In this document: positions 1 to 64,000 of the stretch, one piece after another
Layout: every line of letters begins with the position of its first letter
How positions within the stretch are numbered: position 1 is the first letter of the stretch
Assembly: GCA_003075315.1 (NCBI GenBank)
Contig: QDFQ01000006.1
Span: 25,529 to 89,528 of the forward strand
Direction of reading: 5' to 3'
DNA from: Arthrobacter sp. TPD3018
GTDB taxonomy: Bacteria > Pseudomonadota > Alphaproteobacteria > Sphingomonadales > Sphingomonadaceae
DNA: 64,000 bases
Notes under the pieces: generated by a model
What the model saw: only the letters and a program-made list of their open reading frames with translations
Told to the model about the DNA's origin: nothing
Database searches by the model: none
Translations under genes and position numbers: made by a program

Positions 1-2
1 AG

Positions 3-848
3 GCGGTCGCCGCCGTGGTGATCCCCCGGGGCGTCGGAACCCGTAATGCCGGTCGCGCCCCGGTCGAGATATTCCATCAGGCGGCGTTCCTGTCGACGGG
101 GGCACTCGCGGCGACGAACCTGCGCGTTGCAGTCGCCGCCACGCTGGCGCAGTACGGGGCGTCCACCCACGGCCTGGCGGGACTGGCCGCGATCGATCCG
201 GCGTTGCTGCCCGGCGTGCAGGTGACGGTGCTCGGCAATCCATCGCTCAGCCTGGAATGGTATCTAGGACTGCTGCTGGGCCCGGGGGTGTTGCACCTGC
301 TGATCGCGGTTGCCTGCGTAGGAAGCATCGGGGTGCTGATGAACGATGGCTCGTTCGCCGCGTTCGCCGTACGGGGTGGCGTTGCGGCAACGCTGGCCGG
401 GCGGCTTTCTCCTCATGTGATTGCGGGAACGTTCTGGGGTGTTGCGTGGCTGCTATGGCTCACGCTCGCACAAGGCTATCGCGCAGACGGATCGCTGCTG
501 CTGATCGTGGCGGGGCAAGCATTGCTGTTCGTCGCCACCGCGGCGGTCGCGCTATTGCTCGTCGCTGCAACGCGCAGCATTGCCACCGCCTTGTCGGGCG
601 CTGTCATCGTTGCGGGATCGGCGCTCGCCTATTCGGGCGCTTCGCTGCCGATCGATGGCGCGGGCCTGTTCGCGCGGGTCTGGCACCAGGTGTTGCCGCT
701 GACCCACTACATGACGCTGCAGATGGATCAGGTGCTTGGTGCCTCCGCCGGGCCGTTCCTGAAGGCAGCGGGAACGCTGCTGCTGTATCCGCTGGTCGCA
801 GGCGGCCTGGGCATAATCCTTATCCGCCGTGACCGGGAAGGCCGATGA
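3..848 (+). CDS. ABC-2 type transporter permease (5' partial)
   Basis: Integral membrane subunit of an ABC exporter. The reading frame is open to the left edge of the window, so the true start lies upstream and about 281 codons are visible. The visible part has an extracytoplasmic stretch followed by at least five hydrophobic segments, which fits the C-terminal half of an ABC-2 permease. It overlaps the next gene by 4 bp (ATGA), so the two are probably co-translated and form the two halves of one exporter. The ATPase and any HlyD-like adaptor would lie upstream, outside the window. The substrate cannot be told from the sequence. Confidence 0.8.
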   Translation, partial: AVAAVVIPRGVGTRNAGRAPVEIFHQAAFLSTGALAATNLRVAVAATLAQYGASTHGLAGLAAIDPALLPGVQVTVLGNPSLSLEWYLGLLLGPGVLHLLIAVACVGSIGVLMNDGSFAAFAVRGGVAATLAGRLSPHVIAGTFWGVAWLLWLTLAQGYRADGSLLLIVAGQALLFVATAAVALLLVAATRSIATALSGAVIVAGSALAYSGASLPIDGAGLFARVWHQVLPLTHYMTLQMDQVLGASAGPFLKAAGTLLLYPLVAGGLGIILIRRDREGR

Positions 849-1939
849 CGTTTCGCGCGGCTCTCGAACACACGCTATTGACGATCGTCACGACGCGCGA
901 TCTCCTATCGCTCGCGATATTGTCGGTGCTGCTCTATGCCTTCTACTATCCAGCGCCCTATGCGCACCAGTCCGCCCGCGCGCTGCCCGTGGTGGTTGTG
1001 AACGGCGACGGCGGGACCGCCGCGCGCCGCCTGCTCGACGATCTTGGCGAAACGCGCAGCGTCCGCGTCGTCGGCGAGGTTCCCGACATGGTCGCCGCGC
1101 GCGGTGCCGTGCGTGACCGGAAGGCGGACGGCATCCTGCTGATCTCGCGCGATTTTACCGGCGGCGCGCTGACGGGTAGAGGTACGGCGGGCATCGCATT
1201 GTGGCTGAACGGGACGTATCTGCTGCGTGCGCAGAGCATCGGCACCGGCGTCGCCGCGACGCTGGCCGGCGCGATCGACCGCTGGCGCGCGGCGCAAGGC
1301 GGTGCCCGGCTTGCGGCGATGCCGACGATCCTTGTCCACCCGTTGTTCAACACCACGCTCGGCTACCGCGACTACATTTTCCCGGCGGTCGCCAACATCA
1401 TCCTGCAGCAGACGCTGTTGCTCGCCTGCGCCCGGCTGATGGCGGAACGCCAACGGCGCAGGGAACGGCGGATGTCCGTCGCAGCCGCGCTTGGCATGTG
1501 GGCGGCATGCACCCTTGTCGGCGTGCTGTCCGCCTTGCTCTATTTCGGAATGATCTATTGGATCCAGGATATCCCGCACGCTGGGGCGCTGCCGGCGCTC
1601 CTCGTCGCAGTTCCTGTCTTTGCGGCAACCGTAGCGGCGCTCGGGCTGTTGCTGGGTAAGTTGTTCAACAGCGGCGACGATGCATTGAAGATCCTGTTGC
1701 CGACATCTGTGCCGCTCGTGTTTCTAGCGGGTTTTGCCTGGCCACTCCACGCAATGCCGGGCTGGCTTTCTGCGCTGGCCTGGTTTTCCCCCGCCACCTG
1801 CGCCATGCATATTTTCGTTCCTTTAAATCAGATGGGTGCAAGCTTGGAGGACGTATTTGGTCCACTGGCCAAGCTTATGGCACTCTTGGCGCTTTATGGA
1901 GGGCTGAATATCTGGAGTAGCACCAACAGCGCGCGTTGA
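845..1939 (+). CDS. ABC-2 type transporter permease
   Basis: Second membrane subunit, 364 aa. It has one N-terminal membrane segment (about residues 17-38), a long extracytoplasmic domain (about 40-175) and a C-terminal block of five or six membrane segments. This is the usual architecture of YhhJ/YbhR-type ABC-2 permeases working with HlyD-like adaptors. The start is fixed by the ATGA overlap with the upstream permease. The last codons run into a sequence that reappears inverted at 44576, so the 3' end may sit at an insertion boundary, although the protein length is normal for the family. Substrate unknown. Confidence 0.82.
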   Translation: MTFRAALEHTLLTIVTTRDLLSLAILSVLLYAFYYPAPYAHQSARALPVVVVNGDGGTAARRLLDDLGETRSVRVVGEVPDMVAARGAVRDRKADGILLISRDFTGGALTGRGTAGIALWLNGTYLLRAQSIGTGVAATLAGAIDRWRAAQGGARLAAMPTILVHPLFNTTLGYRDYIFPAVANIILQQTLLLACARLMAERQRRRERRMSVAAALGMWAACTLVGVLSALLYFGMIYWIQDIPHAGALPALLVAVPVFAATVAALGLLLGKLFNSGDDALKILLPTSVPLVFLAGFAWPLHAMPGWLSALAWFSPATCAMHIFVPLNQMGASLEDVFGPLAKLMALLALYGGLNIWSSTNSAR

Positions 1940-1965
1940 ATTTTTCAACAGCCACGATCGATTTT
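1940..1965 (+). repeat. 26-bp inverted repeat, left copy
   Basis: The sequence beginning ATTTTTCAACAGCC matches the reverse complement of 44576-44601 at 24 of 26 positions. It starts at the stop codon of the ABC permease gene and lies 110 bp before the resolvase gene. A TTTTTCAACAGCC end is common at the termini of some insertion sequences, so this may be an IS end relic; that is an inference. Confidence 0.6.
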
Positions 1966-2074
1966 GATCCGCGCCCATGTGAGAACGTCTAGCAGGCGCG
2001 GAGCGTGTATCAAAACACATTCTCGATTGCGGTTGGTCGTGCTAGGCACGTGAGATGAGTTTTGAGAAGGTGCC

Positions 2075-2626
2075 ATGCTGATCGGCTATGCGCGGGTGTC
2101 GACCCCCGAACAGGATCTGACGCCGCAACTCGACGCACTACGCGAAGCGGGGTGTGAGCGGACCTTCAGCGACAAGGCGAGCGGTGCGAAGGCGAACCGG
2201 ATCGGCTTGGCCGATGCCCTGTCACACGCTCGCGCCGGCGACGTGCTGGTGGTCTGGAAGCTCGACCGGCTCGGCCGGACGATGAAAGGCCTGGTCGATC
2301 TTGCGGCCGAGCTGGCGGAGCGGGGTATCGGCTTCCGCTCGCTGACGGACGGGATCGATACCGCCGGCACCGCCGGCAAGCTCGTCTTCCACATCATGGC
2401 GGCCATGGCGGAAATGGAGCGGGACCTGAACCGCGAGCGCACGACGGCCGCACTGATGGTGGCGAAGCGCGAGGGCAGGGTAGGCGGCCGCAAGACAGTG
2501 ATGACGCCCAAGCGGCTCGAGGCCGCCCGCAAGCTCCTGGCCTCCGGAATGCCGATGCGCGAGATCGCGCCGGCGATCGGCGTCTCGGTCCCGACACTCT
2601 ACCGCCACCTTCCCGCGCCGGAATAA
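2075..2626 (+). CDS. Serine recombinase, Tn3 resolvase/invertase family
   Basis: Site-specific recombinase of 183 aa, close to the usual 180-200 aa for Tn3-type resolvases. It opens with the GYARVST motif carrying the catalytic serine (Ser9). LDRLGR (Arg65, Arg68) supplies active-site arginines, and the C-terminus (about 143-180) is a DNA-binding helix-turn-helix. Its likely role is cointegrate resolution at a res site in the roughly 110 bp upstream, where I see a short dyad (GTGT-N6-ACAC near 2006) but no certain res array. No transposase gene accompanies it, so it is either a remnant of a Tn3-family element or a stand-alone resolvase marking the island edge. Confidence 0.9.
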   Translation: MLIGYARVSTPEQDLTPQLDALREAGCERTFSDKASGAKANRIGLADALSHARAGDVLVVWKLDRLGRTMKGLVDLAAELAERGIGFRSLTDGIDTAGTAGKLVFHIMAAMAEMERDLNRERTTAALMVAKREGRVGGRKTVMTPKRLEAARKLLASGMPMREIAPAIGVSVPTLYRHLPAPE

Positions 2627-2664
2627 GAGGCGATCAGCGCGGAAGGGGTATAGCACCGACCGGA

Positions 2665-3072
2665 TCAGTCGGCGTCGAACGCGGTTAGAATGGGGCAGGG
2701 GCCTTCCGAGCCCGACCCACATTCATGAGCAAGCCGCTGGAGTGATGCGCGCACGCGCTTCAGCTCCTGGATCTTCGCATCCAGCGCCGCGATCCGCTCG
2801 TTGGCAAGCTGGCGTGCCCGAGCGCGGTCGTCGGTCGCGTCCAGCGCCACCAGTTCTCCGATCTGCTCCAACGTGAAGCCAGCGGCCTGCGCCGATCGGA
2901 TGAACCGGAGCCGGCGAACATCGTCTGCTGTGTAGCGGCGAATACCGCCATTCGAGCCCGATCCTTCAGGCCTCTCCGGCGTCTCGAGCAACCCTCTGCG
3001 CTGATAATAGCGGACCGTTTCTACACCGACGCCGCCCTCGCGCGCGAGCCCCGCAATTGTCACGTCGGCCAT
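2665..3072 (-). CDS. MerR-family metal-responsive regulator (CueR/MerR-like)
   Basis: 135 aa with an N-terminal winged helix (VETVRYYQRRGLL), a long dimerisation helix and a C-terminal metal loop HECGSGSEGPC. The C-x7-C spacing is that of CueR, and the MerR/ZntR cysteine near residue 80 is missing, which favours a monovalent ion such as Cu(I) or Ag(I). I chose the ATG at 3072 because it begins the HTH directly; a longer frame extends upstream across the promoter. It faces the glutaredoxin-MauE gene across a MerR-type promoter. That arrangement is the classic autoregulatory, DNA-distorting one. The metal assignment is inference. Confidence 0.9.
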   Translation of the reverse strand: MADVTIAGLAREGGVGVETVRYYQRRGLLETPERPEGSGSNGGIRRYTADDVRRLRFIRSAQAAGFTLEQIGELVALDATDDRARARQLANERIAALDAKIQELKRVRASLQRLAHECGSGSEGPCPILTAFDAD

Positions 3073-3075
3073 GCC

Positions 3076-3107
3076 TTGACTCCGTACCATAGTACGGCCC
3101 CTATATA
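3076..3107 (+). promoter_or_regulatory. MerR-type promoter/operator
   Basis: A TTGACT -35 box (3076-3081) and a TATA-like -10 (from 3101/3102) are separated by 19-20 bp. The overlong spacer contains the inverted repeat CCGTAC-CATA-GTACGG. This is the hallmark of promoters activated by MerR-family proteins. It drives the + strand gene at 3135 and overlaps the regulator's own 5' end. Confidence 0.85.
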
Positions 3108-3134
3108 GGTGTCGCGAGCATGGTGGAGAAGAAC

Positions 3135-3887
3135 ATGGCGACCGCGGCGCCCAAGAAGGCAACGATCTACCGCATGGTGATGCCGACGCACACCTGCCCC
3201 TACGGCTTGAAGGCAAAGGACCTGCTGCACCGACGCGGCTACGAGGTCGAGGACCATTGGCTGACGACGCGCGAGGAAACCGACGCATTCAAAGCCGAGC
3301 ACGGGGTCAAAACGACACCCCAGACCTTCATCGGTGGCGAGCGGGTAGGCGGCTACGACGATCTGCGCCGGTTTTTCGGCAAGACCGTGGCCGACCCCAA
3401 GGCGGTGACCTACCGGCCGGTCGCGGTTGTGTTCGCGATGACGGCATTAATGGCGCTGGCCGCCAGCTATGCCGTGCTCGGCACACCCTTCACGGTACGC
3501 GCCGGTGAGTGGTTCATCGCCTTCTCCATGTGTGTGCTGGCGCTGTTGAAGCTCCAGAACGTCGAGAAGTTCGCGACCATGTTCCTCAACTACGACTTGC
3601 TCGCGAAGCGCTGGGTGCCATACTCCTATATCTACCCCTACGCGGAAGGCGCGGCGGGCGTGCTGATGGCGGCCGGCGTGTTGACCTGGTTGTCCGTGCC
3701 GATCGCGCTGGTGATCGGGACGATCGGGGCGGTCTCGGTCATCAAGGCCGTGTATGTCGACAAGCGCGAGCTGAAATGCGCGTGCGTGGGCGGTGACAGC
3801 AATGTGCCGCTGGGCTTCCTGTCGCTCACCGAGAACGTGATGATGGTCGCCATGGCGATCTGGATGGTGCTGGGCGTCGCGCACTGA
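3135..3887 (+). CDS. Glutaredoxin-MauE/DoxX fusion membrane protein
   Basis: 250 aa. Residues 1-80 are a glutaredoxin-like fold with a CPYG redox motif (THTCPYGLKAKDLL) and the TPQTFIGG loop. Residues about 95-250 form four membrane segments of the MauE/DoxX type, with a Cys pair (KCAC) in the last loop. The ATG at 3135 is preferred over 3120 because GGAG lies 6 nt before it and 3120 is almost at the predicted transcription start. The likely role is thiol redox chemistry at the membrane in a metal-stress module controlled by the divergent MerR-type regulator. The exact substrate is unknown. Confidence 0.85.
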   Translation: MATAAPKKATIYRMVMPTHTCPYGLKAKDLLHRRGYEVEDHWLTTREETDAFKAEHGVKTTPQTFIGGERVGGYDDLRRFFGKTVADPKAVTYRPVAVVFAMTALMALAASYAVLGTPFTVRAGEWFIAFSMCVLALLKLQNVEKFATMFLNYDLLAKRWVPYSYIYPYAEGAAGVLMAAGVLTWLSVPIALVIGTIGAVSVIKAVYVDKRELKCACVGGDSNVPLGFLSLTENVMMVAMAIWMVLGVAH

Positions 3888-3924
3888 TCTGGTGCAGCGT
3901 CCCGGCGCAGCCTAGAAGGGCCGC

Positions 3925-4257
3925 ATGAGCTTCGGCCGCCTCGCCCGCACACTCGCGCTGCTCCTGCTGGGCGCGATGCTGTTCGTGCGGATGGGCCCAA
4001 TGTGCGAGGCCATCGCGCAGGCTGCTCCGCCTGCGGAGGCGCATGCCGGAATGGCCGATTGCGATCGAGCGCCGCCCACGCCCGTGAAAAAGGCCCCTTC
4101 GGTGGACTGCGTAGGAGCCTGCATCGCGACGGTCCTCGACGTTCACACGTCTCCCGCGCCGCAGCTCGCCGTGCGGACGAACCTGCCCGCACCCGAGCCT
4201 CATGCCCTTGTTGGTCGCTCGGGCGGCCCTGCGCCGCCACCTCCTCGAACCGCCTGA
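3925..4257 (+). CDS. Small exported Cys-containing protein (DUF2946/CopL-like)
   Basis: 110 aa with an N-terminal hydrophobic segment (LALLLLGAMLFV) that looks like a signal peptide or anchor. Further on are conserved-looking cysteines (MGPMC, MADCDRAP, VDCVGACIA) and a proline-rich tail. It follows the glutaredoxin-MauE gene by 37 bp in the same direction and probably shares its MerR-type promoter. The Cys pattern resembles the small DUF2946-type proteins found in copper clusters, but I cannot name a biochemical activity. Confidence 0.6.
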   Translation: MSFGRLARTLALLLLGAMLFVRMGPMCEAIAQAAPPAEAHAGMADCDRAPPTPVKKAPSVDCVGACIATVLDVHTSPAPQLAVRTNLPAPEPHALVGRSGGPAPPPPRTA

Positions 4258-4302
4258 TCGACGTGGATTCCAATCAATCAGTGCATTCGAGGAAAATTAC
4301 AC

Positions 4303-4524
4303 ATGAAGACCATCAAGTTCATCGGCGCGGCCATCGCGCTCGCTCTCGTTCCCGCCACGGCCTTTGCCGCCGCTGACTGCTGCGCCGGGAAGGAGTGCTG
4401 CAAGGATGGCGCCGACTGCTGCAAGGACAAGGACGGCGCGAAGAAGGATTGTTGCGCCGACATGAAGGACATGAAGCACGGCGAGCACGCCGGTCACGAC
4501 ATGTCGGGCATGCAGAAGAAGTAA
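4303..4524 (+). CDS. Exported Cys/His/Met-rich metal-binding peptide
   Basis: 73 aa. A clear signal peptide ends at about AFA-A (residue 23). The mature peptide of about 50 residues carries five CC pairs separated by Lys/Asp-rich spacers (DCCAGKECCKDGADCCKD and one more) and a His/Met tail (MKHGEHAGHDMSGM). This composition points to a soft-metal (Cu or Ag) chelator in the periplasm. It is followed after 7 nt by a strong terminator, so it closes the operon that begins at 3135. It is too short for confident family naming. Confidence 0.75.
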   Translation: MKTIKFIGAAIALALVPATAFAAADCCAGKECCKDGADCCKDKDGAKKDCCADMKDMKHGEHAGHDMSGMQKK

Positions 4525-4531
4525 GCGGAGA

Positions 4532-4556
4532 GGGAGGCGTTCGCGCCTCCCTTTTT
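4532..4556. terminator. Rho-independent terminator
   Basis: A perfect 8-bp stem GGGAGGCG/CGCCTCCC with a TTCG loop is followed by five T on the + strand. It sits between the convergent Cys-rich peptide gene and the DUF411 gene, whose stop codon touches the T tract. The stem may also terminate minus-strand transcripts. Confidence 0.9.
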
Positions 4557-4996
4557 CAATGGCGGGCGAACACTCTGCGGCCGCTCGGCCCAAACGCGAT
4601 CACGTCATAGGCCTGGGCCTTCATGCCCGGCATTTCCATGCCGGGTGAGCCCATCGGCATTCCGGCGACAGCGAGGCCGGTGACGCCCTTCGGATGCGTG
4701 GCAAGGGCGCGCTTCATGTCGGCGATCGGGACGTGGCCCTCGAAGGTCATACCGTCGATGATGGCGGTGTGACACGAGGCGAGGTCCTGAGGTACACCGC
4801 GTGCCTTCATGAACGCCGGCCGGTTCGCATCGTCGACGACGCGGACGGCGCGGCCGAACTGCGCCTTCACCTGCTGCGCCCATTTCTCGCAACAGGGGCA
4901 ACCCGGGTCGCGATGCATCAGGACGGGACCTGCAGCGAGAGCCCCCGCAGGGGTAGCGCACGCCAGCGCGGCGGCGAGAAGGCGAAAGCGATCCAT
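4556..4996 (-). CDS. DUF411 periplasmic metal-binding protein
   Basis: 146 aa with a signal peptide (to about residue 21, GALA-A). The DUF411 core contains DPGCPCCEKW, ASCHT and a Met-rich loop (GMPMGSPGMEMPGM). DUF411 proteins occur in copper/silver resistance clusters and are thought to carry or sequester metal in the periplasm. The gene lies downstream of a DUF305 gene on the same strand with a 59-bp gap and probably shares its transcript, because no copy of the local ECF promoter motif precedes it. The ATG at 4996 gives a proper signal peptide; the longer frame upstream does not. Confidence 0.88.
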   Translation of the reverse strand: MDRFRLLAAALACATPAGALAAGPVLMHRDPGCPCCEKWAQQVKAQFGRAVRVVDDANRPAFMKARGVPQDLASCHTAIIDGMTFEGHVPIADMKRALATHPKGVTGLAVAGMPMGSPGMEMPGMKAQAYDVIAFGPSGRRVFARH

Positions 4997-5055
4997 ATCT
5001 GAGTTCCCGGATGGCCATCCCCCCGCACGGTGACGGGGGGAGGGACGATAGTCGA

Positions 5056-5430
5056 TTACTGGGCGCTCTTGCCATGCGCCCGCAGCCAGGCGTTCAACTC
5101 GCCGATCTCGCGGGTCTGCTCTGCGATCGTCTTGGTGGCCATCTGGCGAACCTTGGGATCCTTGGTTTCGCGCAGCACGATACGCGACATGGCGATGCCG
5201 CCACGGTGGTGCTCGACCATCTTGCGGACCCACGTCTCGGTGGCATCCGCACCCATCGCCGACATCATCTTCTGATGCATGTCCATCTCGGCCTGCGGGT
5301 ACGGGTTCGCCGGCGTCGGCCGCATCATCTGCCCATGGTTCATGCCGGAATGGTCCATGCCCTGCATCTGGGCGACCGCGGGGACCGCGCCGAGGGCGGC
5401 CGCGACGGCCAAAATCATCATCTTCTTCAT
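5056..5430 (-). CDS. DUF305 exported protein (first copy)
   Basis: 124 aa. It has a signal peptide (cleavage near AVA-Q, residue 20), a short Met/His-rich stretch (MQGMDHSGMNHGQMM) and a DUF305 ferritin-like helical domain with VEHHRGGIAMS. DUF305 members (CopM group) bind copper in the periplasm. Transcription probably starts at the ECF-type promoter at 5466-5494, which carries a good match to the motif shared across this island. GGAG precedes the ATG at normal distance. It heads a likely two-gene unit with the DUF411 gene. Confidence 0.88.
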   Translation of the reverse strand: MKKMMILAVAAALGAVPAVAQMQGMDHSGMNHGQMMRPTPANPYPQAEMDMHQKMMSAMGADATETWVRKMVEHHRGGIAMSRIVLRETKDPKVRQMATKTIAEQTREIGELNAWLRAHGKSAQ

Positions 5431-5465
5431 CGTGTCGCTCCTGCGTCAAAGCCCCCGCTCAACAG

Positions 5466-5494
5466 GGATACGGGCTTCAAACGATTAGCCCTCA
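5466..5494 (-). promoter_or_regulatory. ECF-sigma-type promoter before DUF305
   Basis: Read on the minus strand: TGAGGGCT (5494-5487), exactly 14 nt, then CGTATCC (5472-5466). This matches the motif seen before copA, copC, the Csp gene and the cnrYX-sigma-like operon. The CGTA end lies about 36 nt before the DUF305 ATG. Confidence 0.75.
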
Positions 5495-5505
5495 AGCGAT
5501 GTTGC

Positions 5506-6105
5506 TCAGCGGATCGGCTGAAGCGTATTGATGCCGACGCTCTCGTCGGTTTCGGGGGGTGGGGGAGGCACCTGCTTGTCGCGATAGGAGGGGAGGTCGG
5601 GCGCATTATCGGGCGTCGGGTGCGCCTCGAGCCGAGCGATGTAGCGCTTCATCTGCGCGATCTCGCGGACCTGGGCGTCGATGATCCCGTCTGCGAGCTT
5701 GCGCACCTCGGGGTCTTTGATGTGCGCTCGCTCGCTGGTCATGATCGCGATCGAGTGATGCGGGATCATGGCCTTCATATACGCGACGTCGCCGACCGTC
5801 TCCTGGCTGCGGACAAGCCACAAGGCACCGGCGAACACCACGATCGAGGCCGCCACGATGCCGAGATTGGCCTTCCGGTTGGGGTACATGCTCCACATGA
5901 AGCCGATCATGATGAGCGCCATCACGGCGCCCATAACGATCGCCATCCATGTCCTGGTCTGGCTGTATTCGACGTGGCTCAGCGCGTAAGTGTTGAGATA
6001 CATGAGGCCGAACATCACGACCGTCGACGTCACAATCATCGCGGCGAAGCGCCCGTAGCTCATCCCCATAGCGCCGCCCTGTTTGGAATTGGGGTCGTGG
6101 TCCAT
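5506..6105 (-). CDS. Membrane-anchored DUF305 protein
   Basis: 199 aa. The N-terminal half has three hydrophobic segments (about 17-37, 46-68, 78-97). The C-terminal DUF305 domain has IPHHSIAIMTSERA and a proline-rich tail (PPPPP). This is the membrane-tethered form of DUF305 rather than the exported one. The ATG at 6105 is preceded by AGGAGAGCG, a good ribosome binding site. A weaker match to the island's ECF promoter lies at 6139-6167. It probably binds or relays copper on the outer face of the inner membrane; that role is inferred from family and context. Confidence 0.85.
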   Translation of the reverse strand: MDHDPNSKQGGAMGMSYGRFAAMIVTSTVVMFGLMYLNTYALSHVEYSQTRTWMAIVMGAVMALIMIGFMWSMYPNRKANLGIVAASIVVFAGALWLVRSQETVGDVAYMKAMIPHHSIAIMTSERAHIKDPEVRKLADGIIDAQVREIAQMKRYIARLEAHPTPDNAPDLPSYRDKQVPPPPPETDESVGINTLQPIR

Positions 6106-6138
6106 GTCGCGCTCTCCTGTTCGGCCCCACCCACTGAA

Positions 6139-6167
6139 GGATACGCGGCTCTCTAGCGGACCCCTTG
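6139..6167 (-). promoter_or_regulatory. Weak ECF-type promoter before membrane DUF305
   Basis: Minus-strand CAAGGGGT (6167-6160), 14 nt, then CGTATCC (6145-6139). The -10 and the spacing fit the island motif exactly, but the -35 has two departures from TGAGGG, so this is the weakest member of the set. It overlaps the 3' end of the PepSY gene. Confidence 0.5.
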
Positions 6168-6884
6168 AGCTTTTCTGCGGCGTCGACGGGGCCAGCGCAT
6201 GAAGAGCAGGATTGCCCCGGCGACGGCGAACACGAGTCCCCCCGCTGCGAAGGCGTTGAGCCACGGCGTGTTGAACCGTTCGTGCTCGGTCCAATCCATG
6301 ATGTGGAGTCCCCAGAAGAAGTCGTAGAGCCGCCACGTGCCGGTTCGCACCGATGTCAGCCGGCCAGTCTCCGCCGCGACGTAGATGCGGGTTCCGTCGG
6401 TGTCGGGGAAGGAAGCACGCCAGGCGGGGAGGGCACCGCGGTACTCGGTGCTGGGGCGCTCGATCCGCTCGACGACGGGCGCCGAACCAGTTTCGCCGCG
6501 ATACGCCTGCCTTGCGATCAGCGCTGCGGCCGGGCCGTCGACCGGGGGCAGCGGCTTTGCGGTGCGGGCGTCCAGCAAACGCACCTTGCCGTCGCCGAGC
6601 TGGGCTTCGACGATCGGCCGCCCCAGCAGCATCCGGTGCTGGAGCTGACGCACCGGCGCTCCGGCCGATGCGAGAAGGGCAGGGACGGGCGCGAAATCCT
6701 GAGTGGCGATCAGGGCCGGTTCGACGTTCCGGTCGATCCGGTGATCGCCATGCACGGTGTCGATCGGCAGCAGGCTCATGACGAGCCCGCTGGTGAACCA
6801 GACGATCGCCTGCGCCCCGATCAGGAGCGCAAGCCAGCGGTGAACCTTGCTTGCCCCGACATGGAGGCGGAGCCGCAGGCTCAG
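6153..6884 (-). CDS. PepSY-associated membrane protein, probable CTG start
   Basis: About 243 aa. The first membrane segment follows a KVHRWLALLIG motif typical of PepSY-TM proteins, then a periplasmic domain, then a last membrane segment near the C-terminus and an Arg/Lys-rich tail. The only in-frame ATG (6779) would remove the first membrane segment. The frame stays open up to copB, where a CTG at 6884-6882 overlaps the copB stop (CTGA), mirroring the GTGA overlap between copA and copB. I therefore place the start at the CTG. The product may support copper or iron reduction or assembly at the membrane; this is inferred. Confidence 0.7.
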   Translation of the reverse strand: MSLRLRLHVGASKVHRWLALLIGAQAIVWFTSGLVMSLLPIDTVHGDHRIDRNVEPALIATQDFAPVPALLASAGAPVRQLQHRMLLGRPIVEAQLGDGKVRLLDARTAKPLPPVDGPAAALIARQAYRGETGSAPVVERIERPSTEYRGALPAWRASFPDTDGTRIYVAAETGRLTSVRTGTWRLYDFFWGLHIMDWTEHERFNTPWLNAFAAGGLVFAVAGAILLFMRWPRRRRRKAQGVR

Positions 6885-8086
6885 AACCAGGTCCTCACGC
6901 CCGCGACGAAGCTGAAGCCGCCCGTATTGTCACCGCGTGCGCGGGTGAAGCGCGCGGTGTCGCCGAACTGCCGCTCCCACGACACGCCGATGTAGGGCGC
7001 GAACTCGCGCCGGCCCTCGTAGCGAAGCCGAAGCCCGGCCTCGAGGTCCGTGAGCCCGGAGCCGGTGCCGGTTTCGGGCACGTCCTGCGCGGAGAAATTG
7101 GCCTCCACCCTAGGCTGGAGCACGAACCAGTTGGTGATGCGCTGGTCGTAATAGCCCTCCGCACGGCCAAGCACGTCGCCCTTGTCGGAGAGGAACAATG
7201 CGCCCTCCACCTCGAACCAACCGGGGGCCAGCCCCTCGATCCCTACCGTCGCGTAGGTGCGCGAGGGGTTGGGCTTGAAGTCGTAGCGAACGCCCGCCTG
7301 AAGGTTCCAGTATGGATCGAGCGCGCGGCTGTAGAGCGCCTGCACCTCGGCCTGTTCGAGCGGCTTGCCGAACGTGCCTTCGCCCTCGCTCTTTAGCGTA
7401 AAGCGATTGATGTCGCCCCCGATCCAGGCCTCGCCATCCCAGCGATAGCCGTCGCCACCCTTGCGAGCCTGATATTCGGCGAGATTGAAGAGGATCTGAT
7501 AGACGGTCATTCCGCCATGCTCGCGGCGTAGATCGTTCTCGCGCGAGCTGGCCATGGCGTCCGCGCCCCAGAAACGATCGGCGAGGTGGTCCCCGGCCGG
7601 AGCGGGAGCGGGCTTGTTGCCGGGGGGAAGGTCGGTTCCGACCTTGGCAGCGGGCTGATCGCCGGGCATCGCCATGCCCGGCATCGTGCTCATGTCGTGG
7701 CCGGCATGCGGGTCCTGCCCCGCACCTGTCGATGCTGCCATGCCCGGCATAGCAGACATATCGTGACCGGCGTGCGGGTTCTGGGTGGGCGCAGCCTGCT
7801 GCTGACCGCTCATATCCATTCCCTGCATCCCGCTCATGTCATGCCCGGCATGAGGGTCGGCAGCCTGCGTCTTCGCCGGTTGCGCGCGCCGCGGCGCGGT
7901 GCGTCGGACGGGAGCCTTACGCTTAGTCGCGGACTTGGCCGCGGCTTTCGCCTTCGGCTTGGCGGCCGGCTTTGCCGGCATCGTCATGCCCGGCATGTTG
8001 TGCATGGAATGGTCCATGGTCTGCCCGAATGCGGGTGTCGCAAGGCCGAGCGGCGCCATACCGGCGAGGAGGAGCGACCGGATCAC
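6881..8086 (-). CDS. copB: Copper resistance outer-membrane protein CopB
   Basis: 401 aa. A signal peptide is followed by a low-complexity metal-binding region with three DPHAGHDMS/NPHAGHDMS-type repeats and GM-rich motifs (about residues 25-160). The C-terminal CopB beta-barrel ends in RTWF with a terminal Phe, as in outer-membrane porins. The GTG start at 8086 overlaps the copA stop (GTGA). CopB works with CopA to bind or store copper in the cell envelope. The family is clear. The Lys/Ala/Pro-rich linker after the signal peptide is longer than in many homologues. Confidence 0.92.
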   Translation of the reverse strand: MIRSLLLAGMAPLGLATPAFGQTMDHSMHNMPGMTMPAKPAAKPKAKAAAKSATKRKAPVRRTAPRRAQPAKTQAADPHAGHDMSGMQGMDMSGQQQAAPTQNPHAGHDMSAMPGMAASTGAGQDPHAGHDMSTMPGMAMPGDQPAAKVGTDLPPGNKPAPAPAGDHLADRFWGADAMASSRENDLRREHGGMTVYQILFNLAEYQARKGGDGYRWDGEAWIGGDINRFTLKSEGEGTFGKPLEQAEVQALYSRALDPYWNLQAGVRYDFKPNPSRTYATVGIEGLAPGWFEVEGALFLSDKGDVLGRAEGYYDQRITNWFVLQPRVEANFSAQDVPETGTGSGLTDLEAGLRLRYEGRREFAPYIGVSWERQFGDTARFTRARGDNTGGFSFVAGVRTWF

Positions 8087-10053
8087 GCCGCGGCCTCCCC
8101 GGCCTTGCGGACCTGGACAACGCGCATCATGCCCGCGTGCATGTGGTAGAGCATGTGGCAGTGGAAGGCCCAGTCGCCTTCCTCGCCAGTCACGTCCCAG
8201 CTCACCGTGCCTCCCGGCTGCACCAGCACCGTATGCTTTCGGGGGGCGTAGGCGCCCTTGCCGGTCACCAGGTCGAAGAAGTGGCCGTGGATGTGGATCG
8301 GATGTCCCATCATCGTGTCGTTGATGAGCGTCACCCGTACCCGCTCGCCGTGAAGCAGCGTGATCGGGTCGGGGTTCTCCGACAGCTTCTCGCCGTCGAA
8401 GCCCCACATATAGCGCTCCATGTTGCCGGTGAGGTGGAGCTTGATCTCCCGCTCCGGTGCGCGTGTGTCCGGGTTGCGGTCGAGCGCCATCAGGTCGCGA
8501 TAGGTGAGAACGCGATGCCCGACATTCTCCAGCCCCTGCCCGGGATCGCCGGTCCGATCGACCGGCATCGGCGAGATGGTCTGCACGCCCGGTCCCTTTT
8601 TAACCTCGGGGGCATTGCTGAAATCGCGCATGGAATGGCTCATGCCGCCCATGTCTATCCCGCCCATCTGATCGCCGTTCATCGCCGGCATCGTGCCGGA
8701 GCCATGGTCCATACCGGCCATGGCGCCGCCCTGAGCCTGGGCGTGGTCCATGCCTGCCATGCCGCCTGCCGCGGTGCCGGCCGCGAAGTGGTTCATTTGG
8801 GAATGATCCATACCCGGCATCGCGCCGGTGCCCGCGCCATGCCCCATCGCAGCATGGTCCATGCCGGACATCGAACCCGCAGCGCCGCCCATGGCGCCAT
8901 GATTCATGCCGCCGTGGTCCATCGTGCCATGATCCATGCCGCCAATGCCCATGTCCTTCATGGTCGCGAGCGGGCGCTTGCGGAGCGGGGGCACCTCGGC
9001 CGCCATGCCCTCGCGCGGAGCGAGCGTCGCGCGGGCCATGCCGGAGCGATCGATGCTCTCACCGACCAGCGTATAGGCGCGCAGGTCGGGCGGGGTGACG
9101 ATCGCGTCATAGGTCTCGGCCGGGCCGAACTGGAACTCGTCGATCTCGACCGGGCGCACGTTCAAGCCGTCGGCCGCGACGATCGTCATCGGCAGGCCCG
9201 GAATGCGGACGTTGAAGGTGGTCATCGACGAGGCGTTGATGAAGCGCAGCCGCACCCGCTCGCCGGGGCGGAATAGCGCGGTCCAATTGTCCTTGGGGCC
9301 GTAGCCGTTGACCAGGTAGGTGTAGACCGAGCCCGTGACGTCGGCGACGTCGGCGGGGTCCATCCGCATCTTGCCCCACTCCAACCGCTCTTTCAGCGAC
9401 TGATCCTTGCCGGCGAGAAGCCCGGCCAGGGTCTGGCGCTGGCGGTTGAAGTAGCCCGACTCCTTCTTCAACCGATCGAAGAGATAGTGCGGGTGGTGGA
9501 AGCTGTGGTCGGACAGCACGATCACGTGCTCCCGGTCGAACTTCACCGGATCGGGGTTCTTCGGGTCGATCAGGATCGGGCCGTAATGCCCCTCCTGCTC
9601 CTGAAGCCCCGAATGGCTATGGTACCAGTAGGTGCCGCTCTGGATGATCGGGAACTCGTAGGTGAACGTCGATCGCGCCGGAATACCCGGAAAGGCGATC
9701 CCCGGCACCCCGTCCATCTGAAACGGCAGCAGCAGCCCATGCCAGTGGATCGAGGTTTCCTCGTCGAGCTCGTTGACGACGTGGAGGCGGACGTTCTGTC
9801 CCTCGCGCAAGCGGATGAGAGGCGCGGGGACGGTGCCGTTGATGCCGATCGCGTGGCTCTGCCGCCCGTCGATCATCATCATCTGATGCGCGACCTTCAG
9901 CGTGATGTCCTCGCCCGACACCGTGGGCAACGGCTTGGCGATGCCGGCGGAGACGGGCTGTGCCCATGCCGGCATATAGGCCGACAAGGCGAGGCCGCCT
10001 CCTGCCAGACTGGCACCGCGCAGCACCTGGCGGCGGTCGAGAACACGCGACAT
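8083..10053 (-). CDS. copA: Multicopper oxidase CopA, copper resistance
   Basis: 656 aa. A twin-arginine signal (RRQVLRGASLAGG) precedes three cupredoxin domains. The copper ligands are visible as HWHG, WYHSH, HPIHIHGHFF and HCHMLYHMHAGM. Between domains 2 and 3 lies a long Met/His-rich insert (about residues 370-475) with many repeats of the type GMDHxxM or GMxH, a Cu(I)-binding feature of PcoA/CopA. It oxidises Cu(I) in the periplasm. Transcription probably starts at the ECF-type promoter at 10098-10123. It heads the copA-copB-PepSY operon. Confidence 0.95.
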   Translation of the reverse strand: MSRVLDRRQVLRGASLAGGGLALSAYMPAWAQPVSAGIAKPLPTVSGEDITLKVAHQMMMIDGRQSHAIGINGTVPAPLIRLREGQNVRLHVVNELDEETSIHWHGLLLPFQMDGVPGIAFPGIPARSTFTYEFPIIQSGTYWYHSHSGLQEQEGHYGPILIDPKNPDPVKFDREHVIVLSDHSFHHPHYLFDRLKKESGYFNRQRQTLAGLLAGKDQSLKERLEWGKMRMDPADVADVTGSVYTYLVNGYGPKDNWTALFRPGERVRLRFINASSMTTFNVRIPGLPMTIVAADGLNVRPVEIDEFQFGPAETYDAIVTPPDLRAYTLVGESIDRSGMARATLAPREGMAAEVPPLRKRPLATMKDMGIGGMDHGTMDHGGMNHGAMGGAAGSMSGMDHAAMGHGAGTGAMPGMDHSQMNHFAAGTAAGGMAGMDHAQAQGGAMAGMDHGSGTMPAMNGDQMGGIDMGGMSHSMRDFSNAPEVKKGPGVQTISPMPVDRTGDPGQGLENVGHRVLTYRDLMALDRNPDTRAPEREIKLHLTGNMERYMWGFDGEKLSENPDPITLLHGERVRVTLINDTMMGHPIHIHGHFFDLVTGKGAYAPRKHTVLVQPGGTVSWDVTGEEGDWAFHCHMLYHMHAGMMRVVQVRKAGEAAA

Positions 10054-10097
10054 GCAAGCTCCTAAGAATGGGGCCGTGAAAGGGCCGTCGCTTCTTC

Positions 10098-10123
10098 TAC
10101 GCGGCCGATCCGTCCAGCCCTCA
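10098..10123 (-). promoter_or_regulatory. ECF-type promoter of copA operon
   Basis: Minus-strand TGAGGGCT (10123-10116), 14 nt, CGTAGAAG (from 10101). The TGA of the -35 motif is the stop codon of the upstream ECF sigma gene. The CGTAGAAG form is shared with the copC promoter. Confidence 0.75.
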
Positions 10124-10690
10124 GCGGTTCCCTAGTTTTTCGAGCAGCCGTGCTCGCGCGCGATAGAGGCGGGTTTCGACCGCCTTCTGGCTGATCCCCA
10201 GCACCTCGGCCGTCTCGGCCTGGCTCAGGCCTTCGATCGTCCGAAGTACCAGAGGCTCCTTCAGGTTCGCGGGCAAGGTCGAGATGGCGCGGGTCACACG
10301 ATCGAGTTCCTGCCGATCGCCGGCTGCGTCGTCGATCGGCACCTGTTCGTCGACGATGCTCTGGACCTGTTCGTCGTTCGGCAGCGCGAACGACAGAAAC
10401 CGGCGCACGGCACGCTTACGCGCCCAATCGCGGCATTTGTTGACGGCGATGGTCGTGAGCCACGCCTGCATCGATCGGTTTGGGTCGTAGCGCGACAAGG
10501 CCTGATGCGCGGCCACAAACGCTTCCTGCGTCACGTCCAGCGCTTCGTCGGCATCGCCGAGGAAGGCGCGCGAAAGCCGGAACATCGGCTGCCGATAGCG
10601 TCGCACGATCTCGGCGAAAGCGGCTTGTCGGCCGGCGATGCTGAGCGTCGCCAGTTCGCCATCCGACAGCGCGGTCCAATCGAGGCTCAC
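10121..10690 (-). CDS. ECF RNA polymerase sigma factor (CnrH-like)
   Basis: 189 aa. Sigma region 2 (about 20-90) contains DVTQEAFVAAHQAL, and region 4 (about 125-185) contains the helix-turn-helix AETAEVLGISQKAVETRLYRAR. Both are typical of ECF sigma factors. It is the last gene of a three-gene unit ordered anti-sigma-like, periplasmic sensor, sigma, the same order as cnrYXH of Cupriavidus, and overlaps the sensor gene by 4 bp. It probably transcribes the local promoters of the TGAGGG-N16-CGTA type. The target assignment is inferred from promoter matches. Confidence 0.9.
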   Translation of the reverse strand: MSLDWTALSDGELATLSIAGRQAAFAEIVRRYRQPMFRLSRAFLGDADEALDVTQEAFVAAHQALSRYDPNRSMQAWLTTIAVNKCRDWARKRAVRRFLSFALPNDEQVQSIVDEQVPIDDAAGDRQELDRVTRAISTLPANLKEPLVLRTIEGLSQAETAEVLGISQKAVETRLYRARARLLEKLGNR

Positions 10691-11127
10691 CCCTGGCCGT
10701 CGGTGAGCGCCTTCACCACCGCGTCATCGAATTGAGAGGTCTGATCGGGCCGGAGAAGCTGACGCATGGCGAAGATATGCGCCAGCGTCGCCTTCTGCAG
10801 CTCGCCCATCGCGGCATGGCTCTGGTCGACCGCAGCGGCCACCCGCGGACCATTGCCGTGCTCGGCCTCGATCGCCTCGGCAAGGCGGGCATTGGCGGCA
10901 CGCATCTCCAGCTCGAGGGCGCGGCGTTGCACCGCGAACCGGTCTTCGAGCACCTTCAATCGGGCCTGCTGGTCGCCATCGAGCGCGAGCTTGTGGTGCA
11001 GCACCTCGTGGAGCGCCGCACCGGGTTGCTTGGGCTGCGGCAGCAGCGCGCGCCCGATAAAGACACCACCAATCGCTGCCAGGAAGGCGAGCAAGGCGCA
11101 CAGGACAACCCGCTTGGTCGAGGTCAT
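10687..11127 (-). CDS. CnrX-like periplasmic metal sensor
   Basis: 146 aa: short cytoplasmic tail, one membrane anchor (about 8-27) and a helical periplasmic domain of the CnrX/ZraP type. His40, His44, Glu61, His117 and Met121 match the five metal ligands of Cupriavidus CnrX (His42, His46, Glu63, His119, Met123) with a constant offset of two. The flanking genes are a CnrY-like gene upstream and the ECF sigma gene downstream, both with 4-bp overlaps. In CnrX-type systems metal binding relaxes the hold on the anti-sigma protein. The sensed metal here is not known; context suggests copper, the ligands suggest nickel or cobalt. Confidence 0.85.
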   Translation of the reverse strand: MTSTKRVVLCALLAFLAAIGGVFIGRALLPQPKQPGAALHEVLHHKLALDGDQQARLKVLEDRFAVQRRALELEMRAANARLAEAIEAEHGNGPRVAAAVDQSHAAMGELQKATLAHIFAMRQLLRPDQTSQFDDAVVKALTDGQG

Positions 11128-11396
11128 GGCTCGCCGATCAGCAACGCGGAAGGAGCGAGGGGGGAGGCTCCGCCGAGCGGCGCGAGCGAGACAGCAGGGC
11201 TTGCCGTCGCGGGCAGCTCGGCACCGACGATCCCGATACCGAGCGCCGCGGCGGTTATCACACCGATCCCGAGCCCGACCCCGCGCACGGCGGGGCGGCT
11301 GCCGATCCGTGCGAGGATCTGGTCCTCGATACCCTCCAACGCGGCCGGGGCGGGTGCGCCCGCTAGTCGCGCCAATGCTCTGTCTAGATCGTCCAT
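11124..11396 (-). CDS. CnrY-like anti-sigma membrane protein
   Basis: About 90 aa. A cytoplasmic N-terminal region (MDDLDRALARLAGAPAP) is followed by one membrane helix (about 42-62, GLGIGVITAAALGIGIVGA) and a short periplasmic tail. This single-span layout, together with its place before a CnrX-like sensor and an ECF sigma gene, supports a CnrY-type anti-sigma role. Sequence similarity alone would not prove it. The ATG at 11396 has GGAG 8 nt upstream; a GTG at 11405 is an alternative start. The ATGA overlap with the sensor gene suggests coupled translation. Confidence 0.7.
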   Translation of the reverse strand: MDDLDRALARLAGAPAPAALEGIEDQILARIGSRPAVRGVGLGIGVITAAALGIGIVGAELPATASPAVSLAPLGGASPLAPSALLIGEP

Positions 11397-11422
11397 GCTT
11401 TCCACTCCGCCCCTCTATCACC

Positions 11423-11451
11423 GGATACGCATCGCTGCCCATCATCCCTCA
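11423..11451 (-). promoter_or_regulatory. ECF-type promoter of the cnrYX-sigma-like operon
   Basis: Minus-strand TGAGGGAT (11451-11444), 14 nt, CGTATCC (11429-11423). This would give autoregulation of the sigma operon. Its -35 end lies only 9 bp from the -35 end of the divergent copC promoter. Confidence 0.75.
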
Positions 11452-11459
11452 ACAGCTGG

Positions 11460-11485
11460 TGAGGGGTCGGGCAGCGCGCCGCGTA
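11460..11485 (+). promoter_or_regulatory. ECF-type promoter of copCD
   Basis: TGAGGGGT (11460-11467), 14 nt, CGTA (11482-11485) followed by GAAGG. It is back to back with the cnrYX-sigma-like promoter, and the copC ATG is 32 nt downstream. Confidence 0.75.
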
Positions 11486-11516
11486 GAAGGGTGCACGAAC
11501 CTCGTCGGAGTACCTC

Positions 11517-11888
11517 ATGCGTAGTCTCGCCCTTCCTGCCGCCCTCGCTCTCCTGAGCCTCGCCAGTGCGGCGCAGGCTCACCCGAAGCTCGTTGTGGCC
11601 TCACCCGCGCCCAACGCGACCGTTGCCAAGCCCGCGCGTGTCGCTTTGCAGTTCAGCGAGAAGCTGATGCCGAAATTCTCTGGCGCGGACCTGATGATGA
11701 CGGGCCATGGCGGCGCCACGCACCCGCCGATGAAGGTTGCAGCCACCACCCAGGTTGCACCCGACGGTCGAACGCTGGTCGTGGTGCCCAAGTCGCCGCT
11801 CGGTGCGGGCCGCTACAGCGTCGCATGGCACGTCGTCTCGGCCGACACGCATCGGGTGTCCGGCAACTTCGCCTTCGCGGTGAAGTGA
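11517..11888 (+). CDS. copC: Periplasmic copper-binding protein CopC
   Basis: 123 aa. Signal peptide cleavage at AQA-H would leave His as the first mature residue, as in the Cu(II) site of CopC proteins that uses the N-terminal amine. The C-terminal HVVSADTHRVSG segment holds the Asp-x-His pair of the same site. The protein lacks the Met-rich Cu(I) loop of some homologues, so a Cu(II)-only type is likely. It delivers copper to, or works with, the CopD membrane protein encoded immediately after it. Confidence 0.93.
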   Translation: MRSLALPAALALLSLASAAQAHPKLVVASPAPNATVAKPARVALQFSEKLMPKFSGADLMMTGHGGATHPPMKVAATTQVAPDGRTLVVVPKSPLGAGRYSVAWHVVSADTHRVSGNFAFAVK

Positions 11889-11889
11889 G

Positions 11890-12819
11890 GTGGAAGCCGA
11901 CTGGCCGCTGATCGGGATCCGCTTCGCGCTTTATGCGACGTTGAGCGGGCTGTTCGGCCTGTCGGCGTTCAGCCTCTACGGGCTCAAGGCCGGGGAGCGC
12001 GCAGACGCACTCGCCTTGCGCCCCTGGCTGGTGGGGACCGGGCTGCTCGGCCTTCTGTTTTCCGGCATCGCGCTCGTCCTCCTCGCAGCGGCGATGGCAG
12101 GTGCGCCGGCGTGGCCGATCGATTGGGAAGCGATCGGGATGCTGCTTACCGGGTCCGCGACGGGCACGGCGTGGGAAGCGCGCATGGTCGCGCTGATTGT
12201 GGCCGTGATCGCGGCGCTGATCGCGGCAGGACGTACCGCGCCGCTCGGCCTGGTGGCGCTCGCGGCGGGCATTGCGCTCGCGACGCTCGCCTGGACAGGC
12301 CATGGCGCTATGGACGACGGTGCGACGGGCTGGGTCCATCTGTTAGCCGATATTCTGCACCTGTTGTCGGCCGGCGCCTGGGTCGGTGCATTGCTCGGCT
12401 TGACGCTGCTCGTGGTGCGGCCGGCAGTTCGCATCGACGTCGCGCATCTCAGACTAACCCACCGAGCGCTGCACAGCTTCGGTCTGGTCGGCACGATCGT
12501 GGTCGGCACCATCGTTGTGACGGGGCTGGTGAATGGCTGGCTGCTGGTCGGTGCCGGCAATCTGCCGAGACTTCCCACCACCCTCTACGGCCAGCTCCTC
12601 CTCGCCAAGCTGGCGCTGTTCGGCGCGATGCTGGGGCTGGCCTCCCTCAATCGCTTCCGGCTGACGCCGGCGTTCGAGCGCTCGCTTGCCGCGCGCGATC
12701 ATCGGGCTGCGCTCGGTGCTCTGCGGCGCAGCCTCGCGATCGAGGCGAGCTGTGCCGTCACGATCCTGGCGCTGGTTGCTTGGCTGGGGATGCTCGAGCC
12801 TCCCGCAACGGCGATGTAA
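11890..12819 (+). CDS. copD: Copper resistance membrane protein CopD
   Basis: 309 aa, about eight membrane segments, with the CopD domain in the C-terminal half (HLLADILHLLSAGAWVGALLG carries conserved His and Trp). It begins at a GTG one base after the copC stop, so the two genes are co-translated from the copC promoter. CopD is the inner-membrane partner of CopC and is linked to copper entry into the cytoplasm. A GC-rich stem (12823-12845) without a T run follows and may end transcription. Confidence 0.92.
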   Translation: MEADWPLIGIRFALYATLSGLFGLSAFSLYGLKAGERADALALRPWLVGTGLLGLLFSGIALVLLAAAMAGAPAWPIDWEAIGMLLTGSATGTAWEARMVALIVAVIAALIAAGRTAPLGLVALAAGIALATLAWTGHGAMDDGATGWVHLLADILHLLSAGAWVGALLGLTLLVVRPAVRIDVAHLRLTHRALHSFGLVGTIVVGTIVVTGLVNGWLLVGAGNLPRLPTTLYGQLLLAKLALFGAMLGLASLNRFRLTPAFERSLAARDHRAALGALRRSLAIEASCAVTILALVAWLGMLEPPATAM

Positions 12820-12855
12820 GGAGCGGGCGGCCGATCGTCGCCCGCCCATCGCCGA

Positions 12856-13191
12856 TCAGGCGGCCATCTTCTCGCATGCGTCGGCGCAGCGCTCGCACGC
12901 GGCGACACAGTCTTCCATGCCGTCGAGACCCCGGCAGCTCTCCGCGCAAGCTCGGCAGATCCGGGCGCAGATGCCGCAAACGAGCTTATGCTGGTCGGAC
13001 CCGCGCGCCATGAAATCGAGCGAGGTGGCGCAAATCTGCGCGCAATCGAGCATGATCTTGATGTGGTCGGGCGCGGCGTGGGCCCCGCCCACCTCGAGGC
13101 AGTGTTGGGTGGTCATCGACAGGCAGGTGACATGGCAGTGGTGGCAGGCGTCCATGCAAGCCTGCATCTCGGCGCTCATATGATCGTGCAT
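12856..13191 (-). CDS. Four-helix Cys-rich copper storage protein (Csp3-like, DUF326)
   Basis: 111 aa with more than a dozen Cys residues placed mostly as CxxxC on amphipathic helices (CMDACHHCHVTC, CGICARICRACAESC, CVAACERCADACEK), plus His and Met near the N-terminus. This is the copper storage protein fold. There is no signal peptide, so it should be the cytosolic Csp3 type that holds many Cu(I) ions. The ATG at 13191 has GGAG 7 nt upstream. Its promoter at 13224-13253 matches the island ECF motif, placing it in the same regulon as copABCD. Confidence 0.9.
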   Translation of the reverse strand: MHDHMSAEMQACMDACHHCHVTCLSMTTQHCLEVGGAHAAPDHIKIMLDCAQICATSLDFMARGSDQHKLVCGICARICRACAESCRGLDGMEDCVAACERCADACEKMAA

Positions 13192-13223
13192 CGGTGATCT
13201 CCGCGTGAGCCCCCGCTCAAGGG

Positions 13224-13253
13224 GGAATACGCGCCTCGTCGCCTCGGCCCTCA
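13224..13253 (-). promoter_or_regulatory. ECF-type promoter of the Csp-like gene
   Basis: Minus-strand TGAGGGCC (13253-13246), 14 nt, CGTATTCC (13231-13224). The leader downstream shares TTGAGCGGGGGCT with the DUF305 leader at 5445-5465. Confidence 0.75.
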
Positions 13254-13297
13254 CCGGGAGTCCGATCGATCGATGCGCCGAACGGCGCATGTAACCC

Positions 13298-13312
13298 GTT
13301 CACTTTTCGTTC
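13298..13312 (+). promoter_or_regulatory. LexA box (alphaproteobacterial type)
   Basis: GTTC, seven bases, GTTC. This is the direct-repeat SOS box of alphaproteobacteria and lies 34 bp before the umuD ATG. It predicts SOS induction of the umuDC unit. Confidence 0.8.
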
Positions 13313-13345
13313 CTTCACGCGTTACAAGGGCGCGAAGGGAATCAT

Positions 13346-13777
13346 ATGCTGCCACTGATGCAGCCGGTCCCGCTCGCCGACGTGCCGCAGGGAACCGTTC
13401 TCCGCATCGTCGGCGCAGCAGGAGCCGGCTTTCCGAGCCCCGCCCAGGATTGGGAAGATGACGGGATAAGCCTGATCGAACTGCTCCGGCTCGATCGGGC
13501 GGCCAGTTTCGTGTTCCGGATCAGCGGCAGCAGCATGATCGAGGCCGGCATCCACGACAACGACGTGGTGGTCGTCGACCGCGATACCCGCCCCGTCGAG
13601 GGCCATATCGTGATCGCGATCGTCGATGGTGGCTTTGTCTGCCGCCAGCTCGTCCGGCGCTCCGGGGCCATGTTCCTGGAGGCGCGCAATAGCCGGCAAT
13701 GCTATGAGGCGACCTCGGCCGAGGGTGTCGAAATCTGGGGTGTGGTGCGGACCGGCGTCCGCGACTACCGGCGCTAG
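13346..13777 (+). CDS. umuD: UmuD-like protein with Lys-to-Arg change at the catalytic position
   Basis: 143 aa, S24 peptidase fold. The cleavage region AGAGFPSPAQD aligns with the UmuD CGFPSPAAD site, and the serine nucleophile is present in SGSSM (Ser63). Where UmuD has VKKL with the general-base lysine, this protein reads VCRQL, placing Arg100 at that position. Self-cleavage to UmuD' may therefore be slow, pH-dependent or absent. The gene is preceded by a LexA box and followed by umuC after 3 bp, so it is a normal SOS translesion unit in layout. Confidence 0.85.
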   Translation: MLPLMQPVPLADVPQGTVLRIVGAAGAGFPSPAQDWEDDGISLIELLRLDRAASFVFRISGSSMIEAGIHDNDVVVVDRDTRPVEGHIVIAIVDGGFVCRQLVRRSGAMFLEARNSRQCYEATSAEGVEIWGVVRTGVRDYRR

Positions 13778-13780
13778 CCG

Positions 13781-15043
13781 GTGTCGTGGGCAATCGTCGA
13801 CGTCGCGAACTTCTACGTCAGCGCGGAGCGGCTGTTCGACCCCTCGCTGCGCGGCGTGCCGGTCATCGTGCTGTCCAACAACGACGGGTGCGCCGTTGCG
13901 CGGAGCGAGGAAGCCAAGGCGCTGCACGTCCGAATGGGCGAGCCCGTTTTCAAAATCCGGGATCGGATCAAGCGTCACGGCATCCAGCTGCGATCCAGCA
14001 ATTATGAGCTGTATGCAGACCTCAACCGCCGCTTCAACGCGGTCATCGCCGATCATTCCGACCTGGTGGAGATCTACTCGATCGACGAGAGCTTCTTCCG
14101 CTTGCCGGCACTGGCGAACGGGCTCGGCGATGTGGGAACGGCCCATCGGGTTCGCGAGGACATCGCCCGATCGGTCGGCCTGCCGACGAGGATCGGGCTC
14201 GGCCCGACCCGCACGCTGTCCAAGGTGGCAAACGCCCTCGCCAAGGCGACCGAGAAGGTCTGGGGCGGCGTGGTCGACTTGCACGACCTCGAACTGCGCC
14301 GGCGGCTGTTCGAGCATTGGCCGGTGGGTGAGGTGTGGGGGATCGGGAGCGCACTCGAAGCGCGGCTTCGCCCCCTCGGCGTGAAAACCACGGCGGACCT
14401 GGCGGCGCTGCCGCCCGCGGTCGCGCGCGATATCGGAACGGTGGTGCTCGAACGCCTCGTGCGCGAACTGGGCGGGATCGAATGCGACGACTTCAAGGTT
14501 GCCCCCGAACCGCTCAAGGCGACGGCGGTTACGCGGCAGTTCGGGGAGCCTGTAACCGCGCTGCCCGAACTGCGCGAAGCCGTGGCGCGACGCGCGGCGC
14601 GTGCGGCGGAGAAAATCCGTGCGCAAGGGTTGGCGGCGAGCCGCCTGATCGCCTTCGCGCATGGCTCCCGATACAAGCCGAACCCGCCCTCCGCGTCGCG
14701 ATCGGCACGCCTGTCGCCTCCGACCAACGACCCCCGTGTTATCGTCGGCATCGCGGGAAAGATGATGGAGACGATGTTCCAGCCCGGCGGGGTTTACACC
14801 AAGTGCGGCGTCCTGCTCGAAGACCTGTCCCCGGAAGGGCAGGGGCAAGCGGACCTGTTCGCGACGGCTGACCCCAAGGCACCCGGGCTTCTCGCCGCAA
14901 TGGACGGGTTGAACGCCCGTTACGGTCGCAACACAGTCATCCTTGCGGCGCAGGGCTGTGGGGGGCGATCGTTCGACACCAAGCGGTCGCAGAAGAGCCC
15001 GGCCTGGACGACGCGCATCGGGGAGATCCCGGTAGCTCGCTAG
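13781..15043 (+). CDS. umuC: Error-prone DNA polymerase V subunit UmuC
   Basis: 420 aa, the standard length. Y-family motifs are in order: the first catalytic Asp in [26 protein letters not shown], and the Asp-Glu pair of YSIDESF (near residue 100). Then come the helix-hairpin-helix, little-finger and C-terminal DUF4113-like regions. The GTG at 13781 follows the umuD stop by 3 bp. Together with UmuD it would form a mutagenic translesion polymerase under LexA control; such units are common on mobile elements. Confidence 0.95.
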
Positions 15044-15076
15044 TCGGCGCGGACCGGATCGGTATATCGGGACGCC

Positions 15077-15709
15077 ATGTGTAATCGCGCCCGCATGTCG
15101 AATGAGCCCGAAACCCTATGGGGATCGGCCGCGAAGCTGTTTAGCGAGCGGCCCCGCGACAACCGGTTTGACCCGCGCGAGCTGCGCCCCAAGAGCCGCA
15201 ACTATGTCATCCGCGAACAGGGCGGGGAGCGAGCCTGGGACGTGATGACCTGGGACGTGCTCGGCGGGAAGGCGGCGTGGCCGATGACCAACGTGCGCCA
15301 GCTCGGCCTCCCGCAATGGCGCAGGCTGGCAGAGAAGCCGGAGAACCGCTGTCTGGTGCCGTTGACCGAGTTCTGCGAGTTCACGCCCGACAAGCATGAT
15401 CTGGGTGACGGCAAACCACCGCTGAAGGGGGAGATGTGGTTCGGCGTGACCGATCAGCCTGTGTTCGCGGTCGCCGGTTTCTGGCAGCGTACCGAGGGCG
15501 GCAACGGCTTCACGATGGTGACGTGCAACCCCAATTCGCTGGTGGCGCCGATCCACCCCAAGGCGATGATCACGATCCTTGAGCCGAGCGACATCGATAC
15601 GTGGCTGCGCGGCTCCTATGACGAAATCGTTGGCCTGCAAAAACCCTACGATCCCGACCGGATGACGGTGCGCGGACCGGTGTTCCCGACCCGTCGTAAC
15701 GAACGCTAA
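15077..15709 (+). CDS. SRAP-family abasic-site shielding protein (YedK/HMCES-like)
   Basis: 210 aa. Cys2, exposed after removal of Met1, is the residue that forms a thiazolidine link with abasic sites in SRAP proteins. The other hallmarks, LTEFCEFT (Glu) and APIHPKAM (His), are present. It follows umuC by 33 bp in the same direction and probably belongs to the same SOS-responsive transcript. It would protect single-stranded abasic DNA during error-prone replication. Confidence 0.9.
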   Translation: MCNRARMSNEPETLWGSAAKLFSERPRDNRFDPRELRPKSRNYVIREQGGERAWDVMTWDVLGGKAAWPMTNVRQLGLPQWRRLAEKPENRCLVPLTEFCEFTPDKHDLGDGKPPLKGEMWFGVTDQPVFAVAGFWQRTEGGNGFTMVTCNPNSLVAPIHPKAMITILEPSDIDTWLRGSYDEIVGLQKPYDPDRMTVRGPVFPTRRNER

Positions 15710-16113
15710 CCGCTCGCGTTAGGGGCGAAAGCTTCCAGGATACGGCAGTCAGCCATCGTACCGCCGGCGCAGCTCGCGATCGCGCTGGCCAGTTCGCGAC
15801 GGAGTGCGGTTAGGTCCGCGATCTTGCGGTCGATCTCTTCCAGGTGATGCGTGGCGAGCTTGTCTACGGTGCCGCAATCACGATCGCGCTGCGCGGCCAG
15901 GTTCAACAGCGCTCGCACCTCGTCTAGTGAGAAGCCAAGATCGCGCGTGCGGCGGATGAAGCGCAGTCGCTCCAGATCCTCCGGACGGTAAGAGCGGTAG
16001 TTTCCATCCGTCCGCGCAGGGGGAGCGATGAGTCCAGCACGCTCGTAATAGCGGACGGTCTCCACCTTCGTGCCCGTTGCGGCCGCGAGCTTGCCGATCG
16101 TCAGTGCATTCAT
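15706..16113 (-). CDS. MerR-family regulator of a divalent metal exporter (ZntR/CadR-like)
   Basis: 135 aa. Winged helix at residues 3-70, with VETVRYYERAGLI. Unlike the regulator at 2665 it has the sensory Cys near residue 78 (RDCGTVDKLA) as well as the C-terminal C-x7-C loop (CAGGTMADC), a combination typical of Zn/Cd/Pb/Co/Hg sensors. The ATG at 16113 was chosen because the longer frame crosses the -35 box. It faces a CDF exporter gene across a MerR-type promoter. Its stop overlaps the SRAP gene end by 4 bp (convergent). Confidence 0.9.
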   Translation of the reverse strand: MNALTIGKLAAATGTKVETVRYYERAGLIAPPARTDGNYRSYRPEDLERLRFIRRTRDLGFSLDEVRALLNLAAQRDRDCGTVDKLATHHLEEIDRKIADLTALRRELASAIASCAGGTMADCRILEAFAPNASG

Positions 16114-16116
16114 CTC

Positions 16117-16147
16117 TTGACCCTGTACCAACTACAGGGTCCATATA
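16117..16147 (+). promoter_or_regulatory. MerR-type promoter/operator
   Basis: TTGACC (16117-16122), a 19-bp spacer, CATATA (16142-16147). The spacer holds the perfect dyad ACCCTGTA-N5-TACAGGGT (16120-16140). It drives the CDF gene, and probably the czc genes by read-through, under the divergent regulator. Confidence 0.9.
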
Positions 16148-16182
16148 GGTCGTCGCATCGAATACTCGAAGGGCGACGACGC

Positions 16183-16803
16183 ATGGCTTGCAGCGATTGC
16201 TGCTCAGTTCCGGATCGCAGTGCGATCAACGATCCCGCGTATCGTCGCGCCCTCTGGATCGTCGTTCTACTCAACCTGGGTTTCGGCCTCATCGAGATCG
16301 TCGGCGGGTTTGTCGCCGACAGCCAAGCGCTCAAGGCCGATGCCCTCGACTTCATCGGTGATGGGACGATCTCGCTCTTCGGCCTGATCGCACTAGGGTG
16401 GACCGCGCAGGCCCGGTCGAGGATCGCGCTAGCACAGGGACTCTTTCTCGGCGCGCTCGGCTTAGGAGTGATCGGGTTCGCCGCTTGGCGCGCGCTCAAC
16501 GCAGTGGCGCCAGAGGCCGAGCTGATGGGCGGGATCGGGGTGGTTGCCCTGATCGTCAATGTCAGTGCAGCGCTGGTTCTCTCTCGCTTCCGTGAAGGCG
16601 ATGCCAATGTTCGGGCAATCTGGCTGTTCAGCCGCAACGATGCGGTCGCGAACATCGCGGTGATCGCGGCGGCCGCTTTGGTCGCGTGGACGGGGCAGGC
16701 GTGGCCCGACCTCGCCGTTGCCGGCGTTATCGCACTGCTGTTTCTACACTCGGCCTGGGAAATCACGCGCGGTGCCCTCGCCGAGATGGGTGAAAAAGGG
16801 TGA
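16183..16803 (+). CDS. CDF-family cation efflux protein
   Basis: 206 aa with a Cys-rich N-terminus (MACSDCCSV), then six predicted membrane segments. It has the CDF active site in the second segment (DSQALKADALDFIGD) and an RNDAVANIAV motif in the fifth, in place of the usual HxxxD. There is no long C-terminal cytoplasmic domain, so it is a short CDF form. It exports a divalent cation from cytoplasm to periplasm. The start at 16183 gives the Cys motif immediately after Met; a longer frame would begin inside the operator. Confidence 0.88.
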   Translation: MACSDCCSVPDRSAINDPAYRRALWIVVLLNLGFGLIEIVGGFVADSQALKADALDFIGDGTISLFGLIALGWTAQARSRIALAQGLFLGALGLGVIGFAAWRALNAVAPEAELMGGIGVVALIVNVSAALVLSRFREGDANVRAIWLFSRNDAVANIAVIAAAALVAWTGQAWPDLAVAGVIALLFLHSAWEITRGALAEMGEKG

Positions 16804-17237
16804 CGGCGCTCGATCGGACCTCCGAGATCGCACGGGCACGCCGCAAGAGTGGATCTCGACGGCCGCGTCACCTCGGCACCGGAAAGGTGGGGCGGAAGGG
16901 CTGGCTTCGCGCGATGCTGCCCTTCGTCGCATGTCTGATGCTGGTGCTCGTCGGCTGGACCGGCACGGCGAACGCCGGCGGGAACGGCACGTGCATCGAT
17001 GTCCCGCAGACCGAGATGGCGATGCATGTCGCGGTAGACTGCGATCAGGTCCCCGCCGACGCGGACAAGAATTTCCCGCATCATCACGCCGCCTGCCACG
17101 GTCACTGTGTGGCGACGCCGGGCGAGAGCCGCGTGGCCATCGCGCTGCCTCCAAGACCGGTCGGATTTACGCATGAAACGGCGCCGCTCTGGTTGTCGCA
17201 CCAGGGCGATGCGGCGCTGCGACCACCACAGGCCTGA
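16800..17237 (+). CDS. Small exported His/Cys-containing protein of a metal operon
   Basis: 145 aa from a GTG that overlaps the CDF stop (GTGA). It has a basic N-terminus, one hydrophobic segment (about 39-57, MLPFVACLMLVLVGW) and a periplasmic part with DVPQTEMAMH, HHHAACHGHC and no catalytic motif. The HHH...CHGHC cluster suggests metal binding. A shorter start at Met39 would make the hydrophobic part a plain signal peptide. Placed between the CDF exporter and czcC, it probably handles the same divalent metal in the periplasm. No family name can be given with certainty. Confidence 0.65.
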   Translation: MTALDRTSEIARARRKSGSRRPRHLGTGKVGRKGWLRAMLPFVACLMLVLVGWTGTANAGGNGTCIDVPQTEMAMHVAVDCDQVPADADKNFPHHHAACHGHCVATPGESRVAIALPPRPVGFTHETAPLWLSHQGDAALRPPQA

Positions 17238-17286
17238 CGCGCGGGCGCTCAGGCGCCCTGACCCCCGTTCGTCAGGAGCATTTGGA

Positions 17287-18549
17287 ATGAAACGCGTGAT
17301 GGCGGCCGTCCTGGCCGCGACAGCCTGTGCGGCGATCTCGTCGGCACAGGCACAGGACACCGGTGCGGCGGCACCGTCATTGACCCTCGACGAAGCGCTT
17401 GCCGCGGCAGGCGCCGTGTCGCCCGCGATCGAGGCCTCCCGATCCGGGATCAAGGCGGCCGAGGCGCAGCGTGCGGTCGCGGGCCTGCGGCCCAATCCCT
17501 CGCTCGACGCCATGACGGAGAATGTCGCCGGGACCGGCATGTACCGTGGGCTGCGCTCGTCCGAAACAACGGTCGGGCTCTCCCTGCCGCTCGAACTTGG
17601 CGGCAAGCGATCGGCCCGGGTCGCCGTCGCCGAAGCGCAGCTCGACCGCGCATCGCTCGATGCGGCGATCGCTCAAGCCGACCTTCGGCTGCGCGTGACG
17701 CAAGCTTATAACGATGCCGTGGCAGGCCAGCGCCGCGCCGCGACAGCCCGCGAGCAGGTGGGGATCGCGGCCGAGGTGCTGCGCGCCGCCCGGGTCCGCG
17801 TCGCGGCAGGGCGCGCGTCACCGCTCGAAGAGCAGCGCGCCGACGTCGCCCGGCTCAATGCCGAAGGGGCGGCCGAGCGGGCAGAACGCTCGGCGCAGGT
17901 CGCGCTCGGCAACCTCGCCCGGCTGATCGGGCGCGGTGCCTCGACCCTCGACGCCGCCTGGTTCGCGCGGATCGAAGGCGCGGGGCCACGTCTGCCGGTC
18001 CGCAGTGAAGGCAGCCTGGCCGCTGCGGCCGCACAGGCGGACCTCACGACCGCTACGGCGCAGGTTCGGCTCGCCCGAAGCCAGCGCATACCCGATGTGA
18101 CGGTCAGCGCGTCGGCGCGCCGGCTCAAAGCGACCAACGACACGGCTGCGGTATTCGGCGTCTCCGTCCCGCTGCCGCTGTTCAACAACGGCCGCGCCGC
18201 GGTAGACCTGGCCTCGGCACAGCGCAGCCAAGCCGATGCACAACGCCGGGTCGCGCTGCTCGACGCCGAACAGGCCATCGCATCCGCTGAAGCCGACGTT
18301 GCCAACGCCGCCACCACCGCGCGCAACGCTACGGGGCCGACGCTCGCCGCGGCGCAGGAAGCCGCCCGGATCGCCCGGATCGGCTACCGTGAGGGCAAAT
18401 TCGGGCAGTTGGACCTCCTCGAGGCGGAGCGCACGCTCGCCGACACCCGCGCGGCCGCGATCGACGCACTCGCAGCCTACCATGACGCACAGGCCCGGCT
18501 CGAGCGGCTCGCCGCCCCGGCGCCTACCGACGCGAAGGACGCACGATGA
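17287..18549 (+). CDS. czcC: Outer-membrane factor of heavy-metal RND efflux (CzcC family)
   Basis: 420 aa with a signal peptide (cleaved near AQA-Q), TolC-family duplicated helical hairpins and the PLPLFNNGRA turn typical of CzcC/CusC proteins. The long Ala-rich coiled-coil stretches form the periplasmic tunnel. It starts 49 bp after the small exported protein, past a GGGCGC-TCAG-GCGCCC hairpin (17248-17263) that could tune expression. It overlaps czcB by 4 bp. Confidence 0.92.
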   Translation: MKRVMAAVLAATACAAISSAQAQDTGAAAPSLTLDEALAAAGAVSPAIEASRSGIKAAEAQRAVAGLRPNPSLDAMTENVAGTGMYRGLRSSETTVGLSLPLELGGKRSARVAVAEAQLDRASLDAAIAQADLRLRVTQAYNDAVAGQRRAATAREQVGIAAEVLRAARVRVAAGRASPLEEQRADVARLNAEGAAERAERSAQVALGNLARLIGRGASTLDAAWFARIEGAGPRLPVRSEGSLAAAAAQADLTTATAQVRLARSQRIPDVTVSASARRLKATNDTAAVFGVSVPLPLFNNGRAAVDLASAQRSQADAQRRVALLDAEQAIASAEADVANAATTARNATGPTLAAAQEAARIARIGYREGKFGQLDLLEAERTLADTRAAAIDALAAYHDAQARLERLAAPAPTDAKDAR

Positions 18550-19709
18550 AGAACAATCACGCGCGGATGCTGCTGTCCGCATTGCTTCCACTCGCGCTCG
18601 TCGCCTGCGGCGGGGGCGAGAAGAAGGCCGACGACATGGCCGGCATGGAAGGGGTGGAGAAGGGCGAGGGGGGCGAGAAGAAGGCCGACAAGGACGCGGT
18701 GACGCTCTCCGCGCGACAGATTGCCGATGCTGGCATCGAGGTCGGGCGTCCCACCATTGGCGGCGTCGCGGGCGCAATTGAGCTGCCCGCGCTCGTCCAA
18801 GGCGATTCTCAGGGCGTCCAAGTGGTCTCCGCGACGATTGGCGGGCGCCTCGTCGCGCTCACCCGCAATCTCGGCCAGTCCGTCAGGCAGGGCGATCCCA
18901 TCGCGGTGATCGAGAGCCGCGAAGCCGCCTCGCTGAAGGCGGAGGTGGAAGCTGCCCGCGCGCGCGCCGCGCTCGCGCAATCGAACCTCCGGCGCGAGCA
19001 GCGACTGTTCGCCGAGCGCGTGTCGCCCGAGCAGGATCTGGTCGCGGCCCGCACCGCGGCGACCGAAGCCAATATCGCGCTGCGCCTGGCGCAGCAGCAG
19101 CTCGGCGCGACGGGGGGCGGGGGTGGTGCGCTCAATCGCATCGCCATGCGCTCGCCGATCTCGGGGCAGGTGATCGCGCGTCCCGCGGTGCTCGGCCAGA
19201 CGGTCGATGCAAATGCCGAGCTATACCGGGTGGCGAACCTGTCGCGCGTGACGATCGCGGCATCGGTGTCGCCGGCGGATGCCGGTCGCATCCGGCCCGG
19301 GACGCGCGTCGAGGTGACGGCTGCCGGTCGTCGGCAGGAAGGCCGGGTCTCGTTCGTCTCGCCGGCGCTCGATGAGAGCACCCGCCTCGTCCAGGTCATC
19401 GCCACGCTCGACAATGGCGGGGGTACGTGGCGCGTGGGCGAACCGGTCACCGCGAGCTTCATGCTCCCCGCGACCGGAGACCGGAGCATCGCGGTGCCGT
19501 CGACGGCGGTGCAGAGCGTCGAGAACCGCACGGTCGTCTTCGTCCGAACGCCGACCGGCTTTCGCGCCGTGCCGGTTACGACGGGTCGCCGCAACGGCGA
19601 CCAGGTCATCATCAGCTCCGGCCTGACCGGCCAGGAGCAGATCGCCACCACGAACTCGTTCACCCTGAAAGCCGAACTCGGCAAGGGTGGCGAGATGGAC
19701 ATGGACTGA
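18546..19709 (+). CDS. czcB: Periplasmic adaptor of heavy-metal RND efflux (CzcB family)
   Basis: 387 aa. The LVAC lipobox (Cys near residue 22) makes it a lipid-anchored membrane-fusion protein. A short Met/Lys/Gly-rich linker (DDMAGMEGVEKGEGG) precedes the barrel-sandwich, alpha-hairpin and beta-barrel domains. No His-rich N-terminal metal-binding extension of the classic CzcB is present. It bridges CzcA and CzcC. Overlaps at both ends show a compact czcCBA operon. Confidence 0.92.
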   Translation: MKNNHARMLLSALLPLALVACGGGEKKADDMAGMEGVEKGEGGEKKADKDAVTLSARQIADAGIEVGRPTIGGVAGAIELPALVQGDSQGVQVVSATIGGRLVALTRNLGQSVRQGDPIAVIESREAASLKAEVEAARARAALAQSNLRREQRLFAERVSPEQDLVAARTAATEANIALRLAQQQLGATGGGGGALNRIAMRSPISGQVIARPAVLGQTVDANAELYRVANLSRVTIAASVSPADAGRIRPGTRVEVTAAGRRQEGRVSFVSPALDESTRLVQVIATLDNGGGTWRVGEPVTASFMLPATGDRSIAVPSTAVQSVENRTVVFVRTPTGFRAVPVTTGRRNGDQVIISSGLTGQEQIATTNSFTLKAELGKGGEMDMD

Positions 19710-19713
19710 GCCC

Positions 19714-22700
19714 ATGATCTCCCGCCTCGTCACCTTCTCGGTCGAGCGGCGCTGGCTCGTCCTGCTGCTCACCCTCGTCGCCGCGCTTGCGGGCGTTTTC
19801 GCTCTTCAGCGCCTTCCCATCGACGCCGTGCCCGACATCACCAACAACCAGGTTCAGGTGAATGTGCTGGCGCCCTCGCTGTCGCCCGATCAGATCGAGC
19901 GGCAGGTCTCCTTCACCATCGAAACCTCGCTGAAGGGCATTCCGGGGCTCGCCTATACGCGCTCGCTCAACCGCAATGGCTTTGCCCAGATCACGGCCGT
20001 CTTCACCGATGCGACCGATATCTATTTCGCCCGCCAGCAGGTCGCGGAGCGGATGCGGATGGCCGAGGATCGCCTCCCGCAGGGTGTCATGCCCGAGATG
20101 GGTCCGATCGCCACTGGTCTCGGCGACATCTTCATGTGGACGGTGGAGTTTCAGGAACGCAACCATGTGAAGCACCGCGATGGTGAGCCGGGGCTCCAGC
20201 GCGACGGCAGCTACATCACGCCGGCAGGCGAGCACCTTGTCGATGAGCGGGATAAGGCGACCTTCCTCCACACCGTCCAGGAATGGATCGTCGCGCCGCA
20301 GCTCCGCGGCACGGAAGGCGTCGCGGGCGTCGACTCGCTAGGTGGTTTCGACCGTGAATACCTGGTCACTCCGGACCTGCAGCGCCTGGCCTCGATGCGG
20401 CTCAGCGTCCAGGACCTCGCAACCGCACTCGAACGCAGCAACACGAGTATCGGCGCGGGCACAATCAATCGAAACGGCGAAGGGCTGTTCGTCCGCTCGG
20501 ATGCGCGGGTGCGGACGGCCGACGAGCTGTCGCGCACCGTGGTCGCGACACGCGAGGGGGTGCCCGTCCTGCTCAGCCAGGTTGCGACCGTGAAGGCGGG
20601 CCAGGGTATCCGCACCGGCTCGGCATCCGAAAACGGCCACGAGGTCGTGGTCGGTACTGCCGTGATGCGGATCGGTGGGAACAGCCGCACCGTCGCGACC
20701 GATGTCGGCGAACGACTACAGGAAGTCGGCCGGTCGCTGCCGACCGACATCGTGGTCAAGCCGGTGCTGGACCGCACCCGCCTCGTCGACTCCACGATCA
20801 CGACCGTGGCGCGCAATCTCGCCGAAGGGGCGGTGCTGGTCATCGTGGTGCTGTTCGCGCTGCTCGGCAACTTCCGGGCGGCGCTCATCGCGGCCATGGT
20901 AATCCCCATCACCATGCTGCTCACCGCCACCGGCATGCTGCGCGCTGGTGTGTCCGCCAATCTGATGAGCCTCGGCGCACTCGACTTCGGCCTGATCGTC
21001 GACGGTGCGGTCATCATCGTCGAGAATGCGCTGCGTCATCTCGGTCACCGGCAGCACGAGGCTGGTGGGCTTCTGCCGCTCAAGGAGCGGCTGGCGATCG
21101 TCGCGGCTTCGGCCAGGGAGATGATCCGCCCGTCGGTCTACGGCCAAGCGATCATCATCCTCGTCTACGCGCCGCTGCTCACCTTCTCGGGGGTCGAGGG
21201 CAAGATGTTCGAGCCGATGGCGCTCACCGTCATCATCGCGCTCATCTTCGCGTTCGTGCTGTCGCTCACCTTCGTGCCGGCCGCCATCGCGGCGTTCCTG
21301 GCGGGCAAGGTCGAGGAGAAGGAGAGCCAGATCGTGGTCTGGCTGAGGCGCCGCTACGAACCGGGCCTCGATGCCGCGATGCGCCGCCCGAGCATCACCG
21401 TGGGCGGTGCGCTCGGGGCGGTCGCGCTGGCCGCGCTCGCGTTCACGACCTTGGGGCAGGAGTTCCTGCCGCAGCTCGACGAGGGGAACATCCTCGTTCA
21501 GGCCTGGCGCCCGCCCGGCACGTCGGTCGAGCAGAGCCAGCGCATGCAATTCGCGGTCGAGAAGACGATCAGCCGAGAACCCGAAGTGCAGTACGCCTTC
21601 TCGCGGACGGGTACGTCCGAGATCGCCAGCGATCCGATGCCGCCCAACGCGACCGATACCTTCGTGATGCTCAAGCCGCGCAATGAGTGGCCTGACCCGA
21701 ACTTGCCCAAGGAGGACCTGGTCGAGCGGATCGAGAAGAAGGTCTCGACCATTCCGGGGAACGGCTACGAGATCACCCAGCCGATCCAGATGCGCTTCAA
21801 CGAGCTGATCGCCGGCGTGCGTGGCGACATCGCGGTGAAGGTGTTCGGCGACGACTTCGGCAGCATGAACGCGACCGCACAGCAGATCGCCGAGGTGCTC
21901 CGCAAGGTGCCCGGCGCGGCCGATGTCCGCGTCGAGCAAACCGAGGGGCTGCCGCTCCTCGACATCCGCCCCAACCGGGACGCGATGGCCCGGGTCGGGG
22001 TCTCGGCCGGCGACGTGCAGGACGTCGTCGCGGCGACGGTCGGCGGCAAACAGGCGGGCATGATCTTCGAAGGCGACGCCCGCTTTCCCGTCGTTATCCG
22101 TCTCGGCGAGACCGCGCGCGCCGATCTGCAAACACTCGGCCAGATCCCCGTGCCGACCGCCAACGGGTCGTTCGTGCCGCTGTCGTCCGTGGCCGACATC
22201 GGCATCGGCGACGGGCCGAACCAGATCAGCCGCGAGAACGGCAAGCGCCGTGTCGTCGTCCAGGCCAATGTACGCGGACGCGACGTCGCCGGTGTGGTTG
22301 AGGAGGCCCAGGCCAAGATCGCGGCACAGGTCGCGTTGCCGGCCGGCACCTACCTGACCTGGGGCGGCCAGTTCGAGAACCTTGCCAGCGCCCGGTCGCG
22401 GCTCGCGATCGTGGTGCCGATCTGCTTCGCGGTCATCATGCTGCTGCTCTACGGGGCGCTCGGCTCCGTGCGGGATGCTGCGCTGGTCTTTACCGGCGTG
22501 CCGCTGGCGCTGGTCGGCGGCATCCTGGCGCTGGTGCTCAGGGGCATGCCATTCTCAATCTCCGCCGCGGTGGGCTTCATCGCCTTGTCCGGGGTCGCGG
22601 TGCTGAACGGGCTGGTGATGGTCTCATCCATCCACGACCTGATGCGCCAAGGCATGGACCGCGCCCGGGCCGCGCGAGAAGGGGCGCTCCTCCGGTTGCG

Positions 22701-22938
22701 GCCCGTTGCCATGACCGCACTCGTCGCGAGCCTCGGCTTCGTACCGATGGCGCTCGGGCACGGCGCAGGGGCGGAGGTCCAGAAGCCGCTTGCTACGGTG
22801 GTGATCGGCGGGCTGATCTCGGCGACGCTGCTGACGCTGTTCGTGCTGCCGACGCTCTATGCCCGCTTCGGTGGGTGGCGTGCGACCGACATGGCCTCCG
22901 AGACGGCGGGCACGTTGTCCCCGACCGCGCACGCATGA
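19714..22938 (+). CDS. czcA: Heavy-metal RND efflux pump CzcA
   Basis: 1074 aa, the full size of an HME-RND pump, with 12 membrane segments and two large periplasmic loops. The TM4 signature DFGLIVDGAVIIVEN has Asp-Phe-Gly and the second Asp, which marks the divalent-cation (Co/Zn/Cd/Ni) group rather than the Cu/Ag CusA group. It begins at an ATG 4 bp after czcB. The pump drives proton antiport and expels metal through CzcB and CzcC. The C-terminal tail is short and has no His cluster. Confidence 0.95.
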   Translation: MISRLVTFSVERRWLVLLLTLVAALAGVFALQRLPIDAVPDITNNQVQVNVLAPSLSPDQIERQVSFTIETSLKGIPGLAYTRSLNRNGFAQITAVFTDATDIYFARQQVAERMRMAEDRLPQGVMPEMGPIATGLGDIFMWTVEFQERNHVKHRDGEPGLQRDGSYITPAGEHLVDERDKATFLHTVQEWIVAPQLRGTEGVAGVDSLGGFDREYLVTPDLQRLASMRLSVQDLATALERSNTSIGAGTINRNGEGLFVRSDARVRTADELSRTVVATREGVPVLLSQVATVKAGQGIRTGSASENGHEVVVGTAVMRIGGNSRTVATDVGERLQEVGRSLPTDIVVKPVLDRTRLVDSTITTVARNLAEGAVLVIVVLFALLGNFRAALIAAMVIPITMLLTATGMLRAGVSANLMSLGALDFGLIVDGAVIIVENALRHLGHRQHEAGGLLPLKERLAIVAASAREMIRPSVYGQAIIILVYAPLLTFSGVEGKMFEPMALTVIIALIFAFVLSLTFVPAAIAAFLAGKVEEKESQIVVWLRRRYEPGLDAAMRRPSITVGGALGAVALAALAFTTLGQEFLPQLDEGNILVQAWRPPGTSVEQSQRMQFAVEKTISREPEVQYAFSRTGTSEIASDPMPPNATDTFVMLKPRNEWPDPNLPKEDLVERIEKKVSTIPGNGYEITQPIQMRFNELIAGVRGDIAVKVFGDDFGSMNATAQQIAEVLRKVPGAADVRVEQTEGLPLLDIRPNRDAMARVGVSAGDVQDVVAATVGGKQAGMIFEGDARFPVVIRLGETARADLQTLGQIPVPTANGSFVPLSSVADIGIGDGPNQISRENGKRRVVVQANVRGRDVAGVVEEAQAKIAAQVALPAGTYLTWGGQFENLASARSRLAIVVPICFAVIMLLLYGALGSVRDAALVFTGVPLALVGGILALVLRGMPFSISAAVGFIALSGVAVLNGLVMVSSIHDLMRQGMDRARAAREGALLRLRPVAMTALVASLGFVPMALGHGAGAEVQKPLATVVIGGLISATLLTLFVLPTLYARFGGWRATDMASETAGTLSPTAHA

Positions 22939-22972
22939 GCCACGCCCGCGATCGCGGGCGGACGCACCCTCT

Positions 22973-24265
22973 CTAGCGGCCGCGTTCCTGCCCGCGCTCG
23001 GGATGCGTGGGGCCGTGATCGGGAAGCTGCCCGGCAGCGCTGTCGATCACGGCGCCGGTTCTGATCCGGTCGGCGACGAGCTGTCGAGCGGATTCCCCGA
23101 CCGTGTTGACCGTGCGCGCGCTTTCGCCGCGCTCGCGTGCCTTCTGCATCGCCGCGTCGACGATTGCTTGGGCAGGCGCGAGGCGCGGGTCAGCGTGGTT
23201 CTTCTCGGCGGTGTTCTTCAGGAACAGCTCGGCAAGCCGCTCCTGACCTGGCGAAGCACCGGGCGGCAAGATTGGTCGCTCCAGTGAGCGGACGGCGCGC
23301 TGGAGCTGAGCGGGCGACTGCGAGTTGATCTGAACCCCGAGCGCCGCGCCGATCTCGCGCACGCGCTCAAGCGGGGTCTGCTGCGGCGTGATGACGGCAT
23401 CGACCTGACGCACACCGAGATAGGTGAGAAGGTGCGATTGGTAGATCGGACCTTTGGCATGGCGGACATAGGCCAGCTCGGTGCGCGCGTTGGCGATGAC
23501 AGGGGAGGACGCACCATCCCTGACGAGGCTGCGCAGCCGGTCGGCCGCCTGCTGGCGGGCGGCCGGGAGATAGCGATCCAGCTCCTCGCGTGCCTTGGTC
23601 AGCGTCACTCGGTAACGCTGCCCTTCGGGCGGCGCGCGCTGGGGCAGCAAGGCGATCCCGGCGGGACCGATGCGCGCCTCGGGTGCGAGGTCGCGGCGGA
23701 TCGCCGCCTCGGCGAGCACCGCGGCCATAGGCCGATGATCGCCGGTGAGGAAGCCATGCCGGGACGCGTCCATCCACGCGATCTTGTCGATCGAGGCGAT
23801 CCTGATGGGATGGCCGGCATCGCGGGCGAGCTGCGCCGCGTGGTGGCGCATCGTCCGCCCGTTTCCCTCGCGGAAAGGGTGGATGGCATTGATCTCGTTG
23901 ATGTGGTTGCCGAGCCGGTCGAAAAACTCGTCGCGGGCGAGGCCCTTCAGCGCATCGCCCGCCCGCGTATCGGCAAACCGCTTATCGAGTTCGCGCGCGA
24001 TGTAAGGCACGTGCGCGAAACTGGAGCCGCCCTTGGCGATATTGACGGTGCGATCCTGACCCGCCCAGTCGTAAAGGTCCTGGAAGAGGTGCCGATGTAG
24101 GGCGCGATAGCCGTCCGCCGTCGCTGGAAAGGTGAGGCGCGCGGCTTCTGCGCCGCGCGCCAAGGTCAACCTCCGCTCGGCCTCCATGAGGGTCTTGTCG
24201 TCCGTGATCCCAAGCCGGTTCCGGAGCGTGTCGGTCCCCGGATAGGTGTAGGGATCGTCTGCCAA
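22973..24265 (-). CDS. Fic-family AMP-transferase toxin (class I-like)
   Basis: 430 aa. The Fic core (about residues 50-200) contains the full catalytic motif HPFREGNGRTMR, whose His is the general base for AMP transfer to a target protein, plus the flap region (GGSSFAHVPYIA). The C-terminal 200 residues are helical with no motif I can name; they may recruit targets or a secretion system, as in VbhT/Bep proteins. The TTG at 24265 lies 2 bp after the stop of the small upstream gene, which resembles VbhA antitoxin. Unchecked, such proteins modify gyrase or topoisomerase IV; the target here is unknown. Confidence 0.88.
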   Translation of the reverse strand: MADDPYTYPGTDTLRNRLGITDDKTLMEAERRLTLARGAEAARLTFPATADGYRALHRHLFQDLYDWAGQDRTVNIAKGGSSFAHVPYIARELDKRFADTRAGDALKGLARDEFFDRLGNHINEINAIHPFREGNGRTMRHHAAQLARDAGHPIRIASIDKIAWMDASRHGFLTGDHRPMAAVLAEAAIRRDLAPEARIGPAGIALLPQRAPPEGQRYRVTLTKAREELDRYLPAARQQAADRLRSLVRDGASSPVIANARTELAYVRHAKGPIYQSHLLTYLGVRQVDAVITPQQTPLERVREIGAALGVQINSQSPAQLQRAVRSLERPILPPGASPGQERLAELFLKNTAEKNHADPRLAPAQAIVDAAMQKARERGESARTVNTVGESARQLVADRIRTGAVIDSAAGQLPDHGPTHPERGQERGR

Positions 24266-24267
24266 GG

Positions 24268-24525
24268 TCAGGCCGCGATCTGGTGGGTTCCTGGCTTGTA
24301 GAGGCCGAGGATGATGGACGGCATGAGCGAAGGGGGAACACCCTCATCGAGCATCATGGCGAACATGGCATCCTCGTCGCCGGTCGGCGTCATGTCCTCG
24401 ATGACGAGGTTGGCGCGCGCCTCTGCTACGTCCTCGCGCCAGAGCGCGATCTGCTCGGGGGTGCCACGCTCAAAGTCCATGGAGCGGATGCGCTCGCGCA
24501 GCGTGTCGAGATTGATCTGGGCCAT
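24268..24525 (-). CDS. VbhA-like antitoxin of the Fic toxin
   Basis: 85 aa. After an N-terminal helix (MAQINLDTLRERIRSM) comes a region that can be aligned with Bartonella VbhA. DVAEARANLVIEDM stands where VbhA has the inhibitory helix with S/T-xxx-E-G/N; here the pattern reads N-LVI-E-D, keeping the key Glu. The following helices (DEDAMFAMMLDEG...LMPSIILGLY) also fit. Its position 2 bp before fic supports an antitoxin role. The similarity is judged by eye. Confidence 0.7.
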   Translation of the reverse strand: MAQINLDTLRERIRSMDFERGTPEQIALWREDVAEARANLVIEDMTPTGDEDAMFAMMLDEGVPPSLMPSIILGLYKPGTHQIAA

Positions 24526-24652
24526 CGCGTCATCCTTTCGCCGTTAACCCTACGCGCTCCCCCGCGATTTCTCAACAAATCACGTTGGCGCAGGTCCGTT
24601 TCGGCACGGTTGATCCGCGCTCAATCGAGCGCGGATCGCTACGCCACAGGCG

Positions 24653-25039
24653 TTAGTATTCGCTGGCCAGCATGATCGTCAGCACCCGTTTAGTCTGCTC
24701 GGGATTCCACGGAGCGTCACTGCCGTAGGTGAGGCTCGTGTCGTAGCAGTCGATCTTCCAGAACACCGTCTGCACAACCGCCTTTGCATCGTCCGGACGG
24801 TCCTGCGTCCACGCGCCGGTTGCGAGCTTATAGATCGCGCCGAAATCGTGCTCGCCATGAGGGTCGTTGTTGCCATCGAACTTCGTGAACCGGGTGATCG
24901 CGACCAACGCGGCGAAACGGTCCAGCTCGGGGTGGGCCTGGAATCCCATCGTAACGTTGGCGAGGCTCGCGAGGCCAGGGTGGGTACGCGCCGCATCGTT
25001 GAGACGCCGGATGGTGTCGATCTGCTCGGGGGTCGGCAT
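24653..25039 (-). CDS. DUF3768-family protein
   Basis: 128 aa, soluble, without signal peptide. The sequence RFTKFDGNNDPHGEHDFGAI followed by FWKIDCYD and the C-terminal RVLTIMLASEY is typical of DUF3768, a small family frequent on alphaproteobacterial plasmids and integrative elements. Function is unknown. The conserved Asp/His/Glu cluster could be a catalytic or metal site, but nothing proves it. It is transcribed away from the hairpin block at 25123-25284. Confidence 0.8.
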   Translation of the reverse strand: MPTPEQIDTIRRLNDAARTHPGLASLANVTMGFQAHPELDRFAALVAITRFTKFDGNNDPHGEHDFGAIYKLATGAWTQDRPDDAKAVVQTVFWKIDCYDTSLTYGSDAPWNPEQTKRVLTIMLASEY

Positions 25040-25122
25040 GGGTGATCCTCCTTGTTGGCATGGGCCGCAAGGCCGTTCGGCCTCACGGCCCTGCCTGTCC
25101 GGCGAGGACGGGATGGGGAGGG

Positions 25123-25284
25123 GAACGAGAATCTTGGTAAGCTGGCGCGGGCGAGCCGCCCTAGCGCGGCCGGCACCGACGGGGCCGGGCGCCGCGCTTG
25201 GCGGCTTACACGGGCGGCAAGATTGTCGTTCGGGAACGAAAGGGCGGCGCCCTTGGCGTTCCCCGGCGCGGGTCGCCCCGCGCC
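25123..25284 (+). ncRNA. Candidate structured RNA: three tandem GC-rich hairpins
   Basis: Hairpin 1: 25123-25136 pairs with 25218-25231 (13 of 14). Inner arms GTAAGC/GCTTAC (25137-25142 with 25204-25209) and GCGCGGC/GCCGCGC (25164-25170 with 25191-25197) extend it. Hairpin 2: GGGAACG/CGTTCCC (25232-25238 with 25257-25263) encloses GGGC-GGC-GCCC. Hairpin 3: GGCGCGGG/CCCGCGCC (25265-25272 with 25277-25284). The block lies between divergent genes. It could be a leader of the gene at 25331 or a free RNA; the sense strand is not certain. Confidence 0.5.
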
Positions 25285-25330
25285 AGACAAACGGATAAGG
25301 TTCGGGAGGGGACTTCGGGGGGAAGCGCGA

Positions 25331-25990
25331 ATGTCGAACTGGGCGGAGCGGGCGTCGGCGTCGTTGCTACCGCTCAGCCGCGCGAGCACCCTTGGCGCCG
25401 CGCTCAAGGAGTGGACCTATACGGGGCGCTTCTTCGACCTCGAAGCGGCGGACGGCACCTGCGAGCTGTGCGGGCAGCAGGAGCTTCGCTACCATTTCGA
25501 GATCGAGAACGACGGCACGTCCGCGTCGTTGCTGGTCGGCTCCGAGTGCATCAAGCGCTTCGAGATCGCCGGCATTGACGAGCAAGGGCGACGGCTCGAT
25601 GCACGCGATACGGGAAAGCTGGTGGACCGTCACCGCCGCGGCCTGGTGGAGGACGCGCGCAAGCAACGCGTCATGACCGCGCTGCTCAAGCTCGGTCGCA
25701 AGGCACCCGACTTCGACGCGCAGAACTTCATCGCCTTCGTCGACGACAAAGGTGCGTTCACCCCCAACCAGGTGGCGATGATCTTCTGGCGGCTCGGCTC
25801 GGCCGGGGTGGAGTATCGCCCGGCCGACTGGAAGGTGCGGCTGCGCCGCGACAGCGATATCGGCCAGCTCCGAACGATGAAGCCGGCCGCTTTCAAGCGA
25901 GTCATGGCGGCGCTCACCGCGGCGCAGCGGCGCCGGATCGACGAAATCGAGGCTCGCTTAGCTCAGTATGGGCAGCGCTGGCGCGAGTGA
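25331..25990 (+). CDS. Uncharacterised protein with a CxxC zinc-finger-like motif
   Basis: 219 aa, soluble. A putative zinc-binding region (about 38-75) contains TCELCGQQELRYHF and SLLVGSECIKRF, followed by helical regions rich in Arg/Lys (RHRRGLVEDARKQRV) and no membrane segment. The C-terminal third (PADWKVRLRRDSDIGQL...) is helical. Function unknown; I recognise it only as a type of protein found on mobile DNA of sphingomonads. The ATG at 25331 is preceded by G-rich sequence (GGGGGGAAG) and the hairpin block. Confidence 0.75.
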   Translation: MSNWAERASASLLPLSRASTLGAALKEWTYTGRFFDLEAADGTCELCGQQELRYHFEIENDGTSASLLVGSECIKRFEIAGIDEQGRRLDARDTGKLVDRHRRGLVEDARKQRVMTALLKLGRKAPDFDAQNFIAFVDDKGAFTPNQVAMIFWRLGSAGVEYRPADWKVRLRRDSDIGQLRTMKPAAFKRVMAALTAAQRRRIDEIEARLAQYGQRWRE

Positions 25991-26059
25991 TGTGCCGCCC
26001 GCGGTGCGGACCGTGATTTTCTGCTTTCGTTCCGCTCGGCCCTGACTCATAGAATCGTC

Positions 26060-26542
26060 ATGCCGATCATGCCGGAACATCGCTGGCTGTACCCGATCGA
26101 CTGGCCCGAGCTGTCCAGGCTGATCCGGTTCGGCCGCGCTAAAGGCCGCTGCGAGCATTGCCGACGGCCGCACGGTGCGCGCGTCTTCCATCTTGGCGAT
26201 GGTCGCTGGTGGGATGCCGATCGCCGACAGTGGCGCGACGGGCGGGGACGGCGCATCCGTGTCGTCGGGGCAGACGTCGCCGCGATCGTCCGGCTCACGC
26301 GGGTGTATATCGCCTGCGCGCACCTCAATCACGACCCGACCGACAATGCGCCGCGCAATCTCGCCGCGCTCTGCCAGCGCTGCCACATGATCCACGACGC
26401 GGCCGAGCATCGCCGGCGCCGGTGGTACAACGCCTATCGCAGGCGTGCGCTGGGCGATCTTTTGGCTCTGCTCGATGGGCTGCCGACGATCGGGGCGGGG
26501 CAGGGTGTGCCACGTGGCACACCTGCGCGTCACACCGCCTAA
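26060..26542 (+). CDS. HNH-endonuclease-like protein
   Basis: 160 aa. A CEHC pair (near residue 31), the central HLNHDPTDN motif and the LCQRCH pair (near 106) give the Cys4-His-Asn-His layout of zinc-binding HNH nucleases. It is small and without other domains. No partner methylase is nearby, so a restriction role is not indicated; such genes occur on phages and plasmids. The last codons overlap the 20-bp parS-like palindrome at 26505. A start nine bases downstream (Met4) is also possible. Confidence 0.75.
   Translation: MPIMPEHRWLYPIDWPELSRLIRFGRAKGRCEHCRRPHGARVFHLGDGRWWDADRRQWRDGRGRRIRVVGADVAAIVRLTRVYIACAHLNHDPTDNAPRNLAALCQRCHMIHDAAEHRRRRWYNAYRRRALGDLLALLDGLPTIGAGQGVPRGTPARHTA
26505..26524. 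other. parS-like 20-bp perfect palindrome, copy 1
   Basis: GGTGTGCCACGTGGCACACC is a perfect palindrome. Its core TGTGCCACGTGGCACA differs from the chromosomal parS form TGTTCCACGTGGAACA at one base in each half. A near copy (one mismatch) is at 49592. It lies inside the end of the HNH-like gene. A centromere-like role for a plasmid ParB protein is possible but unproven. Confidence 0.55.
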
Positions 26543-26591
26543 GCCCCCCATTCACTCGAACCGCGGTAAGGGAGAAGGCCTATCGCTCTAT

Positions 26592-26616
26592 GATATATCT
26601 GCTATGCTGGATATAT
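26592..26616. promoter_or_regulatory. ArsR-type operator over the arsR start
   Basis: ATATATC (26593-26599) and GATATAT (26610-26616) form an inverted repeat 10 bp apart, the AT-rich dyad expected for an ArsR-family repressor in otherwise GC-rich DNA. The right arm includes the first bases of the arsR ATG at 26615. A TATGCT -10-like sequence (26603-26608) sits between the arms. Confidence 0.65.
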
Positions 26617-26947
26617 GGAAAACGAGTTAGCGATCGCGGCACTGGGGGCGTTGGCGCAGGGCACGCGCCTCGACGTGTTTCGTCTGCTGGTGCGGCACGA
26701 GCCTGACGGGTTGGCTGCAGGCGAGATCGCCCGCCGGCTGGATGTGCCGCAGAACACGATGTCGGCGCACCTTGGTATTCTGGCCCGTGCCGGCCTCGTT
26801 CGCTCCGAACGGCACAGCCGGTCGATCATCTACCGCGCCGACCTCGACGGGCTGCGCGCGCTAACGCTGTTCCTCGTCAAGGATTGCTGTGCCGGCAACG
26901 CCGAATTGTGCGGGCCGCTCATCGCCGAACTCGCTCCCTGCTGCTGA
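26615..26947 (+). CDS. arsR: ArsR-family transcriptional repressor
   Basis: 110 aa winged-helix protein (HTH AGEIARRLDVPQNTMSAHLGILARAGL at about 36-62). The C-terminus has two Cys pairs, DCCAGNAELCG and APCC, which likely bind As(III) or Sb(III), since the classic CVC helix motif is absent. It is the first gene of arsR-arsC-acr3-arsN2-arsH. The ATG lies inside its own operator and very close to the predicted transcription start, so the message may be leaderless. Confidence 0.9.
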   Translation: MENELAIAALGALAQGTRLDVFRLLVRHEPDGLAAGEIARRLDVPQNTMSAHLGILARAGLVRSERHSRSIIYRADLDGLRALTLFLVKDCCAGNAELCGPLIAELAPCC

Positions 26948-26958
26948 AAGGACGCCCC

Positions 26959-27402
26959 ATGAGCCGGACTGACTCGGTCGTCGACATCGTCATCTACCAC
27001 AATCCCGAGTGCGGCACGTCGCGCAACGCGCTCGCCATGATCCGCAATGCCGGCATCGAGCCGCACGTGGTCGAATATCTGAAGACCCCGCCGTCGCGCG
27101 CGCTGCTGCTCGAGCTGATTGAGCGGGCGGGCATCTCGCCGCGCGAGCTGCTGCGCGAGAAAGGCACGCCCTATGCGGAGCTGGGGCTCGGCGACACCAC
27201 ACTGTCCGACGAGGCGCTGGTGGACGCGATGATGGCGCACCCGATCCTCATCAACCGCCCGCTGGTCGTCTCACCCTTGGGCGTGAAGCTCTGCCGCCCG
27301 TCCGAAGCCGTCCTCGATCTGTTGCCGAGCGGGCAGCTCGGCGCGTTCGCCAAGGAGGACGGCGAACAGGTGGTGGACGCGTCCGGCGAGCGGGTCGGCT
27401 GA
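26959..27402 (+). CDS. arsC: Arsenate reductase, glutaredoxin type
   Basis: 147 aa. The catalytic Cys lies in YHNPECGTSRNAL, and the arginine residues of the arsenate pocket and RPLVVSPLGVKLCRPSE near the end match plasmid-type ArsC. It reduces As(V) to As(III) with glutathione and glutaredoxin, making the substrate for Acr3. It follows arsR by 11 bp, with AAAGGA before the ATG at 26959. Confidence 0.94.
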   Translation: MSRTDSVVDIVIYHNPECGTSRNALAMIRNAGIEPHVVEYLKTPPSRALLLELIERAGISPRELLREKGTPYAELGLGDTTLSDEALVDAMMAHPILINRPLVVSPLGVKLCRPSEAVLDLLPSGQLGAFAKEDGEQVVDASGERVG

Positions 27403-27406
27403 GCCC

Positions 27407-28486
27407 ATGTCGACGATCGCCCCTGTCGCCGGACCTGCGCCGGCGCGCGCCGGCATCGGCACCTTCGAGCGCTACCTGACGCTCTGGGTGGCGCTCTGCA
27501 TCGTTGCCGGCATCGGCTTGGGGCACCTTTTGCCCGGCCTGTTCGCGCGCGTTGCCTCGGCCGAGGTAGCGCGCGTCAACCTCATCGTCGCGGTGCTGAT
27601 CTGGCTGATGATCGTACCGATGCTGCTCAAGATCGACTTCGGCGCGCTCGGGTCGGTCCGCCAGCATTGGAAGGGGGTGGGCGTCACACTGTTCATCAAC
27701 TGGGCGGTGAAGCCCTTCTCGATGGCAGCGCTTGGCACATTGTTCATCGGTTGGCTGTTCGCGCCGCTTCTGCCCGCAGGGGAGGGGCCGTCCTACATCG
27801 CTGGCCTGATCCTGCTCGCTGCGGCACCGTGCACGGCCATGGTGTTCGTGTGGTCGAACCTGTGCGAGGGCGAGCCGACCTACACGCTGTCCCAGGTCGC
27901 GCTGAACGACGTCATCATGGTGTTCCTGTTCGCGCCGCTCGTCGGGCTGCTGCTCGGCGTCGCTTCGGTGACGGTGCCGTGGGACACGCTGCTGATCTCG
28001 GTGATGCTCTACATCGTCGTGCCGGTCATCGCCGCCCAGCTCGTGCGCCGTGTCGTGCTGACGAACGGCGGACAAGCCGCGCTCGACCGGCTGCTCGGTC
28101 GCTTGGGGCCGGTGTCGCTCGTCTCGCTGCTGGCGACGCTCGTCCTGCTGTTCGGCTTCCAGGGTGAGGCGATCGTGGCGCAGCCGTTGGTGATCGCACT
28201 GCTTGCGGTGCCGATCCTCATCCAAGTCTATTTCAATGCAGGTCTAGCCTACTGGCTCTCGCGCCGCTTCGGCGTTGCCTGGTGCGTGGCGGCGCCTGCG
28301 GCGCTGATCGGCGCATCCAACTTCTTCGAATTGGCCGTGGCGGCCGCGATCTCGCTGTTCGGGCTCAAGTCGGGCGCGGCGCTGGCCACGGTCGTCGGCG
28401 TGCTGGTCGAGGTGCCCGTGATGCTGTCGGTCGTCTCGATCGTGAAAGCATCCCGGGGCTGGTACGAGCGCGGGGCGCACGCATGA
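27407..28486 (+). CDS. acr3: Arsenite efflux carrier Acr3
   Basis: 359 aa with ten membrane segments. The conserved Cys in LLAAAPCTAMVFVWSNL is the As(III)-interacting residue of Acr3. ALIGASNFFELAVA is also diagnostic of the family. It extrudes arsenite from the cytoplasm. It follows arsC by 4 bp and overlaps the next gene by 4 bp (ATGA). Confidence 0.95.
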   Translation: MSTIAPVAGPAPARAGIGTFERYLTLWVALCIVAGIGLGHLLPGLFARVASAEVARVNLIVAVLIWLMIVPMLLKIDFGALGSVRQHWKGVGVTLFINWAVKPFSMAALGTLFIGWLFAPLLPAGEGPSYIAGLILLAAAPCTAMVFVWSNLCEGEPTYTLSQVALNDVIMVFLFAPLVGLLLGVASVTVPWDTLLISVMLYIVVPVIAAQLVRRVVLTNGGQAALDRLLGRLGPVSLVSLLATLVLLFGFQGEAIVAQPLVIALLAVPILIQVYFNAGLAYWLSRRFGVAWCVAAPAALIGASNFFELAVAAAISLFGLKSGAALATVVGVLVEVPVMLSVVSIVKASRGWYERGAHA

Positions 28487-28920
28487 CCGGCCTCCGCGTC
28501 ACGTGTCTCGCGCCGGGCGAGCTGGATGATCTGGCCGGCGCGCTGGCAGCCGCCAAGCTGCCGACCGCCGATCTCGCCGAACCCGGCCGCGCCTTCGTCC
28601 GCTTCGACGACGACGCTGGGTTGGTCGGGTTCGGCGGGATCGAGGGCGAAGGGTCGGACCGCCTGCTCCGCTCGCTGGTGGTCTTGGCCGATCGCCGGGG
28701 CGCCGGCATCGGCAGTGCGATGCTGGCGCTGCTCGAGGGCGAGGCGCGCCGTCTCGGGGTCGAGCGATTGCACCTCCTGACCAACACCGCGGCGCCGTTC
28801 TTCCGGGTGAACGGTTATGCCGAGGACGATCGCGCTGCGGCGCCGCCTGCGGTTGCCGCTTCGCGCGAATTCACCGCGCTCTGCCCGGCGTCGGCCAGCT
28901 ATCTCGTGAAAGCTCTTTGA
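28483..28920 (+). CDS. arsN2: ArsN2-type GNAT acetyltransferase
   Basis: 145 aa GNAT fold: acetyl-CoA loop [21 protein letters not shown] (about 67-87), then [20 protein letters not shown] with the terminal strand. Members linked to acr3/arsH are called ArsN2 and are thought to acetylate organoarsenical or glutamate-like arsenic toxins such as arsinothricin; the substrate here is inferred from context. It overlaps acr3 and arsH by a few bases, which supports one operon. Confidence 0.85.
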
Positions 28921-29663
28921 TGCCGCTTCGTACGCTCGCCGATCCCGACCTCCTGCCGGCGCTCGATCCCGCCTATATCCGCGCGCGGCCCGCCACTGGG
29001 CTCGGACCGATCGAGCCGCCCCCCCGAATACTCCTGCTCTACGGCAGCTTGCGCGAGCGCTCCTTCTCGCGGTTCGCCACGGAAGAAGCGGCACGCCTGC
29101 TGCAATTGTTCGGCGCGGAAACGCGGATCTTCGATCCCTCGACGCTGCCGCTCCCCGACCAGGTGGTGGGCGACGATCATCCGGCCGTTCACGAACTGCG
29201 CGAACTGGCGATGTGGTCGGAGGGTCAGGTCTGGTGCAGCCCGGAACGGCACGGCCAGATCACCGGCGTCATGAAAACGCAGATCGATCACCTGCCGCTC
29301 GAGATGAAGGGCATGCGCCCGACCCAGGGCCGCACCCTTGCGGTCATGCAGGTGTCGGGCGGATCGCAATCCTTCAACGCGGTCAATACGCTCCGCCTGC
29401 TCGGCCGCTGGATGCGGATGTTCACGATTCCCAACCAGTCCTCGGTCGCGATTGCCTACAAGGAGTTCGACGAGGCCGGACGCATGAAGCCGTCAAGCTA
29501 CTATGACCGCATCGTCGATGTGATGGAGGAGCTCGTTCGCTTCACGGTCCTGCTACGGCCGCACGCGACGCAGCTCGTGGATCGCTATTCGGAGCGCAAA
29601 CACGCAGCGGTTCCTGTGACTTCAACTGACGATCTGTCGTCCATCGCTACCGGACACCTATGA
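28920..29663 (+). CDS. arsH: ArsH, NADPH-dependent FMN reductase
   Basis: 247 aa. Flavodoxin-like fold with the phosphate loop [14 protein letters not shown], the [22 protein letters not shown] stretch and [12 protein letters not shown]. ArsH oxidises trivalent methylarsenicals and can reduce azo dyes or metals. The ATG at 28920 overlaps the arsN2 stop (TGATG); a TTG one codon earlier is less likely. It closes the ars operon. Confidence 0.94.
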
Positions 29664-30268
29664 CCGGCAGGACCCAACGAATTGGGATTGGGACGAGGCC
29701 AACTCACGTGAGCCGCAGGCCGGCGCTCATCGAAGTTTGGCGAGAGGTTTGCGACCACCACCAGCAGCCTCGATTTAACATAATCAATATTATCGGACTA
29801 GCAAATCTGCTCTGCGGCGGAAGCACTTAGGCCGCTCTACCGGCACTCACCCGATCAGCGACACCCGCTCGCGCTGGCGTGCTTCGGCTCGGCGAGCCAC
29901 GCATGAAACTGCGCCAGAATGTCGGCAACGTCCAGTCCCATTTGCCGATGGTGCATTGGCCACGAGCGCGCAGCGGCGCCAACCAGTCCTTGCAGTTCTG
30001 GATCAACATCGCCTGGACCCATTTCGGCGTGCTAGCGAGCAGCCATTCCAGTGATGGCCAGTCATAGGCGGGCCGTACCCGCAATTAGGCGGCTGACCGG
30101 CTCATCCGAAGCAGTGCGATATCCAGCGTCCCGTTTCAGGAGAACCAACACGCGCCCTGCCCGGCCACTCTCTTTTTCCAGGAAGAGGGGTTACCGGAAA
30201 ATACAATGAGGGTGACGAAGCCGGTTAGATCGCTTATATGTTAGCTAGACTAACCGTAGGAGCTGCTC
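29664..30268. other. 605-bp gap with a doubtful Trp-rich frame
   Basis: No convincing gene. A minus-strand frame (29827-30084, 85 aa) is unusually Trp-rich for noise (SLEWLLASTPKWVQ, GKWDWTLPTFW) and may be a remnant, but I recognise no family. The right end (30222-30256) holds the operator of the Xre/RES pair. The left end has no clear terminator for the ars operon. Confidence 0.5.
30222..30256. promoter_or_regulatory. Operator/promoter of the Xre/RES pair
   Basis: CGGTTAG (30222-30228) and CTAACCG (30250-30256) form an outer inverted repeat. GTTAG-CTAGA-CTAAC (30240-30254) forms an inner one, and a TTATAT -10-like box (30234-30239) lies between. The antitoxin ATG is 13 nt downstream, with TAGGAG as ribosome site. 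This suggests autoregulation by the antitoxin. Confidence 0.65.
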
Positions 30269-31027
30269 ATGGCGACCCTCGCCAACGCCGTTGATCCGGG
30301 TGCCTTTGCCAATCTGGTGTTCGCCAGCTTGGTCGAGACCGCACGCAACAAGCCAGCCAAACAGCGTGGATCCGAGCCGGCGCCTACGGTCGACGAAACC
30401 TTATATATAGCGCCCACGGTTGAGGGCTTCTCCGCACAATATCGCACCGCCGTCGATCACGCGCTGGAGCAGCTAGCTGAAGCCGGTATTGCAACTGATC
30501 CGGATCGGCAGGCGCTCTACGCCATCGTCGACAAGCTGCTGCCCGACATTCGCACCCGACACCTCGAGCGCAAGATCGAGCAGCTCCTCGATGTGTTGGC
30601 CGACACGCATGACCCGATGGCGGAATTTCACACTGCGGTCGCGGCCGATAACACCGCGATCCGGCAGCGCTTCCTTCAGGAGGTCGAGACGCTTACCTCG
30701 GTCGAGGTTGCCGCGCGCGCCGGGCACGAAGCCAAGAACCGCCACCAGACGGCCGCGCGCTGGAAGGCGCAGGCCCGTGTCTTCGCCGTCCCCTATCAGG
30801 GGCAGGATCGCTTTCCCGCGTTCCAGTTCGATGCCGACGGCAAACCCCTTCCGCTAATCCGGCAGGTTCTCGCGGCCCTCCCCGCGAACCGCACGCCATG
30901 GCAAGTTGCTTTCTGGTTCGTATCGTCCAACTCATGGCTTGGTGGTCCCGCACCCATTGAGCGGTTCGACGAACCAGCAGCCGTTCTCGAGGCGGCAGCC
31001 CACGAAGGTGATGAGATCAGCGGGTGA
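30269..31027 (+). CDS. Antitoxin with Xre/MbcA/ParS-like toxin-binding domain, long N-terminus
   Basis: 252 aa. The C-terminal part (about 155-245) contains FPAFQFDADGKPLPLIRQV and TPWQVAFWFVSSNSWLGG, which fit the Xre/MbcA/ParS toxin-binding domain of RES antitoxins. A weak helix-turn-helix region precedes it (SVEVAARAGHEAKNRHQ). The first 120 residues are an all-helical extension not seen in the usual 130-150 aa antitoxins. The gene overlaps the RES toxin gene by 4 bp (GTGA). It probably neutralises the toxin and represses the operon. Confidence 0.75.
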   Translation: MATLANAVDPGAFANLVFASLVETARNKPAKQRGSEPAPTVDETLYIAPTVEGFSAQYRTAVDHALEQLAEAGIATDPDRQALYAIVDKLLPDIRTRHLERKIEQLLDVLADTHDPMAEFHTAVAADNTAIRQRFLQEVETLTSVEVAARAGHEAKNRHQTAARWKAQARVFAVPYQGQDRFPAFQFDADGKPLPLIRQVLAALPANRTPWQVAFWFVSSNSWLGGPAPIERFDEPAAVLEAAAHEGDEISG

Positions 31028-31671
31028 CGGCCCTCGCTCCGACAGGCATCGTTGCGAAACCGCCGACCGCCTTCCCGACCCACGTTACCGACCTACCGGT
31101 GGGGACGGTGCTTTGGCGCATTCACGCCGAGAAGCTTGCCGGAGACGCGTTCAATCCGGGTTTCGGCGCTTCGCGCTTCGCGCCGATCGGCCCGGTGCGC
31201 AAGCGGGTGCCGACGGCCTATGCCGCAGACGGGTTTGAGGCTGCGGTGTACGATACGATCTTCCACGATCTCGATTCCACGCAGACCTTCAAGACCTTTG
31301 CGCTGAGCAGGCTTGCCGATGTTCGCTGCTCGGTACTCCGGGTCGCCAGCCCGCTGGTGCTTCGCTCCTTTCTCGCGCCCGATCTGATGAAGCTGGGCGT
31401 CGCCCGTACCCAGCTGATCGACACGCCCGCGCGCGAATTTCCGGACACGCGGCGCTGGTCTGCGGCACTGCATCGCAAAGACGCCGCCACGCATGGGATG
31501 GTCTGGGAGTCTCGCCCCTATCCCTCGTCGCAGGCGATGATGTTGTTCGGCGATCGCGTGCCGCCTGGTGCGCTAAGCGTGGTCAGCACGTCTGGCATCG
31601 ATGGTGATCCGGGGCTCGCCATGCGCTTCAAGGCGCTTGCCGATCGCTCCGGCGTGACCCTTGTCGCGTAA
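31024..31671 (+). CDS. RES-domain toxin (NAD-depleting)
   Basis: 215 aa from a GTG. It carries RES-domain hallmarks: LWRIHAEKL, the NPGFGASRFAPI loop (normally GRFNP), AVYDTIFHD and the C-terminal GMVWESRPYPSSQAMMLFGDR with the active-site Ser region. RES toxins are ADP-ribosyltransferase-like and destroy NAD or modify a target. The pairing with the upstream antitoxin gives a type II toxin-antitoxin system that could stabilise this island or plasmid. Confidence 0.85.
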   Translation: MTALAPTGIVAKPPTAFPTHVTDLPVGTVLWRIHAEKLAGDAFNPGFGASRFAPIGPVRKRVPTAYAADGFEAAVYDTIFHDLDSTQTFKTFALSRLADVRCSVLRVASPLVLRSFLAPDLMKLGVARTQLIDTPAREFPDTRRWSAALHRKDAATHGMVWESRPYPSSQAMMLFGDRVPPGALSVVSTSGIDGDPGLAMRFKALADRSGVTLVA

Positions 31672-31956
31672 GATGGGAGCGAAATTTGCGGTAAAATAAC
31701 GCCGTGCTGACGCTCCCGCAGGTGGGGTATCGTGGTATATGTATCTCCTAATCGACGCGTAGCGCCGGCTGCCAAGATCAGGAGCACGGGCCGTCGCGTT
31801 CCGGCCTCAAGGCCTCGTGTCCGTCACCAAGGTGGCGACCTTAAAATCGGATTGGCCTGTGGGCACACATCAAGGCGCGCGCGACACGTAAGTTCTTGCG
31901 ATCAACCACCGTCTGAGCTCAACTTGCTTCTAAGAATGCATTGAGGGGGCGAACCA

Positions 31957-32080
31957 GTGGCGACGAATCCTTCCGAGAGGGTAGAAGCAGACCGATCTGT
32001 GATCCTGCGAGACCTCGCCGAAGACGCCTTGGCGACGTTCGAGCGGATCGTCGAGGCGGCTCTAGCTCGACACCGGCGCG
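31957..32080 (+). pseudogene. 5' fragment of an unknown gene
   Basis: The frame MATNPSERVEADRSVILRDL continues as an acidic, helical, natural-looking N-terminus to about ERIVEAALARHRR. It then becomes Arg/His-rich noise where the opposing aldo/keto reductase fragment begins. GAACCAG precedes the ATG. The parent family is not recognised. Confidence 0.4.
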
Positions 32081-32188
32081 TAGCTCGGCGATCTCATCGG
32101 ATCGCCGCTCAGCACGTTCACCCATCTTCCAGGTGCCTTGACCCATTGAAGGAACCACTTCCCCGCCGAGCAACGTCACGTGTTTCAT
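32068..32188 (-). pseudogene. Aldo/keto reductase, 5' fragment
   Basis: MKHVTLLGGEVVPSMGQGTW and the following KMGERAERRSDEIAELRAGVEL are the standard opening of an aldo/keto reductase, which would go on to G-(M/L)-xLIDTAEMY. Instead the frame ends in unrelated Arg/Pro-rich residues after VEL. About 40 codons remain of a gene usually of 270-300. Confidence 0.7.
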
Positions 32189-32263
32189 GTGCTTTCGTCC
32201 AATGAGATGAGTTCGACTGTTCGGTCGCGGGAGGCGGATTGGCAGATGACCACCATGTAACGA

Positions 32264-32884
32264 TCATATCGCGGCCGGCCATCGATCGAGTGCCATTTTG
32301 GCGATGGAGAGCAGTTCGTTGATCGTAGCGCCGTCGCGCGCCTGAACGGACATGCCTTCCATGACCGTATTGATGAATTTGCCTAGCACGGCCGGATCGG
32401 TGTTGGCCGCAAGCTCGCCCTGCGCGGCGCCGCGTTGCAGACGCTCGATCAGGAGAGCCTCCGCCGCGATACGCTTGTCGCGCAGCAGGCATTCGATGGC
32501 GGCGGACGCCGGCGAAACGGCTGCCGCTGCCGAATACATGAAGCAGCCGGCCGGCGTTCCAGGTTCCGAGAATGATGACGCCGCTCGTTCCAGCAGGCCT
32601 TTGACGGCCTCGTAGGTGGACAACGCCGGATCGTTGATGGGTGAATAGAGGTGGACGCTGAACGTCGCGGCGTAGCGCTCGATCACCGCCGCAAACAGCC
32701 CCGCCTTGTTGTCAAACGCTGCATAGAGACTGGCAGCGGCGACGCCAGTCTCCGCCACCAGATCGGCCATCGATGTCGCCTCGTAGCCGCGCTGCCAGAA
32801 CAGCCGCACCGCCTTGTCGAGCGCAGCGTCAGTGTCGAACACACGAGGGCGACCTGCGCGGCGACGGGCTTTCGTCTCTGTCAT
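32264..32884 (-). CDS. TetR/AcrR-family repressor
   Basis: 206 aa. An N-terminal HTH (about 27-65; SMADLVAETGVAAASLYAAFDNK) is followed by a ligand domain with the TetR_C layout GTPAGCFMYSAAAAVSP. It is divergent from the oxidoreductase gene at 32981 with a 96-bp gap that carries two direct repeats, so it probably represses both genes. The GCF motif with Cys in the ligand domain is common in regulators answering electrophiles such as quinones or aldehydes; the ligand is inferred only. Confidence 0.88.
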   Translation of the reverse strand: MTETKARRRAGRPRVFDTDAALDKAVRLFWQRGYEATSMADLVAETGVAAASLYAAFDNKAGLFAAVIERYAATFSVHLYSPINDPALSTYEAVKGLLERAASSFSEPGTPAGCFMYSAAAAVSPASAAIECLLRDKRIAAEALLIERLQRGAAQGELAANTDPAVLGKFINTVMEGMSVQARDGATINELLSIAKMALDRWPAAI

Positions 32885-32901
32885 CTTTCGTGCACGATAT
32901 G

Positions 32902-32967
32902 GAACGATCGATAAATAATATCTTGAAACGGGTGGTCCGTCTCCTTACAGAACGATCATTCAATAAT
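32902..32967. promoter_or_regulatory. Direct-repeat operator between tetR-like gene and oxidoreductase
   Basis: The 18-mers beginning GAACGATC at 32902 and 32950 match at 15 of 18 positions and are 48 bp apart, placed in the divergent promoter region. They are probable TetR-type binding sites. Confidence 0.5.
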
Positions 32968-32980
32968 CAAGGATTTTACA

Positions 32981-33970
32981 ATGAGCCGCATCGTCCGCAT
33001 CCACGAATATGGCGACGCCAGCGTCCTCAGGATTGAAGATGTGGCAGTCCCCGCGCCCGCGGCCGACGAAGTGCAGATCGCGGTGAAGGCGATAGGCATA
33101 AACCGCGCCGAGGTGATGTTCCGCAACCATGCCTACCTTCAGGAAGCCGAGTTCCCGAGCCGCCTTGGCTATGAGGCTGCCGGCACTGTCGTTACGGTCG
33201 GCGCGGACGTGACCGGGTTTGCGGAAGGCGAAGCCGTCAGCGTCATCCCCCCGCTCGATATCGCGCGCTGGGGCACTTATGGCGAGGTCGCCAACGTGCC
33301 CGCCCGCCTCGTCGTCAAGCATCCGGTGGCGCTGACGTTCGAGGAAGCGGCGGCCGTGTGGATGCAGTATGTCACCGCCTGGGGTGCGCTGGTGGAGCAG
33401 GCGAAACTCGGCGAGGGCGATTTCGTCATCGTCACTGCTGCCTCCAGCAGCGTCGGCCTTGCTGCCTTCCAGATTGCGCGGATGGTCGGCGCGACGGTAA
33501 TCGCGACGACGCGTACCGGCGCCAAGCGCCAGGCCCTGATCGATGCCGGTGCACATCATGTCGTCGCGACCGGGGAAGAGGATCTGGTAGCGAGGGTGAT
33601 GGAGATAACCGATGGTCAGGGTGCGCGCGTGGTGCTCGATCCGGTCGGAGGCCCGTCGTTCGAGCCGCTGACCGAGAGCATGGCACGCGGCGGCATCCTG
33701 CTCGAATATGGCGCGCTCAGCGGCGAACCGACGCCGTTCCCGTTGTTCTCCGTGCTGGGCAAGAGTCTCACGCTCAAGGGGTATCTCTACAGCGAGATCG
33801 TCTCGGACGATGCCGCCCTCGATCGCGCCAAGGCGTTCATCGTGGCGGGTCTGGAATCGGGCGCGCTCAAGCCGCGGATCGCGCGCACTTTCCCGCTCGA
33901 CGCGATCCAGGACGCTCACCGCTTCCTCGAATCGAACGACCAGGTCGGCAAGGTCGTCGTTACGGTCTGA
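32981..33970 (+). CDS. Zinc-independent quinone oxidoreductase/MDR protein
   Basis: 329 aa. GroES-like N-terminal domain (VKAIGINRAEVMFRN) and Rossmann domain (about 140-265) with an AASSSVGLAAFQIARMVGA nucleotide loop. The catalytic and structural zinc ligands of alcohol dehydrogenases are missing, which places it with NADPH:quinone or enoyl reductases. Divergent from the TetR-type gene that likely controls it. It probably reduces quinones or alpha,beta-unsaturated carbonyls. Confidence 0.88.
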   Translation: MSRIVRIHEYGDASVLRIEDVAVPAPAADEVQIAVKAIGINRAEVMFRNHAYLQEAEFPSRLGYEAAGTVVTVGADVTGFAEGEAVSVIPPLDIARWGTYGEVANVPARLVVKHPVALTFEEAAAVWMQYVTAWGALVEQAKLGEGDFVIVTAASSSVGLAAFQIARMVGATVIATTRTGAKRQALIDAGAHHVVATGEEDLVARVMEITDGQGARVVLDPVGGPSFEPLTESMARGGILLEYGALSGEPTPFPLFSVLGKSLTLKGYLYSEIVSDDAALDRAKAFIVAGLESGALKPRIARTFPLDAIQDAHRFLESNDQVGKVVVTV

Positions 33971-34020
33971 CCTGCATACCGGGGGGAGTGAGCGATCGCT
34001 CCCCCACGAATTTGCGCTGA

Positions 34021-35181
<1,161 letters not shown>

Positions 35182-35987
35182 CCCGCCGATCCGAAGCGGC
35201 GCGAGGCGCTCGGATCGACAACTCGGCCGTCATCATGGCCCGACCCCGGCCATGATGAAGCGCGCTCTGGCAAATGGGCAACGCGTCGCGATGCGGTAAC
35301 AAGCGCCGAAGTACGGTCGTTACATGCCGATAGCGGCACGGACCAGGGCCGCCCAGCCCAGGCGCTTACCAGCGGAGTGTGTGTGGCCTCGTCGCGCGAC
35401 CCAACAGGGAAAATGGTTTTATCGTAACCTTTGTCCACTGCTGGAAAAATACTTCAAAGGTGCCGAATATCGGGCCAGCCTGACCTTTGGATGTATTGAG
35501 TCGGAAAAGCATTCATCTGTTCCCCGACTGTGATGAACCACGGGCCGCACGGGCGGATAGGGCAGGAAGACTGAATTGAAGAGCAAGGATATTCACGCGA
35601 CGACGCCGGCCACCGATCATGGGCATACGGGGCTGCCCGCTTGCGTGCAGGTTCGCGGCGCGCGCCAGAATAACCTCAAAAATATTGACGTCGATGTACC
35701 GCGCGACGCCTTCGTGGTGTTCACCGGCATATCGGGCTCGGGCAAGTCATCGCTCGCGTTCGGCACCCTCCCGCGAACGAATGGTGCCGTCACGTCGCGA
35801 CCCATCAACGGCGCCTTATCGTTAAATTCAGAGATATGATAAGTGCAGAAGACAAGGTCATCCACTATTGCGGATGACCTGCCATATTCATCTATTCATT
35901 TCCCGATACGGCCGGGCCACCCATTCCGGATAGAAACACGAACCTTACCCTGTAGTCAGACAGCAGCTTAGGGTGCCGACCGCTCGG
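35182..35987. other. Gap containing a uvrA fragment
   Basis: Apart from the uvrA-like fragment at 35576 there is no gene I can support. 35770-35870 is distinctly AT-richer than its neighbours and gives a short minus-strand frame ([20 protein letters not shown]) of unknown origin, which suggests inserted foreign DNA. Confidence 0.5.
35576..35770 (+). pseudogene. UvrA-like excinuclease ATPase, N-terminal fragment
   Basis: The frame contains [20 protein letters not shown] and [18 protein letters not shown], the exact opening and Walker A of UvrA or UvrA-like ATPases. It breaks right after AFGTL, where UvrA continues with YAEGQRRY. Only about 64 of some 850-950 codons remain, so the gene is dead unless joined elsewhere. 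Confidence 0.8.
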
Positions 35988-36281
35988 CTATTTCGCGGCC
36001 AGCAGGGTGAACTTGTGAATTTGCGGCGGTTCAGAAAAAAGTTCTTCTGCCTTGTCCATCAGTGCGGCGGCAACCTTGCCGTCGAGATGGGCTTGCCGAT
36101 CCTCCTCTGTGTCGAACGTATCGAAGATCGCGTACGCACCGGGACCTTCCTCGATCGCATACCAGGTCAGAGTGCCCGCCTCAGCTTGAACGAGCGGCAA
36201 TGCCGAGGTCAGGAAATTGGCGACATCACGCTCTTTTCCGGGCTTGGCCTTCAGTGGTACATACAGGGCAAGTTTGGGCAT
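35988..36281 (-). CDS. Antibiotic biosynthesis monooxygenase-fold protein
   Basis: 97 aa, dimeric ferredoxin-like ABM fold: LALYVPLKAKPGKERDVANFL, then LTWYAIEEGPGAYAIFDTFD and DRQAHLDGKVAAAL. Small ABM proteins of this sort act as quinol or haem monooxygenases or as stress proteins. It is in line with the SDR, a second ABM-type gene and a DJ-1-like gene on the same strand. Confidence 0.85.
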   Translation of the reverse strand: MPKLALYVPLKAKPGKERDVANFLTSALPLVQAEAGTLTWYAIEEGPGAYAIFDTFDTEEDRQAHLDGKVAAALMDKAEELFSEPPQIHKFTLLAAK

Positions 36282-36392
36282 AAATGACTCCTCAAGTGAA
36301 ACCGACAGTCATTATTCGGCAGAGTAACGGAAGAGCGGGCCGCTACGTTCCCCATGAGGCGGAGCAAACGCGGCCCCGCCTCCTCGTCGAAA

Positions 36393-37133
36393 TCAGAACT
36401 GCTGTGCGGTCGGCCGGATGACGATCGCGTTGACGTCGACGTCATCAGGTTGTTCGACAGCGAACGCGATAGCACGCGCCACCGATGCCGCCGGGATGGC
36501 CTGCTTGTAGAAGTCCAGCACCGTCTCAGCAGCCGTACCCGACGTCGTGAACTTCAGGTCGCTCTCGACGGCTCCGGGCTCGATCGACGTGACGCGGACC
36601 TTCTCGCCCACCTCCTGGCGAAGACCTTCGCTGATCGCGCTGACGGCGAACTTGGTGCCGGAATAGACCGTGCCGCCCGGGGCGAAGACCTTGATGCCGG
36701 CGACCGAACTCAGGTTGATGATGTGGCCGCTGCCCTGCTCCAGGAAGCCGGGAAGAGCCGCGGCGATGCCGTAGAGCGTGCCCTTCAAATTGACGTCGAT
36801 CATCTGGTCCCACTCGTCGGTGTTGACCTCGGCCATCGGACGGATCGGCATCAGACCGGCGTTGTTGATCAGTACGTCGAGACGGCCGAAGTCGGCGACG
36901 ATCGCGGCGACGACGGTCTGGACCGCCGACTTGTCGGTGACGTCGAGCGCATAGGCGCGTGCCGTTCCGCCGTTCTCGGCGATCTGCGCGACGACCTCGT
37001 CGAGCTTGTCCTTGCGCCGTGCGGCGATGGCGACCTTCGCACCGCGTTCGGCGAGAAGACGCGCGGTCTCGGCGCCGATGCCGGTGCTCCCGCCGGTGAT
37101 GAGAACAACCTTGCCTTCGATACCTTTGGTCAT
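36393..37133 (-). CDS. Short-chain dehydrogenase/reductase
   Basis: 246 aa. Classical SDR: TGGSTGIG cofactor loop, NNAG at about residue 90, Ser of LSSVAG and the catalytic YSGTK pair. ARRKD after the second strand favours NADP(H). Substrate unknown. Part of the minus-strand redox gene run. Confidence 0.93.
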   Translation of the reverse strand: MTKGIEGKVVLITGGSTGIGAETARLLAERGAKVAIAARRKDKLDEVVAQIAENGGTARAYALDVTDKSAVQTVVAAIVADFGRLDVLINNAGLMPIRPMAEVNTDEWDQMIDVNLKGTLYGIAAALPGFLEQGSGHIINLSSVAGIKVFAPGGTVYSGTKFAVSAISEGLRQEVGEKVRVTSIEPGAVESDLKFTTSGTAAETVLDFYKQAIPAASVARAIAFAVEQPDDVDVNAIVIRPTAQQF

Positions 37134-37151
37134 GACTGTGTTTCCTTCACT

Positions 37152-37328
37152 TCAGATGTTGATTTTTCGCTGCGTCGCGGCCCCGCGCCAGCGGTAGCCG
37201 CGTGGATGAACGAGGCCGATAAGGCCCGCGCGAAGCGCAGGTGCCAACAGGCCGATCATCCGCAGCTCCTCTATGTAGAACGGTTGTGCCAGCAGCGCCG
37301 ACCCCACCCATTCTTTAAGCTTGCCCAT
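37152..37328 (-). CDS. Small hypothetical protein
   Basis: 58 aa (MGKLKEWVGSALLAQPFYIE, then ELRMIGLLAPALRAGLIGLV and a basic tail). The hydrophobic and amphipathic pattern looks natural, and the frame fits snugly between the SDR and ABM genes (18 bp and 10 bp gaps). No family recognised and the ribosome site is weak, so this is tentative. Confidence 0.4.
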   Translation of the reverse strand: MGKLKEWVGSALLAQPFYIEELRMIGLLAPALRAGLIGLVHPRGYRWRGAATQRKINI

Positions 37329-37338
37329 GGCAGCACCC

Positions 37339-37635
37339 TTAGGTCGCGGAGACGGGGTTGAGGACAAACGTGGCGCGCTCGGCCAGATCGCCGATCTGAG
37401 AGAGGTAGTTTTGGAAGTGGGGCGTCGCGCGGTGGGCGGTAACCGCATCCGCGTCCGCGTACAGCTCGTCGAGGACGAAGCGGTTCGGATCGCTCTGGTC
37501 CTGCCAGAGATCGTAGCGCAAATTGCCCGGTTCGGCACGGCTTGGCTTTAGCATGGCGTCGAGCAGAGCGCGCAGGCGGTCGACGGTATCCGCACGGGCG
37601 GTTAGGACGGCGACGATCTTCACGTTGGCGGTCAT
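37339..37635 (-). CDS. YgiN-like quinol monooxygenase
   Basis: 98 aa ABM-fold protein: VLTARADTVDRLRALLDAML, EPGNLRYDLWQDQSDPNRFVLDELYAD, then HFQNYLSQI. This pattern is that of YgiN-type quinol monooxygenases. The ATG at 37635 gives a usual N-terminus. It lies between the SDR and the DJ-1-like gene, probably one operon. Confidence 0.88.
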   Translation of the reverse strand: MTANVKIVAVLTARADTVDRLRALLDAMLKPSRAEPGNLRYDLWQDQSDPNRFVLDELYADADAVTAHRATPHFQNYLSQIGDLAERATFVLNPVSAT

Positions 37636-37706
37636 GGCACCATATCCTGTCCTGGTTATATCCGAAGCGGGGCGCATCCTGAGCGCCCCGCCCGTCATCC
37701 TGGTAC

Positions 37707-38501
37707 TCACGCAGCGGCGCGATCGAGGGCTTCGATCAAAGCGTCGGCCATGGCTTGGTCCGACGCCGGATTCTGACCCGTGATCAGCTCCCGGTCCACG
37801 ACGACATTCGAAGCGAAGTTCTTGTCGGTGACAGAGACGTCGCCACCGGCCGACCGCAGCGCCTTTTCCATGTCGAAGAAGAGCTCGCCCTTCAGCACTT
37901 GCTCCTCAGCGATCTTCTCCTCGCTCGCCGAGAAGACGGTCATGCGGTAGCCTGAGTAGATCCAGTCTCGCGCCAGGTCGGCCGCCCCGGCGTCATCGCC
38001 TTCCTCCAGCGCCTTGCGGAAGGCCGGAGCATCGTCGAGCGTAGAAACAACGACCACCGGTCCGTGGCAGAGGAGCGCGGTCGGCTTGGCCGCCGCGTGG
38101 AAGTGACGGAGGATCGTGCCCGCATCGCGGTCCTGCATCAGATCGACGATGGGCGCGTGACCTCCCGGCACGAACACGCCAACGAAGCCGTCCAGACCCT
38201 CGTCGACGACCGATTTCAGCGTGCGGACGTCGTTCATGGCCGGGTGGCTGGCGAAGAAGTCCTTGGCGCGCTGGTATGCCGCCTCATCACCGCCAAAGTG
38301 GTCCTTCGTGTCGGAACCGGCATCGATGTGCGGCTTGGTCCCATTGGGCGTAGCGAGAACAATATCATAGCCGGCGTCGAGCAGTGCCAGCGCGGGGACT
38401 GCCGTTTCGTTGAGATACTGACCGACCGTTGCGGTACTGCCGCCACGCAGACCGAGCTGTGTCGCGTTCGATCCAAGAACGAGAACCTGACCCTTGCTCA
38501 T
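37707..38501 (-). CDS. DJ-1/PfpI-type class I glutamine amidotransferase-like protein
   Basis: 264 aa. The nucleophile elbow PTALLCHGP holds the reactive Cys, and FVPGGHAPIVDL contains the supporting Glu/Asp region. Length and inserts fit the Hsp31/glyoxalase III-like branch. The ATG at 38501 has GGAGGT 5 nt upstream, better than the upstream ATG at 38513. It probably removes methylglyoxal or acts as a protein deglycase or chaperone. Divergent from a LysR-type gene that likely regulates it. Confidence 0.87.
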   Translation of the reverse strand: MSKGQVLVLGSNATQLGLRGGSTATVGQYLNETAVPALALLDAGYDIVLATPNGTKPHIDAGSDTKDHFGGDEAAYQRAKDFFASHPAMNDVRTLKSVVDEGLDGFVGVFVPGGHAPIVDLMQDRDAGTILRHFHAAAKPTALLCHGPVVVVSTLDDAPAFRKALEEGDDAGAADLARDWIYSGYRMTVFSASEEKIAEEQVLKGELFFDMEKALRSAGGDVSVTDKNFASNVVVDRELITGQNPASDQAMADALIEALDRAAA

Positions 38502-38584
38502 CTGAACCTCCATGTTCGCGGCGCCCGTCGCCGATGGATGGGAAATGGGCCTAGTTGATATATTCTAGAAGTTTATCTTTCTAA

Positions 38585-38604
38585 TGTCAGATATACGTCT
38601 GACA
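38585..38604. promoter_or_regulatory. LysR-type operator
   Basis: TGTCAGA-TATACG-TCTGACA is a perfect 7-bp inverted repeat with a T-N-A core, 10 bp before the GTG of the LysR gene and in the divergent promoter of the DJ-1-like gene. It is a good candidate regulatory binding site. Confidence 0.7.
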
Positions 38605-38614
38605 GGATGACTGC

Positions 38615-39550
38615 GTGCGCTACGATCTGAACCTGCTGCCGATCTTCGTGGCGTTGATGGAGGAGCGCAGCGTCACGCGGGCCGCCGAGCGAATGGGCAT
38701 GACACAGCCCGCCCTGTCTAATGCCCTATCGCGTCTACGACTGATGCTTCAGGACCAACTGTTCGTCCGCGAGCGCTACGGCATCCAGCCGACCCCGATC
38801 GCGCTTGAACTCTCACCGCTGATCGCCGAGGCACTCGCGCAGCTTGACGACGCGGTCCTCGGTCAGCAGGCCTTCGATCCCGCACAGGCCGAACGGCTCT
38901 TCACCATCGCGCCGAACGGCTATGTCGAGTTCGTCCTGGTCCCCGCTGTCGTGGCGCGCCTGGAGAAGGTCGCGCCCGGCATCAAGCTCCGCCTGACGCC
39001 CTACGGCAACGATCTTGTGGAAACAGGCGTCGTGTCGGGCACGACGGCGCTCGTGCTGGGCCGCATCGTCGATCCGCCCGACAACCTCGTCGTCCAGCAC
39101 CTGATGGACGAAGGGCTCGCCTGCGCCGTCCGCGCCGACCATCCGGGCGTCGGCGATGCCATGACGCGCGAGCAGTTCGAGGCGATGAAGCACGTCAACA
39201 TCGTGCCGCCCGGACGGATGCGCGCCGGGCTGTTCCAGGCGCTGGCGCAACAGCAGCTGAAGCGCGACGTCGCAATCTCCGTGACAAACTTCTTCGCGGT
39301 AGCCGAGATGGTGGCGGTGACCGACTATTGCGCCACCTTGCCCTCGCTCATCTGCAGGCGGCTGATGCACGACCCCCGGCTGAAGATCCTGCCGGCTCCG
39401 GTCGACCTTGGCAGCTTTCCCGTGGAAATGGCTTGGCACGTCCGCTATCGGCATGATCCCGCACACCGCTGGCTACGGGCGCTGATCGGCGCGGTCATCA
39501 CTGACCTCACGGGGAAGACGGCAGCGGCAGCCACGCCGTCGCCAGCCTGA
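38615..39550 (+). CDS. LysR-family transcriptional regulator
   Basis: 311 aa from a GTG. HTH in the first 60 residues (SVTRAAERMGMTQPALSNALSRLR) and a substrate-binding domain. The opening RYDLNLLPIFVALMEERSVTRA is of the NodD/PnbR/SyrM-like branch. It is divergent from the DJ-1-ABM-SDR run, which it likely activates in response to an oxidant or aromatic compound. Confidence 0.92.
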   Translation: MRYDLNLLPIFVALMEERSVTRAAERMGMTQPALSNALSRLRLMLQDQLFVRERYGIQPTPIALELSPLIAEALAQLDDAVLGQQAFDPAQAERLFTIAPNGYVEFVLVPAVVARLEKVAPGIKLRLTPYGNDLVETGVVSGTTALVLGRIVDPPDNLVVQHLMDEGLACAVRADHPGVGDAMTREQFEAMKHVNIVPPGRMRAGLFQALAQQQLKRDVAISVTNFFAVAEMVAVTDYCATLPSLICRRLMHDPRLKILPAPVDLGSFPVEMAWHVRYRHDPAHRWLRALIGAVITDLTGKTAAAATPSPA

Positions 39551-39634
39551 GGACGATGTCGAACCGCGACGTCGCTTGTGCGTATCCCGTAGGTAACAAA
39601 ATTCGCTATATAGCCTCTGACGATAGGATTTATC

Positions 39635-40651
39635 ATGCGCGCAATCGGCTACCAGCAGCCCGGAACGATCGATCGCACAGAAGCTCTCGTCGATATCGAA
39701 CTTCCCGATCCCAACGCTACCGGCCGTGATCTCCTCGTCGAGGTCAAGGCTGTCTCGGTAAACCCGGTTGACACGAAGGTGCGCGCTGGCTCGGGTTCGA
39801 TCCACGGTGATTGGCGCGTCCTGGGTTGGGATGCCGCCGGTGTCGTTCGCGCGGTTGGCCCTGAAGTGCGCGGCTTCGAACCGGGCGACGAGGTGTTCTA
39901 CGCGGGTAGCATCGGCCGCGATGGGACCAACGCCGAGTTGCACTTGGTCGACGAGCGCATTGTCGGGAAGAAGCCGGCTAGCCTCGATTGGGCAGAGGCA
40001 GCGGCGTTGCCGCTGACGGCGATCACTGCGTGGGAGGCCCTCTTCGAGCGATTGTCCGTGCGTACTCCTGTAGCCGGTGCAGCACATGCGCTGTTGATTG
40101 TCGGGGGTGCCGGCGGGGTAGGCTCGATGGCAATCCAGCTTGCTCGCCAGGTACCCGAGCTGATCGTCATTGCGACAGCCTCGCGCCCTGAAACGCAGGC
40201 CTGGGTGGCCGAGCTCGGTGCGCACCATGTCATCGATCATCGCCAGCCGCTGGCTCGGCAAGTGGCGAATTTGGGCATTGGCGCGCCGGCTTTCGTCTTC
40301 TCGACCACGCACACCGACGAGCATATCGAGCAGATCGCCGAGATGATCGCCCCGCAGGGACGTTTTGCGCTCATCGACGACCCCAAGACGCTCGATGTCG
40401 TACCATTCAAACGCAAGTCGGTGTCGACCCACTGGGAGTTCATGTTCACCCGGTCCATGTTCGAGACCGCTGATATGGAAACGCAGGGTCAGATCCTGTC
40501 GACCATCGCCAGCCTCGTGGACGCCGGCGACGTGCGCACCACCCTCACCGAACGGTTCTCCCCCATCAACGCCGCGAACCTCAAGCGTGCGCACCAGGCG
40601 CTTGAGAGCACTACCGCACGCGGCAAGATCGTCATCGAGGGTTGGCAGTGA
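39635..40651 (+). CDS. Zinc-binding-alcohol-dehydrogenase-like quinone reductase
   Basis: 338 aa MDR protein: GroES-like domain with VKAVSVNPVDTKVRAG, and a Rossmann loop LLIVGGAGGVGSMAIQLAR. No zinc ligands are visible. This subgroup (ZADH-like/QOR) reduces quinones and enones with NADPH. It follows the LysR gene on the same strand with an 84-bp gap containing an AT-rich promoter-like stretch. Confidence 0.9.
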   Translation: MRAIGYQQPGTIDRTEALVDIELPDPNATGRDLLVEVKAVSVNPVDTKVRAGSGSIHGDWRVLGWDAAGVVRAVGPEVRGFEPGDEVFYAGSIGRDGTNAELHLVDERIVGKKPASLDWAEAAALPLTAITAWEALFERLSVRTPVAGAAHALLIVGGAGGVGSMAIQLARQVPELIVIATASRPETQAWVAELGAHHVIDHRQPLARQVANLGIGAPAFVFSTTHTDEHIEQIAEMIAPQGRFALIDDPKTLDVVPFKRKSVSTHWEFMFTRSMFETADMETQGQILSTIASLVDAGDVRTTLTERFSPINAANLKRAHQALESTTARGKIVIEGWQ

Positions 40652-40869
40652 TGCGGTTCACGCTCACCCGCAACGTCCGCCGTGCCCGCGGCCCCCGCCG
40701 CACCAACTGAAAAGGACCAAGCCTCGGCGTTATCGATGCCAGCCATGTGCGGTTGTGGGCGTCGCTTTCGCTGGGTCACTGATATCTACAATCATAAAAG
40801 ACCGTGATGTTTTGAGATAGCAGACGCGGTCCTCGGGTGAAAACTCGGGACGTCTGCTAGCTCGGCCTC

Positions 40870-41778
40870 TCACCAATCGGTGCCAAGAGCGGGGAGTGCT
40901 TCGGCTAAGAAGTCAATCCACGCCCGCGTCTTGGCGGCGGGGCGCCGCGTCGGGTGTGTGATGGCATATGCCGCTCCCAGCATCATAGGCGGCTCGTCCA
41001 GCTCAAGCTCGCTCAATTGGCCGGCGCGAAGCGCCTCTGCCGCAATAAAGCGTGGCCCATAGACCAGCCCTTGGCCCGCGATGGCAGCGCGAACCAAGGC
41101 CTCGCCATTGTCGGAACACATCGATCCTGAGATCGGCACCTTGATCGTCCCGTCTTTGCCGAACGCCCACGATGTCGTTCCTGCAAGCGACGCGTTGGTG
41201 TGGCCCAGGCAATCGTGATCGCCGAGATCGGCCAGGCGGGTTGGCGTTCCCCGCCTCGCCAAATAAGAGGGTGCGGCACACAACACGACGCGCATCGCCA
41301 CGAGCTTGCGGGCAACAAGCGCACTGTTGGCGAGGCGCCCGATCCGTACGGCGACATCCCAACGTTCTTCCAGCAGGTCGACGTAACGATCGTTGAAGCC
41401 CAGTTCGATCGTCACTTCGGGATGACGTGCGGAGAAAGCAGGGATGAGTGAGGCAAGGTGCAGAACGCCGAAGGTGGCGGGCGCACTGACGCGCAGCAGT
41501 CCCTGCGCGGTGATCGACCGCGACGATGCCTCCGCCTCGGCTTCTCCGATCTCCATCAGGATACGTTCGGCCTTTTCGAAATAGTCGGTGCCTGCCTCGG
41601 TCAGCGACAGCCGACGCGTCGAGCGCTGGATCAGCGTGGTGCCGAGCCGCGCTTCGAGGGCGTCTAGGTGCTTGGCCGCCATCGCCGGCGACATGTGCAG
41701 ATCGCGTGCGGCAGCAGAGATGCCACCGAGCCTGATCGCCCGGACGAACACGTCCATACCCGTCAATCGATCAGCCAT
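40870..41778 (-). CDS. LysR-family transcriptional regulator
   Basis: 302 aa. HTH (ISAAARDLHMSPAMAAKHLDALEARL) and LysR substrate domain with the CrgA/DsdC-like features VAVRIGRL and LCAAPSYLARRGTP. It faces the dioxygenase gene at 41909 across about 130 bp, which suggests it controls the dioxygenase-QOR-SDR genes. Confidence 0.92.
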   Translation of the reverse strand: MADRLTGMDVFVRAIRLGGISAAARDLHMSPAMAAKHLDALEARLGTTLIQRSTRRLSLTEAGTDYFEKAERILMEIGEAEAEASSRSITAQGLLRVSAPATFGVLHLASLIPAFSARHPEVTIELGFNDRYVDLLEERWDVAVRIGRLANSALVARKLVAMRVVLCAAPSYLARRGTPTRLADLGDHDCLGHTNASLAGTTSWAFGKDGTIKVPISGSMCSDNGEALVRAAIAGQGLVYGPRFIAAEALRAGQLSELELDEPPMMLGAAYAITHPTRRPAAKTRAWIDFLAEALPALGTDW

Positions 41779-41908
41779 GATTTCCTACCCGTGGTTGAAG
41801 CTGATCCTTCTACGCGAACGATTATCATTGCGCGATATCGGGCACATATTCCGGTCAACAGATCGAACAATGATCCAGGCGGCTTCCGTGGCGCCTGCAC
41901 CGGAGTGT

Positions 41909-42709
41909 ATGACCATGAGCGTCCAGCCTACCTACTTCATCCCGCATGGCGGCGGCCCCTGCTTCTTCATGGACGATCCGCGCGGCGTGTGGAGCGGTAT
42001 GGAAGCGTTCCTGCGCAGCCTGCCGAACTCGCTTGCCGAGAAGCCCAAGGCCATCCTCGTCGTCTCGGGACACTGGGAGACGGACGGCTTCGCCTTCACC
42101 GGCGCCGAACGGCCCGAGCTGATCTACGACTATTACAACTTCCCGCCCCATACCTATCAGCTGCGCTACGACGTGCCGGGCGCACCAGCGCTCGCCGCCC
42201 GTGCCGCGGCTCTGCTCAAGGATGCGGGCATCCCCTCGTCTGTCGACCCGAAGCGGGGCCTGGATCACGGCGTGTTCGTGCCCCTCAAGGTCGCCTTTCC
42301 GGATGCGGACATTCCGCTGATCGAGATGTCCGTCGAGCGCGGGCTGGACCCGGCCCTCCATGTCGCTGCGGGCCGCGCCCTTGCGCCGCTGCGTGAGGAA
42401 GGTGTGCTGATCCTAGGTTCGGGCATGAGCTTCCATAACATGCGCGCCTATGGCGATCCGCGCTCGACGCCCGGCTCGCAGGCGTTCGACCAGTGGCTGG
42501 CCGAAAGCATGGAGCTGGACGGCCCACAGCGGGCCGAGCGTCTTACGCAATGGGCCGATGCGCCCTCGGCGCGGTTCGCCCATCCCCCGGCCAAGGAGGA
42601 GCATCTGCTGCCCCTGATGGTCGCGGCCGGCGCGGCCGAAGGCGAAGGCGCCCGGGTCTATGCCGAGGAAGTGCTGTCGACCGCCATCTCCGGCTTCCGT
42701 TTCAACTGA
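41909..42709 (+). CDS. DODA/YgiD-type extradiol dioxygenase
   Basis: 266 aa, LigB-superfamily class III dioxygenase. Metal ligands are visible as FIPHGGGP, VSGHWE and LDHGVFVPLK, with SGMSFHNM near the end, as in YgiD. It would open a catechol-type ring (for example DOPA) with Fe(II) or Zn(II). The ATG at 41909 or the one at 41915 are both possible; GGAG lies just before. Likely controlled by the divergent LysR protein. Confidence 0.88.
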   Translation: MTMSVQPTYFIPHGGGPCFFMDDPRGVWSGMEAFLRSLPNSLAEKPKAILVVSGHWETDGFAFTGAERPELIYDYYNFPPHTYQLRYDVPGAPALAARAAALLKDAGIPSSVDPKRGLDHGVFVPLKVAFPDADIPLIEMSVERGLDPALHVAAGRALAPLREEGVLILGSGMSFHNMRAYGDPRSTPGSQAFDQWLAESMELDGPQRAERLTQWADAPSARFAHPPAKEEHLLPLMVAAGAAEGEGARVYAEEVLSTAISGFRFN

Positions 42710-42745
42710 TCTCAACTCTCAACGCGTCATCGAAGGAGAATTGTC

Positions 42746-43600
42746 ATGACCATCGCCGTCACCGGCGCGACCGGCCAGCTTGGCCGCCTCGTCATCGAAA
42801 GCCTGAAGCGCAAGTCGACCGGCGAGCCGATCGTGGCGCTGGTGCGCTCGCCCGAGAAGGCCAGCGATCTGGGCGTCGAGGCACGCGCGTTCGATTACGC
42901 GCAGCCCGAGACGCTTGCTCCGGCACTGGCCGGGGTCGACACGCTGCTCCTGATCTCGTCGAGCGAAGTCGGGCAGCGCGAGCCGCAGCACCGCAACGTC
43001 ATTGAGGCCGCCAAGCAGGCGGGCATCAAGCGTATCGTCTACACCAGCCTGCTCCACACCGACCGCTCGCCGATCAGCCTAGGCGAGGAGCACCGTGCGA
43101 CCGAAGCGATGCTGGCATCCTCCGGCATCCCGACGACCCTCCTGCGTAATGGCTGGTACACCGAGAACTACACGGGCTCGATCCCGGCGGCTCTGGAGAA
43201 TGGCGCGTTCGTCGGCAGCGCTGGCGAGGGACGCCTGTCGCTCGCGACCCGTGCCGATTATGCCGAGGCCGCAGCCGTCGTGCTGACCAGCGAGGGCCAT
43301 GAGGGCAAGACCTATGAGCTGGCTGGTGACGACGCGGTGACGCTTGCCGACCTTGCCGCCGAGATCTCGCGCCAGACGGGTCGCGACATCCCGTACCGCG
43401 ACCTGCCGCAGGCCGACTACGCTGCGATCCTGAAGCAGGTCGGCCTGCCCGAGGGCTTCGCCGAAGGGCTCGCGGCGTGGGACGTCGATGCCTCGAACGG
43501 CGCGCTGTTCGATGACGGCCATCAGCTCTCGAAGCTGATCGGACGTCCGACGACGCCGCTGGCCGACGCCGTGCGGGCGCAACTCGCCGCGCAGGGCTGA
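42746..43600 (+). CDS. NmrA-like NAD(P)H:quinone oxidoreductase (QOR2/YtfG type)
   Basis: 284 aa. Atypical SDR with VTGATGQLGRLVIESL loop, ISSSEVGQR, YTSLLHTDRSP and LRNGWYTENY, a pattern diagnostic of YtfG-type quinone reductases. It follows the dioxygenase by 36 bp with AAGGAGAA before the ATG. It detoxifies quinones that may arise from catechols, which fits the neighbouring dioxygenase. Confidence 0.9.
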   Translation: MTIAVTGATGQLGRLVIESLKRKSTGEPIVALVRSPEKASDLGVEARAFDYAQPETLAPALAGVDTLLLISSSEVGQREPQHRNVIEAAKQAGIKRIVYTSLLHTDRSPISLGEEHRATEAMLASSGIPTTLLRNGWYTENYTGSIPAALENGAFVGSAGEGRLSLATRADYAEAAAVVLTSEGHEGKTYELAGDDAVTLADLAAEISRQTGRDIPYRDLPQADYAAILKQVGLPEGFAEGLAAWDVDASNGALFDDGHQLSKLIGRPTTPLADAVRAQLAAQG

Positions 43601-43648
43601 CGTTACGCAATCCTCCGACGGTTAAAAAGCCATCCCTGGAGATAGCGC

Positions 43649-44440
43649 ATGAACATCGACCTTTCCGGCAAAACAGCGCTCGTGACCGGTTCGACCGCCG
43701 GTATCGGCTTCGCAATCGCGAAGGGGCTGGCGGCAGCCGGGGCGATCGTCGTCCTGAACGGGCGCGACGAGAGCCGCACCCAGGAGGCGGTGGCCAGGCT
43801 GAAGCGTGAGGTCGGGGATGCCGATGTGCGCGGTGTAGCCGGAGACGTTGGAACGGAAGCCGGATGCGATGCCATCGTATCCGCGCTTCCGGCGGTCGAC
43901 ATCCTGGTCAACAATGCCGGCATCTTCGGCCCGCAGGACTTTTTCGAGACGCCTGACGCGGAATGGGAACGCTTCTTCAAGGTCAATGTGCTGTCGGGCG
44001 TACGCCTGTCCCGGGCCTATCTGCCGCGGATGCGCGACAAGGGCTGGGGTCGCGTGCTGTTCCTGTCCTCGGAGTCGGGCCTGAACATCCCGGCGGACAT
44101 GATCCACTACGGCGTGACCAAGACCGCCGACCTCGCCCTGTCGCGTGGCCTCGCCAAGCGCATGGCGGGTACGGGTGTAACGGTGAATGCTATCCTTCCC
44201 GGTCCGACGCTCTCGGAGGGCGTATCCGAGATGCTGGCGGATGCGGTCGCCTCGGGCAAATCGTTGGAAGAGGCCGGCGCCGATTTCGTCAAGGCACACC
44301 GATCGTCCTCGATCATCCAGCGCGCTGCCACGGTCGAGGAAGTCGCCAACCTGTGCGTGTACATCGCCTCTCCACAAGCGTCCGCGACCACCGGTGCGGC
44401 GCTACGCGTTGACGGCGGTGTGGTGGATACGATCGCCTGA
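43649..44440 (+). CDS. Short-chain dehydrogenase/reductase
   Basis: 263 aa. Classical SDR: TGSTAGIGFAIAKGL, NNAGIFGP, LFLSSESG, catalytic Tyr and Lys in YGVTK, and the C-terminal GAALRVDGGVVDTIA. NGRDES after strand 2 suggests NADP(H). Last gene of the LysR-controlled run; substrate not known. Confidence 0.92.
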   Translation: MNIDLSGKTALVTGSTAGIGFAIAKGLAAAGAIVVLNGRDESRTQEAVARLKREVGDADVRGVAGDVGTEAGCDAIVSALPAVDILVNNAGIFGPQDFFETPDAEWERFFKVNVLSGVRLSRAYLPRMRDKGWGRVLFLSSESGLNIPADMIHYGVTKTADLALSRGLAKRMAGTGVTVNAILPGPTLSEGVSEMLADAVASGKSLEEAGADFVKAHRSSSIIQRAATVEEVANLCVYIASPQASATTGAALRVDGGVVDTIA

Positions 44441-44772
44441 CTTTCAGTTTGTCCTATCCCGATTGGGAAGGGCGGCCAGCACTACCAATGCGCGAGTTGC
44501 ACGACATACGGCAAGGCGGGTGCCGTTTCCCGAACTGCTTGTCGAGCGTGGCGAAACGGAAAGCCAGACCGCCAGAAAATCGACCGGGGCTGTTGAAAAA
44601 TGCGCCGCTGGTGGCCGGTCCGGTTGAGGGCGAGATGACACCCCAAGGTTTCGGGATCCCGTCTCGCATGGGATCCCAATCGGAACGGGGGCCGCGGTAG
44701 CCAACGTCAGCTATGCGCCTTGCTTTACCCAAAAGCGGCCGGTCCGCTAACCACCAGAATTTCTAGGTTCCG
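44441..44772. other. 332-bp gap with IS-end-like remnant
   Basis: No gene. The minus strand has a short frame (STGPATSGAFFNS) in which the FFNS codons coincide with the repeat at 44576. A GGGATCCCGTCTCGCATGGGATCCC hairpin-like stretch follows at about 44650. Together these suggest an insertion-sequence remnant at the island edge. Confidence 0.5.
44576..44601 (-). repeat. 26-bp inverted repeat, right copy
   Basis: Inverted partner of 1940-1965 (24 of 26 identical when reversed). The pair encloses about 42.6 kb that holds the resolvase, the first metal blocks, three damaged genes and two toxin-antitoxin pairs. Origin from two IS ends or from one composite element cannot be settled by eye. Confidence 0.6.
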
Positions 44773-47406
44773 TTACCGACCTCCCGCCAGGCTAATCCGG
44801 TTACCAAGATGGCGAAAGGCGCGATCACGACAGGTAAGCAGGATGACCTGCATTCGCGTTGCTGCCTCCGTCAGAATCTCGGTCATAAGATCGAGGCGGG
44901 TATCGTCCGAATAGACCAGCGGGTCGTCCAGGATCAGCGAGACCGGCATGCCCTGCTCGAGGAGCATGTCGGCAAAGGCAAGCCGCGTGAGGACTGCCAG
45001 CTGTTCCTGCGTGCCCCTGGAGAGATCGCCGCAACCCTCGGCTAATCCGCCCCGCGCAATCGACGCCAGGCCAAGGTCGTCGCCAAAGCCGGGGTCCGCG
45101 CCCGGCAGCAGCCGTTCGATGTGCCGGCGCGCACGCCGCGCCACAGGCCCGACGAACGTCCGTGACGTCTCGGCGCGTGCGCTCTCCAAAGTGTCGCGAA
45201 GCAACTTCAGCGTTTCGGCTTCCTGCGTCACACGTGCCAGATTGGCAGCTGCGGCATCAGCCTCCTCACGCGCAACTGCGGCGCGGTCGGCCAGCCCCTT
45301 GCCGCCTTCCGCCTCGATCCGCGCCTCGAGCCCGGCAATCACCTTTTCCAGGTCGGTACGCTGGGCCCGGGCCACCTCGACCCGCTTGTCCAGCAGTCCG
45401 ATCTGCCGTTCGATCGTCACAACGTCATGCGCAGTCGCCGCGCGTTCGGCATCCTGCAGGTTGACGAGCGCTGCCGCCTCCTGCTGGCGCGCATCGCGCA
45501 AAGCGTCGTCAAGCGAGGCCACCTCGGACTTGGCTTCCAGGGTGGCAAGCTGGGCCGCGACATTCAGCGCATCCCGCTCGGCGCCAGCTTCCTGAACCAT
45601 CAATGGAGCATTGCGCGCCTCCACCTCGCGCAACTGCTCGGATGCCACCGCATCGACACCTTCAGCCTTTGCCAGCGCTATATCCGCCTCACGTGACGCG
45701 ATCGTCAGCGCCTCGACGTCTGGTTCTTCGCCACTCCCCTCCCCTTCCGCGCCTTCCCGCAATCCGGCGATGAAAAGTTTCAGGGCCGAAGCACCCGCCT
45801 CGACGTCGAGCAGCGTCACGGCAGGCGTGATCCCGGCGATCCGCGCTTCAAGCGTGCGAAGGTTGGCGACCGCGTCTCGTGCCGCCTCGTTACGATCACG
45901 AGCCGCAGCGACACTCTCCACCCCGTGCTCAGCCAAGGCTGAGTTCAGATCATCGGTCGCATTGGCGAGTGCCGTCTCGGCGCCTTGCAGCCCGACCGGC
46001 GGACGGATGATCAGTTCGGCATCGCCCAGTCTGATGCGCGTCTCGCGAGACAGCATGCGGTCTCCACGCTCCGCCGCAGCTCCGTCGATCGTCAGACCGC
46101 TGACATCACCGGCGAACTCTATCCGCGTCGCACCGGCATCCATAGCCGCCCGCGCCTTGTCCACGGCACGTTCACGTTCTTCGAGGGCCTTGATGACGGT
46201 GGCAGGGATCGTCGCAGTCGCGAGCTGTCGCGTCGCTTCGTATTCGGCCTCCAGCCCAACCAACTCGGTATAACGCCGTCGTGCCTCGCCGATTGCCCCC
46301 CGGCGCTCGCGCTCCGCAGCCCGAATCCGAGCAGCATCAAGTGCCGCGTGAGCGGTCCGCCGAGTGTCACGAGCACGGGTTAGCAGCTCACGGGCTATCC
46401 TCGCTCTTTCCTGTGCGGCCGCCAGCTCCCCGACCAAGCCGGATCGACTATCCCGTGCCTTGCTGAGCGCCGTAGCCGTGTCGCTGACAGCTTTGCGGGC
46501 GGTTGCGAGGCGCGATGCGAGATCCTCAAGGGCCCTGACGCGTTCGACAAGGCGGCCGTGCTCTGCGCGGCGTGTGTCGAGCAGCTGAGCGGCAGAGCGC
46601 GCCACATCGAGCTGGCCTACCAGCGTCCGACGCTGCTCAGCATCGGTGGTATCGGCAAGATCGCGGTCTAGCACCTTTAGCCGCGCTCGCGCAGCCTCGA
46701 GATCGGAGAAGCCTTGTTCCAAGGCGGCAAGCCGAGTGGCCGCCTCGCTCGCGGCGCGTTGTGCTGCCTCATGCTCGTCGCGTGCCGCGGTCTGGCGACC
46801 GGTCGGCCGACCGCTGTTGGTCCAGTATTCCGCGAACTGGCTGTCGATGCGGGGACGAACACGCTGGTAGGCGGCACCGCCCATGATCGTGCCGACCTCA
46901 GCTTCCAGCGTAGCGCGAACGCTGTCGCGCACGATCTCACCCGGCGCCGTCACTTCAAGCGCCTGTGCCTGCCCGACCCACAGCAGGCCGAGTGCGCCGT
47001 GGGCGGCCGCGTCGCCGCCCTGGCTGGTGTCGCGACGCGCACCGAGCAGTGCTTGCAGCTGCGCCTCGGCATCCTCGCCCTGCGCACGCCCGTTCGGTCC
47101 CCGAACCTCAACCGAAGCACTTTTCAGGAAGCGCTTGCTGACTTCCCACGCCTCACCTTTCGCCTCGAAGCCGATCTCGATCTGCGGAGCGACGGCCTCA
47201 CCGTAAGGCGCATAGCTACGCGCAAGCCGGTTGGCGGTGTTGTGCCGGATGAAGAAGGCGGCGCGCATCGCTTCCAGCAGCGTCGACTTACCAGTTTCGT
47301 TGGGCTCGATGATGACGTTGAGCCCGTTGGTCAGCCCGTCGAGCACGAAGGGGTCGCGGTATTTGCGGAAGTTTGAAAGCGCAACGCGCCGGATTCGAAG
47401 GCTCAT
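44773..47406 (-). CDS. YhaN-like AAA/SMC ATPase of DNA repair
   Basis: 877 aa. N-terminal ATPase half with VIIEPNETGKSTLLEA (a P-loop whose first Gly is Glu), long Ala/Arg/Glu-rich coiled coils (about 200-720), and a C-terminal half with signature LSRGTQEQLAVLTRLAFADM and Walker B SLILDDPLVYSDD. It is the partner of the downstream metallophosphoesterase, overlapping it by 4 bp, in the manner of SbcC-SbcD and YhaN-YhaO. It probably holds DNA ends for nuclease processing. Confidence 0.88.
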   Translation of the reverse strand: MSLRIRRVALSNFRKYRDPFVLDGLTNGLNVIIEPNETGKSTLLEAMRAAFFIRHNTANRLARSYAPYGEAVAPQIEIGFEAKGEAWEVSKRFLKSASVEVRGPNGRAQGEDAEAQLQALLGARRDTSQGGDAAAHGALGLLWVGQAQALEVTAPGEIVRDSVRATLEAEVGTIMGGAAYQRVRPRIDSQFAEYWTNSGRPTGRQTAARDEHEAAQRAASEAATRLAALEQGFSDLEAARARLKVLDRDLADTTDAEQRRTLVGQLDVARSAAQLLDTRRAEHGRLVERVRALEDLASRLATARKAVSDTATALSKARDSRSGLVGELAAAQERARIARELLTRARDTRRTAHAALDAARIRAAERERRGAIGEARRRYTELVGLEAEYEATRQLATATIPATVIKALEERERAVDKARAAMDAGATRIEFAGDVSGLTIDGAAAERGDRMLSRETRIRLGDAELIIRPPVGLQGAETALANATDDLNSALAEHGVESVAAARDRNEAARDAVANLRTLEARIAGITPAVTLLDVEAGASALKLFIAGLREGAEGEGSGEEPDVEALTIASREADIALAKAEGVDAVASEQLREVEARNAPLMVQEAGAERDALNVAAQLATLEAKSEVASLDDALRDARQQEAAALVNLQDAERAATAHDVVTIERQIGLLDKRVEVARAQRTDLEKVIAGLEARIEAEGGKGLADRAAVAREEADAAAANLARVTQEAETLKLLRDTLESARAETSRTFVGPVARRARRHIERLLPGADPGFGDDLGLASIARGGLAEGCGDLSRGTQEQLAVLTRLAFADMLLEQGMPVSLILDDPLVYSDDTRLDLMTEILTEAATRMQVILLTCRDRAFRHLGNRISLAGGR

Positions 47407-48518
47407 GCCGCGTCCTGCCCACGCTGATGTTCCACAAACAGGCGCTCAAGCGCGCGCCTGGCAATGGCGCCGTCGCTGCCACCGGCCTCTATCATGCTCA
47501 TCAGCTTGCCCGCGGCCGTACCTATCATTCCCTCGACCCGCAGGTCTGCCAAATCCTGTTCGCTCGGCCGACCGACGAGATCGTCGGCGGTAACCACCAG
47601 ATGGCGCAGGCGATGGCGCAGGTCATTGTCGAGACGCGCAAGGATCGCGATACGATCGGACAAACTGACGATACCCGAGAGCGAGAGCTGCAGGAGGGTT
47701 GCCGATGGTTCGACCTGCGCAAGCAGCCGGTCGCACTCGGCGGCAAAGCCCTCCGCGTCGGCCACCGTCCACGAGCGCATCAGCCACTGGAACCTGCCAG
47801 TACGGATTGGCGATACCGACGGCTCCGCCCCTGCCTCAAGCGTCACGAGCAGAGCGTAGCCCGGCTCATCCCGCTGGAAGCGGTCGGTTTCTGGCGTTCC
47901 TGAGTACCAGGTGCGCGCATCGACCCTGAGGCTCCCGTGCCAGTCGCCGAGCGCAAGATAGTCGAGGTTGGAGCGCTGCGCGCGATCAGGTGCGATCTGG
48001 TTCTGCGCCTCGCCGCGCGACGAGAAGTCGCGGATCGAGCCGTGAGCGAGACCGATGCGCGAGCGCGCGCCTGGCGTCTCCATCGTGTCGAACAGCGCGG
48101 TTGGATCGTCGAGATTGTGCCGGTGGGTTAGCGGTGCCGGCAGCAGCCACTGCCCGGGCTCCAACTCGCATGGCACCGGCTCGGCGAGGACGCGGACATT
48201 GGCGGCGCCCTTGGCGCGGACACGGTCCCACAAGCCGCTATTGCGGGCGAAGTCGTGGTTGCCGGGCAGCAGCCACCAGGTACAGGCATAGCGCTGCATT
48301 CGCGATACCGCCTGCACGATCACACGGTCTTCTGGTCCTTCGGTATCGAACACATCGCCGGCGACCAGTACGTGCCTGACCTCATGCTCCGCTGCCGCCT
48401 TGCCGATCGCGTCAATCGCATCGAATCGGGCTTCGCTGAGGGCAGCGCGCACATCGCTGTCGAAGCGGCCGTATGGCTTGCCGAGTTGCCAGTCTGCTGT
48501 GTGGATCAGGCGTAGCAT
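47403..48518 (-). CDS. SbcD/YhaO-like metallophosphoesterase (DNA exonuclease)
   Basis: 371 aa. The phosphoesterase motifs come in order: HTADWQLG, VAGDVFDTEG, LLPGNHDFAR, GLAHGSI and LGDWHG. These bind two metal ions. The C-terminal half would dock to the ATPase encoded next. First gene of the two-gene operon; nothing suggests damage. Confidence 0.9.
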   Translation of the reverse strand: MLRLIHTADWQLGKPYGRFDSDVRAALSEARFDAIDAIGKAAAEHEVRHVLVAGDVFDTEGPEDRVIVQAVSRMQRYACTWWLLPGNHDFARNSGLWDRVRAKGAANVRVLAEPVPCELEPGQWLLPAPLTHRHNLDDPTALFDTMETPGARSRIGLAHGSIRDFSSRGEAQNQIAPDRAQRSNLDYLALGDWHGSLRVDARTWYSGTPETDRFQRDEPGYALLVTLEAGAEPSVSPIRTGRFQWLMRSWTVADAEGFAAECDRLLAQVEPSATLLQLSLSGIVSLSDRIAILARLDNDLRHRLRHLVVTADDLVGRPSEQDLADLRVEGMIGTAAGKLMSMIEAGGSDGAIARRALERLFVEHQRGQDAA

Positions 48519-48596
48519 CGAAACCTTCTGGCGGTGTGGGCCATGGCAGTCGAGCCGAGCCCCCTACCCGCTCCCCTAACCCTTGACCGTACGAAG

Positions 48597-48983
48597 TCAG
48601 CGGATCGCGACAACCTTGACCTCGACGGCGTCGGCGACCTTCTTCCAATTCTGGTCGCTGGTCCATGCGGGCAGACCGTCGCGCCGTGCGAGTGCCAGGC
48701 AGAAACGGTCACCGAGACTGAGCCCCGCCTCGGCTGTGGCCGCCCGCAACCGCCCAGCGATCTGCGCGAGCGCCTTGTCGGCCGGCACGACCGTCAGCGG
48801 CAATGGATCAAGCATCGCATCGACTTCGCGCTCGGGCATGCCGGCATGGACGAAGTGGCTGACGACCTCGGCATAGTTGACGCTGCTCACTCGCGCGCCA
48901 CCGATTTCCGCCGCAACTTTTGCCGCGCCGCGCTCGCCCTTGAGCATCGCGATGATCGCAGACGCGTCAAGCACCACGCTCAT
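48597..48983 (-). CDS. vapC: VapC-type PIN-domain ribonuclease toxin
   Basis: 128 aa. PIN acidic residues in VVLDASAIIAML (Asp6), NYAEVVSHFV (Glu38), LSLGDRFCLALA (Asp near 94) and TSDQNW. It cleaves tRNA or rRNA when free. The start overlaps the antitoxin stop by 4 bp, the usual vapBC order. Confidence 0.93.
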   Translation of the reverse strand: MSVVLDASAIIAMLKGERGAAKVAAEIGGARVSSVNYAEVVSHFVHAGMPEREVDAMLDPLPLTVVPADKALAQIAGRLRAATAEAGLSLGDRFCLALARRDGLPAWTSDQNWKKVADAVEVKVVAIR

Positions 48984-49225
48984 TCGCCGCTCTCTTCCCG
49001 ACGTCGGGCGAGAAAAGCGTCAACAGAAGCGTCAGGGTTACCGCCGGTGTACTGCTTGGCCAGGGCTTGGGCACGTGCCACTGCCTGACTTGCTGTTCGC
49101 AAGACCACACCATCTTCGGTTTCGTCGAGGTAGACCGCACCACCGCCACTCAGACCGAGGCGCTTCCGGACGTCCGCTGGCAGACTCATGCGCCCGTTAG
49201 GGGTAATATTAATTTGCAAGGTCAT
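48980..49225 (-). CDS. vapB: VapB-type antitoxin, AbrB/SpoVT family
   Basis: 81 aa. The N-terminal swapped-hairpin AbrB domain (LQINITPNGRMSLPADVRKRLGLSGGG) is followed by a toxin-binding tail. It binds VapC and its own promoter. A short AT-rich stretch upstream (49200-49270) is the likely operator region. Confidence 0.9.
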   Translation of the reverse strand: MTLQINITPNGRMSLPADVRKRLGLSGGGAVYLDETEDGVVLRTASQAVARAQALAKQYTGGNPDASVDAFLARRREESGE

Positions 49226-49915
49226 GTTAGCACGTCAGCCCCGATGCACCACTTCGATGCAATATAGCTAAAACGTCCGCCTACGACAACAATGTCGCTC
49301 TTGCGCCTATCTTCCACTCCAATGTCATGCTTGTCCTTACGTGTCACACCGCTACGATCCTGCCAGATGCGCTTTTTAGGAGGTGCGTTTTGGGTATACC
49401 CGTATAGCACTACCGGGTCTCAGTACACTTTCCGTGTGCTACAGGTTCAAAGGTACCACTCTCAATTTTGGTGCGTTTTGCATGCGATGAGCTAGCTATA
49501 AAAGACCATACGCACCGATCCATAGATCCGAAGCGCCCGATCATCGTCGACCCGTAAGACGGGATCGATTTCTTTCTCGCCAGTAGCCCGCGGTGTGTCA
49601 CGTGGCACACCGTTGGTCGCGGAAGCCGAACCTCGCGCCGCGATCCACGCGGTAGCGGCGTCGATGCGTTTCAAGGCGGGCGCTGGGGCTACCGCACCGA
49701 ACGGCCACGGTGCCGGCGGGCCCGTGTTCCTCGCGAAGGGCACACCATCGGACTACCTGTGGATCCCGGACATTTGAAAGTTTGGCCGCTCCCCGGATGG
49801 ATGGGGCGAGACGTACGTGTCGCGCCGCTGGTCGTCGGTGTGAACACGCTCGCGGCATCAAGCACCAACTCTCCGGTCGAAAGCCCACAACCTGCATGAC
49901 ACGGCGTTGAACGTC
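49226..49915. other. 690-bp gap
   Basis: No gene that I can support. The left half is AT-richer than the rest of the window. The right half has frames on both strands with no family resemblance. The notable element is the second parS-like palindrome at 49592. Confidence 0.5.
49592..49611. other. parS-like palindrome, copy 2
   Basis: GGTGTGTCACGTGGCACACC differs from copy 1 (26505) at one base. It lies in non-coding sequence. All other CACGTG hexamers in the window lack the extended arms. Confidence 0.55.
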
Positions 49916-50329
49916 ATGTACCCCGTCATCATGGGTATGCTCCAACAACCATGTTCGCGCCATCTGGCGATATGGTTCGCGGTGCTCGCGATCGCAGCAA
50001 GACTCGTCGTCCCGAGCGGCTTCATGCCGCAGAGGGCGGGCAACCACGTGGTCATGGCGGTTTGCACGAGCTCTGGTCCGCTGGTGACCCTCGTTCAGGT
50101 TCCGGGTGCGTCGACGGACACGCGCGACGGCTCCGAATCCATCCGCCCTGCGTCACCGTGCTCGGTCTCCGCCACGGACACCTCGATCTGCTCGGCGGTC
50201 GATCCGGTCCTACTGACTGCCGCCCTCGCTTTCATCATCAAGACGTCGATCTTCCACGCCGTACGAAGCACTGTGCCGGCTCCTCCACGTCTTCGTCCTC
50301 CACTACGGGGACCACCCTCGACCCGCTAG
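49916..50329 (+). CDS. DUF2946-like small membrane/exported protein
   Basis: About 137 aa. A hydrophobic helix (HLAIWFAVLAIAARLVV) is followed by PSGFMPQRAGNHVVMAVCTSSG, which is the DUF2946 opening. A later Ser/Cys-rich stretch and a second hydrophobic segment follow, with a Pro/Arg tail. DUF2946 genes often accompany copper or TonB-dependent metal genes. The exact start (49907, 49916 or 49928) is uncertain. Function unknown. Confidence 0.65.
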   Translation: MYPVIMGMLQQPCSRHLAIWFAVLAIAARLVVPSGFMPQRAGNHVVMAVCTSSGPLVTLVQVPGASTDTRDGSESIRPASPCSVSATDTSICSAVDPVLLTAALAFIIKTSIFHAVRSTVPAPPRLRPPLRGPPSTR

Positions 50330-50470
50330 GCATCGGTCAGGCGGCATCCTCTGCGTCCGCCGCCTCCAACCATAATTCCATGACCGATGGAAGATTCGAA
50401 AGGTCGCATGACGCCTCCGGTCCGCGGATGGCGCGCGACCAGACTCGACCTAAGCGAGGAACATACCTTC

Positions 50471-50917
50471 ATGCTCAGCCAACGTCACAGCGAGACAACG
50501 CTCGCAGCCATCAGCACCAAACGCTTCCTGCTCCTGGCAGGGCTTGTATCGATCCTGATCAGCGTCGCCACTTGGACGTTGGATCTCACACAGGCGACCT
50601 ACGCCTGTCCGTTCTGTCGAGTCCAACGTTCGGCGATCGGTATCCTGGGGATACTGATTCTGCTTCTCCCGTACGGCAATCGGTTCTTCCTCCGGTATGC
50701 CGCAGTCGCTGTTGCCACGCTCGGGTTGGGCGTCGGCATGATGCAGAACTTCAATGGCGGCTGGCTCGCGATGTTCAAAGGGACGTTCAAGCTTCATGAT
50801 CCGATCTGGTTCGACTCGACGATCCTCTCGTCGTGCGCCATCGTGATCATGTCCTTTCAGCTCGGGATCATCTTCGAGGTCTCGGCGAGGCAGACGCTTC
50901 GGACGGAGAGGGCCTGA
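50471..50917 (+). CDS. DsbB-like membrane protein
   Basis: 148 aa, four membrane segments. Between the first two lies YACPFCRVQR, matching the CxLCxxQR redox motif of DsbB. The second periplasmic Cys pair of classic DsbB is not visible, although a Cys occurs in LSSCAIVIM. It may be a reduced DsbB that reoxidises a partner thiol protein using quinone. The partner is not in view. Confidence 0.75.
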   Translation: MLSQRHSETTLAAISTKRFLLLAGLVSILISVATWTLDLTQATYACPFCRVQRSAIGILGILILLLPYGNRFFLRYAAVAVATLGLGVGMMQNFNGGWLAMFKGTFKLHDPIWFDSTILSSCAIVIMSFQLGIIFEVSARQTLRTERA

Positions 50918-50919
50918 TC

Positions 50920-51651
50920 ATGCTGAAGTCGACGGTGGCATGCATCGCATGGCTCTTGATGGTCGCGCCCGCGGCGGCCGAGCCGACGCAGATCGTCGTG
51001 CGGGTAATCAGCCAGGACGGGAAGTTCGTCGGCGATCACACGGGAGGAGCATCCATCACGCTGCGCGAGGTGAAATCGGGCAGGGTGCTCGCACGCGGCG
51101 TCACAAGGGGCGGGACGGGCGACACGGAGCGGATCATGGAGGCGTCTCGACGCAGCCCTTCGATCGCGCTTGCCGATGCCGCATCCTACAAGGTCACTCT
51201 CGATCTCGGCGAGCCGACGCTCGTTGACCTTGAGGTGGAGGGCCCCATAGGTCGTCCTCGATCCAGGATCAGCGTGAGATCGCAGCGCTGGATCGTCCCA
51301 GGCGTGCCGGTGACGGCAGGCAATGGCTGGCTTGTCGAGCTTCCGGGGCTCGCGATCACGCCCACCATATCGACGCAGGGCCGATCGGTTTTGATCACGG
51401 CCAAGGTCGAGCTGATGTGCGGCTGCCCGATAACTCCCGATGGACCTTGGCCATCCGCCGATTACGCCGTCACTGCGAGCATCTGGAGCGGGCGCCACGA
51501 ACTGGCGAGCGCGCCGCTTGCGTTCACCGCGGCGCCTGGGACGTTCAGTGGGCGCATCGCCCTACCGCGAGCCGGGAAGGCGAAGATCTACGTCAACGCC
51601 GTGAACGGCCGAACGGGCAACTCGGGACTGGCGACCGTCAGGTTGCCGTGA
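50920..51651 (+). CDS. Exported hypothetical protein
   Basis: 243 aa with a signal peptide (to about AAA-E, residue 20). The mature part is rich in beta strands and ends in immunoglobulin-like segments. One Cys pair is seen in ELMCGCPITPDGPWP. It starts 3 bp after the DsbB-like gene stop, so the two are probably co-translated and the Cys pair may be a substrate or partner of that protein. No family recognised. Confidence 0.75.
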   Translation: MLKSTVACIAWLLMVAPAAAEPTQIVVRVISQDGKFVGDHTGGASITLREVKSGRVLARGVTRGGTGDTERIMEASRRSPSIALADAASYKVTLDLGEPTLVDLEVEGPIGRPRSRISVRSQRWIVPGVPVTAGNGWLVELPGLAITPTISTQGRSVLITAKVELMCGCPITPDGPWPSADYAVTASIWSGRHELASAPLAFTAAPGTFSGRIALPRAGKAKIYVNAVNGRTGNSGLATVRLP

Positions 51652-51655
51652 GCCA

Positions 51656-51692
51656 AGGCGCTGCGCGTGGGAAACCGAAGCGCGCAGCGCCT
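51656..51692. terminator. Strong hairpin after the exported protein gene
   Basis: A 12-bp perfect stem AGGCGCTGCGCG/CGCGCAGCGCCT with a 13-nt loop begins 5 bp after the stop codon. No T tract follows, so termination would need Rho or the hairpin may protect the 3' end. Confidence 0.55.
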
Positions 51693-51843
51693 CCGTCGAT
51701 TGACGAGCTATTGATGAGGATCCGCCATGTCCAAACCTCAATTGCGGATCGGCAGGGGAAATATGCAAATCCGCTAAAGAATAGTTCCACTGGCATGAGC
51801 CGGATCGAACGCCATCGCATGTATGAGAGGACCTGTGGCTTCT

Positions 51844-51875
51844 GATGATGCAGCGCAGGTAAGACCTGCATCATC
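51844..51875. terminator. Hairpin between convergent genes
   Basis: A 10-bp stem GATGATGCAG/CTGCATCATC with a 12-nt loop lies about 60 bp beyond the mscS stop on the minus strand. No clear T tract. Role as terminator is plausible. Confidence 0.4.
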
Positions 51876-51933
51876 GCATTAGATGCACCTTTCTTCGACG
51901 AACACGCTCCCGCACCCTGCGCAAGTCCCAGGT

Positions 51934-53550
51934 TCAGGTTATAATCGGCGAGACTTCCGCAGGCACGTCGTCCGAGTCGGTATCCACATGCTTCAGGTGA
52001 ACGGTCTGCGTGGCGTAGGCTATCGGAACCTTAGCCTTCTCCAAGCTGGCATGGATCTTCAAGAGCAAATCCTGTCGGATGATCAAGCTCTCGTCGAAGT
52101 CCTGCGCCCTGATGTAGGAGAAGATTTCTATGTCTACGGAGCTCAGATTGATGTCCTTCAGGCGCGCCCGCGCGCCCGGCTTGATGATATGTTCGTTCGC
52201 CTCCAGGATTTCCGTCATCATGTGGAGGGTCGCGGGCAGCTTGTCGGACCTGATCCCGTGCTCCAACCTGATGATCGGATTGAATAGGAAGGAGTCCCGT
52301 CGAGCGAAGTTTTCAATCTGTCGCGCCGAGAAATCTCCGTTTGGAATGGTCACCACGGTCCGCTCCAAGGTGCGGATGCGAGTGGAACGTATGCCGACGT
52401 CCTCCACCGTGCCTACCACGTCACCGACCTTGCAGAAGTCGCCGACCTGCACGGGTTTGTCTGCGATCAACGTCACGCTTCCGACCAGGTTCTCGACCGT
52501 CTTCTGCGCCCCGAGAGCCAAGGCGATGCCGCCGATGCCCAATGCGGCGACCCCCGTCGTGACGTCGATCCCGAACGTGTCGAGGACGGCCACGACCGCG
52601 ATGAACAGCAGGACGAGCTTCGCAGCGCGACGGACGAGACTGATCACGGACACCGCTTGCCGTCGTTCCAGTCCCTTGAGCCGATTGATGCTGAGCTGTG
52701 CCACCGCATCGATCATGCGGGCGAAGAACCACGCCAGCGCGATCCAGGCGAAAACACCCAGGTACCGCAGCAGGATTTGACGTGCGATGATGGAGACCGG
52801 CAGCGATCCCGCCCATAGCTGGAACAGCAGGGTCGCCCCGAACAGGCTTACCGGCGGCATCGCCGCCTGAGCCACACGATAGGTCCTGCTCCTTTCGTGA
52901 TCGTGGATCGTGCGCCTCATCACGAAGAGGATCCCGGCGCTGACCACGTAGAAGCCAAGGAAGACGAGCGACGCGAGGCCGAGCAGGGTCGACCAGTCCC
53001 CGACCGCCGCGCCCCCGATTTCGATCGGTTGCCCGCCTTTGCCGGTGTTCCTATGCTCGTGCAGCCGCCGTGCGGCGATGCTGGTCTTCAGCGCCACACG
53101 CCAGACGTTGCCGGCCGTTGCCGTTCCGCCACGGGTAAGGAGTATGGGTACGTCACCCGTTCTCGAGAGGCTTCCTACCCGTTCGATGTTGGACCCGAGA
53201 CCGTCCTCCAGATTTCCCTGCGGGTCGTTGGACAGCGAAACGAACGGATCGATCGCACCGCTCTGATCCAATACGGACTGAAGCTCCTCCGTCAGACGGC
53301 GAACGTCCGCCTTGGCTTCGAAGTAGCGGCCGGCCCGGCTGTAATCGCGCTCGGCCATTGCGGAAAGAAGACCCGAGACGGTGCCTCGCGGCGTGTCGCG
53401 GCCATAGATGTCGGTCGGGGGCTTTGTGGACGACGCGGACGCGCCGGCTTTCGGGGCGGCCTGCGACTGTGCCCGACCCGGCACGGCGCCCGCGAGGAGC
53501 ACCATGCCGATCAAGTGTAGGCGTGATGTACGAAGCATCGATGGCCTCAT
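51934..53550 (-). CDS. MscS-family mechanosensitive ion channel
   Basis: 538 aa. Signal peptide, then an extra periplasmic N-terminal domain (about 35-170), several membrane segments and the MscS core. The pore helix is Gly/Ala-rich (GIDVTTGVAALGIGGIALALGAQKTVENLVGS), followed by the beta domain. It opens under membrane tension to release solutes. It overlaps the inositol-phosphate synthase gene by 4 bp (ATGA), an odd pairing that may link osmolyte synthesis with osmotic release. Confidence 0.92.
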   Translation of the reverse strand: MRPSMLRTSRLHLIGMVLLAGAVPGRAQSQAAPKAGASASSTKPPTDIYGRDTPRGTVSGLLSAMAERDYSRAGRYFEAKADVRRLTEELQSVLDQSGAIDPFVSLSNDPQGNLEDGLGSNIERVGSLSRTGDVPILLTRGGTATAGNVWRVALKTSIAARRLHEHRNTGKGGQPIEIGGAAVGDWSTLLGLASLVFLGFYVVSAGILFVMRRTIHDHERSRTYRVAQAAMPPVSLFGATLLFQLWAGSLPVSIIARQILLRYLGVFAWIALAWFFARMIDAVAQLSINRLKGLERRQAVSVISLVRRAAKLVLLFIAVVAVLDTFGIDVTTGVAALGIGGIALALGAQKTVENLVGSVTLIADKPVQVGDFCKVGDVVGTVEDVGIRSTRIRTLERTVVTIPNGDFSARQIENFARRDSFLFNPIIRLEHGIRSDKLPATLHMMTEILEANEHIIKPGARARLKDINLSSVDIEIFSYIRAQDFDESLIIRQDLLLKIHASLEKAKVPIAYATQTVHLKHVDTDSDDVPAEVSPIIT

Positions 53551-54638
53551 GCGCCTGCGATGAAGTTCTCGACCGCGATCTGGGCGAGGTCGTCAGTCAT
53601 CTGGGTGCGCGGATGCTTGCAGAAATAGGCGGATGCGGGGTCGATCACGCCGGCGATGCCGCGGTCCTTGGCGATCGCGGCGCAACGGATCATGTCGATC
53701 GCGACACCGGCGCTGTTGGGCGAATCCTCGACCGACAGGCGCAGTTCCAGGTTCATCGGCACGCCGCCGAACAGCTGGCCTTCCATGCGCAGGAAGCATA
53801 CCTTGTTGTCGTTCTGCCACGGCACGTAGTCCGACGGCCCGATATGGACGTTGTCGTCGTCGAGCCGCTCGGCCGCGACCGACTGGACCGCCTCGGTCTT
53901 CGAGATCTTCTTGGATTCGAGGCGGCGGTGGTTCGACATGTTGAGGAAGTCGGTGTTGCCGCCGGTGTTGAGCTGATACGTCCGGTCGAGCTTGACGCCG
54001 CGCTTGGCGAACAGGTCGGTGAGCACGCGGTGGACGATCGTCGCACCCAGCTGTGCCTTGATGTCGTCGCCGATGATCGCGACGCCGGCATCCTCGAAGC
54101 GCTTCGCCCATTCGGGGTTGGAGGCGATGAAGACCGGAATGTTGTTGACGAAGGCGACGCCGGCTTCCAGCGCGCATTCGGCGTAGAATTCGGTCGCCTC
54201 CTGGCTGCCGACCGGCAGGTAGTTCATCAGCACGTCGGTGCCCGAACGCTTCAGTTCGGCGACGACCTCTTCCTTGGTCGGCTGCGTGTCGTTGGCGACC
54301 ACGAAGGTGCGATCGTCCTTATATTGGCTCATATGGTCGGCGACGCCGTCCAGCACCGCGCCCATCTTCACCACCGTGCCGGTCGACGGGATGGTGGCGG
54401 CGAACACCGCGGTGCAATTGGGCTTGGCGAAGATCGCCTCGGCGACGTCCTTGCCGACCTTGCGCGTATCCACGTCCCAGGCGGCGACGACCTTGATGTC
54501 GGAGGGTTCATAGCCGCCGACTTCCCAGTGCATCAGGCCGGCCGCGTCGTTGGTGCCTCCGCGATAATGCTCCAGCCCCTGGACGAGCGAGCTCGCGCAG
54601 TTGCCGATGCCGACGATGGCGATGTTGATGAGTTTCAC
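53547..54638 (-). CDS. ino1: Inositol-3-phosphate synthase
   Basis: 363 aa, the short prokaryotic form. NAD loop IAIVGIGNCASSLVQG, then GTDVLMNYLPVGSQEATEFY, IGDDIKAQLGATIVHR and LNTGGNTDFLNM, all diagnostic of MIPS. It makes 1L-myo-inositol-1-phosphate from glucose-6-phosphate, the entry to inositol lipids or compatible solutes. It is the first gene of a pair with mscS. Confidence 0.95.
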   Translation of the reverse strand: MKLINIAIVGIGNCASSLVQGLEHYRGGTNDAAGLMHWEVGGYEPSDIKVVAAWDVDTRKVGKDVAEAIFAKPNCTAVFAATIPSTGTVVKMGAVLDGVADHMSQYKDDRTFVVANDTQPTKEEVVAELKRSGTDVLMNYLPVGSQEATEFYAECALEAGVAFVNNIPVFIASNPEWAKRFEDAGVAIIGDDIKAQLGATIVHRVLTDLFAKRGVKLDRTYQLNTGGNTDFLNMSNHRRLESKKISKTEAVQSVAAERLDDDNVHIGPSDYVPWQNDNKVCFLRMEGQLFGGVPMNLELRLSVEDSPNSAGVAIDMIRCAAIAKDRGIAGVIDPASAYFCKHPRTQMTDDLAQIAVENFIAGA

Positions 54639-54836
54639 GAATTTACTCCGGTATGCAGCCGTTGCTCGGCTTTATCGATGGTGAGCATCCATGCGTGACG
54701 CCTGCGCAGACATCGCTCTGATCATGCCCAGGACACCGCCTGGATTGGCGGCGCCATTGATCACGTCGGCTTGAATGCTGCTTGCAAGCGACGGCTCTTC
54801 GTCGCCTTGCTTTTCAGTGGTTGAAGAGGCCGTCGA

Positions 54837-55154
54837 TCACGCCCCCTCGTCGACTTCGCTCATGGCGGCCAGCGCCGCGAATGCCGGGCGTGCTCTTCGG
54901 TCTGGTTTCAGGCCCCCGGGCAGGGAAGCGGGCGCTGCTGGGATGCGGGCTGTCCCGCGGACCATCAATGCCAGCGTAGGCGGATTTCGCGCGATGACCT
55001 TGTCGAGTCTGCTCGGGTCAAACCAGACGCCTCGGCATCGGGGGCGATAGTAGAGCTCGCCCCCTCGGCGGTCGGCGATCAGCAGTCCGAGCTGACATCC
55101 GGGAGCCAGCATAACGCCGTCACGGCGCTGCGATGACGATGGGATGTCGTTCAT
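54837..55154 (-). CDS. TFIIB-type zinc-ribbon protein, degenerate
   Basis: 105 aa. GELYYRPRCRGVWFDPSRLDKVIAR matches the second half of the small TFIIB-like zinc ribbon (usually IDYCPxCRGVWLDRGELDKI). The first Cys of that pair is Arg, and of the first pair only one Cys (APGCQLG) remains, so zinc binding is doubtful. It precedes no obvious partner. It may be decaying. Confidence 0.6.
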   Translation of the reverse strand: MNDIPSSSQRRDGVMLAPGCQLGLLIADRRGGELYYRPRCRGVWFDPSRLDKVIARNPPTLALMVRGTARIPAAPASLPGGLKPDRRARPAFAALAAMSEVDEGA

Positions 55155-55183
55155 GGCCTGCCCTTGAGGTTCGCCCGAGAGGC

Positions 55184-56143
55184 TCAAGGATGGATGCCCT
55201 GTTCGGCGCAATCGCGTCCCGAGACCTCAGTCTGGATCGTGCTGTGTCCGATCTCGTATCGGTCTCGCAGAAGCGCTTGAACGGCCGAGCGCGTCCCATC
55301 GACGTCGGCACCGCGATCGAGTACGAGGTGGACCGTACAGTTCACCTCGTCGTTGCTCATCGACCAGACATGCAGGTCATGAAGGTCGGCGACGCCGCGC
55401 ACGCCGGCGATGGCGGTGCGAACCTCGCTGAGCTTGAGGCCGCCCGGAACGCCTTCTAGTAGGACGTTGCTGGTGTCGCGCAGCAGGATCCACGTACGCG
55501 GCAGGACCCACAGGCCGATGCCGACCGCTACGATTGGGTCGACCCAGGTCCAACCCGTGAAGCGGATGGTGAGAGCGCCGGCGATGACGCCGACGGAGCC
55601 AATCATGTCGGCCCAGACCTCCAGATAGGCGCCCTTGACGTTGAAGCTGCCTTCCTTACCCGCCATCAGCAACCGCATCGACACGATGTTCACGACGAGG
55701 CCGATCGTCGCGACGATCAGCATGCCCCAGGATTGAACCTCCTGTGGGGTGCTGAAGCGCTTGATCGCCTCGACGAAGACGTAGATCGCTACGCCGAACA
55801 GCAGCACGGCATTGAAGGCCGCAGCGAGGATTTCGAAACGACGATACCCGAACGTCCGCTTGTCGTCGGCCGGCTTCTGGCCCAGCTTGATAGCCAGCAG
55901 CGCGATCACCAGCGCCATCACGTCGGTCATCATGTGAGCGGCGTCCGAGAGGAGCGCCAGGCTGTTGAAGACGAAGCCGCCGATCACCTCCGCGATGAAG
56001 TAGGTGAAGGTCAGCGCGAGCGCCCAGCTCAGCATCTTGGCGTTGGCGCCGGCCGCATGGTTGTGACCGCCCGCGCCATGGCTGTGATCGTGCCCTGCGC
56101 CAGCATCGTGCGCTCCGGCGCCGTGGTCGTGACCGGCGCTCAC
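55184..56143 (-). CDS. czcD: CzcD-type CDF zinc/cadmium exporter
   Basis: 319 aa. His-rich N-terminus ([19 protein letters not shown]), six membrane segments with [18 protein letters not shown] (HxxxD site) and [15 protein letters not shown] (second site), and the C-terminal cytoplasmic metal-binding domain (HDLHVWSMS). It exports Zn, Cd or Co. The GTG start overlaps the DUF305 gene stop (GTGA). Confidence 0.95.
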
Positions 56144-56523
56144 TTGCCGGCCTCCCGCTTCGCGAGCCAGATGCGCATCCGCGAGATCTCAGCCCGCTGC
56201 GCCATGACCACCTCCCGTGCGAGCTTCCGCACTTCGGGATCGCGGCCGTATCTCAGCTCGACCTCCGCCATCGCGATCGCGCCCTCGTGGTGCGGGATCA
56301 TCGCACGCATGAAGTCGACATCGGCATCCCCGGTGAACCGGATGTCCATGACGCCGTGCATCTTGGCGTTGGCTGCGCGATACGCCCGCGTCGCGGGAGA
56401 ACCTGTCGGTGCGGCCGGTCGCAGGTGCCGTCCGTGCGGCATGGTCTGTGCGACCGGTTGCGCGCTCACCGACGCGGTCGCGGCGACGGCCGCGACCGCC
56501 AGCATTTTCTTCATCGTGGGCAT
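56140..56523 (-). CDS. DUF305 exported protein (third copy)
   Basis: 127 aa; a start at Met4 (56514) gives 124 aa. Signal peptide to about SVSA-Q, then the DUF305 domain with [18 protein letters not shown]. It lacks the Met-rich linker of the copies in the copper island and is coupled to czcD, so it may serve divalent metals. No ECF-type promoter motif precedes it. Confidence 0.85.
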
Positions 56524-56578
56524 GTCGTCTCTCCTTTCGGATGGGTGGGCGCAGGGCGCCGATTGGGATCGAGGCGGT

Positions 56579-57265
56579 TCATCCGGCGATCTCCTCGAGC
56601 GCGAGCAGCGCGAGGAAGCCGATGAAGAAGAAGGCGCTGATGAGTGGGCTGTCCGGCTTCTCGTGCGCCTCGACCAGCAGCTCCTCGGTAACCAGATAGA
56701 GGAGCGCCATGAGGCCGAAGCTCAGAAAGCCGGCGATCACCACGGGTGACAGTGTGGCCACCGGCAGCGCGGCCAGCGATCCGATCGGAAGCAGAAGGGC
56801 GAGGCCTGCGACCGTCAGGACGACCCGCAGCCTGGAGCGCATGGTCTCACCGAGTTCCGTCGTGAGCGTCACGCCGAGGAACAGCACCTCGAGCGTCAGC
56901 GCGACCGTCAGCAGGATGCCCGCCTTGGCGCCGGCGACGAATGCCAGTCCCAACACGAGGCCATCGATGAGCAGGTCGATCCCGATCGCGCCCAGCAGCG
57001 CGGCGGGACCTTCGAAGCGTTCCTCGAAGCCCTTGAGCGCGAGCATGACCGCCACACCGGCGGCCCCGCCGATCAACGTCGCGGTCGGGCTCGCCTCGTG
57101 CTTGACCTGCGGAAGGATCTCTGTCGCCGCCGCGGCGAACACGACGCCGGCCGCGAGATGCTGCATGGCGCTGGTAAAGGCGGCACCGGGACGTCGCACG
57201 ACCGCGGCAATTGCGCCCAGAATGACCGCGATGGTCGGGATGATGGTGTAGCTCAGTGCCAGCAT
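56579..57265 (-). CDS. ZIP-family divalent metal transporter
   Basis: 228 aa, seven or eight hydrophobic segments. [18 protein letters not shown] and [16 protein letters not shown] correspond to the ZIP metal-path helices, although the usual HNxPEG reads DLLIDG. ZIP proteins usually import Zn or Fe; in this efflux cluster it could instead move metal with a different polarity. It begins the czcD-side run on the minus strand. Confidence 0.82.
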
Positions 57266-57455
57266 GGCAGTACTCCCAAACGCGAATGTCCGCGCGATCG
57301 GCTTCGCCCGGTCGGTCGGGACAGCCTTCCATCACCAATCGTCCGAAGTCGGATCGTGCTCCGACCGCCGCGGCGCTTCGGCGTCTTCGCAGCGTATCGT
57401 CGCTCCCTCGATGCGGTCGATGCCGGTCGGTATGCCGACCTTCGGATCCTCACGA

Positions 57456-57686
57456 TCATGCGATCGGCCCTGGTTGTGAGGACCAGTGCCACTTCCCTCC
57501 GCGGCGCCTCCATGTCGCGAATCCGATGCGATGGAACATTCCGATCCATCGGATCAGCACGAGCACATGCGGGGTGGAGATCAGACTGTAGGTTCTGCCA
57601 AGGCGCGTCGTGCGTACAAGCAGGTTGGCGGCCAGGAGCCACAGGCCGGCCGGAAGAAGAGCGGCGAAAAGCTGAAGCGTCTTCAT
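57456..57686 (-). CDS. Small hypothetical membrane protein
   Basis: 76 aa. Hydrophobic N-terminal segment (LQLFAALLPAGLWLLAANLLV) and a second, weaker one (HVLVLIRWIGMF), then a Trp/Arg-rich tail. The fit between the ZIP and DedA genes on the same strand supports a real gene, but no family was recognised. The ATG at 57701 is an alternative start. Confidence 0.5.
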   Translation of the reverse strand: MKTLQLFAALLPAGLWLLAANLLVRTTRLGRTYSLISTPHVLVLIRWIGMFHRIGFATWRRRGGKWHWSSQPGPIA

Positions 57687-57843
57687 CGGGTGGTCAGGCA
57701 ACGCTTCTGCCCTGTGATGGTCCGCAGGACAGGCAGGGCGATCGCACGGCCACGCAAGGCGCCCGCCGAAGAACGGATCCGGGTGCGATCCGAGCAGGCC
57801 TGGACCCGAATGGATCGACGCGCGCGAAGATTACTGAGGGCCA

Positions 57844-58452
57844 TCAGTGCCCCCCCCTCGATGGATCGAACGTTGCGACCCTCCAGGCGTACCAGATGAA
57901 GGCGGCAACGATCACGGCGTTGCTGGTGGGCTCGATGAGGTCGGCCACCTGCCGATACCGGGTGCCCAATCGGAAGCCGGCCACCACCAGGACGCTCGTC
58001 CAGATTGCGGATCCTGCGAACGTCGCAACGAGAAACGGTACGAGCGGCATTCCGCTGACGCCGGCCGGCACGGATATCAGCGTGCGGATGCCCGGGATCA
58101 TGCGTCCGAACAGCACCGCCCAGCGCCCGCGCCGATCGAACCAGCGGTCGACCCGATCGATCTCGCTTGGGGTCAGTGTCAGCCAGCGGCCGTGCGAGGC
58201 GGCGAAGCGCTTCAGGCGATCGACGCCGACCCAGCGACCGGCATAGTACCACAGGAGCGCACCGACACCCGATCCGAGCGTGCCGGCGACGATGACGGCT
58301 GGCACGCCGATTTCACCTCGCGTGGCGACATAGCCGCAGAGCGGCAGGATCACCTCCGACGGGATCGGCGGAAAGACGTTCTCCAAAAGCATCAGCAGAA
58401 AAACGCCGAAACCTTTGAAGGAGGAAAGTACATCCAGTATGATGTCGAACAT
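57844..58452 (-). CDS. DedA-family membrane protein
   Basis: 202 aa, SNARE-associated/VTT domain: LLENVFPPIPSEVILPLCGYVA, GALLWYYAGRWVG, FDRRGRWAVLFGRMIPGIRTLISVPAG. DedA proteins take part in lipid scrambling, membrane potential and resistance to metals or oxyanions. The ATG at 58452 begins the family domain directly. Confidence 0.92.
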   Translation of the reverse strand: MFDIILDVLSSFKGFGVFLLMLLENVFPPIPSEVILPLCGYVATRGEIGVPAVIVAGTLGSGVGALLWYYAGRWVGVDRLKRFAASHGRWLTLTPSEIDRVDRWFDRRGRWAVLFGRMIPGIRTLISVPAGVSGMPLVPFLVATFAGSAIWTSVLVVAGFRLGTRYRQVADLIEPTSNAVIVAAFIWYAWRVATFDPSRGGH

Positions 58453-58569
58453 TGTGATTTCAGATCCCCGAGCGTCGCGGGCGCAGCCGAAGACGATGCT
58501 CGAGCAACATCCCCAGGCTGCTGCACGCAACTGCCTTTTCAGACGTGGGCGTTCTCACGGCTTCCACCG

Positions 58570-61068
58570 TCATCCTGCCCTACCGGTCGGATCGCGGTAG
58601 GCTAGCAGCCTCAAGGCGTTGACGACGACCAGCAAGGTCGATCCCTCGTGCACCGCTACCGCGGGTCCGATCCCGAGCCCCAGGATGGTCGCCGGTACGA
58701 GGAAGCCGACGACGCCGAGGCTGACGAAGACGTTCTGGCGAATGATCCCACGGGTGTGACGGCTGAGACCCACCGCGAACGGCAAATGGGCCAGATCGTC
58801 GGCCATCAGCGCCACGTCCGCGGTTTCCAGAGCCACGTCCGACCCGGCCGCGCCCATCGCGATCCCGACGGTCGCACTCGCCATGGCAGGTGCATCGTTG
58901 ACTCCATCGCCGACCATCGCGACCTTGTCCTCGCCTGCCAGCTTCTTGATTGCGGCCACCTTGTCCTCGGGCATCAGATCGCCCCAGGCTTCATCGATCC
59001 CGACGTCCCGGGCGATCGCCTCGGCGACCTTCTGATGGTCGCCGGAGATCATGATCATCCGTGACACACCCATGTCGTGCAGACGGCGCAACGCGGTCCT
59101 CGCGGCCTCGCGCGGCGTGTCCATGAGACCGATGGCGCCGAGATCCCGGTCGCCCTTGCGCACGACCATCGTGGTCCGGCCGCTCTCGCGCAGCGCGGCG
59201 ACGGCACTCGTTGCCCCTTGACCCAATACCGGAATGCCTTCCTTGCCGAACATCTCGGCCTTCCCGATCCATACCGTCTCGTCTCCGACGGTTGCGGTGA
59301 CGCCGCGGCCGGTGAGGCTCTTGAGGTCTCCGGCTTCGGGTAGTCCGCGTGCGCCGAGTCGTTCACGGCCGTCCTTGACGATCGCCTGCGCAAGCGGGTG
59401 GTCGCTGAGCGCCTCGACCGCGACGGCGAGTGCCAGCAGCTCGTTCTCGTCGGCAGCATCGACCACCACGACATCGGTGATGCGTGGCCGTCCTTCGGTC
59501 AGCGTGCCAGTCTTGTCGAAGGCGATCGCCTTTAAAGATCCGAGATTTTCCAGCGGCGCGCCGCCCTTGACCAGGACACCGCCTCGCGCCGCTCGCGCGA
59601 CGCCGGAAAGCACTGCACTCGGCGTCGCGATCGCCAGCGCGCAGGGGCTTGCCGCCACCAGCACAGCCATCGCCCGGTAGAAGCTGTCGCGGAAGGGCTC
59701 GTCGACGACGACCCAGGCGAACAGGAGTAGAAGGGCGAGCACGAGGACGGCAGGCACGAACACCCGCTCGAAGCGATCGGTGAACCGCTGCGTCGGCGAT
59801 TTCTGCGTTTCCGCCTCGCTGACCATCTTCACGACCTTGGCGAGTGCGCTCTCGTTTGAGCGACGCGTCACCTCGATCTCGATCGCGCTCCCGCCGTTGA
59901 TCGTACCGGCGAACACCCGGCTTTCCGGACCCACCGCGTCCGGCTTGGCACGAGCGATCGCGGCATCGGCGACGGGGATCTTGTCGACCGGGATGCTCTC
60001 GCCGGTGACGGGAGCCTGGTCGATCGCGCTGGAGCCCTTGATGATGAAGCCGTCTGCAGGCAGGCGTTCGTTCGGCCTAACGATCGCGACATCGCCGATC
60101 ACCAGCTGTTCGACGGGTATCTCGCTTTTCTGGCCGTCCCGCCGAACGGTCGCGATCTCCGGCGCGAGCTTGGCCAGCGCCTCGATGGCCTTCTTGGCGC
60201 GACCCATCGCATAATGCTCGAGCGCGTGACCGAGACTGAAGAGGAAGAGCAGCAGCGCGCCTTCCGCCCAGGCGCCAAGGGCTGCGGCACCGGCTGCGGC
60301 GACCAGCATCAGAGTGTCGATCTCGAACCTGCGGAGTCGCAGGTTGTCGATCGCCTCGCGCAGCGTGAAGAAGCCGCCGAAGAGATAGGCCGCGACGAAG
60401 CAGGCGGTCGGCAGCCATTGCGCCGCGTCAGGCATCAGCTTCTCGACGCCGTACCCTATCCCCAGCAGCGCACCGCAGGCGAGAGCGAAGATCAACTCGG
60501 TGTTGGGCCCTAGGAACTCGGCGTGCGAATGGTCGTGGCCGTCGCCTGGGCCATGCTGCTCCTCCTTCGTCCGGGCGCCCTTCCCATGATCGTGTCCGGC
60601 ATGATCGTCGGCTGCGATCCGTTCGCCGAGACCCACCTTGAGCTTGCGAAGCGTCGCACGGATCTCGTCCTCGCCGGTCCGCTGCCGATCGTATTCGACG
60701 CGGATCGTTCCGCTGGTGGTCGCGCTCGCCTGGACAACGCCGGGCATCGCGCAGAGCGTGTCGCCGATCGTGCGTGCCCGACGTTCGTGCGTGATCCCCG
60801 TAACCTCCCAAACGGAATGGCCGTAGCGTTCGGTGATTTCGGCGCCTGCCGCACGTACCATCTCGCGCAGCCGCGGCAGCGGCAGCTTGGCGGCGTCGAA
60901 ATGGATGCACAGTGCCGCAGGGGCGTCACCGTCGACAGCGATGACGTGGGCCTTCTCGACGCCGTCGCGCGTCGCCAGGGTGGAGACGAGGCGCTCCAGG
61001 CAGGCGTCGGCGGCATCGGGCAGGTCGGGCAGCAGCACCGGAATGTCGAGTTCGAGCTTGTCGTTCAT
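58570..61068 (-). CDS. P1B-type heavy-metal ATPase (SPC/HEGST type)
   Basis: 832 aa. A degenerate N-terminal metal domain (no CxxC) and a His-rich linker (DDHAGHDHGKG...DGHDHSHAEF) precede the core. Key motifs: TGES in the actuator domain, ASPCALAIATPSA in the transport helix, DKTGTLTEG with the phosphorylated Asp, MISGDHQK, GDGVNDAPA, and HEGSTLLVV in the last membrane part. SPC plus HEG(S/G)T is the P1B-4 signature (Co, Fe, Ni or Zn) rather than CPC (Cu, Zn/Cd). The start at 61068 omits an upstream basic tail. Confidence 0.9.
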   Translation of the reverse strand: MNDKLELDIPVLLPDLPDAADACLERLVSTLATRDGVEKAHVIAVDGDAPAALCIHFDAAKLPLPRLREMVRAAGAEITERYGHSVWEVTGITHERRARTIGDTLCAMPGVVQASATTSGTIRVEYDRQRTGEDEIRATLRKLKVGLGERIAADDHAGHDHGKGARTKEEQHGPGDGHDHSHAEFLGPNTELIFALACGALLGIGYGVEKLMPDAAQWLPTACFVAAYLFGGFFTLREAIDNLRLRRFEIDTLMLVAAAGAAALGAWAEGALLLFLFSLGHALEHYAMGRAKKAIEALAKLAPEIATVRRDGQKSEIPVEQLVIGDVAIVRPNERLPADGFIIKGSSAIDQAPVTGESIPVDKIPVADAAIARAKPDAVGPESRVFAGTINGGSAIEIEVTRRSNESALAKVVKMVSEAETQKSPTQRFTDRFERVFVPAVLVLALLLLFAWVVVDEPFRDSFYRAMAVLVAASPCALAIATPSAVLSGVARAARGGVLVKGGAPLENLGSLKAIAFDKTGTLTEGRPRITDVVVVDAADENELLALAVAVEALSDHPLAQAIVKDGRERLGARGLPEAGDLKSLTGRGVTATVGDETVWIGKAEMFGKEGIPVLGQGATSAVAALRESGRTTMVVRKGDRDLGAIGLMDTPREAARTALRRLHDMGVSRMIMISGDHQKVAEAIARDVGIDEAWGDLMPEDKVAAIKKLAGEDKVAMVGDGVNDAPAMASATVGIAMGAAGSDVALETADVALMADDLAHLPFAVGLSRHTRGIIRQNVFVSLGVVGFLVPATILGLGIGPAVAVHEGSTLLVVVNALRLLAYRDPTGRAG

Positions 61069-61079
61069 GACGGCCTCCC

Positions 61080-61265
61080 AACTGTGATCTTCGATCGTAT
61101 GCGGGCATCGCGTCGCATCTCGCGTGCGGCGGCGAGGAAGACGACGCTCGCGGCGAGGTGCCGAGAACACGAAACCAGCCGCAGCTTCAGCCCGCTTCTG
61201 GTGATGATGATCGTGCCGAGGATCACCGCGGACGCCGACAACGAAGTGCGTGCAAGAGGGCGCAT
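61080..61265 (-). pseudogene. ZIP transporter, N-terminal fragment
   Basis: The frame reads ASAVILGTIIITRSG then SRHLAASVVFLAAAREMRRD, aligning with the N-terminus of the intact ZIP gene at 56579 ([12 protein letters not shown] and [19 protein letters not shown]). It stops making sense after about 60 codons. It starts 3 bp after the MliC-like lipoprotein gene. Read as a decayed second copy. Confidence 0.6.
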
Positions 61266-61268
61266 CGC

Positions 61269-61658
61269 TCAGTTCTCCCCCTTGGTGCGGTGGCAGACGC
61301 GCACCTTGCCGTCGGAGCGGGTGAAGGCGATCGATCCACCCGCGATCACCGCCCTCGTGCTGCCGTTGCGGAACTCGTCACCGGTGCCCCGCGCGCGCAG
61401 GATCTCCGTCCTGCCGCGCGGCAGCCAGGTGACCGCCATACGCAGACCATCGCGGAGGTAGTCGACGTCGGCGCGCGATCCGTCGTCGCAGTAGACGACA
61501 CGTTGCCCAACCAAGTCCGGCATCGTCTCCGCGTTGTGAAGAACGCCTTCCGTGTCGTCTGGCGCTGGCCCGCAAGCCGTGAGGCCCAGTGCGGCGAGCG
61601 CGAGCAGGGAGAGCCTGCCACGAGGCACAGCCGTCCGTTTAGCTCGCTCGCTGCTCAC
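61269..61658 (-). CDS. MliC-like lipoprotein (first copy)
   Basis: 129 aa from a GTG overlapping the bestrophin stop (GTGA). Lipobox LALAALGLTAC, then VYCDDGSRADVDYLRDGLRM and a C-terminal Cys (VRVC), which fits the MliC/PliC lysozyme-inhibitor fold with its Cys pair. A lysozyme-inhibitor role is suggested by the fold only. A paralogue is at 62982. Confidence 0.7.
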   Translation of the reverse strand: MSSERAKRTAVPRGRLSLLALAALGLTACGPAPDDTEGVLHNAETMPDLVGQRVVYCDDGSRADVDYLRDGLRMAVTWLPRGRTEILRARGTGDEFRNGSTRAVIAGGSIAFTRSDGKVRVCHRTKGEN

Positions 61659-62542
61659 CACAGGACTCCATGCACCGGTTTGAGCGGTGCTGGCGCCTCG
61701 AGGCCGGCGGACTCGAGCAGATCGATCTCGATCGTGCGGCACATGGCGGTGAGCGGCACATCGTGGACGGTGTTGGCGAAGGGATCGGTGAGATCTTCGC
61801 CGATGCTCAGCACGGCGAGGAAGACGAGGCCGATCAACGTCGAGCCTATCGGCGTCCAGAGCCCGAGCGATTCGACCAGCGCGATGGGCAAGAGTAGGCA
61901 GAACAGGCGGGTGAACAGGTTCGGGAAGAAACGGAAGCCATTCGGCAGCGGGGTGTTCTTGATCCGCTCCATACCGCCTTGGGCGTTGGCGATGTCGACC
62001 AGCACGCGCTCGACCATCGCCTGCTGAATGGTGTCGATCCTGCGGTTCGCGAGGGCACTGGCGAACAGCAGAGAGATGCTGTTCAGGATCGCATTGGCCG
62101 GGTTCGTCTTCTTAACGACCATTTCGGCAAGCGTTTCGCCCGCGATCCGCCTGATCTCGTCGTAGGCGGGTTCGCGGCGGAGTTGGCATCGTATCGCATG
62201 GGCGAAGGCGATCTGCCGACGGACCACATCCTGGTGGAGACCCTCCGCATCGTCCTTCCCTTCCGAAAGGCTCCGCGCGACGCGCGACAAAGATCGCGAC
62301 GCGTTGATGAGCGCGCCCCATAAAGTCCGCGCCTCCCACCAGCGCGCATATGCGGCGTTGGTCCGAAAGCCCATGAACAGCGCGATCGCGGTGCCGAACA
62401 ACGCAGTCGGAAGCGGCGGCTCCTTGATCGGCGTCATGAAGTGGAAGGCGGTGACCGCAACGTCCCATACGAAGAGGATCGTCAGCGGCTTCCATACCTC
62501 AAACATGATCTGCCGAAATCGTGGCGTGGCGCCCACAATCAT
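61655..62542 (-). CDS. Bestrophin-family anion channel-like protein
   Basis: 295 aa. FRTNAAYARWWEARTLWGALINASRSL, and near the end GLVFLAVLSIGEDLTDPFANTVHDVPLTAM, which is the bestrophin/RFP-TM signature. Four membrane segments. It forms a pentameric channel in homologues. Upstream of the lipoprotein gene in the same unit. Confidence 0.93.
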   Translation of the reverse strand: MIVGATPRFRQIMFEVWKPLTILFVWDVAVTAFHFMTPIKEPPLPTALFGTAIALFMGFRTNAAYARWWEARTLWGALINASRSLSRVARSLSEGKDDAEGLHQDVVRRQIAFAHAIRCQLRREPAYDEIRRIAGETLAEMVVKKTNPANAILNSISLLFASALANRRIDTIQQAMVERVLVDIANAQGGMERIKNTPLPNGFRFFPNLFTRLFCLLLPIALVESLGLWTPIGSTLIGLVFLAVLSIGEDLTDPFANTVHDVPLTAMCRTIEIDLLESAGLEAPAPLKPVHGVLW

Positions 62543-62572
62543 AAATGTTCATTGCTCCAGCATGCTTCGGCA

Positions 62573-62914
62573 TCAGCCGAGCGGCATGTTCATGATGTCT
62601 TTGTATGCGGACAGAAGCTTGTTGCGGACCTGAAGCGTCGCTTCGAACGCGACACTTGCACGGTTCTGGATCAGCGCGACGGTCGCGATGTCGTTCGTCT
62701 CGCCGCGCTCGTAGGCCTCGGTAGCGACGTCTTCCCGCTGCTGCGTCTCGTTGACCTTCGCTACGACGCCATCGAGCGTCTGTGCGAAACTGGACGAGGG
62801 GGTGCCCGGCGCCGCGCCGGGCGCGACGTTCGGCTGCGCTTCGCGAAGCGCTCGACTGCGCGCGATCACGTCTGCGCGGATCGCCATGACGTTCGAGATG
62901 GTCGGATCGGACAT
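62573..62914 (-). CDS. fliE: FliE-like flagellar basal-body protein, isolated
   Basis: 113 aa, close to normal FliE length. The C-terminal helices (SSFAQTLDGVVAKVNETQQ, NDIATVALIQNRASVAFEATLQVRNKLLSAYKDIMNMPLG) match FliE closely. No other flagellar gene is in the window, so it is either a stray copy or a repurposed rod-like protein. The ATG at 62914 gives the usual short N-terminus. Confidence 0.85.
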   Translation of the reverse strand: MSDPTISNVMAIRADVIARSRALREAQPNVAPGAAPGTPSSSFAQTLDGVVAKVNETQQREDVATEAYERGETNDIATVALIQNRASVAFEATLQVRNKLLSAYKDIMNMPLG

Positions 62915-62981
62915 CGTCACGCCCTCCGCTGACGTCTGCGCGGACGTGTTCCGGCCGAACCGCACCGTTGATACGATCGGG

Positions 62982-63350
62982 TCACTTGCTGCCCTCCTGG
63001 ACGCAGGTCCGGGTTCGGCTCGTGCCCTCGACGATCGTCAGCTGCGTTCCGGAGAATGTCGCCGTGATGCCGTCGCCGACATATTGCAGCCTCTGCGTGG
63101 GCGCGCTGAGGATCCGGGGAGGAGCATCGTTCCCGTCGCGCAGGTCGAGCCGCAGTCCATCGTCCTTGTAGTCGATCAGCAGCCTGCTTCCGTCGTCGCA
63201 GCGATAGCGGTGACGGCCGAGTTGCCCGCTCGACACCCCGCTGTCGGCGGAATGAACCTCCTGCTGGGTGGGCGGGTCGCTGGGCGCGGGCTTCGAGCAG
63301 CCGGTCAGGACCACGAAGCCGACCATCGCGACGATCTTGATGCCAATCAT
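62982..63350 (-). CDS. MliC-like lipoprotein (second copy)
   Basis: 122 aa. Lipobox VLTGCSKPA, then YRCDDGSRLLIDYKDDGLRLDL and a closing Cys (RTRTCVQ). The same order of motifs as the protein at 61269, with about one third identity by eye, so the two are likely paralogues. It overlaps the SRPBCC gene end by 4 bp. Confidence 0.7.
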   Translation of the reverse strand: MIGIKIVAMVGFVVLTGCSKPAPSDPPTQQEVHSADSGVSSGQLGRHRYRCDDGSRLLIDYKDDGLRLDLRDGNDAPPRILSAPTQRLQYVGDGITATFSGTQLTIVEGTSRTRTCVQEGSK

Positions 63351-63835
63351 CGTACCTTCCTCCGATAGTGCTGCGCTATGCGGCGCCGGTCGGCTCCGCG
63401 GACCGCCTGTCCGGCGCGCCAGTGAAGGTAGGCCGCAAGTCGGTCGTCGGCCTCGATCATCAGTACGCGCAGACGACGCAGAACCATCGCGGCGATCGGG
63501 AGCGAGAGCAGGCCCCGGAGGGCGCAGCTGTGCGACACCGTGGTGCCGCCGTCGTCGCCCTGGAGTTCGAAGCGCTCCTCGATCATGAACACGTGAGGAA
63601 TGCCGCACGACCAGGCGAAAGCCCGGGGCTTGTCCAGGTGGTCGACCTCGGCGGGTGAACGGACGGAGCGTGACCAGCCCGGAAAGGCGAACGTGCACTG
63701 GGTTTCGCCAACCTGGCTGGCATCGTCGAGCTGGATCATCGGCCTCCAGGCTTGACGGTGCTCGGGCTCTATCAGCGCGGACCAGATCCGCAGCGGCGGG
63801 CCATGGAAAACTCGGGAAATCGTGATCTCCGGCAT
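63347..63835 (-). CDS. SRPBCC-family protein
   Basis: 162 aa, START-like fold: EITISRVFHGPPLRIWSALIEP at the N-terminus, FAFPGWSRSVRSPAEVDHLDKPRAFAWSCG in the middle, and a long C-terminal helix (LRVLMIEADDRLAAYLHWRAG). The family binds hydrophobic ligands. The ATG at 63835 starts the fold; the upstream ATG adds five residues. Context gives no ligand. Confidence 0.8.
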   Translation of the reverse strand: MPEITISRVFHGPPLRIWSALIEPEHRQAWRPMIQLDDASQVGETQCTFAFPGWSRSVRSPAEVDHLDKPRAFAWSCGIPHVFMIEERFELQGDDGGTTVSHSCALRGLLSLPIAAMVLRRLRVLMIEADDRLAAYLHWRAGQAVRGADRRRIAQHYRRKVR

Positions 63836-63857
63836 GGGTATCCCCATCATCGATATG

Positions 63858-63884
63858 GGAGGGCGGCACGACGGTGCCGCCCTC
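63858..63884. terminator. Hairpin between RND gene end and SRPBCC gene
   Basis: GGAGGGCGGCAC and its complement GTGCCGCCCTCC form a 12-bp stem. It lies directly after the minus-strand RND stop. No T run, so the evidence for termination is the stem alone. Confidence 0.55.
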
Positions 63885-63892
63885 CTCGTTCG

Positions 63893-64000
63893 TCAGGCCA
63901 TGGTCTTCCCGAAGGTCTGACCGTGATCATCGCCTTCGTGCTCTTCGTTGTAGTGCTCCGGCAGCTCGATCGCCTTCTGCCCGAACCGCGCGTAGAGGGT
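63893..64000 (-). CDS. C-terminus of a CzcA-type RND pump (partial)
   Basis: The last 35 codons of a minus-strand gene cut by the window end. TLYARFGQKAIELPEHY, then a short Glu/His/Asp-rich tail and TFGKTMA. The opening matches the end of HME-RND pumps (compare TLYARFG in the czcA at 19714). This suggests a second heavy-metal pump operon to the right. Confidence 0.7.
   Translation of the reverse strand, partial: TLYARFGQKAIELPEHYNEEHEGDDHGQTFGKTMA

Follow-up and report, generated by a model that had tools for sequence, protein, structure and literature searches.

CueR, CusRS and CopRS are the regulators to which copper resistance is usually ascribed in proteobacteria (PMC10141476). The same source describes CorE of Myxococcus xanthus, a copper-dependent ECF sigma factor that activates a multicopper oxidase gene. 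CorE has no anti-sigma factor and binds copper itself, using a CxC and a C-terminal extension rich in Cys. In the SigAb-AabA-AabB system of Acinetobacter, an ECF sigma factor answering to copper is accompanied by an anti-sigma factor modelled like CnrY; PMC12153292 gives its direct regulon as small (sigAb, relA and sabS), with copper genes affected only indirectly. The nearest characterised relative of the module analysed here is CnrYXH. By the starts published in PMC9045368, cnrY and cnrC transcripts begin 9 nt after CGTA, in keeping with the distance of 6-9 nt put forward by a sequence-only reading of the present DNA; the cnrY start is filed as RpoD-dependent in Table 4 of that source, and its discussion credits both cnrYp and cnrCp to CnrH.

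The Y-X-sigma module and the neighbouring copper genes

The window, that is, the whole 64-kb stretch of DNA that was analysed, belongs to a Sphingomonas-type bacterium and carries a mobile copper-resistance island. Three overlapping genes on the minus strand follow each other in the order Y (11396-11124), X (11127-10687) and sigma (10690-10121), and their cnrYX-sigma naming in the sequence-only reading proved correct, the module being of the CnrY-CnrX-CnrH type. The sigma factor has the Pfam domains Sigma70_r2 and r4_2, and its best match of 24 among solved structures was CnrH (4cxf, E 4.9e-28), followed by SigW (6.8e-20). The product of X, a CnrX-like periplasmic metal sensor, matches Pfam Metal_resist and the NccX/CnrX structures (E about 1e-21). 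Y encodes a putative CnrY-type, single-pass membrane anti-sigma factor of 90 aa for which no significant database match was obtained; its assignment relies on its position in a Y-X-H arrangement and on a forced alignment with CnrY, in which 23 of 80 aligned residues are identical and an LLIG near the C-terminus is common to both proteins of similar length and place. Module homology and CnrH-type promoter boxes together point to a copper-gene variant of the known nickel/cobalt CnrYXH module, one that appears to be common in Sphingomonadaceae.

The module is flanked by copper genes. Divergently from it lie copC, for a periplasmic copper-binding protein (11517-11888, plus strand), and copD, for a membrane copper protein (11890-12819, plus strand), which score above the cut-offs of NCBIfam copper_CopC and copper_CopD, respectively. 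All other genes are on the minus strand. The multicopper oxidase gene mcoA (8083-10053), of the CopA/PcoA copper-resistance type, exceeds the cut-off of NCBIfam TIGR01480 and precedes copB (6881-8086; Pfam CopB, E 6e-87 for the ORF 6881-8407). A PepSY-TM membrane protein gene comes next (6153-6878, start approximate; Pfam PepSY_TM, 33.1 bits against a cut-off of 28.8) and is presumably the final gene of the mcoA-copB transcript; in pSES220 a PepSY gene comes after copB, and the promoter motif described below is upstream of the PepSY gene in 0 of 12 non-redundant regions. Two Pfam DUF305 proteins are encoded further on: the membrane-anchored DUF305b (5506-6105) and the small CopM-like DUF305a (5056-5430), which reaches 70.9 bits with NCBIfam CopM, under the cut-off of 90. 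The DUF411 gene 3' of DUF305a (4556-5002, start approximate; Pfam DUF411, E 1.3e-22) is presumably served by the DUF305a promoter. Finally, the gene at 12856-13191, its start set from the sequence at the ATG at 13191, encodes a small Cys/His-rich protein without a match in Pfam or NCBIfam, which we take to be Csp-like.

The sensor bears directly on the metal to which such a module would respond. The ligands of CnrX, which we take to be H42, H46, E63, H119 and M123, have their counterparts in X at H40 (83 of 85 sensors), H44, E61 and H117 (85 of 85 each) and M121 (83 of 85). This conservation of all five ligands, the M123 equivalent included, favours the view that the sigma factor runs the regulon in answer to nickel or cobalt, as with CnrX, or to several divalent metals, the induction of copper genes being a side effect or a consequence of mixed-metal exposure. 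The same view gains from Sphingobium sp. ba1, in which copA, copB and copC are raised by nickel; its authors state (PMC5557971) that a role of these Cop proteins in nickel adaptation had not been reported before. We nevertheless consider it unlikely. The controlled genes are copper genes, the motif being found before copC, mcoA, DUF305 genes, Csp-like genes and the module itself and not before an RND nickel/cobalt efflux pump. Moreover, the copper-island sensors carry H90 (80 of 85), H104 and M107 (85 of 85 each), positions occupied by P, E and A in the three nickel-type sensors compared.

The promoter motif in the window and the genome

The sequence-only reading had claimed TGAGGG-N16-CGTA at five places, and exact matches are present at all of them: upstream of DUF305a (5494-5469, minus strand), of mcoA-copB (10123-10098, minus), of the Y-X-sigma operon (11451-11426, minus), where it suggests autoregulation, of copCD (11460-11485, plus), divergent from the sigma operon, and of the Csp-like gene (13253-13228, minus). 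The weaker CAAGGG copy, upstream of DUF305b, was found at 6167-6142 (minus) and fits YRAGGG-N16-CGTA, the variant set drawn from relatives, whose six matches in the whole window are these six sites. The TGA of the mcoA-copB motif, at 10123, is also the stop codon of the sigma gene. The 4.01-Mb genome holds 14 copies of the exact pattern and 4 of its reversal, which served as a control; of the 14, five lie in the window island, six on contig C15 and three elsewhere. The tightened consensus YRAGGGNTN12YGCGTA gives 11 matches genome-wide, all in two copper islands (control, 1); four of the six window sites are among them, those at 5494 and 13253 not. This consensus also leaves out the three exact copies on C1, C14 and C24, which lie beyond the islands. 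The exact copy at C15:16413-16438, within the C15 sigma gene, recurs in loci of the same layout and was taken as chance. A genome scan allowing one mismatch yielded only noise, with 95 places in all (exact copies counted in) and 91 in the reversed control.

Contig C15 holds the second copper island, with a sigma gene 74% identical to that of the window. This paralogous module, having the same promoter, probably joins the regulon, to which its island would probably contribute a heavy-metal P-type ATPase along with a DUF4396 protein; cross-talk between the two islands may be expected.

Conservation of spacing and gene specificity

Related islands were collected by sigma homology as 111 loci (1.70 Mb), the window and the second island among them. 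The motif search in these relatives that the sequence-only reading had called for returned a single spacing. Upstream of five gene types, YRAGGG and CGTA are separated by N16 in 162 of 177 non-redundant regions and by N12-15 or N17-21 in none, and the remaining 15 lack YRAGGG-N16-CGTA. By gene, the motif precedes Y in 51/53 regions, mcoA in 47/51, copC in 32/35, csp in 17/19 and duf305a in 15/19, as opposed to 0/168 for five types of operon-internal genes. One N17 site was read in locus L198, outside the 177-region set. Likewise, an enumeration of hexamer-gap-tetramer combinations in 196 non-redundant upstream regions found TGAGGG-16-CGTA to be the commonest (124/196), with zero counts at gaps of 10-15 and 17-22. 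DUF305b homologues carry YRAGGG-N16-CGTA in 23 of 50 cases (21 CAAGGG and 2 CGAGGG; reversed control 0), or 3 of 11 once redundancy is removed. DUF411 was rejected as a regular member of the regulon, since the motif lies upstream of it in only 3 of 19 non-redundant regions and its copy in the window sits behind DUF305a. Across the 111 loci there are 358 exact motifs against 1 in the reversed control; 305 precede one of seven query genes and 53 are without assignment. In the branch whose sigma factors are about 40% identical, 4 of 4 loci examined retain the arrangement, and Y-X-sigma and mcoA are each preceded by the motif.

The proposed division into two -10 subtypes, CGTATCC/CGTAGAAG, did not survive as gene classes: among 183 distinct exact sites, the four bases after CGTA vary inside each class and are not tied to it. 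They read TCAA (12) and GAAG (9) among 45 distinct sites of mcoA, ATGA (8), GAAT (6) and GAAG (3) among 43 of copC, and TCCC (7), TCAT (7) and GAAG (3) among 30 of duf305a.

The arrangement of the sites also bears on whether YRAGGG-N16-CGTA might be the operator of another island-borne DNA-binding regulator, activator or repressor. The divergent copC and Y sites stand back to back as a dyad-like CCCTCA-N8-TGAGGG, and the window has MerR-family genes, at 2665-3078 and at 15706-16131. However, the four remaining window sites stand singly, the divergent pair is spaced differently from locus to locus and the boxes match CnrH promoters, and a dyad operator was rejected. In addition, CGTA ends 16-73 nt from the start codon of Y, mcoA, copC, DUF305a and csp, as in core promoters, and all 111 loci have an X homologue and 104 a Y homologue, against 36 of 111 for the MerR gene at 2665 (29 of the 111 loci being shorter than 5 kb). 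We regard an operator of this kind as very improbable. As for matches due to chance or to the common descent of a recent island, 11 of 15 loci compared do have long stretches about 86-99% DNA-identical to the window's block, but this explanation is negligible given that the one spacing holds after redundancy removal and at about 40% sigma identity, that spacers vary freely among motif sites, that the csp motif is kept amid unrelated upstream flanks in the seven relatives shown (the spacer too being unrelated in two) and that every tightened match falls in two islands of one genome.

Co-occurrence of the motif and the sigma gene

A sigma homologue at E <= 1e-25, the threshold for calling a genome sigma-positive, is present in 129 of 298 genomes of Sphingomonadaceae. 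Control of a copper island by its own ECF sigma factor had been called unusual; this stands for the literature searched, where none of the papers among the matches listed dealt with a sphingomonad copper system resembling CnrYXH, and falls for the family in view of that frequency. Motif copies average 4.80 in the 129 sigma-positive genomes versus 0.98 in the 169 sigma-negative ones (p 1.7e-38), the reversed control giving 1.94 versus 1.70 (p 0.16). At most one exact copy is found in 10 of the 129, three of which are in the locus set: G279 and G168 have CGAGGG sites, and the 14 kb of G076 hold no YRAGGG-N16-CGTA, copC and mcoA being preceded there by one-mismatch versions alone.

Conversely, at least three copies occur in 16 of the 169 sigma-negative genomes. 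In G040, G153 and G201 the exact copies lie dispersed, a single pair in G040 apart, and a distant hidden sigma factor was not borne out: tblastn around the best ECF matches (30-34% identity) revealed no relatives of X, Y or the copper genes and no exact motif, and an additional ORF next to the ECF sigma gene in G040 had no Pfam match. The pair in G040 is divergent, between copC and a Y-like gene followed directly by mcoA. The product of this Y-like gene shares 34% of 85 aligned positions with Y (E 6e-10 in a single comparison), and neither X nor sigma was found in the 4.2-kb locus, which is read as a decayed module. Among 30 mcoA loci examined in sigma-negative genomes, 29 lack the motif (two of them with a one-mismatch match) and the exception keeps a Y-like gene.

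Proposed mechanism and comparison with known systems

A regulon under an ECF sigma factor, its members sharing a bipartite promoter, remains the best explanation, as the sequence-only reading had it; it is supported by motif specificity, sigma co-occurrence and the match to CnrH promoters, all of them, like the motif and the gene content, read from the DNA. It is almost certain that the common signature of the six promoters is that of the sigma factor encoded in the island, and very probably a CnrY-CnrX-CnrH-type module is set over the copper genes, governing six transcripts through one promoter type. According to this model, membrane-anchored X would bind a periplasmic metal, which is most likely copper, and cause the small membrane protein Y to release the sequestered sigma factor. 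The free sigma factor would then guide RNA polymerase to promoters made up of YRAGGGRT (-35 box) and YGCGTA (-10 box), with 16 bases between AGGG and CGTA and transcription beginning about 9 nt after CGTA. The predicted transcripts are the module's own operon, copCD, mcoA-copB(-pepSY), DUF305b, DUF305a(-DUF411) and the Csp-like gene, the first of which would provide positive feedback.

A wider scenario is tentative and falls somewhat short of probable. Sphingomonads may have recruited the nickel-type CnrYXH as a self-contained copper switch, in which H90, H104 and M107 would have moved the sensor from nickel to copper and the spacing, shorter by one base, may insulate it from the nickel type; module, promoter and interchangeable copper genes would travel together, and two copies per cell would form one joint regulon. 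The locus may illustrate how the metal answered by a sensor family changes. Within a single bacterial family, many members appear to run copper resistance by a dedicated ECF sigma factor, whose promoter seems so specific that sequence alone reveals the regulon members. This may bear on the nickel-raised genes of Sphingobium sp. ba1, if they belong to such a module.

Compared with known systems, the island shares with CnrYXH/NccYXH of Cupriavidus, which confer nickel/cobalt resistance, the overlapping Y-X-sigma order, the five sensor ligands and YRAGGG plus CGTA promoters, one before Y and one just 3' of the sigma gene. It differs in targeting copper genes instead of an RND nickel efflux pump, in its spacing (N16 versus N17 in 4 of 4 nickel-type promoters read), in its sigma factor (68 of 186 aligned residues identical) and in the three additional sensor residues. 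With CorE it has in common an ECF sigma factor targeting a multicopper oxidase gene; unlike the CorE type (ECF44/ECF238), its sigma factor is 189 aa long, with one cysteine and no extension, and has Y and X adjacent. The SigAb system is similarly built on a copper-linked ECF sigma factor, its anti-sigma factor being modelled like CnrY, but there the sigma gene heads its operon, the direct regulon is small and copper genes are reached indirectly. CopRS/CusRS and CueR, in turn, are two-component or MerR-type regulators, whereas the copper genes of this island would be under a sigma factor.

Distribution of the motif in the genome

The motif TGAGGG-N16-CGTA has five exact sites in the window, each shortly upstream of a gene, and a CAAGGG copy at 6167-6142 precedes DUF305b (5506..6105, minus strand), so the shared motif claimed by the sequence-only reading is present at every place where it was described. 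These six are the only matches of the variant form YRAGGG-N16-CGTA across the 64-kb window. In the 4.01-Mb genome (the window being C6:25529-89528) the exact pattern occurs 14 times against four for a reversed control, with five sites in the window, six on C15, a contig bearing a second copper island, and three elsewhere. The tightened consensus YRAGGGNTN12YGCGTA has 11 genomic matches (one for the control), four in the window, seven on C15 and none elsewhere; it is specific rather than complete, since it picks up neither 5494 nor 13253 among the six window sites.

The sigma gene of the C15 island is 74% identical to that of the window, and its neighbours are similar. Exact sites on C15 precede DUF305, the copper-resistance multicopper oxidase gene mcoA, copC and the Y-X-sigma operon (putative anti-sigma, metal sensor and ECF sigma; window 10121..11396, minus strand). 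Another is followed, about 90 nt on, by the start of a P-type ATPase that has heavy-metal-binding and YHS domains, and an exact match within the sigma gene is taken as chance. Three C15 matches of the tightened consensus are other than exact TGAGGG: the first precedes the Csp homologue, the second a DUF4396 gene (Pfam), and the third is aimed into a PepSY gene from its far end. There, YRAGGG-N16-CGTA (8111-8136, plus strand, of the C15 locus L015; C15:11111-11136) is divergent from the DUF305a promoter and antisense into the PepSY 3' end, and the exact motif has a like place in the related loci L067 (16125, minus) and L082 (13150, minus). No gene was found for it, and it possibly yields an antisense or small RNA.

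Conservation in related islands

Homology to the sigma was used to gather relatives: the best 80 among 423 loci, plus 29 more that came out of searching 298 genomes of the family. Together with the window and C15 islands these amount to 111 loci (1.70 Mb), in which the exact motif occurs 358 times and its reversed control once. Within 250 nt before a query gene lie 305 of them (Y 84, mcoA 73, copC 73, DUF305a 52, csp 17, glutaredoxin 4, a DUF411-region query 2), and 53 are unassigned. Because many loci are near-identical, redundancy was removed, with fewer than 15% of 12-mers allowed in common. This step drew on 11 additional loci, bringing the total to 122: four from the class search and seven chosen with knowledge of their motif counts (motif-rich L144-L147 and L151, motif-poor L152 and L153).

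Among all hexamer-gap-tetramers, TGAGGG-16-CGTA was the top pattern, found in 124 of 196 non-redundant upstream regions, in which TGAGGG...CGTA was absent at gaps 10-15 and 17-22; where the exact form is missing, its place is mostly taken by CAAGGG, CGAGGG or TAAGGG. The motif search in related islands proposed by the earlier reading showed the same spacing to be kept: YRAGGG-N16-CGTA occurs in 162 of 177 non-redundant regions (Y 51/53, copC 32/35, mcoA 47/51, DUF305a 15/19, csp 17/19), none of the 177 has it at gaps 12-15 or 17-21, and it is absent (0/168) before the operon-internal sigma, X, copD, copB and pepSY. DUF411, part of the 196-region pool, has a YRAGGG-type motif in only 3/19. Seven of eight relatives shown (the exception being L036) have a flank upstream of the csp promoter that bears no relation to that of the window, and in two of the seven, L031 and L090, the spacer is unrelated too; even so, TGAGGG and CGTA are kept at a spacing of 16. 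In 183 distinct exact sites there is little constraint on the spacer, the exceptions being T at position 8 (0.76), C/T at 21 (0.63/0.34) and G at 22 (0.87). Constraint is also weak on the bases that follow CGTA, and these do not split by gene, which disagrees with the two gene-specific -10 subtypes initially suggested.

Association with the sigma gene

Across the 298 family genomes, exact motifs averaged 4.80 in the 129 with the sigma gene (E <= 1e-25) against 0.98 in the 169 without, and at least three copies were present in 108/129 and 16/169, respectively; the reversed control did not differ (1.94 vs 1.70, p 0.16). When 80 of the 169 sigma-negative genomes were taken, 54 had a related mcoA (E <= 1e-80) and 30 loci were returned. 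YRAGGG-N16-CGTA was absent within 400 nt upstream of mcoA in 29 of these, two of which have a one-mismatch motif. In the thirtieth (L221, G040:C31) a Y-like anti-sigma gene with a TGAGGG promoter (1207-1467) is directly followed by mcoA (1489-3246), with X and sigma absent beside them, apparently a decayed module.

A second sigma group in the family is only about 40% identical to the window sigma. In four loci opened from three genomes, selected by motif counts, the order Y-X-sigma-mcoA-copB is retained and the motif lies upstream of mcoA (4/4) and of the Y-X-sigma operon (4/4, one of these TAAGGG). Beyond the family the module is rare: five of 385 class genomes match at 1e-24, three of them in other families, whose mcoA regions have CGAGGG, AGAGGG and GGAGGG, each with CGTA at N16.

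Likely mobility and neighbouring genes

Y-X-sigma-oxidase is found on named plasmids of three Sphingobium yanoikuyae strains, Sphingobium cloacae, Sphingorhabdus and Blastomonas, and the sigma (E <= 1e-25) in 70 plasmid records, 35 of them typed conjugative. The copper block (window about 1941-13258) looks mobile. Long stretches of 11 of 15 loci compared are about 86-99% DNA-identical to it, with recurring ends on the left (1941, 1954 or 2741) and right (13233 or 13257-13258), and a serine recombinase gene (2075-2626) lies near the left ends. In S. metalli (L036) identity reaches 99.45% over 18.7 kb (window 1954-20690).

A MerR-family gene (2665-3078, minus) is divergent from a glutaredoxin-family gene (3135-3887, plus); the pair also adjoins the module in pSES220, and a TGAGGG motif precedes the glutaredoxin gene in four loci. 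Another MerR-family gene (15706-16131, minus), adjoining a CDF-type cation transporter gene (16117-16803), has CueR as best NCBIfam match, below cut-off (131 bits vs 147.4). It may be one more metal-gene regulator adjacent to the island. A Fic-domain gene (Pfam PF02661; 22973-24265, minus) lies just past an RND efflux gene.

Proposed mechanism and comparison with CnrYXH

Periplasmic metal would bind X, Y would then release sigma, and polymerase with the freed sigma would initiate about 9 nt after CGTA, with predicted window starts near 5460, 6133, 10089, 11417, 11494 and 13219 and leaders of 21-36 nt to the start codons. Self-amplification is expected, since the sigma operon is itself among the targets. 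The proteins encoded by the target genes handle copper, namely CopC and CopD, the multicopper oxidase, CopB, a pair of DUF305 proteins (with a CopM score under cut-off) and one Cys/His-rich, Csp-like protein.

The best solved relative of the window sigma is CnrH (4cxf, E 4.9e-28), and NccX and CnrX are the matches to X (E about 1e-21). X retains H40, H44, E61, H117 and M121, counterparts of the CnrX metal ligands H42, H46, E63, H119 and M123. Y has a CnrY-like position and shares LLIG near the C-terminus with CnrY, with no significant database match.

From the genes controlled, we infer that copper is the metal sensed. The nickel site kept by X counts against a simple copper reading, as does a rise of copA, copB and copC under nickel in Sphingobium sp. 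ba1, an effect that its authors call unreported (PMC5557971). In favour of copper, H104 and M107 are present in 85/85 distinct copper-island sensors and H90 in 80/85, whereas CnrX, NccX and the sensor of Cupriavidus sp. USMAA2-4 have E, A and P at H104, M107 and H90; as only three nickel-type sequences were compared, this difference is a lead.

Among the literature matches listed, none describes a CnrYXH-like copper regulon in sphingomonads; the ECF reclassification may include the group. The module is of a known kind, CnrYXH, in a new role. In PMC9045368, the discussion assigns cnrYp and cnrCp to CnrH (pMOL28 starts 53286 and 54660), earlier primer extension placed their starts 24 and 25 nt upstream of the genes, and Table 4 files 53286 under RpoD and 54660 as non-RpoD. 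PMC11647585 likewise marks 53286 as RpoD, which leaves cnrCp as the clean case. In the pMOL28 sequence the spacing is 17, with CAAGGG-N17-CGTA at cnrYp and CGAGGG-N17-CGTA at cnrCp. Each published start lies 9 nt past CGTA (cnrYp being also filed under RpoD), in line with the 6-9 nt expected by the sequence-only reading. The nickel-type module of USMAA2-4 has N17 twice, before Y and before TolC, whereas the copper type has N16, the single N17 site seen in it being before Y in Sphingorhabdus. With the same boxes and N16 in place of N17, the motif is therefore a CnrH-family promoter with a spacer one base shorter.
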